IMG/VR virus record: IMGVR_UViG_3300030107_002065 | Coordinates: 1 to 37,393 of that record | From: a virus | Reading direction: 5' to 3' (one strand) | DNA length: 37,393 nt | Shown: positions 1 to 37,393 of the stretch, in pieces | Position numbering within the stretch: position 1 is the stretch's first letter | Layout: every line of letters starts with the position of its first letter | The notes under the pieces: generated by a model | What the model saw: only the letters and a program-made list of their open reading frames with translations | Database searches by the model: none | Told to the model about the DNA's origin: nothing | Position numbers and translations under genes: made by a program

Positions 1-876
1 TCGTGTAATGGATTGCAACACTTCTGTGCAGCAGGTAGAGACGAACGTGGTGGAGCTCTTGTTAATTTAGTTCCTGGACCTAATCCACAAGATGCATATA
101 CAGAAGTATTAAATGTTGTGAAAGCAAAATTAGAAAAAGAAGATAGTGCAATAGCCAGGCAATGCTTGAAACATTTAACAAGACAAGTTTTAAAACAACC
201 AGTCATGACTCAGGTGTACAACGTCACAAGGGTTGGTGCTCGTGATCAAGTTAAAGAACAGTTGAAAAAATTAGGCGTAAAAAAAGAAGATCAGTTTCCT
301 ATATCTAAACATCTAAGTGATTTGGTTATGGGATCTGTCGGCGATGTGTTTCCTGAAGCCATAGTTATTATGCGATGGATAGAAGAATGTTGTCGCATGA
401 TGTGCAAAGATAAACCAATGAGATCTATACAATGGAAAAATCCAATTGGCTTTCCTGTTATTCAGCCATATAGAAACATGAGAAAGTTTCAAATTAAAAC
501 AGTCATGCAACGATTAACAGTTGGTGAACGAGATCAGACTGCACCAGTTATGTTATCCAAACAAGTGCAAGGTGGTCCACCTAATGTAGTACACAGCTGG
601 GATGGGGCACATATGATGTTGACATCTATAGATTGTGCTGATCATGAGATAGACTTTGCAGCGGTGCATGATTCTTATTGGGGTCATGCTAGTAATATTG
701 ATGATCTGAGTGACATTCTAAGAACCCAGTTTGTAGAGATGCACAAAGAGGATCTAGTTGGTAAGCTGTATGTAGAGTGGCAGGAGGCGTATCCTGATAT
801 AGACTTGCCAGTCCCGCCAGCAAAAGGATCGCTGGATTTAAATCAGGTGATGGACTCCCCATACTTCTTTGGATAA
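1..876 (+). CDS. T7-like single-subunit RNA polymerase, C-terminal part (5' end cut by window)
   Basis: This is the C-terminal half of the phage RNA polymerase that transcribes the late genes. The frame is open from base 1. It begins at SCNGLQHF, equivalent to T7 GSCSGIQHF just after catalytic Asp537. RQVLKQPVMTQVY (about 181-219) matches T7 RSVTKRSVMTLAY, keeping the counterparts of Lys631 (codon 193) and Tyr639 (codon 217). AVHDSY (661-678) keeps the catalytic His-Asp pair (T7 His811/Asp812). The end, PPAKGSLDLNQVMDS then PYFFG, matches the T7 foot PALPAKGNLNLRDILES and its aromatic C-terminus. The first catalytic Asp and the N-terminal domain are outside this part. The N-terminus is at the other window end (36822-37393). 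Identification is secure; it is partial because of the window edge, with no internal stop. Confidence 0.96.
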   Translation, partial: SCNGLQHFCAAGRDERGGALVNLVPGPNPQDAYTEVLNVVKAKLEKEDSAIARQCLKHLTRQVLKQPVMTQVYNVTRVGARDQVKEQLKKLGVKKEDQFPISKHLSDLVMGSVGDVFPEAIVIMRWIEECCRMMCKDKPMRSIQWKNPIGFPVIQPYRNMRKFQIKTVMQRLTVGERDQTAPVMLSKQVQGGPPNVVHSWDGAHMMLTSIDCADHEIDFAAVHDSYWGHASNIDDLSDILRTQFVEMHKEDLVGKLYVEWQEAYPDIDLPVPPAKGSLDLNQVMDSPYFFG

Positions 877-889
877 AGGTACTCAGATA

Positions 890-1459
890 GTGAAGCGAAA
901 CCGATACGTGATGTTGATATTTGCCAAGGGGACAACCCTGGGAGATTTTACTCCTACTGAAAGATGGCGTATGTTTCGCAAAAAACCAGGACTTTTTTAT
1001 GAAATAGCTAGTTCTTACTTTGGGAAGTTGGCTATTGGAGGAGATCACAGACACGTTGCTGTTACTGACGGCGAGGTGGTAGTGGATTATGCCTGGAGAC
1101 AATTTAGATATTGGCCTTATGAACAGTACATAAAGAAGTTTAGAAATATAAATGGCTATGTATTAATACCTATAAACGAAGACAGTAAATACGGATGGGA
1201 AGGCGTTGACCTGGGACAATATAAAAAACCAGATCGATCTTACCTGCGAGGAACCATTACTATTTGGCTAATGGGGTTGACTCGTGGTTTATACCAAACA
1301 ACAAATTGCACTACGACTGCTCGGCAAGTCCTAGGTGATGCAGGGATTCACGTGCCGAGAAGGGTTTGGAATCCTCAATTGCTAGTGCAATGGTTGACGG
1401 AGAACAAATATGACTTCTATGCCAGTACGCCTCCCAGTTACAACGGAACAACTAATTGA
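890..1459 (+). CDS. Permuted NlpC/P60 (LRAT-like) papain-fold protein, putative amidase/peptidase
   Basis: A 189-residue protein directly after the RNA polymerase. I choose GTG 890, 9 bases after AAAGGT (875-880); an in-frame TTG at 869 overlaps the polymerase stop but is poorly placed for that site. The order of candidate catalytic residues is permuted: His comes first, in a strand context (GDHRHVAVTDGEVVVDYAW), and Cys second, at a helix start (TTNCTTTARQVLGDAG). Histidine before an NC-type cysteine is the arrangement of permuted NlpC/P60 and LRAT-like enzymes, which act on amide or ester bonds. A role in peptidoglycan cleavage or host takeover is inference. There is no signal peptide or membrane segment. 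It overlaps the next gene by 50 bases. The fold call rests on motif order only. Confidence 0.55.
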   Translation: MKRNRYVMLIFAKGTTLGDFTPTERWRMFRKKPGLFYEIASSYFGKLAIGGDHRHVAVTDGEVVVDYAWRQFRYWPYEQYIKKFRNINGYVLIPINEDSKYGWEGVDLGQYKKPDRSYLRGTITIWLMGLTRGLYQTTNCTTTARQVLGDAGIHVPRRVWNPQLLVQWLTENKYDFYASTPPSYNGTTN

Positions 1460-1613
1460 AGAGCTTGATAAATTAAATCCACCACCCACAGTAGATGGAC
1501 CATTGGATGAAAAAATGATACAAGAGCTAGTGTTTCTTGCAGGTCGAAGGTCTGTAATAGATGAATTAATTCGTATACAAATACGTACAGAACATGAAGC
1601 TGGAGGATATTAA
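1410..1613 (+). CDS. Small conserved podovirus protein of unknown function
   Basis: A 67-residue protein. ATG 1410 follows GGAG (1399-1402) at normal spacing; a second ATG at 1419 is possible. The core reads as one helical protein: TTEQLIEELDKLNPPPTV, then AGRRSVIDELIRIQIRTE. This pattern (LIEELDKL plus AGRRxVIDEL) recurs, from memory, in small proteins near the portal gene in marine T7-like phages. It overlaps the upstream papain-fold gene, and its stop is coupled to the next start (TAATG at 1611-1615). No catalytic motif or membrane segment is visible and the function is unknown. Confidence 0.7.
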   Translation: MTSMPVRLPVTTEQLIEELDKLNPPPTVDGPLDEKMIQELVFLAGRRSVIDELIRIQIRTEHEAGGY

Positions 1614-1873
1614 TGGCTAAAGATCCAAGATTAAAAAGAGCAGGAGTCTCTGGTTATAACAAACCAAAGCGTACTCCTAACCATAAAACTAAATCCCATA
1701 TTGTTGTAGCTAAAGACGGAGATAAAATAAAGACAATCCGATTTGGCCAACAAGGTAAAACTGGGGACCGAACTAACACAGCACGTGCTAGATCTTTCAA
1801 GGCCAGACATGCTAAGAACATTGCAAAGGGCAAAATGTCAGCAGCGTACTGGGCTAATAAAACTAAATGGTAA
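1613..1873 (+). CDS. Small basic conserved phage protein
   Basis: An 86-residue, strongly basic protein coupled to the gene before it (ATG 1613 overlaps that stop). It has a Lys/Arg-rich N-terminus (KPKRTPNHKTKSHIVV), a short strand segment (KIKTIRFGQQGKTG) and a C-terminal block SFKARHAKNI followed by GKMSAAYWANKTKW. That C-terminal block is, from memory, highly conserved in small proteins of marine podoviruses and other tailed phages, usually near head genes. Charge and location suggest nucleic-acid or head association, but no function is established. Confidence is high that it is a gene and low for any role. Confidence 0.8.
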   Translation: MAKDPRLKRAGVSGYNKPKRTPNHKTKSHIVVAKDGDKIKTIRFGQQGKTGDRTNTARARSFKARHAKNIAKGKMSAAYWANKTKW

Positions 1874-1883
1874 GGAGAACATC

Positions 1884-1976
1884 ATGCCAATGGGAAAAGG
1901 AACTTACGGTAAAAAAGTTGGAAGGCCAGCTAAAAAGAAAAAAACTAAAACGATGAAAAAGATGAAGAAGAAATAA
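1884..1976 (+). CDS. Very short lysine-rich conserved protein
   Basis: A 30-residue protein starting MPMGKGTYGKKVGRPAKKKK and ending in alternating Met/Lys. ATG 1884 follows AAGGAGAA (1872-1879) at ideal spacing. The frame is open further upstream, but that extension lies inside the preceding gene and lacks this ribosome site, so the short form is chosen. MPMGKGTYGKKxGRP is a recurring small phage protein signature. The composition fits binding to DNA or RNA; no function is known. Confidence 0.75.
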   Translation: MPMGKGTYGKKVGRPAKKKKTKTMKKMKKK

Positions 1977-1987
1977 GGGGAATCCAC

Positions 1988-2197
1988 ATGGGCGGTAGCG
2001 GTGGCAGTACAAACCTAACAACTTTTCATGATCCTGAATCTGCTTTGCGAGCTGAGAAGGCTACACCAGCAGAGTTTGAAGAAGGATTAGATGAGGACGA
2101 GAGAAGGCAACGGCGGGAAGAGATGGGCTCTAGAACATCTTTAAAGATTCCTAAGTATGGGTCTGGGTCTGGTCCTTCAACAGGAGCTAGTTATTAA
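1988..2197 (+). CDS. Small Gly/Ser- and Glu/Arg-rich protein before the portal
   Basis: A 69-residue protein with a Gly/Ser N-terminus (MGGSGGSTN), a charged helical middle (SALRAEKATPAEFEEGLDED, then RRQRREEMGSRTSLKIPKYG) and a Gly/Ser tail. AAGGGG (1975-1980) precedes ATG 1988. Its stop is coupled to the portal start (TAATG at 2195-2199). Similar short proteins precede the portal gene in many T7-like phages. There is no recognised domain; a structural or connector-associated role is only suggested by position. Confidence 0.65.
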   Translation: MGGSGGSTNLTTFHDPESALRAEKATPAEFEEGLDEDERRQRREEMGSRTSLKIPKYGSGSGPSTGASY

Positions 2198-3780
2198 TGG
2201 GTGTAATTCAAACCAGATTTGATTCAGATGATGGCGTTCGTCAAGAGAATCTTGAACGTGCTAGATTCTGTGCTAGTCTAACCAAGCCGTGGGTATTACC
2301 TCCAGATGGTTGGAACGAATCTGAAAAGTTACCTGAAACTTTTTCTAGCATACCTGCTCGTGGATGTACAAACTTAGAAGGCAGATTGCTGCTTGCTATT
2401 TTTCCACCAGGTCAACCTTGGTTTAAATTTAAACCAGCTAGTAAATTTAAATTTGACCCAGAGGTAGAACCTGATTTAATAAATGAATTTGAAGAAGCAT
2501 TAAGATTACAAGAATTAGTTGTACTGTCCAAGATGGAACAGTCAGACAAAACTGGTGGTAATGCTAGACGATTAGGGTTTAGAACTCGTATGCGTTTGGT
2601 GTTATCACAACTATTAGTTACAGGCGATTGTTTGTTTCACTTAACTGATGACTTTAACATTCGTGTATTTCGTAGAGACAACTATGTAACTAACAGAGAT
2701 ATGGCTGGTGATATTAACTATCACATAACTCGTGAGCATATTGATTTGCTTTCGTTGCCCTTAGATAAACTAGAATTACTTGAGCACGATGTAAACGAAC
2801 TATCTGGTTTACACGCTGATCAACGTATGGAATTTATTTACACTATGGTTGAATGGAACCCATTGAAAAATGTCTGGGTTATTACACAAGAAGTCGATGG
2901 TGTAGAAATTAATAAAGTCGAAGAAGCAGTAAATCCTTATATATCTGTGACCTATTCTCTTCCTCCCGCAGCTGATTATGGTCGAGGATTAATTGAGGAA
3001 AATCTAGGTGACTGCCGTTCAATAAATGAGTTGACCGAAAGGATCCTAGACTTTGCTGCTTTGTCAAGCAAACACTTGTTCGCCCTGGATTATAATAGTC
3101 AAGTTCGCCCAGACGATCTCGCAAGACCTACGGGCTCCGTTATACAAGCAAGAGTCCAGGGTGGACAGGTGTCTGATGTTGGCATGGTAAGAGCAGATAG
3201 AATGAATGACTTCAATGTGGTTGCTTCTGTTCGTGATGCTATACGAAGAGATCTTGCTATGACTATGTTAATGGAAGGCGAGACTACACCACGTGGTGAA
3301 AGAGTTACTGCGTACCAAGTACAACGTGTAGCAGCAGAATTAGATGGTGCATTGTCGGGATTATTTGCACCAATAGCTGACGCACTTCAGGTTCCTTTAG
3401 TAGAACGTGTGCGACACGTGCTAACTAAGAAAGGAGAACTACCTGTGTTGCCAGATGACACGGTAGAAATAGAAGCAATTACAGGAGTACAAGCTTTGGC
3501 TCATGAGAATGACCAACAGAAATTATTACGCTTGTTACAGACTGTAGCACAACTAGGTCCAGAAACATTAGCTCGTGTTGACAAAGGTGTATTGTTAGAT
3601 TTACTTGTTAGACAGTCTGGTATTTATCAGCCTGGTTTAATAAGATCTGAAGAAGATATACAAGAGGAAATGCAGTCTATGCAACAAGGACAATTTGATC
3701 AGATGGCTGCTAGTCAAGCAGTTCAAACAGCAGGGAATGTTATAGAGGAACAACAGAAACAGGAGATGCAAGGTGTCTGA
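2197..3780 (+). CDS. Portal protein (head-tail connector, T7 gp8-like)
   Basis: A 527-residue protein, close to T7 gp8 (536). It forms the dodecameric portal at one capsid vertex through which DNA enters and leaves. Diagnostic features are the N-terminal region SIPARGCTNLEGRLLLAIFP followed by PPGQPWFKFKP, matching the RGxxNLxxKLxLxLFPP signature of podoviral portals. Later come ITREHIDLLSLP, YGRGLIEENLGDCRSINELT and a stem-like region with EGETTPRGERVTAYQVQRVA. The C-terminus is Gln/Met-rich (EEMQSMQQGQFDQM), typical of these proteins. It is followed immediately by the scaffold gene with an 8-base overlap. Confidence 0.95.
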   Translation: MGVIQTRFDSDDGVRQENLERARFCASLTKPWVLPPDGWNESEKLPETFSSIPARGCTNLEGRLLLAIFPPGQPWFKFKPASKFKFDPEVEPDLINEFEEALRLQELVVLSKMEQSDKTGGNARRLGFRTRMRLVLSQLLVTGDCLFHLTDDFNIRVFRRDNYVTNRDMAGDINYHITREHIDLLSLPLDKLELLEHDVNELSGLHADQRMEFIYTMVEWNPLKNVWVITQEVDGVEINKVEEAVNPYISVTYSLPPAADYGRGLIEENLGDCRSINELTERILDFAALSSKHLFALDYNSQVRPDDLARPTGSVIQARVQGGQVSDVGMVRADRMNDFNVVASVRDAIRRDLAMTMLMEGETTPRGERVTAYQVQRVAAELDGALSGLFAPIADALQVPLVERVRHVLTKKGELPVLPDDTVEIEAITGVQALAHENDQQKLLRLLQTVAQLGPETLARVDKGVLLDLLVRQSGIYQPGLIRSEEDIQEEMQSMQQGQFDQMAASQAVQTAGNVIEEQQKQEMQGV

Positions 3781-4600
3781 TGTGAACCCAGGAGCTCAAC
3801 CAGAAGCTCAACCTGCCGTGCAAATAGATCCTAATGCCGTGAGTGAAGCTCATGTAGAAGGAACTATTGATAGAGATGTTCAAGGTAAAGTGGAATTACC
3901 TTTAGACCACGAACCTAAAAAAGATGAAACGCTAGAAGAAAAACTATTCGCTGGCAAATATAAATCTATAGAGGATCTTGAAAAAGGTTATGACGAACTA
4001 AATAAAAAGCTATCGCAAATGAAGCCAGATACTGGTGACATGACCATAGAACAAATTTTAGAATCTGCACAATTAAACAATATGGACATTGTTACTAATT
4101 GGCAAAAAGATGGGAAGCTTACTGATGAACAATATTCCAAACTGGCTAGTGTGGGTTATGGAAAGTCGGTGGTCGATACATACTTAAAAGGACAAAGTGC
4201 ACAAGCACAAAATTCTATTTACGCACAAGAACAAATTAAACAACATGCCCATAAGCTTGCAGGTGGAGAACAAGAATACAATGGCCTTATGAGATGGGCT
4301 GCTGTTAATCTGCCTGAACAAAGGCAAACAGAATTAAACGAACGATTGGCAAAGACTGAATCATACGAAGGTGCTATTAAAGAATTACTGTATGATTATA
4401 AAATGGCAACAGGCACAGCAGCTGGACGTTCTGAAATTCTTGCAGGACAAGCTATGCCTAATGTATCTGATGGTTATAAAACTACAGATGAATTTCTAAG
4501 TGCTTTAGCCCAGGCAAAAAGACAAGGGTATAAAGACGCTGCGTTCCTCAATCGGTTGAAGAACACTCCACAACATATAGTTCAAGGAATAGACAAATGA
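3773..4600 (+). CDS. Capsid assembly (scaffold) protein, T7 gp9-like
   Basis: A 275-residue acidic, helix-rich protein between portal and major capsid genes, the standard scaffold position. It guides capsid assembly and leaves before DNA fills the head. The N-terminus is disordered and Glu/Pro/Ala-rich (NPGAQPEAQPAVQIDP). Then LFAGKYKSIEDLEKGYDEL is the signature found in podoviral scaffolds, followed by NKKLSQMKP. The rest is predicted helical. The start is GTG 3773, with AGGAG at 3761-3765, overlapping the portal stop by 8 bases. Its stop overlaps the next start in an ATGA. Confidence 0.88.
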   Translation: MSDVNPGAQPEAQPAVQIDPNAVSEAHVEGTIDRDVQGKVELPLDHEPKKDETLEEKLFAGKYKSIEDLEKGYDELNKKLSQMKPDTGDMTIEQILESAQLNNMDIVTNWQKDGKLTDEQYSKLASVGYGKSVVDTYLKGQSAQAQNSIYAQEQIKQHAHKLAGGEQEYNGLMRWAAVNLPEQRQTELNERLAKTESYEGAIKELLYDYKMATGTAAGRSEILAGQAMPNVSDGYKTTDEFLSALAQAKRQGYKDAAFLNRLKNTPQHIVQGIDK

Positions 4601-4947
4601 TGAAAGAACAACGTAATCGAAATATTTTAAGTAATCTTGCACACAAAGACAAGATAGAAGCTTTCTTTGACATGAGGGCTGCTGAAGGCGATATGAAATG
4701 TAGGCTAGTTGGTCCAACAGGTATTCAAATAGCAGAAGGAACAGGACACAATGAAGACAAAGCATTTGAAGCAGCATTCCAAATCATTAACAAACCAGTT
4801 GAAACTCCGAAGAAAAAAACCGCTAAACGTAAAAGTGCAAAGCGGGATACTTCAGAATCTAAACTGGAAGGGAGCGAGGCTGAGGCATCATCGGATGTTT
4901 CTGAAGCCACTCCTGTAGAAGAATTTGAAGATATCGAAACCTTCTAA
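4597..4947 (+). CDS. Small protein with basic middle and acidic C-terminal tail, head region
   Basis: A 116-residue protein translationally coupled to the scaffold gene (ATGA at 4597-4600; a second ATG lies at 4600). The N-terminal ~70 residues look folded (KIEAFFDMRAAEGDMKCRLV, then AEGTGHNEDKAFEAAFQII), with a strand-strand-helix look reminiscent of a small double-stranded-RNA-binding-like fold; this is a visual impression only. A short Lys-rich stretch (PKKKTAKRKSAKR) is followed by an acidic tail ending VEEFEDIETF. I do not recognise the family. Position suggests a head-assembly or decoration role. Confidence 0.6.
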   Translation: MMKEQRNRNILSNLAHKDKIEAFFDMRAAEGDMKCRLVGPTGIQIAEGTGHNEDKAFEAAFQIINKPVETPKKKTAKRKSAKRDTSESKLEGSEAEASSDVSEATPVEEFEDIETF

Positions 4948-5098
4948 TTTAATTTACTAACTAACTTTCCGTGGGAGCCTTACCCACATTTGGATACCAC
5001 AGTTGCCCAATGGGCGAAGTGCTAAATGTTACGAGGACACCTCCTTGGAATTATCGTTTCTTTTCTCTCACGAAACCTTTTTTTCGAGGTAATTTTTT
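4948..5098 (+). promoter_or_regulatory. Structured leader of the major capsid gene
   Basis: This 151-base gap is one of the few non-coding stretches. It holds three small inverted repeats: GTGGG/CCCAC (4971-4975 with 4983-4987), GCCC/GGGC (5005-5008 with 5012-5015) and GTTTC/GAAAC (5056-5060 with 5072-5076, followed by seven T). ACCTCCTT (5039-5046) equals the anti-Shine-Dalgarno end of 16S rRNA. It can pair either with GAGG just upstream (5033-5036) or with the capsid gene's ribosome site GAGGT (5086-5090). A late promoter for the phage polymerase is expected here, but I could not identify its consensus. Confidence 0.5.
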
Positions 5099-6331
5099 AT
5101 GACTACTATTAGTTCAACTTATAATACTCGTGGTTTAGCAGATGCTGAAGGAAGTGCAGGTGCAAGAGACTTGGGCCTAACTATCTTTAGTGGCCAGGTT
5201 CTGGAAGCTTTTAAACAACGAACCGTTTTCTATGATATGAAGGGCCAGTACATGGCAAGCAAACAACTTGACGGTGGTGTTGCTGCACAATGGCCAATCA
5301 TTGGTCCAGACATTGATTTGTTTGCAGTAGGTGGCGATGACACTAACTTTACTGATGATGCTGCTGATGATACACACCTTCCTCAAGGTATGTACGCTGG
5401 TTATCACGTAACAGGTAGATTCATTACTGGTTCTAAAATTGCTAGTTCTGTCAAGACTGTTAATGTTGATGACATTCTAGTTGCTGCTATTGATGTACCT
5501 TTCTTAGATCTTGACCTTGCACACTTTGACCTACTTGGTCCTTACGCTGCAAAACTTGGGCGATCAATTGCTCGTGACTTAGATCGTAAGATTGCTGCTC
5601 TTGTTCTTAAAGGTGCTACTGATTCTGCTCCTTCAAATGGAACATATCCAGGCGGTGCTTCAGTAGTACGAGGTAGTGCATCTGCTACAGTAGCAGCTAC
5701 TTATACTGACGATATTGGTGGAGTAACTAAGTTTGCAGACGATGTTGCTTCACTTGCTTTGCAATTCGATCAGAAGTTTGTACCAGAAGGTAATAGAACA
5801 TTATTTATTACTCCGTACATCCGTAAGATTTTACGTCATATGGGAACAAGCTTTGTTGCTAACCCAAATGTTAATACTACGACACAAGCTGCTACAGTAA
5901 CTTACATTCCAGGAACACAAAGTCCATATGATAATCAACTATCAGGAAACTCTTGGGATCTTAACGCACGATCAATTGGTCAATTATCTGGCTTTGATCT
6001 AGTGGTTACAGATTCTATGCCTGGTGACTGGCGTACAGATACTGGTGCTAAGTATGCAGAATTTAATTCAGCTAGTATGGGTGCATCTAGTCTTGCTAAG
6101 TATGACTTTGACTGTGATGGTGCTGATGCTGCTAGAAAATGTCCAGCAGCTTTAGCCGTGTGTGGTGCACAAGAAGGCAACTACGGCTTAGGTATGGTCC
6201 AAGCTGGTGGTATGCGAACAATCATCGAAGATGATGAACGTAGAAACCAGAAATTCCTCAAGACTCAAATGCTTGTTGGAATGGATATACTGTCACCTTG
6301 GTGTCTTGGTTCTATTGCTTGTCACGCCTAA
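5099..6331 (+). CDS. Major capsid protein (T7 gp10-like, HK97 fold)
   Basis: A 410-residue protein in the usual place after the scaffold. The N-terminus TRGLADAEGSAGARDLGLTI leads into FSGQVLEAFKQRTVFYDM, followed by a strand region with TGSKIASSVKTVNVDDILV. ARDLDRKIAALVLKGA is the long spine-type helix region. This arrangement is typical of podoviral capsid proteins (T7 gp10A is 345 residues, so this one is somewhat longer). ATG 5099 follows GAGGT at 5086-5090 at normal spacing. A strong terminator follows 20 bases after the stop. I see no clear frameshift site for a T7 10B-like extension. Confidence 0.94.
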   Translation: MTTISSTYNTRGLADAEGSAGARDLGLTIFSGQVLEAFKQRTVFYDMKGQYMASKQLDGGVAAQWPIIGPDIDLFAVGGDDTNFTDDAADDTHLPQGMYAGYHVTGRFITGSKIASSVKTVNVDDILVAAIDVPFLDLDLAHFDLLGPYAAKLGRSIARDLDRKIAALVLKGATDSAPSNGTYPGGASVVRGSASATVAATYTDDIGGVTKFADDVASLALQFDQKFVPEGNRTLFITPYIRKILRHMGTSFVANPNVNTTTQAATVTYIPGTQSPYDNQLSGNSWDLNARSIGQLSGFDLVVTDSMPGDWRTDTGAKYAEFNSASMGASSLAKYDFDCDGADAARKCPAALAVCGAQEGNYGLGMVQAGGMRTIIEDDERRNQKFLKTQMLVGMDILSPWCLGSIACHA

Positions 6332-6340
6332 TTAATTAGG
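6327..6340. repeat. 14-bp perfect palindrome over the capsid gene stop
   Basis: CCTAATTAATTAGG is identical to its reverse complement and contains the capsid stop codon (6329-6331). It lies just before the terminator hairpin. It could be a protein-binding site or a chance AT-rich palindrome. Confidence 0.5.
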
Positions 6341-6351
6341 TTGTCTCTTTA

Positions 6352-6377
6352 GGGGGGGCTAATGCCCCCCTTATTTT
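6352..6377 (+). terminator. Rho-independent terminator after the capsid gene
   Basis: A 7-bp stem GGGGGGC/GCCCCCC (6353-6359 with 6364-6370) with loop TAAT is followed by a T-rich run (TTATTTT). Its position matches the T7 terminator after gene 10, and it would lower expression of the downstream tail genes relative to capsid protein. Confidence 0.9.
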
Positions 6378-6391
6378 ATATGGGGGTTTGA

Positions 6392-6607
6392 ATGACTAGA
6401 GACATAAGGGAACCGTCTGTGGTTCGTCTCTCTGTAAGAGATTGGATGGGAATATTCGCTTGTGTTGTAGCAATAGCCTTTCCTGTCGTAGCAGCGTATA
6501 GAGAACATGATCGCATGATTACTGAAATGATTGTGCGTCAGCAATTAATAGAGTCGCAAATAAATCGAATAGAAGATTGTTTAGACAAGTTGGAGAACAA
6601 CTTATGA
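6392..6607 (+). CDS. Small single-span membrane protein with coiled-coil tail
   Basis: A 71-residue protein. ATG 6392 follows a G-rich ribosome site (GGGGG, 6382-6386). One hydrophobic segment at about residues 19-37 (MGIFACVVAIAFPVVAAY) is flanked by charged residues. After it comes an amphipathic helix with a heptad look (MIVRQQLIESQINRIEDCLD). This architecture fits a holin-like or spanin-like protein, or a small virion-associated membrane protein. I cannot assign a family. It is the first gene after the capsid terminator and overlaps the next gene by 4 bases (ATGA). Confidence 0.6.
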   Translation: MTRDIREPSVVRLSVRDWMGIFACVVAIAFPVVAAYREHDRMITEMIVRQQLIESQINRIEDCLDKLENNL

Positions 6608-7335
6608 GAATAGTTAATTTTACAAACTCGCAAAGTACGAGTGATGGTGCTAACCCAGTTTTATCTTTAGATACTGTAGATGCAGCAAGCGATGTACTAA
6701 ATCCTCCTATTGATGGGGAAATAAGAACTGGTCTTGTTACCGTTCAAAACATCTCTGCAAGCACAACTAATAGTGTAGAAGTACAAGGTTCATTCGGGAC
6801 TACCTTTTCTTTAGCACATATTAAATTTGCAGATTCTGATGTAAATAATTACGATGAAGAAGTTGTAACTATTGTAGATGCTAGTGGCACAAACACATTT
6901 ACTTTTGACAAAGACATATCAGCTGTAGCACGTAGTTCAGCTAATACGTATGTAGTACCTGCTATTACTGATGCAGCAACCGCAGCAGCTTTTATGAAAG
7001 AAGCTATAGATCTTGCTAGAGACACGCACTTAGAAACTGGTGCTCAATGTTTTACTAGTACAAGAACTGATGGGTCTGCACAAGCTGGCCTTGAAATAGT
7101 TGGTATGGATTCTGCTGCTGGCACAACGTTTGATGTAAGCATTACTACTACAGATGCTGATATGGTTTTAGAAGAACATTACAGCGGTGAACAAAAGTTT
7201 CAAACAATTCACACTTTTACTAATATTGCAGCAGGTGCTGTTGTATCCGCAGTAGTAACTTTGTTTCCTGAAATGCGTATAAATAGTGGTACTAATGATG
7301 ACGATGGTTATGTTGTCGCAACGTTAATGGTGTAA
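6604..7335 (+). CDS. Beta-rich virion protein, putative head or tail decoration
   Basis: A 243-residue protein. I choose ATG 6604, which overlaps the previous stop (ATGA) and follows TTGGAGAA; an in-frame ATG at 6577 would overlap more of the gene before. The sequence is Thr/Ser/Asp/Ala-rich with short strands. The segment VTIVDASGTNTFTFD, then a helix-like AATAAAFMKEAIDLARDT, then GLEIVGMDSAAGTTFDVSIT has the same order of elements as a domain inside the nozzle protein insertion (residues ~641-750 of the gene at 10716). No enzyme motif is visible. The position between capsid and tail genes suggests a surface-exposed structural protein. Confidence 0.6.
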   Translation: MRIVNFTNSQSTSDGANPVLSLDTVDAASDVLNPPIDGEIRTGLVTVQNISASTTNSVEVQGSFGTTFSLAHIKFADSDVNNYDEEVVTIVDASGTNTFTFDKDISAVARSSANTYVVPAITDAATAAAFMKEAIDLARDTHLETGAQCFTSTRTDGSAQAGLEIVGMDSAAGTTFDVSITTTDADMVLEEHYSGEQKFQTIHTFTNIAAGAVVSAVVTLFPEMRINSGTNDDDGYVVATLMV

Positions 7336-7345
7336 GGAGTAGTTT

Positions 7346-8230
7346 ATGCCTCTTTGGAAACCAAACGATTTAAGCGATTTAAACTTATGGCTTACGTCTG
7401 TAGACTTTAATGGATCAGTAGGGGAAGCAGTTCCTTGGCACGACCGAAGCGGTGGCGAAAGTTTTACTGCTAATCCTTCTGATGTTTCAGACGCAGCCAC
7501 TCCTAACATAGATCCTGGTGCACTTAATGATCATAGCGGCGTAGTGTTTACAGAAGGCCGTGACGAATGGTTAGTATCTACTAGCACGACAGCAATGGAC
7601 GTAGGAGTAGGAGATTTTTATTGTGCTACGTTAGTTTCGTCACCTAGTTCTTCTAGTGGTATTCAAGCTATATTAGCTCATGATAAAACTGGAAGTTCGT
7701 TTGAATTGCGACATACAGGCAATGGTGGTAAATTTGTATGGGCTGTTGGCGGGACGGTATTAAATAACGATTCTAATGTAACTAATGATACTGTTCATTT
7801 TTTGTCTTGTGAAAAACATGGCACAGATCCAAGTGATAGCAACAACGGCACTCTTGATCATTATCGCAACGGTGGATCTACTATAGAATCAGATACTAAT
7901 TTTAATACAAATATAAGTGATGATGAATTTCGTTTAGGCAGAAGAGATGTTGCTCCAACTAGCGAAGCTAGTTTTAACGGAAGCTTGTATGAAGTAATTG
8001 TGTACCACAAAGAAATAAGTGCTACAAATCAAGACGCAGTAGAAGGATTTACTATGCACAAGTTTGCCCAAGAAGGCACGTTACCTGCTGCACATTCTTA
8101 TAGATATGGTCCACCTACAGCGTGTCATTGTGTTTCAGAAAACAATTTGTCTACAAACTTTTTGTCTTCTAACATAACACATGCTTATGAATTGAAAGAA
8201 AACCTTAACATAAGATCAGAGAGAAAATAA
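7346..8230 (+). CDS. LamG/concanavalin-A-like lectin domain protein, putative adhesin
   Basis: A 294-residue protein with the hallmarks of a concanavalin-A-like jelly roll. LSDLNLWLTSVDFNGSVGEA is followed by VPWHDRSGG, the typical opening with Trp-x-Asp-x-Ser-Gly. The closing part is SFNGSLYEVIVYHKEIS and then EGFTMHKFAQEGTLPAAHSY with YGPPT, matching the EGYLAHKWGLxxxLPxxHPY ending of many bacterial and phage LamG domains. Such domains bind carbohydrate. A C-terminal extension (ACHCVSENNLS onward) is not part of the usual fold. The likely role is host-surface attachment or virion decoration. The start has AAGGAG upstream, and it is coupled to the next gene (TAATG). Confidence 0.78.
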   Translation: MPLWKPNDLSDLNLWLTSVDFNGSVGEAVPWHDRSGGESFTANPSDVSDAATPNIDPGALNDHSGVVFTEGRDEWLVSTSTTAMDVGVGDFYCATLVSSPSSSSGIQAILAHDKTGSSFELRHTGNGGKFVWAVGGTVLNNDSNVTNDTVHFLSCEKHGTDPSDSNNGTLDHYRNGGSTIESDTNFNTNISDDEFRLGRRDVAPTSEASFNGSLYEVIVYHKEISATNQDAVEGFTMHKFAQEGTLPAAHSYRYGPPTACHCVSENNLSTNFLSSNITHAYELKENLNIRSERK

Positions 8231-8667
8231 TGTTTAGTTTTTTAACACCAGATGTAGTAACTATGCTTGGCAGTTCTGTAGTTGGATTTATATTTAAACA
8301 ACAAGCTGAAAAAAGAAAGAACGAACAAGAGCGAATGAAGATGGCTTTGCAAGCACAGAAAGCTTCAGACGATACTGCTAATAGTGCAGCAAAAAGAGTA
8401 AGCATAGATGCAGGTAGAATTACTAGACGAATTATTGTCTTGTCAGTTTTATTTGCCTGTATGTACGCACCTTTTTTAGCACCTGTATTTGATGTTCCTA
8501 TTGTAGTAGAAGTTAAAGAAAAGGCGGGAGACGTATTGTTTGGCCTTTTCGGGGGATCAGAAAAAACAGTATTTAAAGAGATTAACGGTTATCTCTTTGC
8601 AGAAGAAAATAGGCAAGCCCTGCTTGCAATAATAGGATTCTACTTTGGCACAGCTTCTGCCAAGTAA
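8230..8667 (+). CDS. Holin-like protein with three hydrophobic segments
   Basis: A 145-residue protein. There is a short hydrophobic N-terminal segment (about residues 10-22, VTMLGSSVVGFIF), then a charged helix (QQAEKRKNEQERMKMALQAQ). A clear membrane segment lies around residues 69-90 (IIVLSVLFACMYAPFLAP) and a C-terminal segment ends in ALLAIIGFYFGTASAK. The ending IIGFYFG plus a short polar tail is like three-span holins of gene-transfer-agent type, so inner-membrane permeabilisation at lysis is plausible. It sits among virion genes, so a virion membrane role is an alternative. ATG 8230 overlaps the preceding stop. Confidence 0.55.
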   Translation: MFSFLTPDVVTMLGSSVVGFIFKQQAEKRKNEQERMKMALQAQKASDDTANSAAKRVSIDAGRITRRIIVLSVLFACMYAPFLAPVFDVPIVVEVKEKAGDVLFGLFGGSEKTVFKEINGYLFAEENRQALLAIIGFYFGTASAK

Positions 8668-8678
8668 AGGAGATTACA

Positions 8679-9359
8679 TTGAGCAAGGTACTAGTTAATA
8701 CTTTAGAAAAATATTCAGGAAGTTATTTAAATTTTAACTCCAATGTCTTAGGTGCTACGAATGCAACTATAGATTGGAACGGAACTATTGATTTATCAAA
8801 AACAGTAACGTTGACAATGGCCAATGACACAACCAAAGCCTTAGATGTTGTCCAGGGTACTACTGAGTTCTGTGATGATGTAAAGTTTTTAACAGCTACT
8901 GGTGGTGCAACGAATGCTACTATTACAAATGAAGGTGCTATCTCCGCAGTATCGCTAACTACTACAGGTAATGTTGCTGCATCTGGCACAGTATCTGCTG
9001 GCGGAGTTACATTAGCTGGACCACGTGTTGTTACTGCTATGTCAGGAAACCTTGACTTAACAACTGCTGGCGTTATTTCTGGCGTAACAGTTGACACAAC
9101 ATTAGGAGCAAACACAGGGACAACTAATGGTATATCTGCTGTAGCGGTAGATGGATCTAACAGTAGACAATTAAACTTTTCTTTAGGTAGTTTAATAAGT
9201 GATACAAACTACATACCTATATTTAGCGGATTTCCTTGTACGGTTTCTGATAAAACAAGCAGCACGTTTAACGTAGAAATTTTACATCCTAGTGCAACTA
9301 ATACAGTATCTGGTGCTATGAGCAACGTTTACTTTTCACTTATTATTATTGATTTCTAA
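8679..9359 (+). CDS. Fibre-like repetitive structural protein (TTG start)
   Basis: A 226-residue protein. The start is TTG 8679, 5 bases after AAAGGAG (8667-8673), a clear case of a rare start codon fixed by its ribosome site. The sequence is low-complexity Thr/Ala/Gly/Val with alternating short strands (ATGGATNATITNEGAISAVS, LTTTGNVAASGTVSAGGVTL), as in trimeric beta-helical fibre shafts. It ends in a more hydrophobic strand pair (NVYFSLIIIDF). It probably forms a fibre or spike. It is much shorter than T7 gp17 (553 residues), and no gp17-like gene follows the ejection proteins, so this and the lectin may be the receptor-binding parts. Confidence 0.65.
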   Translation: MSKVLVNTLEKYSGSYLNFNSNVLGATNATIDWNGTIDLSKTVTLTMANDTTKALDVVQGTTEFCDDVKFLTATGGATNATITNEGAISAVSLTTTGNVAASGTVSAGGVTLAGPRVVTAMSGNLDLTTAGVISGVTVDTTLGANTGTTNGISAVAVDGSNSRQLNFSLGSLISDTNYIPIFSGFPCTVSDKTSSTFNVEILHPSATNTVSGAMSNVYFSLIIIDF

Positions 9360-9373
9360 TTTAGGAGATTTGT

Positions 9374-10009
9374 ATGGCCTTAACATTAATACAAGGAATC
9401 AATGAGGTTCTAAGAAAATGTGGCAGAAGAATCGTATCTAAAGTAGACCCTGCTGGAGAAGGCGGAACATCTACTGCTGCATACGCTGAAGCTGCGTTAG
9501 AAGAAGCAACCAGGGCAGTTGCCTCTGAAGGATGGTCTTGGAACTATAAAACAAATGTAAGTTTATCTGCGTCAGATATAGGAGACGGAACGTTTAAATT
9601 TCAAACTTCTTCTTTAGGTGAAACAGAAGTCTATCACATTGACTCTTCTGATAATTCAGAAAATCCAGAACAATGGGTAGATCATGGCGGGATTCTTTAT
9701 AATGTTACTGACAATACTGATGTATCTAGTAGTGGTGCTTCAATTAAAGTTAAGTATTATTTTAATCCTACATTTGCAAAGTTGCCTACCCAAGCACAAC
9801 AATATGCTATTGCAAAAGCTGCGTTAAATTTAAACAGATCGTACTACCCTGATTCAGGTAGAGAACAAGTAATTGCAGCTGAGATGCAACAGTTTCGTGC
9901 AACAATGCAACAAGAAGAAATTCGTGCGTCTGATGTTAACGTATTAGACACAACAAATATGCAACAAATAAGAGGCCGTAACCGTATGGCCAATAGGAGT
10001 ATTTACTAA
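9374..10009 (+). CDS. Tail tubular protein A (T7 gp11-like), first copy
   Basis: A 211-residue protein (T7 gp11 is 196). The opening MALTLIQGINEVLRKCGRRI and the helix EEATRAVASEGWSWNYKTN are the standard signature of the gp11 adaptor that joins portal and nozzle (T7-like ExLAVNxxLxxIGxxP, RxVQxxGWxFN). PTFAKLPTQAQQYAIAKAAL and YYPDSGREQVIAAEMQQF match the C-terminal helices. ATG 9374 follows TTAGGAGA. It is followed without a gap by a second gp11-like gene. Confidence 0.88.
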   Translation: MALTLIQGINEVLRKCGRRIVSKVDPAGEGGTSTAAYAEAALEEATRAVASEGWSWNYKTNVSLSASDIGDGTFKFQTSSLGETEVYHIDSSDNSENPEQWVDHGGILYNVTDNTDVSSSGASIKVKYYFNPTFAKLPTQAQQYAIAKAALNLNRSYYPDSGREQVIAAEMQQFRATMQQEEIRASDVNVLDTTNMQQIRGRNRMANRSIY

Positions 10010-10704
10010 TGGCAGTAGCAGGAATGAATATTGTAGAAGCAATAAATGAATTAGTAGAAACCATAGGCGAGTTTCCTATGAGTGGCACTACTGTTCCCTC
10101 AGCACTAAGTCCTGCTGACACAACTTCTATTTACTATCGAGCAGAACAGTTTATTGACAGAGAAAACACAAGAGTGCAATCGCAAGGTTGGCCAGAAAAT
10201 ACAATTCTTAATAGAACATTTACTGCTAAATCTGGAAGTGCAAACGATGCTAAAACTATTCCGTTGTTAGATGGAACAGCTAATACAGATCCTCCATTAT
10301 TAAGAGTACGACCTGCGGGTAAAGACAAAGGACGAAATTTAGTATCTGTAGTTACAACATTCTCTGCTTTTTCTTCTTCGGCTTTTCCGTTTTTATTTGA
10401 TTCAGACAACGAGATGTTTCAGTTTTTTAACGTATCAACTAGCGGAACAGTAAGCGAAGGTACAGTTGAATTAGATGTAGTTGTTAAACGAGACTTTGCA
10501 AACATATCTCCTTTATTGCAAGATGTAATAATTGCTGGTGCAAAGATGAAATTCCAAAGAAGATTGCAAGGTAACCCAGAGGTTGATCAACAACTATTGC
10601 AAGAATACATGATGGCTGAATATGCATTAGACAGAAACAGTCCTATCTTGAAACAAACATTTAATGTTCAACCATTAGTAGGTAACACAGGCGAGCAAAA
10701 ATAA
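10009..10704 (+). CDS. Tail tubular protein A (T7 gp11-like), second copy
   Basis: A 231-residue protein with the same plan as its upstream neighbour: MNIVEAINELVETIGEFPMS, then AEQFIDRENTRVQSQGWPEN, and late helices LLQDVIIAGAKMKFQRRLQG. INELVETIGEFPMSG and RVQSQGWPEN are in fact closer to the T7 gp11 N-terminus (VNxxLxxIGExPV, VxxRGWxFN) than the first copy. The two copies are strongly diverged. They may form two stacked adaptor rings, or one may have another place in the tail. ATG 10009 is coupled to the preceding stop (TAATG). Confidence 0.82.
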   Translation: MAVAGMNIVEAINELVETIGEFPMSGTTVPSALSPADTTSIYYRAEQFIDRENTRVQSQGWPENTILNRTFTAKSGSANDAKTIPLLDGTANTDPPLLRVRPAGKDKGRNLVSVVTTFSAFSSSAFPFLFDSDNEMFQFFNVSTSGTVSEGTVELDVVVKRDFANISPLLQDVIIAGAKMKFQRRLQGNPEVDQQLLQEYMMAEYALDRNSPILKQTFNVQPLVGNTGEQK

Positions 10705-10715
10705 TAGGATAAATC

Positions 10716-13700
10716 ATGCATAAACCATTTGTAGAAAAAATACCTAACTTGCTTCAAGGCATATCTAAACAAGCTCCTAGTGTTAGGTTTCCTGGTCAAG
10801 TAGCAGATGCTGAAAACTGCGACTTTGATTTAAAAGATGGTGCACGAAAACGTGCTGGTACACAAACACTTGGTGTAATAGAAGGAGCATTAAGCTATGG
10901 AGAATACAAACTTCATAGAATTGAGCGTGATGACGAAGAAGAATATTTAATTGTATACGGCACAGAAGCATTCTTAAAAATTTACGATTACAACAAAGGC
11001 GTGCAAGCAGCTTTGTTTATACCGCCTGAAGCAGAAACATATATAGGAACCCCAGACGCAAATGGGTTTGCTCCTAATAAAGATTCGTATAAATTTATTA
11101 CCGTAGCAGACACTACGTTTGTTGTTAATAAAAACGTAATACCAAGAACTACAGAAAATGGTGCACAACTTGATCCTGCCACCATGCCACATTTATTGCA
11201 AAGAAAAAGTTTCGATGAAAATGGAAATGCTTTATTTGAAATAAAACAAGGTACATGGAAAAGTCGATCATACAACAGACAAATTATTAATACTGCTAAC
11301 GCTGGTCCTACGATTGTAGACGGCGAAGAAAATTTACGACCTGGTTTTAAATTAAAATATGCAAACCAAACATCTGTTTTATTACCGCAAAATGCAACAG
11401 CACAAGAAGTAGAAAATGCTTTACAAGGTAATGGGTTTGATGCTAACGACTTTCTTGTTGAGCAAAAAATAACTGTTACTGCTGGCGGAGAATCACGTAC
11501 TGAATACACAGGTGAATACGAGGACATTGATTTAGAAATAGCCGATGATCCTTATAGAGGCAAAGGCACTATAGGTGGTCGTGCGGTTGCAGGATTAGGA
11601 ACATTTAAGTTTGGTAAAGTTATAGTTACTGGTGGCCCATTGGGCGAAAAGCCAATGTCTATAGCTATATCATCTGACATTGATGTAGATGAAATGATCG
11701 AAGTAGTAGATGATGCGACTGGCATGGGCATAAGTTTAGCCCGTGGAGATAATGAAACTGATCCTCCACCTGCATTTGCATTTGACGAAACACAAGATGG
11801 TTTAGAAGGAATGACTATTCGTGACATAAGTTATGTTCGTAATAGGCTAGTTATTGCAGCAGATGAGTTTATTTGTTTCTCTCAAATAGACGATGTGTTT
11901 AACTTTTATTTAGAAAACCCACCAACACTTGTAGATTCAGATGCATTTGATGTACAACTTGCGTCTACAGAAGTAACTATTATAGATCACATAGTAGCTT
12001 TTAGAGGAGCTATGGTAGTCTTTACTAAGTCTGGCCAACAGTTTGAAATGGGTGGAATAGAAACTCTTTCGCCAGGAACAGCTACGTTAACACAAACTAC
12101 TAAATACCAAACAGCAGATGTACGTCCTGAAAAAGTAGGTGACCGTGTATACTTTGCGTCTAGTGGTAATAGCGAATCTAAACTTTTAGAATATTACTAT
12201 TCAGATTCTGATGCTGGCAATGTAGCGTTGGATATATCAAAACATGTTGAAGGATTGTTACCTACAAAGATTACAGGGTTAACGTCAGAGCCAAATGAAG
12301 AAACTGTATTTGTTTTATCTGAACAAGAATTAAGTGCTACTAGTGATGGTCCAGAAGTAGTAGGAACTATATGCGAATCAGGAGATATGGATTACGACCA
12401 TGATAGTGGTGGATCTAATGACTCCTGCAATTGGAACGATTGTACAACTTGGAATGCAAGTTCAGCTACAACAAACAGAATACCCCAACCATATGACACC
12501 GCTGTTATAACCGAAGGTGCTATTATTTATAAGTCTACAGATGAATACTCTGAGCCTTATTGCAATGCGTCTGACCCTGCTAGATCTTCTAATAAAAATA
12601 CTTCTAAGTTAGCTTGTTGCAAAGATCTTCCTAGAACATATGCAACAGCAACTATAACTTTTACAGGCAATGTTACAAACGATGAAACCATAGTAATTAT
12701 TTCTACTGATGGTACTTCTAAGACTTATACTGCTAAAGCTTCTACTAACGCTGCTAGTTTGCAATTTAAAAGTAGTGACAAATTTGAGGCAGCAGCTGCA
12801 CTTAAAACTTGTATTGAACACGCAAACGGTCACGGTAAAAGGATGCATGTATCAAGAAAAGGTGCAGTATTAACTTTAACACAATTAAAAGAAGGAACTG
12901 ATGGCAATAAAACAATTACAAGTGGACTAACAAATGTAACTAAAACTAACTTTACAGGTGGTTCTTCAACTACAGCTGCACCGTGTCCTACCGCTAGTAC
13001 AGCGTTGTCTGCAAGTCCGAGCAGTTGCAACTGTTGGCCTGATGATTCTGATCAATGTACAAATAGAAGTTCTGCACAACCATTCTTTATTAGTCCTTTT
13101 AGGGCAGTATTAAAAGCTTTGCGTAGAAAACAAGTACGATTATCTTCTTTATTTCCTAGATCATTATTTAGAAGTGCTGCACAAAGTGAAGAAAATTGCC
13201 AAGATGGATTTGGCGGATGTTGTATTAATTGTCAACACAGCGATGGGGTAAGTGGAAACTATTCTTATTGCATAGATATTTGTCAAGAAGATTGCAATGC
13301 TACAAATCCTGCGTTAACAAAAGCATTGCGTGATCCTGTTTCTAGTTATGCAAATTTAGATGGGTGGACTTGTGCACCTCAATGTAAATATGGCGATGGA
13401 AAAAGTTGCAATGACTCTGCTGCTTATGCTGCTGCTGGAGGTCTTTGTTCAGGATCTGGTGTAAACTATTGTGGTTGCTTTGCTGCTATACACGATACTG
13501 ACGATGTTAATTGTGACACATTTAGTTTAGTTGGTGCTTGTTTGTTGCCAGGTGGTCAATGCATAGACACATCTAATAATTCACAAGGTTTCTTAATAAC
13601 TGCTGAACAATGTCAAATATTTGGTGGTTGTTTCTTAGGGCACGGCACAACATGCGAAAGCAATATTCCTGCTGACGCAAATTGTGGAGAACCCTTATGT

Positions 13701-14930
13701 GATGTAGTTACTCCTGGCTATTGCGTGTACACCGACAATGATGGCAATGCTACTTGTTCTCCTGCTGATTGTGCTTCTATGTGCAGTACATTTGGAGCAG
13801 GTGACGGATTATTTTCTCCAGGAGGTGTTTGTCCTTCTACTGATCCAACAGGTGCATGTTGCAAAGGCGATGGCACTTGCGAGGATGGGCTTACAGAATC
13901 TGCTTGTTTAGAAACAAACAACGGAAGTGCTTGGACTAAAGGAGCTAGTTGTATAGATAGTAGTTGCGTAGTAGAGCCAGAGTGTACTGCTTGTGACCCA
14001 GGAAACTCTGTATTAGGCGATGGTTTAGGTGATCCGACTAATGCTGGTATTGCTGGAAAAGTCCACGTATACAAAGCCTACACCGAAGGAAGCGAACGAA
14101 AACAATCTGCCTGGGGCACTTGGACATTTGGGAAAGACCGAATACAAGATGCAACCGTTATAGATGAAGATTTAATTATTGTAAGAAAACAAACTTCATC
14201 AGAAATTTCTACTGTAGGTAGCTACTTAGTTATTGATGTTTTAGATTTATCTAATTCTTCAGACGTTGTTACTGCGGTAGCTGCTGATGGTAATACAGAG
14301 TTCTCGTCTTCTGTAGCGTTGCACTTAGATCATATGATCCCATTAGACCAGGGAACGCTGCAAGACAGCAAGACTCAATGGGCGTTAAATGACTTTGCTG
14401 GTGCTAATGTAGGGTACACAGATTATGAAGTAGATACCATTGTTGTGTCTGATGACGGCACATCTAATGCTAATAAATCCTACGCTGTAACTTCTGTTAA
14501 CAACGGCACAGCAATTAAGACAGTTGAAGACGTAAACTTATCTACTAGCAAAGTGTTTGCAGGGAGAAAAGTACGGTCAATGCTAGAACTAACACCACCG
14601 TATTATCGATTAGGTGATGGCAAACCAGTTCTTGACGGCAAGACTAAACAGAAGAAATTAATAGTTGAGCATAAAAATACAGGGTCTTATGATGTTGAAA
14701 TTAGTAGCGATCAAAGTACTAATCATCCTGTTACCAGGACCAATGCATATACTGTGACCGATGGATCAGTAGACTCATTAGGAGAAAATTCAGCATGGGT
14801 ACAGGGTGACGCTAGTAAAACAACTGTCAAATTAATATCTGACACAGCTTATCCAACAACCTGGGTTTCTATAGAACATCATGGAAACATAGACTCAACA
14901 ACAGTATCGTCCCCTAACTCAGCGAGGTAA
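10716..14930 (+). CDS. Tail tubular protein B / nozzle (T7 gp12-like) with a large cysteine-rich insertion
   Basis: A 1404-residue protein; T7 gp12 is 794. It forms the hexameric tail nozzle. Residues 1 to ~545 are gp12-like: IPNLLQGISKQAPSVRFPGQ, then DAENCDFDLKDGARKRAG, and later FDVQLASTEVTIIDHIVAFR and TKYQTADVRPEKVGDRVYFA. The gp12 sequence resumes at about residue 1115 with GKVHVYKAYTEGSERKQSAW and GTWTFG, equivalent to T7 LYVYKxLWxxxEKxQQSWSHW. Between ETVFVLSEQE and GKVHVYK lies an insertion of about 560 residues with some 45 cysteines (listed separately). The reading frame is intact throughout. ATG 10716 has a weak AATAGGAT site. Its job is DNA passage plus, by inference, surface contact through the insertion. 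Confidence 0.9.
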   Translation: MHKPFVEKIPNLLQGISKQAPSVRFPGQVADAENCDFDLKDGARKRAGTQTLGVIEGALSYGEYKLHRIERDDEEEYLIVYGTEAFLKIYDYNKGVQAALFIPPEAETYIGTPDANGFAPNKDSYKFITVADTTFVVNKNVIPRTTENGAQLDPATMPHLLQRKSFDENGNALFEIKQGTWKSRSYNRQIINTANAGPTIVDGEENLRPGFKLKYANQTSVLLPQNATAQEVENALQGNGFDANDFLVEQKITVTAGGESRTEYTGEYEDIDLEIADDPYRGKGTIGGRAVAGLGTFKFGKVIVTGGPLGEKPMSIAISSDIDVDEMIEVVDDATGMGISLARGDNETDPPPAFAFDETQDGLEGMTIRDISYVRNRLVIAADEFICFSQIDDVFNFYLENPPTLVDSDAFDVQLASTEVTIIDHIVAFRGAMVVFTKSGQQFEMGGIETLSPGTATLTQTTKYQTADVRPEKVGDRVYFASSGNSESKLLEYYYSDSDAGNVALDISKHVEGLLPTKITGLTSEPNEETVFVLSEQELSATSDGPEVVGTICESGDMDYDHDSGGSNDSCNWNDCTTWNASSATTNRIPQPYDTAVITEGAIIYKSTDEYSEPYCNASDPARSSNKNTSKLACCKDLPRTYATATITFTGNVTNDETIVIISTDGTSKTYTAKASTNAASLQFKSSDKFEAAAALKTCIEHANGHGKRMHVSRKGAVLTLTQLKEGTDGNKTITSGLTNVTKTNFTGGSSTTAAPCPTASTALSASPSSCNCWPDDSDQCTNRSSAQPFFISPFRAVLKALRRKQVRLSSLFPRSLFRSAAQSEENCQDGFGGCCINCQHSDGVSGNYSYCIDICQEDCNATNPALTKALRDPVSSYANLDGWTCAPQCKYGDGKSCNDSAAYAAAGGLCSGSGVNYCGCFAAIHDTDDVNCDTFSLVGACLLPGGQCIDTSNNSQGFLITAEQCQIFGGCFLGHGTTCESNIPADANCGEPLCDVVTPGYCVYTDNDGNATCSPADCASMCSTFGAGDGLFSPGGVCPSTDPTGACCKGDGTCEDGLTESACLETNNGSAWTKGASCIDSSCVVEPECTACDPGNSVLGDGLGDPTNAGIAGKVHVYKAYTEGSERKQSAWGTWTFGKDRIQDATVIDEDLIIVRKQTSSEISTVGSYLVIDVLDLSNSSDVVTAVAADGNTEFSSSVALHLDHMIPLDQGTLQDSKTQWALNDFAGANVGYTDYEVDTIVVSDDGTSNANKSYAVTSVNNGTAIKTVEDVNLSTSKVFAGRKVRSMLELTPPYYRLGDGKPVLDGKTKQKKLIVEHKNTGSYDVEISSDQSTNHPVTRTNAYTVTDGSVDSLGENSAWVQGDASKTTVKLISDTAYPTTWVSIEHHGNIDSTTVSSPNSAR
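12372..13994 (+). other. Cysteine-rich insertion inside the nozzle protein (domain annotation)
   Basis: Residues ~553-1093 of the nozzle protein. I count 45 cysteines by eye, 34 of them from residue ~828 onward, against only a few in the rest of the protein. Internal order: a first Cys segment (553-620); a beta domain with IVIISTDGTSKTYTA, a helix with AAAALKTCIEHANGHGK, and LTLTQLKEGTDGNKTI (641-750); SSCNCWPDDSDQC; a basic stretch (790-822); then dense repeats including GGCCINCQHSDG and, near residue 1048, TGACCKGDGTCEDGLTESAC. The last motif resembles TGACCxxDGxC repeats that I associate with secreted planctomycete proteins. Disulfide-stabilised folding outside the cell and host-surface binding are inference. 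Confidence 0.8.
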
Positions 14931-14936
14931 TAATAT

Positions 14937-15467
14937 ATGGGTGCAGAAGTAATGGTTATTAGTGCCTTATTAGGTGCAGCAACCTCGGCACAAAGTGCCA
15001 GGCAACAGAATCGAGCTATGCGAAATCAACGCCGCAATGCTCAAGCTTCTTTGGATGCACAGAAAGATAACCATAAAAAACGAAGAGATGTAGTTATAGG
15101 GCAACAACTTACCAAAGCAAAATTGGCTATGTTAAAAGAAACAGATCGAAAACGTAAAGCTATAGGATCTGCACGTGCTTCATTTGCTACAGCAGGATTA
15201 TCTTTTGAACAAGGATCTGGTAGACAGATAGGTGCACAAATAAATTTAAGGTCTAACATAAATCAAGAATTGTTAGCTACGCAACTCAACTGGGATTTGC
15301 AACAAATACAATCTGACTTTGCAGCAAACACAATGGCAAGTGCTGCACAATACAATCAATCGATGATTAACGCTCAAGCCCAAATGTCAAATCCGTTATT
15401 AGCTGGTTTGTCTGGTGGACTTTCTGGTGCTCAAACAGGTCTTTCTATTCAACAAGGATTAGGATAA
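14937..15467 (+). CDS. Internal virion protein, T7 gp14-like
   Basis: A 176-residue protein (T7 gp14 is 196). It has a small hydrophobic N-terminus (MVISALLGAATSAQSARQQN) and then long alanine/glutamine-rich helices. IGSARASFATAGLSFEQGSG is the segment shared by internal core proteins of many T7-like phages (GxARAxxAAxGxxxxGxS). A Gly/Leu-rich tail (LLAGLSGGLSGAQTG) ends it. In T7, gp14 is ejected first and forms the outer-membrane channel. It lies directly before gp15-like and gp16-like genes, with a TAATG junction to the next. Confidence 0.82.
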   Translation: MGAEVMVISALLGAATSAQSARQQNRAMRNQRRNAQASLDAQKDNHKKRRDVVIGQQLTKAKLAMLKETDRKRKAIGSARASFATAGLSFEQGSGRQIGAQINLRSNINQELLATQLNWDLQQIQSDFAANTMASAAQYNQSMINAQAQMSNPLLAGLSGGLSGAQTGLSIQQGLG

Positions 15468-17560
15468 TGGCAAGAATAAAACGTAATGCAATACCTAGAG
15501 ATCTTCTTGGTAGAAGGATGGAAGGACCATACGAAGTTGATCAAACTCTTACTCCTAGAGGTATAAGTAGTTTGCCTAATACTATGTTAACGTTTAGGGC
15601 TAACAACAATAACTTAGAATTAATACAAGGTGCTTTGGCTTCTCTTGGCAAATTAAGCCGTGCTGTTAACGCTTATGAAGAAAACAAGAACAAACCTGAT
15701 CCTGTCACTTTAGGAATGGCAGCTGATGCAGCAAACACAATAGGTACAGAATTAAAAATTAACTTTGACGAAGACATGTTAAATCGTGATCAAAAAAGCA
15801 AAGACGATCCTGATTACGAAAATATGTTAATAGAAAATTTAAACAGAGTTGGCACAGATTTCAGAACAAATGCGGAAGCTGTCAACAACTTTGCTTTACA
15901 ATATGCAATAAGTAAAGGTTACAATTACGATCTTTCTACGCCTGACGGTATAGAATTTGCTAAAACATTAAACAAATCTGTTTTATCTTCTGGGTTAAAA
16001 TGGATGGATAAAAACATTACAGAGCCTCGCATTAATTCTCAAATAGACGCTATGGCTAAGCACTTAGCAAATGCTGATTCATTGCAAGATTTAGTTACTT
16101 CTGATACTTCTTCTACTGTTGACACGTTTGAAGTACTAAAAGAACGACTAGTTAATTTGAGCACCTTTACTGACGAAGACGAACATAACTTTTTTTACAA
16201 CAAAGTAGATTTAGACAAGTACGCTGCTAAAGCAATGATACAAGCAGCAGAAGAAAAAATGGTTAGATTTCGTCAAACAGGAAACTTTAAAGAATCTAAA
16301 ATGGCTCTTGCTTATCTTAAGGCTATTCCTGGCGATAAATCAGACGAACTTATTGCTTTAAAACAGCAAGCATTAAAACAATTAGAAGGTCATGAATCAG
16401 CACAAGTAAATGTAAATACGTTTAATCTTTTAAAAACTCCTGGGGAAACTTTATTAAATTTTAAAGGTAGTGATACAGAAACAAGAATGTTACAGTTTGT
16501 TAATAAAGATAGTTCTATATTTAACGAACAATTTAAAAACACACTAAATGAATATGTAAACACAACTGCTGATTTGCCACACGTACAACATAGCAAGTTG
16601 CAAGTTTTATTATCTTCTTTGCCTATAGGATCTAGTGCTAGAAATTCCGTTACCAATGCTAAAGCAAATATACCTACTATTGCTGAGTTGCAAAAACAAA
16701 TGCAAGACCAAGAAAACTTTTTATTGGGAGAAGCAGACAAAGAAATATTTGCTTATTTGCAATCTAACACAAACCCAGCAAATCGTTCTTATTCCATAAC
16801 CGATCCTACAACAGGAAACAAGATTACATACCAAGGGGAAGAACAATTTAAACAATATTTAAGATCTAAATATGTAGGAAGTTTTACTCCATTAGTTATA
16901 GATTCATTTAATCTATTAAACAGAACTGAACGGTACGACATAACAGAAGACAAACGTACTCAACAAGCTTTAAATTTTATGGAGTTAGACGGGCTATTAT
17001 TTAATGCTGATACTAATGCAGCACGTGATCACTATCTTCGTAGAGCTAAAGAAGATTTAAAAAACAAAGAAATAACAGTAGATCAAATGCAAAAGTTACA
17101 TGATGCAAGCCAAAGATTTGCAGCAGACAAGGTGTCTGCTTTGTCTGATAGTACATGGCTAGACTTTGAGCAACAATTAAGAGTACGTGCGTTTGATTTG
17201 CTAGGACAAGACGTTAAAAAAGTTGGCGGTATGACAAATAGGTTGACAGCAAGGACTGTATTTACTGGCAAACCACCTAAAGAAGGAGCTCGTGCTAGAA
17301 TAGAACAGATCATATTAGATGTGCAACGCAAATGGGTAGACCAATACTCTACTAAAAACAGCGATATATATAAGTTTTTGAGAACAAATAAAGAAGATCA
17401 ATTAAGAGTAGCGGTACGAACTGCATTGTATGAAACTCAAATGTATAACATTGTAAACGATGCTGGTAAATCTACCAACGCTACGTTGGCTGAGTTTGCT
17501 TTTAATCAAATAGAAAAAGCTATGCCAGCTTTCCTCCCAGACGACTTTCCGAAAGAGTAA
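15467..17560 (+). CDS. Internal virion protein, T7 gp15-like
   Basis: A 697-residue, largely helical protein (T7 gp15 is 747). It occupies the gp15 place between gp14-like and gp16-like genes. In T7 this protein forms the hexameric periplasmic tunnel during ejection. The N-terminus is basic with an Arg-rich stretch (ARIKRNAIPRDLLGRRM), then NLELIQGALASLGKLSRAVN. TPDGIEFAKTLNKSVLSSGL is in the region typical of the family. There are no enzyme motifs. Assignment rests on size, helical character and order rather than a diagnostic motif. ATG 15467 overlaps the preceding stop. Confidence 0.78.
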   Translation: MARIKRNAIPRDLLGRRMEGPYEVDQTLTPRGISSLPNTMLTFRANNNNLELIQGALASLGKLSRAVNAYEENKNKPDPVTLGMAADAANTIGTELKINFDEDMLNRDQKSKDDPDYENMLIENLNRVGTDFRTNAEAVNNFALQYAISKGYNYDLSTPDGIEFAKTLNKSVLSSGLKWMDKNITEPRINSQIDAMAKHLANADSLQDLVTSDTSSTVDTFEVLKERLVNLSTFTDEDEHNFFYNKVDLDKYAAKAMIQAAEEKMVRFRQTGNFKESKMALAYLKAIPGDKSDELIALKQQALKQLEGHESAQVNVNTFNLLKTPGETLLNFKGSDTETRMLQFVNKDSSIFNEQFKNTLNEYVNTTADLPHVQHSKLQVLLSSLPIGSSARNSVTNAKANIPTIAELQKQMQDQENFLLGEADKEIFAYLQSNTNPANRSYSITDPTTGNKITYQGEEQFKQYLRSKYVGSFTPLVIDSFNLLNRTERYDITEDKRTQQALNFMELDGLLFNADTNAARDHYLRRAKEDLKNKEITVDQMQKLHDASQRFAADKVSALSDSTWLDFEQQLRVRAFDLLGQDVKKVGGMTNRLTARTVFTGKPPKEGARARIEQIILDVQRKWVDQYSTKNSDIYKFLRTNKEDQLRVAVRTALYETQMYNIVNDAGKSTNATLAEFAFNQIEKAMPAFLPDDFPKE

Positions 17561-17572
17561 AGGAATTAAATA

Positions 17573-20500
17573 ATGTCTAACGAACAACCTCTTCCTGTTG
17601 ACCCAGCACCTGTAGCTCCTGAAGAAATTACAGAGCCTACTCCTGAAGAACTTTTAGAAAGTCCAGAAGACTCTGTAGAAGTTCCAGAAGAACAGTTTGT
17701 AGAAACACCTCCTGCTTTAGAAGAAGCTGGAGAAGAAACAATTGTTAAAGAAAAAACCATTTTAGAAGAAGCAGAAGGAATAGAAGAGCCAGAAGATACC
17801 CAAGAAGAAGATACCGATCCTTTTACTTTAGAAAACATACAAGAACAAGTAACTGAAAAATTTGATCCTGCTAAAGAAGACTTTGAAGAACGCACGTTTG
17901 ATATAGACAAAGAAGGTGTTTACCCTAAATCTAAAGAAGAAATGCCTTGGCATCTTAAATGGAATATTCATGTGGGATTGTTAGAAGCATTTGCTGATCA
18001 AGGTTTAATACGAAGTCCTTTTGAACAGTTTGCTGAGTTAAGAGATCGTATACCTGAAGAAGCTTATCAATATTTAGACCCACAAGATCGTGTTATTTTA
18101 GAAGGAGCCTTTACTCTTAACGATGCTGCACGTGGTGGTGGCAAAGCAGGACTAGAAAATTTTAACACAGGAATAGATATTTTTAATTATCTAACTAATA
18201 AAAATCTTTCTACTTTTGATACTGACGCTATGTTTGGTGTTCCTGAAGATACTCTTGGTGCAGTAGCAGAAGGGTTTGGACAATTTTTAACTTTGTTTCT
18301 ACCGTGGATGGGTGCTGGTCGAGCAGTACGAGGAGCAGTTGGTTTAAAGAATACTTTGTTTTCTAGCATAGCTATCGATGCATTTGCAAGTGTTATGGCT
18401 TCTTCTACTGGCTTTGATCCTGAAAAAGGTGGCGTGTTTACTATGGTAGAACAAGCCATGAACAACGGCACTTTGCCAAGAAGTCAATTTCTAACCGCAG
18501 CTGCTCAAGTGTTTGACAGCACTCAGTACGAAGGCAATGATCGTATTAAAGGAAGAATTGCATTAGGATTTGAAGACGCATTGCTTACTCCATTCTTTGA
18601 ATTGTTACGTGTACCTGGTGCTGTCATTGGAAAAGGCAAAAAGTTTGTTGCTTCAAAAGAAGTACGTAAACAAACTAAAATAGCTATAGAACAAATTCGT
18701 GCACGTAATGCTCGTGCTGAAGAAATACTTCAAGAAAATCCAAACATGTCTGAATCTTCTTTGTTGATTCAATTGCAAATGGAAGGTTTAGGATTTAACC
18801 AAATACAAGACAACTACATCTTGCCAGCATTTACTAAACTAGCTTCTGAAGCATTTAACATACCAACTGAGCAAGCCGAAATGATTGTGGCTAAATTTGT
18901 AGGAGGCGGATTAGATCCTGAGCGTGTGTTCTTTGGTAATGGGAACATTTCTCCTGGTGCACAACAAGTAATGTTAAATCAATCTACAGCTGGTAAACGG
19001 TTTAGAGATGAAGATATATTTAGAGACAACGCTAAAGACATTGATTTGTCTAACGCTAACAGAAAGTTTGGCCCTGGCAAATTAAATCCATCAATAAGAG
19101 AAAGCATTAACAAACTTAAATTAAATAAACAAGATACTGCGGACGTACAACAAAGTGTGTCTAGTGTGCTTCAACGATTTCCAAAAGGAAAAGATGGACC
19201 CTGGGAAACATTAGAAGTTCAATCAGTTAAACTAATTAAAGATAGCAAAGGCAACGTTAAGAAAAATCCTAAAACTGGTTTGCCAGAAGTAGACGTAACG
19301 TTTAAACAAATACCTTATACCTTTAACAGAGATAAATCTGGAAAGCCATTTAAAATTGGTTCCCCTGAAGCTAAACGTAGAAAGAAACAATTAGCTAAAA
19401 AAATGGTAGCTGAGTTAAAAGAATTAAAAGCTAAGGCTAACGCAGGTGATCAAAGAGCTAAAGACATACTTAATGCCCGTACTTGGTACAGCGGTATGGA
19501 AGAACGCTTAGGCAGAGAATGGGGTGGCTATGTAGATATGTTTGGCGAAATGCTAGGAGCAACTAGTCCACAAACACCTGTAGCTCAGAACTACATTAAT
19601 GCACAACAAATTATAGAAAATTTTACTAAGGGTAGATACGATGATGTTTTATCTCGATATGTAGCACACTTAGAAAACAATGGCACACATCAAACATGGA
19701 TTGATGGTGGCGGTGAAATAATCGGAAAAATAAATCCTAAAACTGGTAAACCAGATATTGGACCTAAAGAATTATTTGCACCTCAATTTGATAACAATGG
19801 CAAGCCAATACGTAAAACTGTTGGCGATCCAGGATTGTATGGAACAAACACAAGAAACATAATGGAAGTTCTTGCTACTAAATGGTGGGAAGGGAAATTT
19901 GGTAAACCTGGTGGTGCACCTAAAGCTTTAACATTTGCTGGTAATTTAATTGGATACACAAAGAAAGCTACGATAGATGTATGGGCTGCTAGACAATTGC
20001 AAAGATTGTCAGGTAAGAAAATGGTTCCGCCTCCTGCCGAAGGTGCTGTTGGTGGACAATTCTTAAAAAGTGGCAAGCCTGGCGGAGCCTATGGATTTGC
20101 ATCTGATGTATTAGATGACGCTGTAGAAATGCTACGCAAAGAAGGCGGTGAGTTTGAAAATGTAGATCCTAGAGATTTGCAAGCTATTATGTGGTTCCAA
20201 GAAAAAGCATTGTGGGCTGATCAAGGTCTAGGTTCTTTAGGTGGCTCTATGGAATCATTGGCTTCTATGTTTAATGCTCAACGTTATGTTATTGGTTCAT
20301 CTGTTGCACGAGAAGTTCGTCCGTTAGGTTCACGAACTATTTTAAGTACTGGACCAGACGGCAAGCCCATGAACTTTACAATAACTGGTCAAGACCGAGA
20401 GTTATTTGAAAAGGCTAAAAACTTTGTAGAACTAGAAGCACGTAATGATGACACTATAGGTGCGGTATCCTTTGGTGAAAATCTTGGAATCTTTGAACTA

Positions 20501-23500
20501 AAAGGTGAAGATTCTTTTCATTTAGAAGTAACAACTAAGAATGTTGTAGGTCGTGTTGAAGATATTGACCCTGCTACAGGAAAGAAAAGAATAGATCCTG
20601 CTACTGGTAAACCTGTAACTAAATCAGTATTTCAAATAGAAGCCAGACCAGACGCTGGCTCTGTTGTGCGAATGGCTTCATACGTAGGAAAGATTGGCGA
20701 TCAAGATGCGGTTATGGTTTCCCGTGTATTACCTGCTGGAAACTTAGATGAAACATTAGAACAAGTACCTAACGCTCGTCCTGGTTTAGAAATGTATTTT
20801 GACAAGCCTGTTAGCGTTCAAGAAGCTACTGTAGTTTTAAATAGATTAAAAGAAGAAGGACTAGGTGCACAAACTATAAACGAAGTTAGCAGAGGTACTA
20901 CTCGTGCTGGCTCTAACAAGATTATAGGTATTCGTGCTGTTTATGTACCTGAATTTGATCCTATGGCTTCTAGCTTTGTAGGAAATAAAGAAGGTGCACT
21001 AGCCCACGTAAAAGGACAATTTGAAAGATTTGATGACCTAGCAGATGTATTTGACGGCTATACTGTATCTGAACAAGGTGTTCAATTTAACCGTGTAGAC
21101 GTAAGTGCGTTTGACACAAAAATATTAGGAAGGGAAGACTATGACAGAGTCCTCGAAGAAATCAATGCTGGAACACCTGTACGATCGGTCGATAGAGAAG
21201 CGTGGCCCCAACGCTCCTGGCACGATCAGATTGAAGAGACAACTGGACGCAGCGAAGGCGGAGCAAAACAACCAGGTGATGGAGAAATATCTAATCCAAG
21301 GTCTGGGTCGAGCCCAAGAGAGTTAAACCAAGCAGCTAGTAATGCCGACACTCCTAGAGGTCGTGCTGTATTAGATGAACTTTCAGGTGTTGCTTTTATC
21401 AATGGATTAGAAGCTGCCGATGTTTCTACAGCTGTACACGAATTTAGTCATGCATTAAATGCACAACTTATAGCAGACGATAGTGTGTTGGCTAAAGAGT
21501 TAGCAGACTTTTATGGCGTTAAAGATGGCAAGTGGACTGACGAAGCTTACGAACGATTTGCAGAAGATTCAGAAAAATTTATGTCTGAAGCTTTTGAAGG
21601 TGCTCCTGGTCCTTTAGGAGAAATAGCTGCACGTATACGTGACATTTATGTTTCTTCTAGAGGTACACCTTTAGAAAAAAGGATGAAACCAGAAGTAAAA
21701 CAGTTCTTTGAAAACTTATTACTAAGAAATGATTTGCCAATTCAATACCTGCCAGGTAAATACATGGCTCCTATTAGCTGGACTCCTTTAGTAAAACGAG
21801 TTAAAGAGTTAGAGGAACTAGGAGAAGATTGGCGAGAAACTATTACACCTGACATGATTCTTGCTACGGCACGAGTTAAGAAAACTGGAAAGATAAACAG
21901 AGCTTTAGATCCAGACGAATCGCAAACTTTATTTAACGCAGACGATGCTGATGACGTTCATAAAATGTTAGCAGCATTTGAACACTTTGCAGTAACGTTA
22001 AGAAAAGAAAAATTAATGAGCAATTCGTTTGAAGATGCAACTAATAAAGATGCAGTTGATTTATACAACATGTTACTTGGTAGAGAAGATGACCAGTTGC
22101 ACGAAACCTTTGCAGAACTTATGACAACTGATGCACGAGTAGATGGTAGTGGTCCTGCTAGAACGGTAGCTGTAAACATGGCGTTGTCTATGCATTTAGA
22201 AAAAGTACATAGACTTGCTCTTAAAGCTGACAAGACAGGATCTATAGTTGATCATGCCAAACTACAACGTGCGTTCATGGACTTTCAATATGTAAGTCAT
22301 ATGGTAGCAATGAAGAAACGTAGTGATGGTCAATCATTGCGTGCATGGAATCAACCAGTCAACATGCCTACTGATGAAGATTTATCAGATCCTGCAAAAG
22401 CTTTAGACTTTATGAATAAATTAAAGTTAGATCCTTTAAGCAATCAACAAATCATTAACTTTATTAAACAAGGGGGTGATCCTAAATCTCACGAAGGATT
22501 GAAAGCATTAAGAGATGCAAGTAAAATTGCTGTGTTTGGAAACAAGTCACAAGGTCAAGGCAGAGCAGCAACGCAAGAATTCTTTGTAAACAATTTGTTA
22601 TCTAACCCAGAAACTGCTTTAGGTATATCCTTTTTAAGTCCGTTGTTAACTTTAACATTAGATGGTGCTTCTAAATTTGTAGGTGCTTTACTTGGTGCAG
22701 ACGCAAGAACTATGAACGAGGTTCTTGTAAACCTTAAACAAAACATACAGAATTTACACATTTCTATGTATTACGCTATGAGAACCGCAAAGAATGAAGT
22801 TGCTACTCTTATGCCAGGTAGAGAATTAAACGATGCTAACTTTGATCAAAGAGCAATACGAATGGACGCTGAAGGTCCATTAGATCCTCGTCATGTTGTT
22901 AATGGAATAGGACAAGTAGTTCGTACTCCAAGTAGAGCTATTATGACTATTGACGAATTGTTTAGACAAACCTCTGCACGCTCTGCTGCGTATACTAAAT
23001 CTTACAGAGACTATGTTGACAATTACATAGCAGTAGGACAGCAAGAAGGTCGCATACCCATGCAACTAAGTAGAATGGGAGAAATGCGTTATCAAAACGA
23101 AATTCATAGAACAGCACATCAACATGCATTAAAAGAAACCAAAGAAGTTATTAAAGATGGTAGGTTGCAAGACCAACATGCAATTATGCAAAAAGTAATG
23201 AACTCTCCTGAAGCTCAAGCATTACAGGACAAGCCTCATGAAAGAGCTTTGTACATAATGCAAAAGACTCAAGAAATGTACACGCCTAGACAACACGAAC
23301 TTGTTGAACATGCAAAAGAAGCAGCGGTCAAGCCTGTCTTCCAGGGAGACATTGGCCCTAACGCAGAAAGATTTCAGAAGTTTTTAGACAACACTTCGTG
23401 GGGTATTGGACGATTGTTTGTGCCGTTCTTTAGGACACCTGTTAATGTAATGGGTAGGTTTTTACAATATGTTCCTACTGCGTTAGCAGAGTCTGCTTTT

Positions 23501-24865
23501 CACACAGCAGCTACAGTTGCAACTGGTGGACGAAGACTTGCAGAAGGCGGACGTTCGTTTAAATTAGAAAACAGCCCGTTGTATAAATACCACACTAAGC
23601 ATTTAGAAAGAGTAAATAGTGCTGACCCAGTAATACGAGCAGAAGCACTTGGACAACAAACTGTTGGCCTCGGTTTATTAATGTTTAATTATGATTTGTA
23701 TCAACAAGGTATTATTACTGGCAATGGTCCTAATGATCCTACAGAACGAAAAATATTAATGCAAACAGGTTGGCAACCTTACTCTGTTAAAATTGGTGAC
23801 ACTTATTACAGTATTTCACGATTAGATCCTTATGGAATGTTTACTGGCATGGTTGCTGATTTCTTTGACTTATTAGAATCAGAACCAGACATACCAGAAG
23901 ATGAGCAGAACAATATGTTTACTGCCTTGTTGTATACCACTATGTCGCAAATAGAAAAAATGCCTATGTTGCAAGGTGCAAGTGATCTTGCACAAGCTGT
24001 AGGTAATCCAAAGCGTGAAGGAATGAAGTGGGTTAAAAATACAAGCTCTAACTTTCTAGTTCCTTTTTCTTCTTTCCAAAATGCTTTGGCTAAATACAAC
24101 GACCCAATAGTTAGAGAAACAAGATCTTATTGGGATGCTCATGCAGCTAGAACTGTGTACGGTGATCTAACTAGAAAAGCACCTCCTAAATATAGTGCTA
24201 TTGGTGAGCCTTACACTCGTATGACAGAAGCAGCAGCTAAAAGACAGAAAGAAAAAGGGTTTGTGTTAAAGACGTTTGATTTAATAAATCCAATAAGAAC
24301 TTCGCAAGTCGCAGACGATATTGTTTGGCAAGGTCTTGCTTCTTTAGAGCATTCTTTTAGACCGCCACATGCTAGTTATCTTGGAGTAGATCTAACTGAG
24401 TTTGATGGTCCTGAAGGATATCCATTTAATGCGTATACCTACATGATGGAAGAAGTCGGAAAGGCTAAATTAGATATAGGATTAAACGACAGTTCTGGAA
24501 ACGTTTTAGGCGAGATGACTTTACGAGAAACATTAACACATGCGTTTACTCCTGGCACTCCCTTAAATGATCAATTAGAACAATTAAAGTTAATGCCTCT
24601 TGAGCCCAACCAGACTACTACTCCAGCTGCGGGATTAATTCAAGAAATTATTGCTGGTTATCATATGGCTGGAAGAATGGCTTTACTAAAGAACGTTCCA
24701 GGTATAAAGAAAGAAATCTATACTGCTGAACGTGATGTCCTTGAAAAACAAAAAGCTTTGTTTGAATCTCAAGGTAATTTAGAAATGGCAAAAGAAGCTT
24801 CTTCTCAGCTCAGTTCTATAAATGAAGAATTAAAGCAACTTACAGAAGGAGTGACAAATGAGTGA
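17573..24865 (+). CDS. Giant gp16-like ejection protein: polyvalent protein with zincin motif and LPD38-like C-terminus
   Basis: A 2430-residue protein (T7 gp16 is 1318) in the gp16 position. By eye: an acidic Pro/Glu-rich N-terminus (1-115); a hydrophobic Gly-rich segment (EGFGQFLTLFLPWMGAGRAV, ~230-250); a globular domain with RTWYSGMEERLG, ATSPQTPVAQNYINAQQ, ATIDVWAARQLQRL and DLQAIMWFQEKALW (~636-890), a set seen in phage polyvalent proteins; a Gly/Ser/Arg-rich linker (~1190-1252); a metallopeptidase-like HEFSH motif (1289-1293) with candidate third ligand in EKFMSEAFEG; and a long C-terminal region (~1680-2330) with TPSRAIMTIDELFRQTSARS and FFRTPVNVMGRFLQYVP, matching the LPD38 pattern. 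It probably enters the host with the DNA. There is no evident lytic transglycosylase domain as in T7 gp16. Confidence 0.8.
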   Translation: MSNEQPLPVDPAPVAPEEITEPTPEELLESPEDSVEVPEEQFVETPPALEEAGEETIVKEKTILEEAEGIEEPEDTQEEDTDPFTLENIQEQVTEKFDPAKEDFEERTFDIDKEGVYPKSKEEMPWHLKWNIHVGLLEAFADQGLIRSPFEQFAELRDRIPEEAYQYLDPQDRVILEGAFTLNDAARGGGKAGLENFNTGIDIFNYLTNKNLSTFDTDAMFGVPEDTLGAVAEGFGQFLTLFLPWMGAGRAVRGAVGLKNTLFSSIAIDAFASVMASSTGFDPEKGGVFTMVEQAMNNGTLPRSQFLTAAAQVFDSTQYEGNDRIKGRIALGFEDALLTPFFELLRVPGAVIGKGKKFVASKEVRKQTKIAIEQIRARNARAEEILQENPNMSESSLLIQLQMEGLGFNQIQDNYILPAFTKLASEAFNIPTEQAEMIVAKFVGGGLDPERVFFGNGNISPGAQQVMLNQSTAGKRFRDEDIFRDNAKDIDLSNANRKFGPGKLNPSIRESINKLKLNKQDTADVQQSVSSVLQRFPKGKDGPWETLEVQSVKLIKDSKGNVKKNPKTGLPEVDVTFKQIPYTFNRDKSGKPFKIGSPEAKRRKKQLAKKMVAELKELKAKANAGDQRAKDILNARTWYSGMEERLGREWGGYVDMFGEMLGATSPQTPVAQNYINAQQIIENFTKGRYDDVLSRYVAHLENNGTHQTWIDGGGEIIGKINPKTGKPDIGPKELFAPQFDNNGKPIRKTVGDPGLYGTNTRNIMEVLATKWWEGKFGKPGGAPKALTFAGNLIGYTKKATIDVWAARQLQRLSGKKMVPPPAEGAVGGQFLKSGKPGGAYGFASDVLDDAVEMLRKEGGEFENVDPRDLQAIMWFQEKALWADQGLGSLGGSMESLASMFNAQRYVIGSSVAREVRPLGSRTILSTGPDGKPMNFTITGQDRELFEKAKNFVELEARNDDTIGAVSFGENLGIFELKGEDSFHLEVTTKNVVGRVEDIDPATGKKRIDPATGKPVTKSVFQIEARPDAGSVVRMASYVGKIGDQDAVMVSRVLPAGNLDETLEQVPNARPGLEMYFDKPVSVQEATVVLNRLKEEGLGAQTINEVSRGTTRAGSNKIIGIRAVYVPEFDPMASSFVGNKEGALAHVKGQFERFDDLADVFDGYTVSEQGVQFNRVDVSAFDTKILGREDYDRVLEEINAGTPVRSVDREAWPQRSWHDQIEETTGRSEGGAKQPGDGEISNPRSGSSPRELNQAASNADTPRGRAVLDELSGVAFINGLEAADVSTAVHEFSHALNAQLIADDSVLAKELADFYGVKDGKWTDEAYERFAEDSEKFMSEAFEGAPGPLGEIAARIRDIYVSSRGTPLEKRMKPEVKQFFENLLLRNDLPIQYLPGKYMAPISWTPLVKRVKELEELGEDWRETITPDMILATARVKKTGKINRALDPDESQTLFNADDADDVHKMLAAFEHFAVTLRKEKLMSNSFEDATNKDAVDLYNMLLGREDDQLHETFAELMTTDARVDGSGPARTVAVNMALSMHLEKVHRLALKADKTGSIVDHAKLQRAFMDFQYVSHMVAMKKRSDGQSLRAWNQPVNMPTDEDLSDPAKALDFMNKLKLDPLSNQQIINFIKQGGDPKSHEGLKALRDASKIAVFGNKSQGQGRAATQEFFVNNLLSNPETALGISFLSPLLTLTLDGASKFVGALLGADARTMNEVLVNLKQNIQNLHISMYYAMRTAKNEVATLMPGRELNDANFDQRAIRMDAEGPLDPRHVVNGIGQVVRTPSRAIMTIDELFRQTSARSAAYTKSYRDYVDNYIAVGQQEGRIPMQLSRMGEMRYQNEIHRTAHQHALKETKEVIKDGRLQDQHAIMQKVMNSPEAQALQDKPHERALYIMQKTQEMYTPRQHELVEHAKEAAVKPVFQGDIGPNAERFQKFLDNTSWGIGRLFVPFFRTPVNVMGRFLQYVPTALAESAFHTAATVATGGRRLAEGGRSFKLENSPLYKYHTKHLERVNSADPVIRAEALGQQTVGLGLLMFNYDLYQQGIITGNGPNDPTERKILMQTGWQPYSVKIGDTYYSISRLDPYGMFTGMVADFFDLLESEPDIPEDEQNNMFTALLYTTMSQIEKMPMLQGASDLAQAVGNPKREGMKWVKNTSSNFLVPFSSFQNALAKYNDPIVRETRSYWDAHAARTVYGDLTRKAPPKYSAIGEPYTRMTEAAAKRQKEKGFVLKTFDLINPIRTSQVADDIVWQGLASLEHSFRPPHASYLGVDLTEFDGPEGYPFNAYTYMMEEVGKAKLDIGLNDSSGNVLGEMTLRETLTHAFTPGTPLNDQLEQLKLMPLEPNQTTTPAAGLIQEIIAGYHMAGRMALLKNVPGIKKEIYTAERDVLEKQKALFESQGNLEMAKEASSQLSSINEELKQLTEGVTNE
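21141..21326 (+). CDS. Small gene nested in the +1 frame of the giant ejection protein
   Basis: A 61-residue reading frame starting MTESSKKSMLEHLYDRSIEK, then RGPNAPGTIRLKRQLDAAKA, entirely inside the larger gene but in another frame. ATG 21141 sits behind AGGAAGGGAAG (21128-21138), a strong Shine-Dalgarno match. The product is a plausible charged helical protein. The host frame across the same bases encodes a disordered-looking linker (GGAKQPGDGEISNPRSGSS). I counted 95 G/C of 186 bases here (51%), against 23/60 and 24/60 in flanking stretches. The pattern suggests that this frame is or was the constrained one. It could be a functional nested gene or a fossil small gene trapped by fusion of two larger genes. 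Confidence 0.5.
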   Translation: MTESSKKSMLEHLYDRSIEKRGPNAPGTIRLKRQLDAAKAEQNNQVMEKYLIQGLGRAQES

Positions 24866-25133
24866 AAAGCTAGATATTTTATCTGAAGGGTTTGATGACT
24901 TCCTTTTACGCATATTAAAAGAGGGTCGTGAGATAATGGACAGAGACGGAAATGTACAACGAGTTGAGTTGACTGCTGCTGATTTAAACGTAATACGGCA
25001 ACGTCTGAAGGACTGCGGAATCACAGCAGTTCCTATGTCCAACAATCCAATAGGACACATCTTGGAGGAGATGAAATCTCGCAATGTAAAAATGCCACCG
25101 ATCTCTATGGAGGACGATGTGGCTACAGCCTAA
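24858..25133 (+). CDS. Terminase small subunit (T7 gp18-like)
   Basis: A 91-residue protein in the usual place before the large terminase. It recognises concatemeric DNA and hands it to the large subunit. LSEGFDDFLLRILKEGREIM then LTAADLNVIRQRLKDCGITA matches the ELLRRIESGEASAxDLNVARQFLKDNGI pattern of small terminases in marine podoviruses. An inserted turn (DRDGNVQRVE) lengthens the middle. It ends with an acidic tail. ATG 24858 overlaps the giant gene's stop by 8 bases and follows AGAAGGAG. Confidence 0.82.
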   Translation: MSEKLDILSEGFDDFLLRILKEGREIMDRDGNVQRVELTAADLNVIRQRLKDCGITAVPMSNNPIGHILEEMKSRNVKMPPISMEDDVATA

Positions 25134-25146
25134 AAGGGGTCGGGGG

Positions 25147-25458
25147 ATGCCAAACAATGACGAACTCGCTGCGAAAGAGCGTGGCGGATATCCTATCGTA
25201 TTTGTAGATTGGGTAGACAGCTGCGAGCAATTAGACGCTGCTGGACGCAATTCAGAAATAAATTTATACGATTTGCCAGAGCCTCAACGAATATTCCAAG
25301 CAGGTTTTTTAATTCACAATGATCCTGATTACATAGTAGTTGCTGGAGGCATGAAGCCAGAATTAGAAACTTTCGACTACGTCATATCTATACCTAGAGT
25401 TGCTATACACATTATTCGTTATTTAGAAATAACTAAAGAAAACGTTGGTATTTCCTAA
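25147..25458 (+). CDS. Conserved small protein beside the terminase
   Basis: A 103-residue protein. I choose ATG 25147, 7 bases after AAGGGG (25134-25139); an in-frame ATG at 25117 would lie inside the terminase small subunit. The pattern PIVFVDWVDSCEQLDA, QAGFLIHNDPDYIVVAGG and ISIPRVAIHIIRYLEI (Trp-x-Asp near the start, GxLxxxDPDxxxxA in the middle, IPRxxI at the end) recurs in short proteins next to phage terminase or lysis genes. It looks like a small beta-barrel-like domain. The function is unknown. It is coupled to the next gene at TAATG. Confidence 0.7.
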   Translation: MPNNDELAAKERGGYPIVFVDWVDSCEQLDAAGRNSEINLYDLPEPQRIFQAGFLIHNDPDYIVVAGGMKPELETFDYVISIPRVAIHIIRYLEITKENVGIS

Positions 25459-26318
25459 TGTGGTCTATTGAACAAACATCACGAAATGTACATACTGTTA
25501 ATATTGATGGCCGTGGAAAAAATTGGGAACAATGGGTCTTATTAAGTTCAGACCGTCATCATGACAATGCCCATACAAATCACAAATTAGAGTTAACACA
25601 TTTAAAACAAGTAGTTGAACGCAATGCGTTAATTTTAGACGCTGGTGATATGCATTGTGCTATGCAAGGCAAATGGGATAAACGTGCAGACATGAGTGCT
25701 TTGCGTCCTGAATACGCCCAAGGCATGTATTTAGATTCATTAGTAGAACATGCTGCTAACTTTTACGCCCCATACGCTAAACATTTTATAGCTATTGGCC
25801 GTGGTAATCATGAACAATCAATTCTTAAAAGACACGAAACTGATTTAACAGAACGTACTTGCCAGGCTATGACTAGCATAAGTGGACATAATGTAGTGGC
25901 GGGAGGATACGGTGGCTGGGTGCGTTTTAAAGTAAACGTTACTAAGACAACGCAATTAAAATTACACTTAAAATATTTCCACGGAAGCGGCGGAGGCGGT
26001 CCAGTTACTCGTGGTGTTATTGGAACTAACCGCATGGCTGTTTATCTTCCAGATGCAGATGTAGTCGTAACGGGACACACGCACGATTCATGGATAGTAC
26101 CAATTCAGCGGGAGCGTATTGACCGAGCAGGTAATGTATATTTAGATACTCAAACACACGTAAAGACAGGGACATATAAAGATGAGTATCATGATGGTTA
26201 TGGCGGTTGGCATATTGAACGTGGCGGACCACCTAAACCACTAGGAGCAATATGGCTGAGAATATGGAAAAGCACAACAGGCCCAGAGCTCAAATGGGAG
26301 CTAACGAGAGCCGAGTAA
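25458..26318 (+). CDS. Calcineurin-like metallophosphoesterase
   Basis: A 286-residue protein with the full set of metallophosphoesterase motifs in order: SSDRHHD (Asp and His ligands), LDAGDMH (GD motif), IGRGNHE (GNH motif), KYFHGSGGG (His) and VVTGHTHD (GHTH motif). It therefore very probably hydrolyses phosphoester bonds with two metal ions. The substrate could be a nucleic acid end, a nucleotide or a phosphoprotein. Its place between terminase small and large subunit genes is unusual. It overlaps the large terminase start by 67 bases, suggesting co-expression with packaging. No signal peptide is visible, so it acts in the cytoplasm. Confidence 0.88.
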   Translation: MWSIEQTSRNVHTVNIDGRGKNWEQWVLLSSDRHHDNAHTNHKLELTHLKQVVERNALILDAGDMHCAMQGKWDKRADMSALRPEYAQGMYLDSLVEHAANFYAPYAKHFIAIGRGNHEQSILKRHETDLTERTCQAMTSISGHNVVAGGYGGWVRFKVNVTKTTQLKLHLKYFHGSGGGGPVTRGVIGTNRMAVYLPDADVVVTGHTHDSWIVPIQRERIDRAGNVYLDTQTHVKTGTYKDEYHDGYGGWHIERGGPPKPLGAIWLRIWKSTTGPELKWELTRAE

Positions 26319-28006
26319 AAGAACAAGAGCTAACCCAATATGTAGAACGGTTGGCTAATGATTGTAATTTTTTCTGTCAAGAATTATGGAAAGCTATTGA
26401 GATGCCAGAATTGGCTGATCATCAATCTCTTATTTGCGATTGGCTTTCTGATGGTCCACGGCGTAGAGGCGTGAAAGCTTTTCGTGGTGCTTCTAAAACC
26501 TGGGTAACTTTAGGATATTGTGCCTGGCGTTTTTTTAATGATGCAAATACCAGAATCCTGCTAGTATCAAAGTCCGAAAAACATAGTCGTGACTCTCTCT
26601 TCATGATCCGCAGGTGGCTAGGTGTTGTACCCTTTCTGCAACACCTGGCCCCTGATCGTAGGTCTGGTCAAAGAGATAGTGCAACAAAATTTGACGTTGG
26701 TCCAGCAGAAAATGACAGAACACCTTCTTTTACTGCTGCCTCTATTGGTGGACAGCTCACAGGTATGCGTAGTCATGTAATTATTGCCGATGACTGCGAA
26801 ACTTCAGAGAACACTTTGACTCGTGATATGCGTGATCGTTTACGTGAACAAGTTAAAGAATTTGAGAATATCTTAATTCCAGGGGGAGATATTATAGTTC
26901 TTGGTACTCCACACCACCAAGAATCTCTGTATGAAAAATTAGCCGAGTCTGGATATACGTTTCAGTCTTGGCCATCTAGATACCCCACCGATGAGGAGAA
27001 AATTGATGATTTATCACCTACTCTTAAAGATCGCCTTGATCGTGGTATTGTTGCCCCTGGCGATCCTATTTGGCCTTCCAGGTTTACTGATGAAGAACTT
27101 AACGAACGAGAAGCTTCAGAAGGTCGTTCAACGTTTGCAATGCAGTATCAGTTGCTCACACAGTTGGGGTCGGGCCTTGATTACCCGCTTCGGTTGCGGG
27201 AAGCAATCGTCATGCAAGTGCAGCGAGATCAAGCCCCATTAACTATTGCCTGGGGACAAACAAATGACCGAGGCGGATCTACACGCATAGAAGACATACC
27301 AAGTTTAGGATTTGGTACGGATGGATTTTACGCTCCTATTATGTACTCCAACGAATGGGGTAGTTATGCAGGAACTAAAATGTGGATTGACCCTTCGGGC
27401 AAAGGTGCTGACAGCACAGGATATAGTGTTTGCTCATGGCTTAACGGCTATATATGGTGTCACGCCTGTGGCGGATTAGAAGGCGGATATTCCCAGGATG
27501 TTCTTACAAAGTTATGTTTAATAGCTAGACAATATGGAGCCAGGGAAATTTGCGTAGAGGACCAGTTTGGTGCTGGTATGTTCGTAGAGCTCATGCGTCC
27601 TGTTCTAAGCCGTTACTTCCTTCCTGAGGGCTCCGAAGGCTTTGAGGGAGGTTGGGGTGCCTCTATTGAAGGAAGGCGTGTAAGCGGACAGAAAGAGCTA
27701 AGAATCATAGGTACATTAGAACCATTGTTAAACAGTAAAAGATTGGTTATTGATCGAGCGGTAGCAGAGAATCAAGAATTGCAAAGACAATGGACCAGGA
27801 TTACCAGGCAGCGAAATTGTTTGCAGCATGACGATGAGCTCGAAGCATTGGCTATGTGCTGTTCTCTCTGGGAGGATGCTATGGCAGCCGACCCAGACCG
27901 TGGAGTGAAACGACACGAAATTGAAAAATTTGAGGCTACCGTGCGTGAACACTACGAAAGTTTAGGCATGAGTGGCCCCGCAGGGCCGAATTTTATAGAC
28001 CGTTAG
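26252..28006 (+). CDS. Terminase large subunit (T7 gp19-like)
   Basis: A 584-residue protein (T7 gp19 is 586), the DNA-packaging motor and nuclease. The ATPase part has AFRGASKTW (Walker-A-like, as in gp19), TRILLVSKSEKHSRDSLF, then VIIADDCE (Walker B with catalytic Glu) and VLGTPHHQESLYEKL (coupling motif). The nuclease part has MWIDPSGKGADSTGYSV (first Asp), CVEDQFGAGMFVEL and HDDELEALAMC (last Asp), as in the gp19 RNase H-like nuclease. ATG 26252 follows AGGAG (26243-26247); ATG 26264 and 26294 are alternatives. The N-terminal 15 residues overlap the phosphoesterase gene. Confidence 0.95.
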   Translation: MAENMEKHNRPRAQMGANESRVKEQELTQYVERLANDCNFFCQELWKAIEMPELADHQSLICDWLSDGPRRRGVKAFRGASKTWVTLGYCAWRFFNDANTRILLVSKSEKHSRDSLFMIRRWLGVVPFLQHLAPDRRSGQRDSATKFDVGPAENDRTPSFTAASIGGQLTGMRSHVIIADDCETSENTLTRDMRDRLREQVKEFENILIPGGDIIVLGTPHHQESLYEKLAESGYTFQSWPSRYPTDEEKIDDLSPTLKDRLDRGIVAPGDPIWPSRFTDEELNEREASEGRSTFAMQYQLLTQLGSGLDYPLRLREAIVMQVQRDQAPLTIAWGQTNDRGGSTRIEDIPSLGFGTDGFYAPIMYSNEWGSYAGTKMWIDPSGKGADSTGYSVCSWLNGYIWCHACGGLEGGYSQDVLTKLCLIARQYGAREICVEDQFGAGMFVELMRPVLSRYFLPEGSEGFEGGWGASIEGRRVSGQKELRIIGTLEPLLNSKRLVIDRAVAENQELQRQWTRITRQRNCLQHDDELEALAMCCSLWEDAMAADPDRGVKRHEIEKFEATVREHYESLGMSGPAGPNFIDR

Positions 28007-28017
28007 TAGGAGAATAC

Positions 28018-28236
28018 ATGCAAAGAACATTACTAGGGGACTGGGTAGAATTAATATTCAGGACCATAGGGATTAAATGGATTGTTAAAAAAATTTATGG
28101 CAAAAAAGACTGTGGATGCGGTAAACGAAAAGACAAATTAAATGAGATGCATTTAAAAATGTTGCATAAGTTTGAAGCAGCCAGGCACAGAAACAAAGCC
28201 AAACCACAAATAATCCGATCCCGAACAACTAAATAG
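28018..28236 (+). CDS. Small protein with CGCGKRKDKLN motif
   Basis: A 72-residue protein. ATG 28018 follows TAGGAGAA. An amphipathic N-terminal helix (LGDWVELIFRTIGIKWIVKK) is followed by a Cys motif (DCGCGKRKDKLN) and a basic tail. A membrane-associated helix plus CxCxxRxxxLN recurs in small proteins of many tailed phages, from memory; their role is not established. It lies between the terminase and a holin candidate, so a lysis-region function is possible. Confidence 0.65.
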   Translation: MQRTLLGDWVELIFRTIGIKWIVKKIYGKKDCGCGKRKDKLNEMHLKMLHKFEAARHRNKAKPQIIRSRTTK

Positions 28237-28247
28237 GAGAAATCATC

Positions 28248-28532
28248 ATGGGAACCGATGAAATTATCCCCCTTATAGAGACTCTAGGGTTCCCAATTCT
28301 AGCCTGTTTAGGCGTAGGGTTCTTTTTATATCGTATGTTTTTATGGTTGCAGGGTAGCCTTGTAGCTAAAATAGAAGCAAATAACGCCATGATAATTAAA
28401 CTTATTGACAGATGCCGTGCGTTAGACAATTCTATAGTTCGATTAGAATTACTTATGAGATTAATGAATGATCTTCCTCCCGATTGGGAACGCACAGGTA
28501 AGTTAGATCCAGAAGATCGCAGGAAGGATTAA
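28248..28532 (+). CDS. Holin-like single-span protein (BhlA/UviB type)
   Basis: A 94-residue protein with one clear membrane segment at residues ~14-36 (FPILACLGVGFFLYRMFLWL) after a short acidic N-terminus, followed by a long helix (IEANNAMIIKLIDRCRALDN) and a charged C-terminus. ETxGFPxxxxxxxGFFLYRxxxW followed by a coiled coil is the plan of BhlA/UviB-like holins, which open the inner membrane at lysis. ATG 28248 follows TAGGAGAA. Together with the proteins at 6392 and 8230 it is one of three holin candidates. This one fits the family best. Confidence 0.65.
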   Translation: MGTDEIIPLIETLGFPILACLGVGFFLYRMFLWLQGSLVAKIEANNAMIIKLIDRCRALDNSIVRLELLMRLMNDLPPDWERTGKLDPEDRRKD

Positions 28533-28534
28533 TA

Positions 28535-28750
28535 GTGTTACTAGCAGACGGATTTGAAAAAGCATTCATAGGTACAGGCCAGCAGTTCAACAAAGAAATT
28601 GCTATGTACGATTATGATAAATGCATTGAAATACTGGCCGAAGATATGGGGTATGAAGATGCCGTAGAGTATTTTGAATTTAACGTGGCTGGAGCGTATG
28701 TTGGAGAAGAGACTCCAATATTTGTACACAAGGAGGTTAATTGTGGCTAA
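28535..28750 (+). CDS. Conserved small phage protein (GTG start)
   Basis: A 71-residue protein. GTG 28535 follows AGGAAGGA (28521-28528). The sequence DGFEKAFIGTGQQFNKEIAM, YDYDKCIEILAEDMGYEDAV, EYFEFNVAGAYVGEETPIFV is a very common small protein of marine tailed phages, from memory (DGFExAxIG, YDxxKCIExL, EAxEYFxFNVxGAYVGExTPxF). Despite its frequency the function is unknown. It overlaps the next gene by 8 bases. Confidence 0.8.
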   Translation: MLLADGFEKAFIGTGQQFNKEIAMYDYDKCIEILAEDMGYEDAVEYFEFNVAGAYVGEETPIFVHKEVNCG

Positions 28751-28910
28751 GAAAAAGAAAGCTGGTTTGTATGCCAATATACATGCCAAGAGAAAACGAA
28801 TTGCAGCTGGTAGTGGTGAGAAAATGAGAAAGCCAGGTAGTGCTGGAGCTCCGACTGCTAAAGCTTTTAAACAATCTGCAAAGACTGCTAAGAAGCGTAA
28901 AAAGAAATAA
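28743..28910 (+). CDS. Short basic protein, conserved in marine podoviruses (GTG start)
   Basis: A 55-residue protein starting at GTG 28743 behind AAGGAGGT (28730-28737), a near-perfect ribosome site. An upstream in-frame ATG at 28674 is inside the gene before and is rejected. The sequence AKKKKAGLYANIHAKRKRIA followed by AGSGEKMRKPGSAGAPTAKA and a poly-basic tail is a recurring small phage protein. It may bind DNA or be packaged with it; this is inference from composition. Confidence 0.75.
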   Translation: MAKKKKAGLYANIHAKRKRIAAGSGEKMRKPGSAGAPTAKAFKQSAKTAKKRKKK

Positions 28911-29110
28911 TGGTCCAGGTTCCTATTACCGATCCAGATCTTAAAAAAAGATTTATTGAGTTTAGAGTTGTAAATAAAAATTGGGTCGCAGTTTTTAAAG
29001 AGTTGCCCATGGGCGAAAATAGTATTGGAGAAATTTACGAGACTCTCTCGTCACTATCCAGGCCAGCCCAAACCCCCCCCGAGCACCTATATCCCCAGGC
29101 AAAATTGTAG
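28910..29110 (+). CDS. Last small protein of the late operon, unknown
   Basis: A 66-residue protein whose ATG 28910 overlaps the preceding stop (TAATGG). DPDLKKRFIEFRVVNKNWVA and FKELPMGENSIGEIYETLSS look folded. The last ~17 residues (SRPAQTPPEHLYPQ) are Pro-rich because they are encoded by the ascending arm of the terminator. I do not recognise it. Coupling to the preceding gene and intact length support it as real. Confidence 0.55.
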   Translation: MVQVPITDPDLKKRFIEFRVVNKNWVAVFKELPMGENSIGEIYETLSSLSRPAQTPPEHLYPQAKL

Positions 29111-29138
29111 CCTGGAACAAGGGTAGGGGGGGCTTTTT
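29073..29138 (+). terminator. Large rho-independent terminator closing the late operon
   Basis: A run of eight C (29073-29080) can pair with seven G (29126-29132), followed by C and five T (29134-29138). Inside is a second perfect hairpin, CCAGGC/GCCTGG (29095-29100 with 29110-29115). The first arm overlaps the end of the gene at 28910. This branched structure is well placed to stop late transcription before the early promoter. Confidence 0.8.
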
Positions 29139-29160
29139 AGGTACGCCAGGGCTGTTTTCT

Positions 29161-29179
29161 GTGGTCTAGCCTAGACCAC
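29161..29179. repeat. 19-bp perfect palindrome, operator candidate
   Basis: GTGGTCTAG-C-CTAGACCAC is a perfect inverted repeat with a one-base centre. It has no T-run on either side, so it is unlikely to be a terminator. A dimeric DNA-binding protein site is the simplest reading. As RNA it would form an 8-bp stem with a three-base loop. Confidence 0.6.
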
Positions 29180-29359
29180 GTACACATTATCGGACCTAAT
29201 TATACCTAACAAATACCGAACAAACGCCAAAAATTCGACTAGCAGGCCAAATCTGCCAGGCGTAAAAGCATCATCCGATGTCAAGTAGATCTGCCCTTTT
29301 CAATTTAAAATTCAAGCATACTTAGATATCGAAGGGACGATAGAAATAGAAGACAATAT

Positions 29360-29391
29360 AAATAGATTAAAATAAATTAAAAATAGATTAA
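29360..29391. repeat. Phased A-tract repeats upstream of the early promoter
   Basis: AAATAGATTAA occurs at 29360-29370 and 29381-29391, with a degenerate copy AATAAATTAA between. The spacing is 10-11 bases, one helical turn per unit. They end 8 bases before the -35 box, so they may act as an UP element or bend the DNA; an AT-rich origin is an alternative. Confidence 0.55.
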
Positions 29392-29399
29392 CATATAGC

Positions 29400-29428
29400 T
29401 TGACATAGTGTATGACATGGTATAGTAT
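29400..29428 (+). promoter_or_regulatory. Sigma70-type early promoter
   Basis: A perfect -35 box TTGACA (29400-29405) is followed by TATAGT (29421-29426, 15-base spacer) or the overlapping TAGTAT (29423-29428, 17-base spacer). A-tract repeats lie just upstream. TGACAT occurs twice (29401-29406 and 29413-29418), a possible tandem operator. Transcription would start near 29435 and read the early operon beginning at 29473. Confidence 0.8.
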
Positions 29429-29472
29429 TCTTATATGGCAATTGGGCCAGTCATTAAGAAAGGAAACAACTA

Positions 29473-30213
29473 ATGACAAAGATTCCAGGATACGACAAAC
29501 TAATGTATGACGTAGCAATGACAAAGAGAATGGAGCGAGAACTAGAGTCTTGTGAAGTTCCAGATGCAGTAAGCGAGCACGTTGCTAAGAATGGTGTAAC
29601 TTTTAGAGACATTAATAAACTTGTTATGGAGTTTTATAGCTGGAAAGATAAAGGTGCTGAATGTTTTATTAAAAAGGTACACTTTCCTTCTTTAAATAAA
29701 CAATCCAAACTATCTGATTATGACGAACAAATTGATTATTCTGTCAGAAATCAAGATCACCTTAGAAAAGGATTCTACGAAACAGTCCACGTTCATAAAA
29801 TAATTGACGTACCAGAACAATGGTATCTAATCCTAAAAGATCATTTAATGCACGATTCAGGCAGTTTGTATGCTACAGCAGATGGCAAACAGCAAATCGG
29901 CGGTAGCGGTACACTTGACGAAGAATTAAATGGTTTGCCTTGGGAAACTCTTGTAAGCGATCCAAAGCTTTTAGAACGATTCAGAAAAGACTCTTACATC
30001 AATGTGGTAGAAGTTCGATGTCTTTCTAAAGTTCCTGATCACGATACAGGAGAGATGAGAGTAAGCGAATCATTCTATGTAAATACTGAGGGACACCAAT
30101 ACGCTCGCTACGTTGGTCGTGACGAACGATATGTTAAGACTGTTGATAAGAAACATTGGTACGCTCCAGGTGATGAGGGTGTTTGGGAAACATCTGAAAA
30201 GGAGGTGGTCTAA
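29473..30213 (+). CDS. First early protein, unknown
   Basis: A 246-residue protein, the first gene after the early promoter. ATG 29473 follows AAGGAAA. An N-terminal helical part (MYDVAMTKRMERELESCEVP) is followed by a mixed domain with FYETVHVHKIIDVPEQWYLI and NVVEVRCLSKVPDHDTGEMR. Then come VNTEGHQYARYVGRDERYVK and an acidic end. I do not recognise a family. The strongest early promoter feeds it first, so a host-takeover or anti-defence role is possible, but nothing in the sequence demonstrates this. It is coupled to the next gene. Confidence 0.7.
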   Translation: MTKIPGYDKLMYDVAMTKRMERELESCEVPDAVSEHVAKNGVTFRDINKLVMEFYSWKDKGAECFIKKVHFPSLNKQSKLSDYDEQIDYSVRNQDHLRKGFYETVHVHKIIDVPEQWYLILKDHLMHDSGSLYATADGKQQIGGSGTLDEELNGLPWETLVSDPKLLERFRKDSYINVVEVRCLSKVPDHDTGEMRVSESFYVNTEGHQYARYVGRDERYVKTVDKKHWYAPGDEGVWETSEKEVV

Positions 30214-30476
30214 TGAGCAGTCCAGATCCATCCAGCGACAACTGGGATTTTATTTGCAACTACATGTGGGACTATTTGTTCGAGCGAGTAGAAAAAGCAA
30301 TCATGCAAGAAGACTTTTACAGACCTAGTCTTTGGTGGAATGACAGGCACGATGACATGAGAATATACAGATTAATTGCCAGGGACCATGACGTAAATTT
30401 ACTGTACATAATCGAACAAGTAAACCGAAAGAAGATTAAGGAACTTGGAATTACAAAGGAGGACACCAATGGTTAA
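30213..30476 (+). CDS. Early protein, unknown, acidic and aromatic
   Basis: An 87-residue protein. ATG 30213 lies 5 bases after AAGGAGGTGG, a strong ribosome site, and touches the preceding stop. It is rich in Trp, Tyr and Asp (NWDFICNYMWDYLFERVEKA, YRPSLWWNDRHDDMRIY) with a helical C-terminus (HDVNLLYIIEQVNRKKIKEL). No domain is recognised. Very acidic early proteins of this size often act as inhibitors of host proteins, which is only a general possibility here. Confidence 0.65.
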   Translation: MSSPDPSSDNWDFICNYMWDYLFERVEKAIMQEDFYRPSLWWNDRHDDMRIYRLIARDHDVNLLYIIEQVNRKKIKELGITKEDTNG

Positions 30477-30744
30477 ATCAATTGGACAATTAACATTCGC
30501 ATTAAAGACAGATCTTATGTCACGTATGAAAATAACTTCTTTACCTAAAGCAATCTTTTTCTGTCGTATGTTAAAAGAACTAGGTCTTGAATACGATATG
30601 TCTATACCAATTCACGAACAAGTCTTTGACAAAGCGATGGAAGATGAATCTGTTTTTTTCGATCCGCCGTCAGAAGCATTTATAAATTTTTTAGAAGAGC
30701 GTAGACAAGAGTTACAGGAGTACCCATCAGCATGGAAACATTAA
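30469..30744 (+). CDS. Early protein, unknown, helical
   Basis: A 91-residue protein. I choose ATG 30469 because AAAGGAGG (30456-30463) sits just upstream; the frame is open further up but lacks a site. It has helical segments VKSIGQLTFALKTDLMSRM and LPKAIFFCRMLKELGLEYDM, and an acidic C-terminal half ending EERRQELQEYPSAWKH. No family is recognised. It overlaps the preceding gene by 8 bases and the lysozyme-like gene by 13. Confidence 0.6.
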   Translation: MVKSIGQLTFALKTDLMSRMKITSLPKAIFFCRMLKELGLEYDMSIPIHEQVFDKAMEDESVFFDPPSEAFINFLEERRQELQEYPSAWKH

Positions 30745-31235
30745 TACTACTAATCGTTTGTTCTTTTAATAACTTTAAAATGACTGACCTGGAGAAAGCA
30801 ATCCACCAGGTAGAAACAGGTTCACGTGTAGGAAAGATAATAGGAGACCAAGGCCGAGCACTTGGCCCACTGCAAATACACGTTGGTGCTTGGACCGATT
30901 GTAAAAAGAAAAAAGAATCATATTCAATGTGTTCACAATTAGAATACAGCGTGACTATCTTTAGAAGATATTGCAACAGGTATCTAACTAAAAAACGATT
31001 AGGTCGTGCCGTTACTGAGAAGGATAAAATATTCTTATGGAATGGTGGACCAAACGCACATAAAGCTAAAGGTAAAAAATTAAAAAACTTAACTAGGTAT
31101 TACAAGAAAGTACAAGAAGCTTTGCGTGTAATTAAAAAGAGCTCGGTCCAACCTCTGCGTTGTAAAGACCGAGCCCTAAGTGACCACCTACCAAGTGAAT
31201 CACTAAAAAGTATACCAGAAAAGAAAGGAGAGTAG
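30732..31235 (+). CDS. i-type (destabilase-like) lysozyme, putative endolysin
   Basis: A 167-residue protein that probably cleaves peptidoglycan between MurNAc and GlcNAc. The motif series matches invertebrate-type lysozymes: a catalytic-type Glu in AIHQVETGS, an Asp in IIGDQGRALGPLQIHVGAW followed by TDC, then SVTIFRRYCNRY, WNGGPNAHK and TRYYKKVQEAL (compare i-type ARIHNGGPxG, YWxKV). A short hydrophobic start (METLILLIVCSF) may be a weak signal anchor; an in-frame ATG at 30780 would remove it but has no ribosome site. The last ~35 residues are basic and not part of the domain. Its place in the early operon beside the integrase is odd for a lysis gene. Confidence 0.72.
   Translation: METLILLIVCSFNNFKMTDLEKAIHQVETGSRVGKIIGDQGRALGPLQIHVGAWTDCKKKKESYSMCSQLEYSVTIFRRYCNRYLTKKRLGRAVTEKDKIFLWNGGPNAHKAKGKKLKNLTRYYKKVQEALRVIKKSSVQPLRCKDRALSDHLPSESLKSIPEKKGE
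31141..31204. repeat. Stem-loop and AGTGA repeats in the lysozyme gene tail
   Basis: GCTCGGTC (31141-31148) and GACCGAGC (31167-31174) form a perfect 8-bp inverted repeat, extended inside by CAAC/GTTG (31149-31152 with 31159-31162) with a TAAA bulge. After it, AAGTGA occurs at 31178-31183 and 31193-31198, and TCACT (31200-31204) makes the last copy palindromic. No T-run follows. It lies just upstream of the RHH and integrase genes and may be an operator, an integrase arm site or an RNA processing element. Confidence 0.5.
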
Positions 31236-31244
31236 GTAGATAGA

Positions 31245-31445
31245 ATGACTATATTCTGCTACCATACCAATATGGTTATGAAAAATTCTGATTACACAAC
31301 GATTCAAGTACCTAAAAACAAGAAAGTCGTAGAGAAAGCAAAGCGACTCGCTTCAATGTTAGAGAAAAAGAATCCTATTACTAGCAAGGTAGCCATGTGG
31401 GCTGCTATTGATTACGCACTAACCGAGTCACTCAAGAAGGAGTAA
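31245..31445 (+). CDS. Ribbon-helix-helix-like small DNA-binding protein
   Basis: A 66-residue protein. After a short leader the pattern is a strand (YTTIQVPKNKK), helix A (VVEKAKRLASMLEKK) and helix B (TSKVAMWAAIDYALTESLKK), the layout of Arc/MetJ-type ribbon-helix-helix proteins. ATG 31245 is distant (14 bases) from AAGGAG (31225-31230); internal ATGs at 31272 and 31278 could be the true start, since the fold begins after them. Immediately upstream of the integrase gene, it may serve as excisionase-like or lysogeny regulator. No CI-like repressor is present elsewhere in the window. Confidence 0.6.
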   Translation: MTIFCYHTNMVMKNSDYTTIQVPKNKKVVEKAKRLASMLEKKNPITSKVAMWAAIDYALTESLKKE

Positions 31446-31447
31446 AC

Positions 31448-32248
31448 ATGAGTACCACCTACCACCTCAAAGATTGGACTGATCGTTACTTAAAATTAAG
31501 ACAAGCAGAATTAGATCCTGCAACGATTAAGATTCATAGAAGAACATGCAATCTTTTATTCCAATACTTTGGTAACGTTGAATTAAAAAGATTATCCAGG
31601 GCCGATGCTGCTGACTGGAACTTATACTTGATGACTGAATTAGAAATGAGCGAAGCAACTCGTTGCAAACATGCTCGTGTTGCCAAGGTAATCTTTGAAC
31701 GAGCCTTAGATGAGGAGCGTGTTGCAGTAAATATGTTTCGCAAACTTAAGAGTACGCCCTCGCATGTAGTACATGAACGTACTCTTGTTAGTGAACTAGA
31801 TGTAATGAAAGCTTCAGTCCAAGAGCCAAGATTAAAACCAATTCTTATGTTGTGTTACTGGGCAGGACTAAGACGCAACGAAGCAATGCGATTGAAACCA
31901 GAACATGTTGACTTTGATAACAATAAAATATACGTACTACCTAAAGCAGGCAAAGTAACTACTAAACAAAAACGAAGAGTAGTAAGATTAGAAGTACAAC
32001 TTAAAGAATACTTGCAAGAGTTGACAACTTATAACGAACTAAAAGAAAGTTTATTATGCAAGTTAATGAAGGGTAAAGGATTTAAACTTCAACAACTTAG
32101 ACAAACAAGAGATACGATTTGGCATGACAACTATCCGCCACACGTGGCAAGTAGTTGGTTAGGACATAGCGAGCGTGTTGCTCGTGAGCATTACTTGTCT
32201 GTGTCAGATCATCATTACGACCATATTGCTTTAAAGAAAGGAGCTTAA
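31448..32248 (+). CDS. Tyrosine-family integrase, compact, with a divergent HxxR box
   Basis: A 266-residue recombinase for site-specific integration. The N-terminal SAM-like core-binding domain includes TIKIHRRTCNLLFQYFGNVE. The catalytic domain has Arg in YWAGLRRNEAMRL (Arg142 or 143), a Lys in PKAGKVTT, then QQLRQTRDT (Gln215, Arg218), WLGHSERVAREHYL (His240, nucleophile Tyr249). The usual first His of HxxR is Gln. That LRxTRDT form plus PPHVASSWLGHS resembles integrases I associate with planctomycetes (LRATRETEL, HVVxxWIGNS). It indicates a temperate phage. It is encoded in the early operon; ATG 31448 follows AAGGAG. Confidence 0.9.
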   Translation: MSTTYHLKDWTDRYLKLRQAELDPATIKIHRRTCNLLFQYFGNVELKRLSRADAADWNLYLMTELEMSEATRCKHARVAKVIFERALDEERVAVNMFRKLKSTPSHVVHERTLVSELDVMKASVQEPRLKPILMLCYWAGLRRNEAMRLKPEHVDFDNNKIYVLPKAGKVTTKQKRRVVRLEVQLKEYLQELTTYNELKESLLCKLMKGKGFKLQQLRQTRDTIWHDNYPPHVASSWLGHSERVAREHYLSVSDHHYDHIALKKGA

Positions 32249-32250
32249 TT

Positions 32251-33285
32251 ATGGATAATGAATTAGCAATTGTAGAGGAAAGCCCATTAGAGGTAGCTAC
32301 TACGGAACCACGAACACTACAACAAACAATAAAAAACAACGAGCAACTTGTTCGCTCACTTGCACCACAAATTCAGAAGCAACATCTGATGAGTGTGCAA
32401 GGCAATGCTTATATGAAAGTAGCAGGTGGTATAGCCATAGCACAAACACTTGGTTTTACTATTACTGTTGGTGATGTGCAATTAATAAAAGGCGATGAAG
32501 AACACGACTACTACCAATGCACCGCTGAACTTTTAAAAGATGGTGTAGTTGTGGCTAAGGCAGTAGGTTATTTAGGTATGGACGAAAGAACCTGGTCCAA
32601 TAGACCTACTTACGCCAGGAGATCTATGTGCCAAACAAGAGCACAAGCTAAATTATGTCGAGCAAACTTTGGTGCGTTGTACACTTTGATGGGTGCAACT
32701 CACGACACACCAGCCGAAGAGATGGATGGTGTAACAGTAAACGGTGGTGCTCACCCTGCGGGGAATGGTTCCCTTGCATCATCGAATAGTGGTACGAGCG
32801 GAGGAAACTCCCGATCTAAATCCTCCGCTCAAACCACGCATTATGGTGGCCTTGGTGTTCCTAAAGTACAAAACGCTGATGGAAGTAAAAACTTTAATAC
32901 TGGCGTGTATGAAATAGCAGCCGTTGAAGAAGAAGTAAATGCAAAGACAGGACAACCCATTGAAGGTACAACTAAAAATGGTAAGCCCTGGAAGAAATGG
33001 CGAATTATTATGAAGACTGGAGAATGGTTCTCAGGATTTCAAAAAGACATGTCATTCAATGGACAAGGTATTGATCCTGAAGAAATGCGACAGGCCATAC
33101 AACATAATCAAAAAGTTCACGTGCTTAGTGTGAAACATAGCAAGTATGGAACTCAAGTAGAAGATGTTGAAAGAGTTTCAGATAATGTGGTTGTCAACCA
33201 GGATGACGTATTGGATAATCCAATAGATAAATCATTTGGCAAGAACATTATTGACGGGATAGCTGACGAAGAGATTCCATTTTAA
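32251..33285 (+). CDS. Annealing/SSB-like protein with an SSB-type C-terminal tip
   Basis: A 344-residue protein. The N-terminal ~150 residues (QNAYMKVAGG-like core: NAYMKVAGGIAIAQTLGFTI, then a strand region and RRSMCQTRAQAKLCRANFGA with TPAEEM) match a phage family with SMAQTRAxxRALR and TPAEEM, probably related to Rad52/ERF-type annealing proteins. A Gly/Ser-rich linker (~165-205) follows. The C-terminal domain (NGKPWKKWRIIMKTGEWFSG, HVLSVKHSKYGTQVEDVERV) looks like an OB fold. The end is GIADEEIPF, nearly the same as the E. coli SSB tip DDDIPF, which docks replication and repair partners. It starts right after the integrase and lies before helicase and primase. Confidence 0.6.
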   Translation: MDNELAIVEESPLEVATTEPRTLQQTIKNNEQLVRSLAPQIQKQHLMSVQGNAYMKVAGGIAIAQTLGFTITVGDVQLIKGDEEHDYYQCTAELLKDGVVVAKAVGYLGMDERTWSNRPTYARRSMCQTRAQAKLCRANFGALYTLMGATHDTPAEEMDGVTVNGGAHPAGNGSLASSNSGTSGGNSRSKSSAQTTHYGGLGVPKVQNADGSKNFNTGVYEIAAVEEEVNAKTGQPIEGTTKNGKPWKKWRIIMKTGEWFSGFQKDMSFNGQGIDPEEMRQAIQHNQKVHVLSVKHSKYGTQVEDVERVSDNVVVNQDDVLDNPIDKSFGKNIIDGIADEEIPF

Positions 33286-33302
33286 ATAGAAAGAGGTGGC
33301 AC

Positions 33303-34001
33303 GTGGCTTTACAACTCAAGGATGAGTACGAAAAATTAAACCACACAGTCAAGCAGGGACTGAATGATTTCATGAGAGTAGGAAATGCACTCGCTGAAAT
33401 TAAAAACAAAAAATTATTTAGACAAGGAAGTTACGATTCGTTTGATGATTATTGTCAAGGCGAACATGGCTTTGGAAAATCTCGTGGATACCGAATGATA
33501 AAAGCAGCAGAGATTGCTGAGAAACATCCAGAGATTGCCAACGAAAGAGTTGCCAGGAGCCTTAGCTCGGTGTCGGAAGAGCATCGATCTGAGGTCTTGG
33601 CAATTGCTAAAGAAAAACAAATACCTACAACTGCAAGTGTGATTGATGATGTAATAAAAAACTTTTCAGGCATGAACGAGCCTGTAAAAAAAGTAGACAT
33701 ATTACCTTTAGAAAACAGGCCGTCACCAGAATTGTTTAACGAGTGCCTATCTGATTTAAGATCAGCATTGGCTACTGTAAAAAAAATAGTTGAACAACCT
33801 GGCGGAAAGTTTTTACAAATGAGATACCAACAAATACAAGCAGATATTAAAAATGCTGGTATTGCTATTAAGCATTCGTTGCCTACTGTTCAATGCCGAG
33901 CGTGCAACGGTAGAGGATGTAAGATTTGTTTTAGTACAGGTTGGGTTCCAACTGAGGTATTTGATAGAACATCACAAGAAATGGAGCAGTTAACACAATG
34001 A
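33303..34001 (+). CDS. Early DNA-metabolism protein with a C-terminal zinc motif (GTG start)
   Basis: A 232-residue protein. GTG 33303 follows AGAGGTGG. The N-terminal half resembles phage proteins with a DUF3102-like or ParB-adjacent helical domain: VKQGLNDFMRVGNALAEIKN, then SFDDYCQGEHGFGKSRGYRM and ARSLSSVSEEHRSEVLAIAK. The C-terminus has CRACNGRGCKICFSTGW (CxxCxGxGCxxCxxxG), half of a DnaJ-type zinc finger. The protein probably binds DNA or a partner protein, between the SSB-like protein and the helicase. The exact role is unknown. Its stop overlaps the helicase start. Confidence 0.6.
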   Translation: MALQLKDEYEKLNHTVKQGLNDFMRVGNALAEIKNKKLFRQGSYDSFDDYCQGEHGFGKSRGYRMIKAAEIAEKHPEIANERVARSLSSVSEEHRSEVLAIAKEKQIPTTASVIDDVIKNFSGMNEPVKKVDILPLENRPSPELFNECLSDLRSALATVKKIVEQPGGKFLQMRYQQIQADIKNAGIAIKHSLPTVQCRACNGRGCKICFSTGWVPTEVFDRTSQEMEQLTQ

Positions 34002-35647
34002 AACTACGACCCTACCAAGTTGAAGCAGAAAAAGCAGTACTAAGAGATTTTAAAGATCATGAATCTTTATTAGTTGTTATGCCAACAGGAACTGGTAAAA
34101 CTGTATTGCTATCTAACATAGTTAAAAGAGCCCGTAAGGGTAGAGTGCTAGTGATTGCACACCGTGAAGAACTTATTAAACAACTAGCAGCAACTATAAG
34201 TTTACAAGGGTTGCATGTTGGTATAGAAATGGCAGATCTAGAATCAACTAAGTCGGGATGGATGACACCTGATGTAGTAGTTGGAACTATTCAAACTTTA
34301 GTAGCACGTGATTGTGCTCGATTAAAAAAAGTCGTTGATGATCCAAGTAAATGGAGCTTGACGGTTGTTGACGAAGCACACCATGCACCCGCAAACTCTT
34401 ACAGAAAACTACTAGAACACATGAATCAAAATTTATCGCATCGCATATTAGGAATGACGGCAACACCTGACCGTGCAGACAAGTTAGCTATGGGATCTGT
34501 ATTTAATCATGTGTCTTATGAATATAGAATTGATCAAGCAGTTAAAGATGGTTGGTTAGTTCCCATTAGACAGAAGAGTGTTATTGTAGAAGACTTAGAT
34601 TACAGCGGTATTAAAACTACTGCTGGTGATTTAAATGGTAGACAGCTTGCAGATGTTCTAGAACAAGAACGTAACTTGCACGCTATCGCTCACCCCACTT
34701 ATGAACTGACCAAAGGTAGACAGTCAGTTATTTTCTGTGCTTCTGTAGACCAAGCAGAAAGAATGACGGAAATTTTAAACCGTTATGAACCCGAATCAGC
34801 TAGGTTTGTTAGTGGCAAAACACCAGGCGATCATCGTGCCTTAATCTTTCGAGAGTTCAAAGAAAAAAGGTTTCCTTTCCTCGTTAATTGCATGGTGGCC
34901 ACAGAAGGATGGGATGCTCCAAACGTAGAATGTGTTGTGTTAGCACGGCCTACAAAATCAAGAGCTCTTTATACACAGATGGTGGGGCGTGGCCTTCGTC
35001 CGCTTCCTGGGACTGTAGATGTGTCGGGTTCATCCGCCCAGGAACGGCGAGGGTTTATTGACATGAGTGATAAAACACATTGTGATGTTATAGACTTTGT
35101 TGGAAACTCTGGTAGACATAAACTTATATGCACTATTGATATCTTGGCTGGAGAATCTCCTAAAGAAGTTAGAGATCGTGCAGAGAAACTTATACATGAA
35201 GGAGAACAAGATCCTTCACGAGCTCTTGAAAAAGCACAAGAGGAAATAGAAGAAGAGCAAAGAGACAAAGAAGCAAAAAAACGTAGAGCAATGGAACGAA
35301 GAAAATCAATCCGAGCAAAAGCTAAGTATAAATTAACAACAATAGATCCCTTTGATGTGTTAGACATAGCACCAAGAAGAGTTTCTATTTCTCCTGTTAC
35401 TGAAAAACAAACAGATTTCTTGATGAAGTTTGGCATTGATACTCGTGGTATGTCTAGAGAAAATGCCAACACTTTACAGCGTGAGATATTTCGTAGAATG
35501 AAAAAAGGTTTGTGCACTATAAAACAAGCTAACGTTTTAAAGAAACATGGCTACTCAACTGAGTGCACAATTCAAGAAGCCTCAACTATTATTTCTAAAC
35601 TCTTTAGCAATAAACCAAATCCAAGGAGAGGAACTTATAGCCGATGA
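33998..35647 (+). CDS. SF2 DEAH-type helicase
   Basis: A 549-residue helicase with all main motifs: LRPYQVEAEKAVL (Q-like), MPTGTGKTVLLSNI (I), VVDEAHHAPANSY (II), GMTATPDRADKL (III), SVIFCASVDQAERM (IV), VNCMVATEGWDAPNVE (V) and QMVGRGLRPLPG (VI). The layout is like UvsW/RadD/XPB-type translocases used in recombination or origin remodelling. The C-terminal ~100 residues contain TEKQTDFLMKFGIDTRGMS and KKGLCTIKQANVLKKHGY, a tandem module often found at helicase C-termini. It is not a DnaB-type replicative helicase. ATGA junctions link it to both neighbours. Confidence 0.92.
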   Translation: MKLRPYQVEAEKAVLRDFKDHESLLVVMPTGTGKTVLLSNIVKRARKGRVLVIAHREELIKQLAATISLQGLHVGIEMADLESTKSGWMTPDVVVGTIQTLVARDCARLKKVVDDPSKWSLTVVDEAHHAPANSYRKLLEHMNQNLSHRILGMTATPDRADKLAMGSVFNHVSYEYRIDQAVKDGWLVPIRQKSVIVEDLDYSGIKTTAGDLNGRQLADVLEQERNLHAIAHPTYELTKGRQSVIFCASVDQAERMTEILNRYEPESARFVSGKTPGDHRALIFREFKEKRFPFLVNCMVATEGWDAPNVECVVLARPTKSRALYTQMVGRGLRPLPGTVDVSGSSAQERRGFIDMSDKTHCDVIDFVGNSGRHKLICTIDILAGESPKEVRDRAEKLIHEGEQDPSRALEKAQEEIEEEQRDKEAKKRRAMERRKSIRAKAKYKLTTIDPFDVLDIAPRRVSISPVTEKQTDFLMKFGIDTRGMSRENANTLQREIFRRMKKGLCTIKQANVLKKHGYSTECTIQEASTIISKLFSNKPNPRRGTYSR

Positions 35648-36501
35648 CTTGGATACGATGTACTAAAAGCAAACCGTGTGCTATATGTGGCAAGCCTGAT
35701 TGGTGTGGATTTACTTCTGATGGTGTGTCTAGATGCATGAGAGTTATGGATGTTGTCCCAGGATACGAAAGATTTAAAACAGATATTAATGGTGGAACAG
35801 TTTATAAGCCTGATGGATTAAAACAAGAAAACTATACTTATCAAAAAAAGATAGCACCTAAACCAAAACCAGTTTTAAGTTTTTTATCAGCTAACATAAA
35901 GTTTAAAGAATCTCTTACTGATACCAGGTTACAAACATTAGCTAATCAATTAAACATAGAGCCAGAGTTTTTAAAAGATATAGGTATAGGATGGTGTGCA
36001 CCACAACAAGCGTATACGTTTCCTATGAGTAATCAGAAAATGGAGATAGTTGGCATACGTACTAGGCATCTTGATGGTAGCAAGCGTGCAATAAAAGGAT
36101 CAAGGCAAGGTATCTTTATGACCTTTGCTGATGCGAGAATATTTCAAGATCCGATTGTTGTTTGCGAAGGACCAACTGATACGGCTGCGTTGTTACAACT
36201 AGGGTTCAATGCAATAGGTAGACCTTCGGCATTAGGAGGAAGAGAAATACTTTTAAATATTTTAAAAGACCGAGAAGTTGTTATTGTTTCTGACAATGAT
36301 GGGGCAGGTCGCAAAGGTGCAGAAGACTTGGCAACAAGTCTTTATAGGACTGCATCATCTACTATTGTTATTGAACCACCTGCTAAAGATGCACGTGCCT
36401 GGCTCAAGGATGGAGCGACCAAGGAATCGTTTATGTATTTAATTGATAATGCAGACAAGGATGTTTATGCGAAACCACAAATACAAAATAAGTCCGCCTG
36501 A
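35644..36501 (+). CDS. DnaG-like Toprim primase with zinc-binding N-terminus
   Basis: A 285-residue protein. The N-terminus has a zinc motif (KPCAICGKPDWCGFTSDG, then SRCMRV). After a middle part comes a Toprim domain: VVCEGPTDTAALLQLGFNAI (catalytic Glu), VVIVSDNDGAGRKGAEDL (Asp-x-Asp) and KDARAWLKDGAT. This is the make-up of the primase half of T7 gp4, but there is no attached DnaB-type helicase domain. It should lay RNA primers on phage DNA. It starts inside the helicase stop (ATGA at 35644-35647) and its end overlaps the next gene by 35 bases. Confidence 0.85.
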   Translation: MTWIRCTKSKPCAICGKPDWCGFTSDGVSRCMRVMDVVPGYERFKTDINGGTVYKPDGLKQENYTYQKKIAPKPKPVLSFLSANIKFKESLTDTRLQTLANQLNIEPEFLKDIGIGWCAPQQAYTFPMSNQKMEIVGIRTRHLDGSKRAIKGSRQGIFMTFADARIFQDPIVVCEGPTDTAALLQLGFNAIGRPSALGGREILLNILKDREVVIVSDNDGAGRKGAEDLATSLYRTASSTIVIEPPAKDARAWLKDGATKESFMYLIDNADKDVYAKPQIQNKSA

Positions 36502-36871
36502 AGAACGGAAGTATTTAGGTAGAACGTTTGGTTCCAAAGCCGAGATGAGATACTGTCAGAATTTACAGCTACTTGTTGAAGGCAATGCTTTAGAAGATTA
36601 TGTATGTCAACCTAAAGTATGGCTAGGTGTTCCAGAAAATATATATGTTCCTGACTTTTTAGTTATACCTAAAGAGGAACTCCCTTATTATGTAGATGTA
36701 AAGGGGATGGAAACACAAAAATTTAAAAGAGATAAAAAGCTTTGGGCTAGTTACGGAAGACTGCCACTTGTTATCGTTAAGGAATCTAGTCCAGGTAAGT
36801 TTAAAACTAAAGAGGTGATTTGTGAAAGAGGTAATGGAAGTAGCTCCAACATCAATGTTGGAAGGCAGTAA
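36467..36871 (+). CDS. PD-(D/E)XK nuclease, DUF1064-like (Holliday-junction resolvase type)
   Basis: A 134-residue protein. I choose ATG 36467, with AAGGA just upstream; an in-frame ATG at 36443 is possible but overlaps the primase more. Residues fit a PD-(D/E)XK nuclease: Glu26 in FGSKAEMRYCQNL, Asp63 in YVPDFLV, Asp77 and Lys79 in YYVDVKGME, followed by a helix with FKRDKKLWA. DUF1064-like proteins of this form take the place of phage junction resolvases such as T7 gp3, which debranch DNA before packaging. It overlaps the RNA polymerase start by 50 bases. Confidence 0.85.
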   Translation: MRNHKYKISPPEERKYLGRTFGSKAEMRYCQNLQLLVEGNALEDYVCQPKVWLGVPENIYVPDFLVIPKEELPYYVDVKGMETQKFKRDKKLWASYGRLPLVIVKESSPGKFKTKEVICERGNGSSSNINVGRQ

Positions 36872-37393
36872 ATTATCTGAGCAAATATCTAGCGAAACAG
36901 AATCCATTCAACGTGGTGTTGTTCGTTATAGAAAACTTGCCAGAGAAGCTATTGAACGTGGAGATGGTGCATCGTTAAAACCAGCAGAACGAATGATTAT
37001 ACATTGGCTAGAACCTTTGAAGATGGCTATAAGGGAAGAGCAAAAAGCTTGTGTTGAAGGCAAGCCTGCATTAGGTAGAGCTATTTATGGAAACGCAATT
37101 TGGTGTCTTGATGCTGATCGCATAGCAGTAATAACTGCACATGAAATGATTAGTTGGTGTATGCAGAAACCATTGAATGGTGTCTTGTTAGTTCGATTAG
37201 CTTATGCAATTGGCAATGGAGTAGTAGCGGAAATAAATGCAGATAACTTACGAACTGATAATAGAGCAAGCTACGAAGAATTAGATAAAAGATTTAAAAG
37301 ACTTACACATAGTAGAGTAAATGCCTGGGCTAAAAAAACTATGGCTGATCCTATGTGGTCACGAAGAGTGTGCGTACACTTAGGAACTAAGTT
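36822..37393 (+). CDS. T7-like RNA polymerase, N-terminal part (3' end cut by window)
   Basis: The first 190 codons of the phage RNA polymerase. GTG 36822 follows AGAGGTG (36811-36817) at 4 bases; the in-frame ATG 36834 is too far from that site. ESIQRGVVRYRKLAREAIER corresponds to T7 EMGEARFRKMFERQLKAGEV, and LVRLAYAIGNGVVAEI to T7 AVASAIGRAIEDE, so this is the N-terminal promoter-binding domain. The window ends at about T7 residue 200, whereas the part at 1-876 begins at about residue 539. The polymerase gene is the last gene of the early operon and switches on the late half of the genome. Confidence 0.9.
   Translation, partial: MKEVMEVAPTSMLEGSKLSEQISSETESIQRGVVRYRKLAREAIERGDGASLKPAERMIIHWLEPLKMAIREEQKACVEGKPALGRAIYGNAIWCLDADRIAVITAHEMISWCMQKPLNGVLLVRLAYAIGNGVVAEINADNLRTDNRASYEELDKRFKRLTHSRVNAWAKKTMADPMWSRRVCVHLGTK

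Follow-up and report, generated by a model that had tools for sequence, protein, structure and literature searches.

A T7 gp12-type tail nozzle of an uncultivated virus carries a layered, cysteine-rich insertion at a predicted propeller hairpin

Results

A gp12-type nozzle gene behind two adaptor genes

The DNA analysed here (the window) is the whole 37,393-nucleotide IMG/VR virus record IMGVR_UViG_3300030107_002065; its features are collected in Table 1. The nozzle gene is a single uninterrupted open frame, whose product matched family PF25675 (E 2.6e-83; 281 bits versus a cut-off of 27), phrog_457 (5.6e-93) and, in sequence-level comparison, the structures of T7 and other nozzles. It lies in the gp12-type position, directly downstream of two gp11-like genes and upstream of gp14-like and internal virion genes. 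On the strength of these matches, we conclude that the frame codes for a T7 gp12-type tail nozzle. When the whole nozzle served as a single query protein, the viral collection yielded no relatives; alignment-based searches were required. In a search confined to Planctomycetota, nozzle relatives were present in 9 of 392 genomes.

Table 1. Features of the nozzle locus in the window
Feature	Position	Strand	Basis
gp11-like adaptor, copy 1	9374..10009	+	PF17212 1.1e-15
gp11-like adaptor, copy 2	10009..10704	+	PF17212 8.5e-8; conserved in clade
T7 gp12-type tail nozzle gene	10716..14930	+	1,404 aa; PF25675, phrog_457, nozzle structures matched by sequence
In-frame insertion, residues 539-1113, 45 Cys	12330..14054	+	Nozzle alignments; hairpin equivalent to T7 gp12 517-521
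Clade-ancestral stub, NWNDCTTW..IPQPYDTAVITEGA	12429..12521	+	Clade-motif HMM 18.7 bits
Nested beta-domain (IEHANGH..TNVT.TNFTG type), residues 638-750	12627..12965	+	Matches in L002-L004; missing from L290
Cationic amphipathic stretch AQPFFISPFRAVLKALRRKQVRLSSLFPRSLFR..., residues 787-826	13074..13193	+	Helical moment and net charge
Cys-rich segment A, 14 Cys	13194..13529	+	Relative identified in L290 only
GACC-type mini-domain 1, residues 939-991	13530..13688	+	HMM 12.4 bits; pLDDT
Cys-rich segment separating the two GACC mini-domains, 6 Cys	13689..13847	+	
GACC-type mini-domain 2, TGACCKGDGTCEDGLTESAC..., residues 1045-1093	13848..13994	+	HMM 22.3 bits; pLDDT
Linker ...GDGLGDPTNAGIA returning to nozzle	13995..14054	+	Conserved in L290

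The initial annotation of the window, made from the sequence alone, had described a gp12-like protein broken by an in-frame insertion, and would take flanks that fold as one nozzle as support. Both flanks do align to nozzles, the C-terminal one with 32-35% identity to nozzles of the clade described below. The fold was assessed on a model of a close relative, L093: the full-length model (pLDDT 81, pTM 0.78) is a T7-type nozzle with a seven-bladed propeller and platform, and its best match is T7 gp12 (VIA-align Z 40, 597 residues aligned, 2.3 A).

The tandem gp11-like adaptors, versus one in T7, are both present in relatives L093-L099. The record starts inside an RNA polymerase gene (13-876; phrog_414, 5e-80), which means a cut or a permutation of the genome at that point.

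Extent and composition of the insertion

In alignments with eight cultured-phage nozzles the window nozzle is interrupted once. Similarity ends at residue 538 (LSEQE) and restarts at residue 1114 (GKVHVYK), the same break that had been reported initially, and the insert is 575 amino acids long. The interval first proposed, 12372-13994, was rightly located and slightly too narrow; position 13994 is where the second GACC repeat stops. The earlier estimate of about 45 cysteines agrees with the count: 45 of the 47 cysteines of the protein fall in the insert, versus 2 in 829 flanking residues (Fisher p 5e-16), and the insert is likewise enriched relative to the phage's own proteome (0.79% Cys; binomial p 9e-30). 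T7 gp12, which was correctly given as 794 residues and cysteine-poor, has 5 cysteines in the record used. Three internal virion-type proteins encoded next to the nozzle (14937-24865; 3,303 aa in total) have no cysteines, so this residue is not a general property of the virion proteins.

Queried with the insert, Pfam, PHROGs, NCBIfam, PDB and the cultured phages yielded nothing usable at the sequence or family level. Neither the insert nor a relative of its beta-domain was matched among 50,697 cultured-phage records, and the module is thus carried by no phage of known host in that collection. When modelled alone, the insert had a mean pLDDT of 44 and was confident mainly in two GACC mini-domains; fold searches with this model found no match at E <= 0.001, a result to which the low pLDDT lends little weight.

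An assembly chimera, which the initial annotation had named as one circumstance that would undo its reading, was considered here. The exact junction 30-mers are absent from all other viral contigs, as a chimera would predict. Against this, GC content and synonymous codon choice through all 575 codons do not depart from the range seen elsewhere in the genome, and an independent, 49%-identical contig, IMGVR_UViG_3300030101_004894 (L290), carries at the same site a Cys-rich insert homologous to that of the window, both of whose junctions are homologous too. Since the architecture recurs on a separate contig, a chimera can be regarded as excluded.

Parts of the module

The insert had been taken for one disulfide-rich domain of about 540 residues; it is indeed separable and Cys-rich, but it is a stack of modules (Table 1). 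The separate beta domain that had been noticed within it was confirmed at residues 638-750, and is 48-51% identical over about 105 residues to large structural proteins of L002-L004. L290 has no beta-domain at the matching point, which suggests that in the window copy the domain is nested. Two of the viruses that share it, L003 and L004, also have a chaperonin gene, of thermosome type as judged by eye. Chaperonins are reportedly encoded by Aoguangviridae (magroviruses; PMC10768690), and these two viruses are therefore probably archaeal and magrovirus-like. They carry the IEHANGH domain in several copies within large structural proteins, whereas the window has just one copy, set inside its Cys-rich module.

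The two GACC mini-domains account for the CCxGDGTC patterns of the initial annotation, although the exact motif occurs once and the copy at residues 939-991 is divergent. The HMM score of neither mini-domain was equalled in 1,000 shuffles, so the GACC cysteine repeat, an uncurated one, is a pattern beyond composition. The 10-residue pLDDT blocks were 70-89 in four cases and 60 in one for mini-domain 1, and 72-92 for mini-domain 2.

The cationic stretch has the highest helical moment and the highest 30-residue net charge (+8) in the whole window nozzle, and the equivalent stretch of L290 (+7 per 30 residues, at the matching position) has the strongest moment and highest charge of its own protein. 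An origin of the stretch by frameshift was rejected: the other two frames have stops, and L290 has a similar stretch. The coincidence of charge and moment maxima at one module position in both Cys-rich nozzles could mean that the module is membrane-active, the stretch being held in a cysteine cage and freed or reoriented on contact, when it would perturb the outer membrane or bind an anionic surface polymer and so aid the ejection channel. However, the coincidence involves two sequences, between which identity of the stretch is low except for RRK; the model has no confident helix at 787-826; and in T7-like phages it is the ejection proteins that already make the channel. We consider membrane activity unlikely.

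Position of the insertion in the nozzle

The insertion point aligns to T7 gp12 residues 517-521, a hairpin. C504 of T7 gp12 belongs to blade 7 of the propeller and C554 to blade 1 (PMC6702177); from this numbering and the alignment, we infer that the site is the blade-7 hairpin. Since the tip domain of the nozzle branches off at propeller blade 3, the insert would not be at the tail tip, where the initial annotation had put it; gate 2 is formed by a blade-6 loop. The size of insert that is tolerated suggests that the blade-7 loop faces outward, and, given this tolerance and size, the insert is likely exposed at the surface. In most other nozzles compared, the fixed flanking residues enclose 16-21 residues; one nozzle has a span of 38, clade members have 76-98, L290 has 294 and the window has 593.

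Layered growth at one hairpin

In a maximum-likelihood tree built on nozzle columns, the 18 long-span nozzles, including that of the window, form one clade (support 100/99), within which the window and L290 are paired (100/100). Judged by this tree, the insert clade is monophyletic. Three layers can be distinguished. The first, common to the 18-member clade, is a short stub with the motif NW..TW..PQPxDTAxI; the second, in the window and L290, is a Cys-rich module that follows the stub; the third, in the window only, is the extra beta-domain inside that module. The stub is seen in clade members carrying an insert, and against its score for the window stub (Table 1) the best of 1,000 shuffles reached 5.1 bits. 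In the L093 model the stub is a low-confidence loop between propeller strands 520-525 and 596-605. Assignment of the stub to the G8 domain (PF10162) was rejected: 2 of 13 stubs scored 15-16 bits versus a cut-off of 22.9, a weak likeness (E 0.012-0.02) that covers 30 of the 124 positions, at the domain start. In alignments A5-A7, MAFFT set the stub rows of relatives against the Cys-rich part, and these alignments were for that reason kept out of modelling.

L290 and the window have the same order of elements: stub, DEY..C, CC..LP, CNC(W/F).DD..QC, cationic stretch, (G)GCC/GACC segment and GDG(L/Y)GDPTN linker. An acidic Gly-Asp repeat (GDGGDGEDDGTDDGGDDDGDGEDDGG), possibly calcium-binding and missing from the window, closes the module of L290 (2764-5628).

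The insert is separable, as had been proposed, because relatives lack it or have just a stub at the same place. We conclude from these comparisons that it is an accessory module, built in layers at one fixed nozzle site. A single propeller hairpin can be traced from a tight loop through the clade stub and the Cys-rich module that two lineages carry, up to a nested domain shared with unrelated viruses, and thus offers a stepwise record of a virion part gaining modules. The three layers within one hairpin, and a beta-domain common to unrelated viruses, might also be expected of a tolerated insertion hot-spot that gathers mobile domains without selected function. We regard such hitch-hiking as highly improbable: 575 codons stay open with genome-like codon usage, and both the element order and 19 co-aligned cysteines are kept between modules whose nozzles are about 50% identical.

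GACC repeats in other genomes and the host

Of the 51 stretches with the pattern GACCxGDGTC in the genome collection, 49 are titled Planctomycetota, mostly Phycisphaerae. A looser GACC pattern occurs in many viral contigs, some of which could be cellular, and GACC repeats recur in large proteins of uncultivated viruses, some with weak tail-fibre matches; among the viral loci examined that bear GACC repeats, none encodes a nozzle. The mini-domains of the window share the pattern GACCxxDGxC..C..G.G..C..C with the repeats of Phycisphaerae proteins and of uncultivated viruses, at 12-24 bits to an HMM built from those repeats. In these proteins the repeats belong to large Cys-rich or fibre-like products, whereas in the window they lie in a nozzle. 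No account of GACC repeats from phages or planctomycetes was found in the literature.

The window also encodes a tyrosine recombinase (31448-32248) within a T7-like phage. For this integrase, 30 of 119 Planctomycetota genomes gave matches, the best at 3e-22; in a control, the phylum of a Myxococcales genome, 7 of 113 genomes did (best 3e-7). Together, the GACC signature and the recombinase matches point indirectly to Planctomycetota as the probable host.

The planctomycete proteins with GACC-like repeats are probably secreted, which bears on the state of the cysteines. Phage virions are assembled in the reducing cytoplasm, and CC, CxC and CxxC spacings are present in the sequence, so the cysteines might stay reduced and bind metal instead of forming disulfides. 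The likeness of the GACC mini-domains to repeats of proteins that are probably secreted argues otherwise, as does the result of family searches, in which no zinc-binding family was matched by the insert. Metal binding appears very unlikely.

Discussion

Nozzles are usually viewed as conserved gates, host contact being left to fibres. We put at about an even chance the possibility that the insert is an exposed host-contact module on the outside of the nozzle. An exposed, disulfide-stabilised module for host recognition or surface penetration had been proposed initially, and the comparisons bear this out in part. Six copies, one per nozzle subunit, would project from the tail exterior; their cysteines would be kept reduced during virion assembly in the cytoplasm, and after lysis disulfides would form, yielding small, stable, protease-resistant knots. 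The module would then touch the envelope of a Planctomycetota host prior to nozzle opening, and supplement or partly replace the work of tail fibres. Should binding or breaching of the host be its role, the module would hint at how phages meet the unusual Planctomycetota envelope.

Profile searches recognised no gp17-like fibre among the window proteins searched, though a missing profile match counts for little, and three ORFs at 6577-9356 are fibre candidates. A virion structural protein at 7346-8230, between the capsid and gp11 genes (phrog_10356, 2.6e-8), is a candidate adhesin, and a weak destabilase match at 30732-31235 (i-type lysozyme, PF05497, E 0.0028, below cut-off) marks a candidate lysin.

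Instead of contacting the host, the module may be a structural collar that braces the nozzle or anchors fibres, and serves virion stability or fibre docking. The propeller site is near strands leading to the fibre dock and platform, which would suit such a part, as would the missing gp17-like match; phage SU10 docks short fibres with a propeller loop (PMC9509320). Yet module size and content differ strongly among close relatives (stub, 294, 593), as is more typical of an exposed variable part, and we think a collar unlikely. A more elaborate form of the host-contact proposal joins a disulfide cage to the cationic amphipathic segment beside the ejection channel, so that the nozzle, and not a fibre, would recognise and perturb the Planctomycetota envelope. 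The nozzle would then be a docking site for stacked modules, with mini-domains like planctomycete-protein repeats. This combination we regard as distinctly unlikely.

With T7 gp12 (PDB 6r21, 7boy, 9jyz) the window nozzle shares the propeller and platform core, the gp11-gp12 order and the sequence profile, but where T7 has a tight hairpin the window has 575 inserted residues. Large insertions in propeller nozzles are already known. The muzzle gp44 of crAss001 (PDB 7qok, 7qol), a propeller-type nozzle, is likewise enlarged by big nested insertions, for which contact with the host surface has been proposed (PMC10172136). At the tip of the crAss001 muzzle, blade 3 itself and the junction of blades 2 and 3 hold the insertions (Ig and crass domains), whereas the insertion of the window is Cys-rich and aligns to blade 7, not to blade 3 or Ig domain 2; a crAss-type muzzle was rejected, the propeller alone being in common. 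The nozzle gp17 of SU10 (PDB 7z47) is also a propeller with inserted domains, and the loop at the propeller edge that docks its fibres is at blade 1, the nozzle domains being between blades 2 and 3; the sections of the SU10 report consulted describe no Cys-rich module (PMC9509320). Relative to these systems, three features of the window nozzle appear to be new: its blade-7 site, its layered growth as followed across relatives, and its Cys-rich content.
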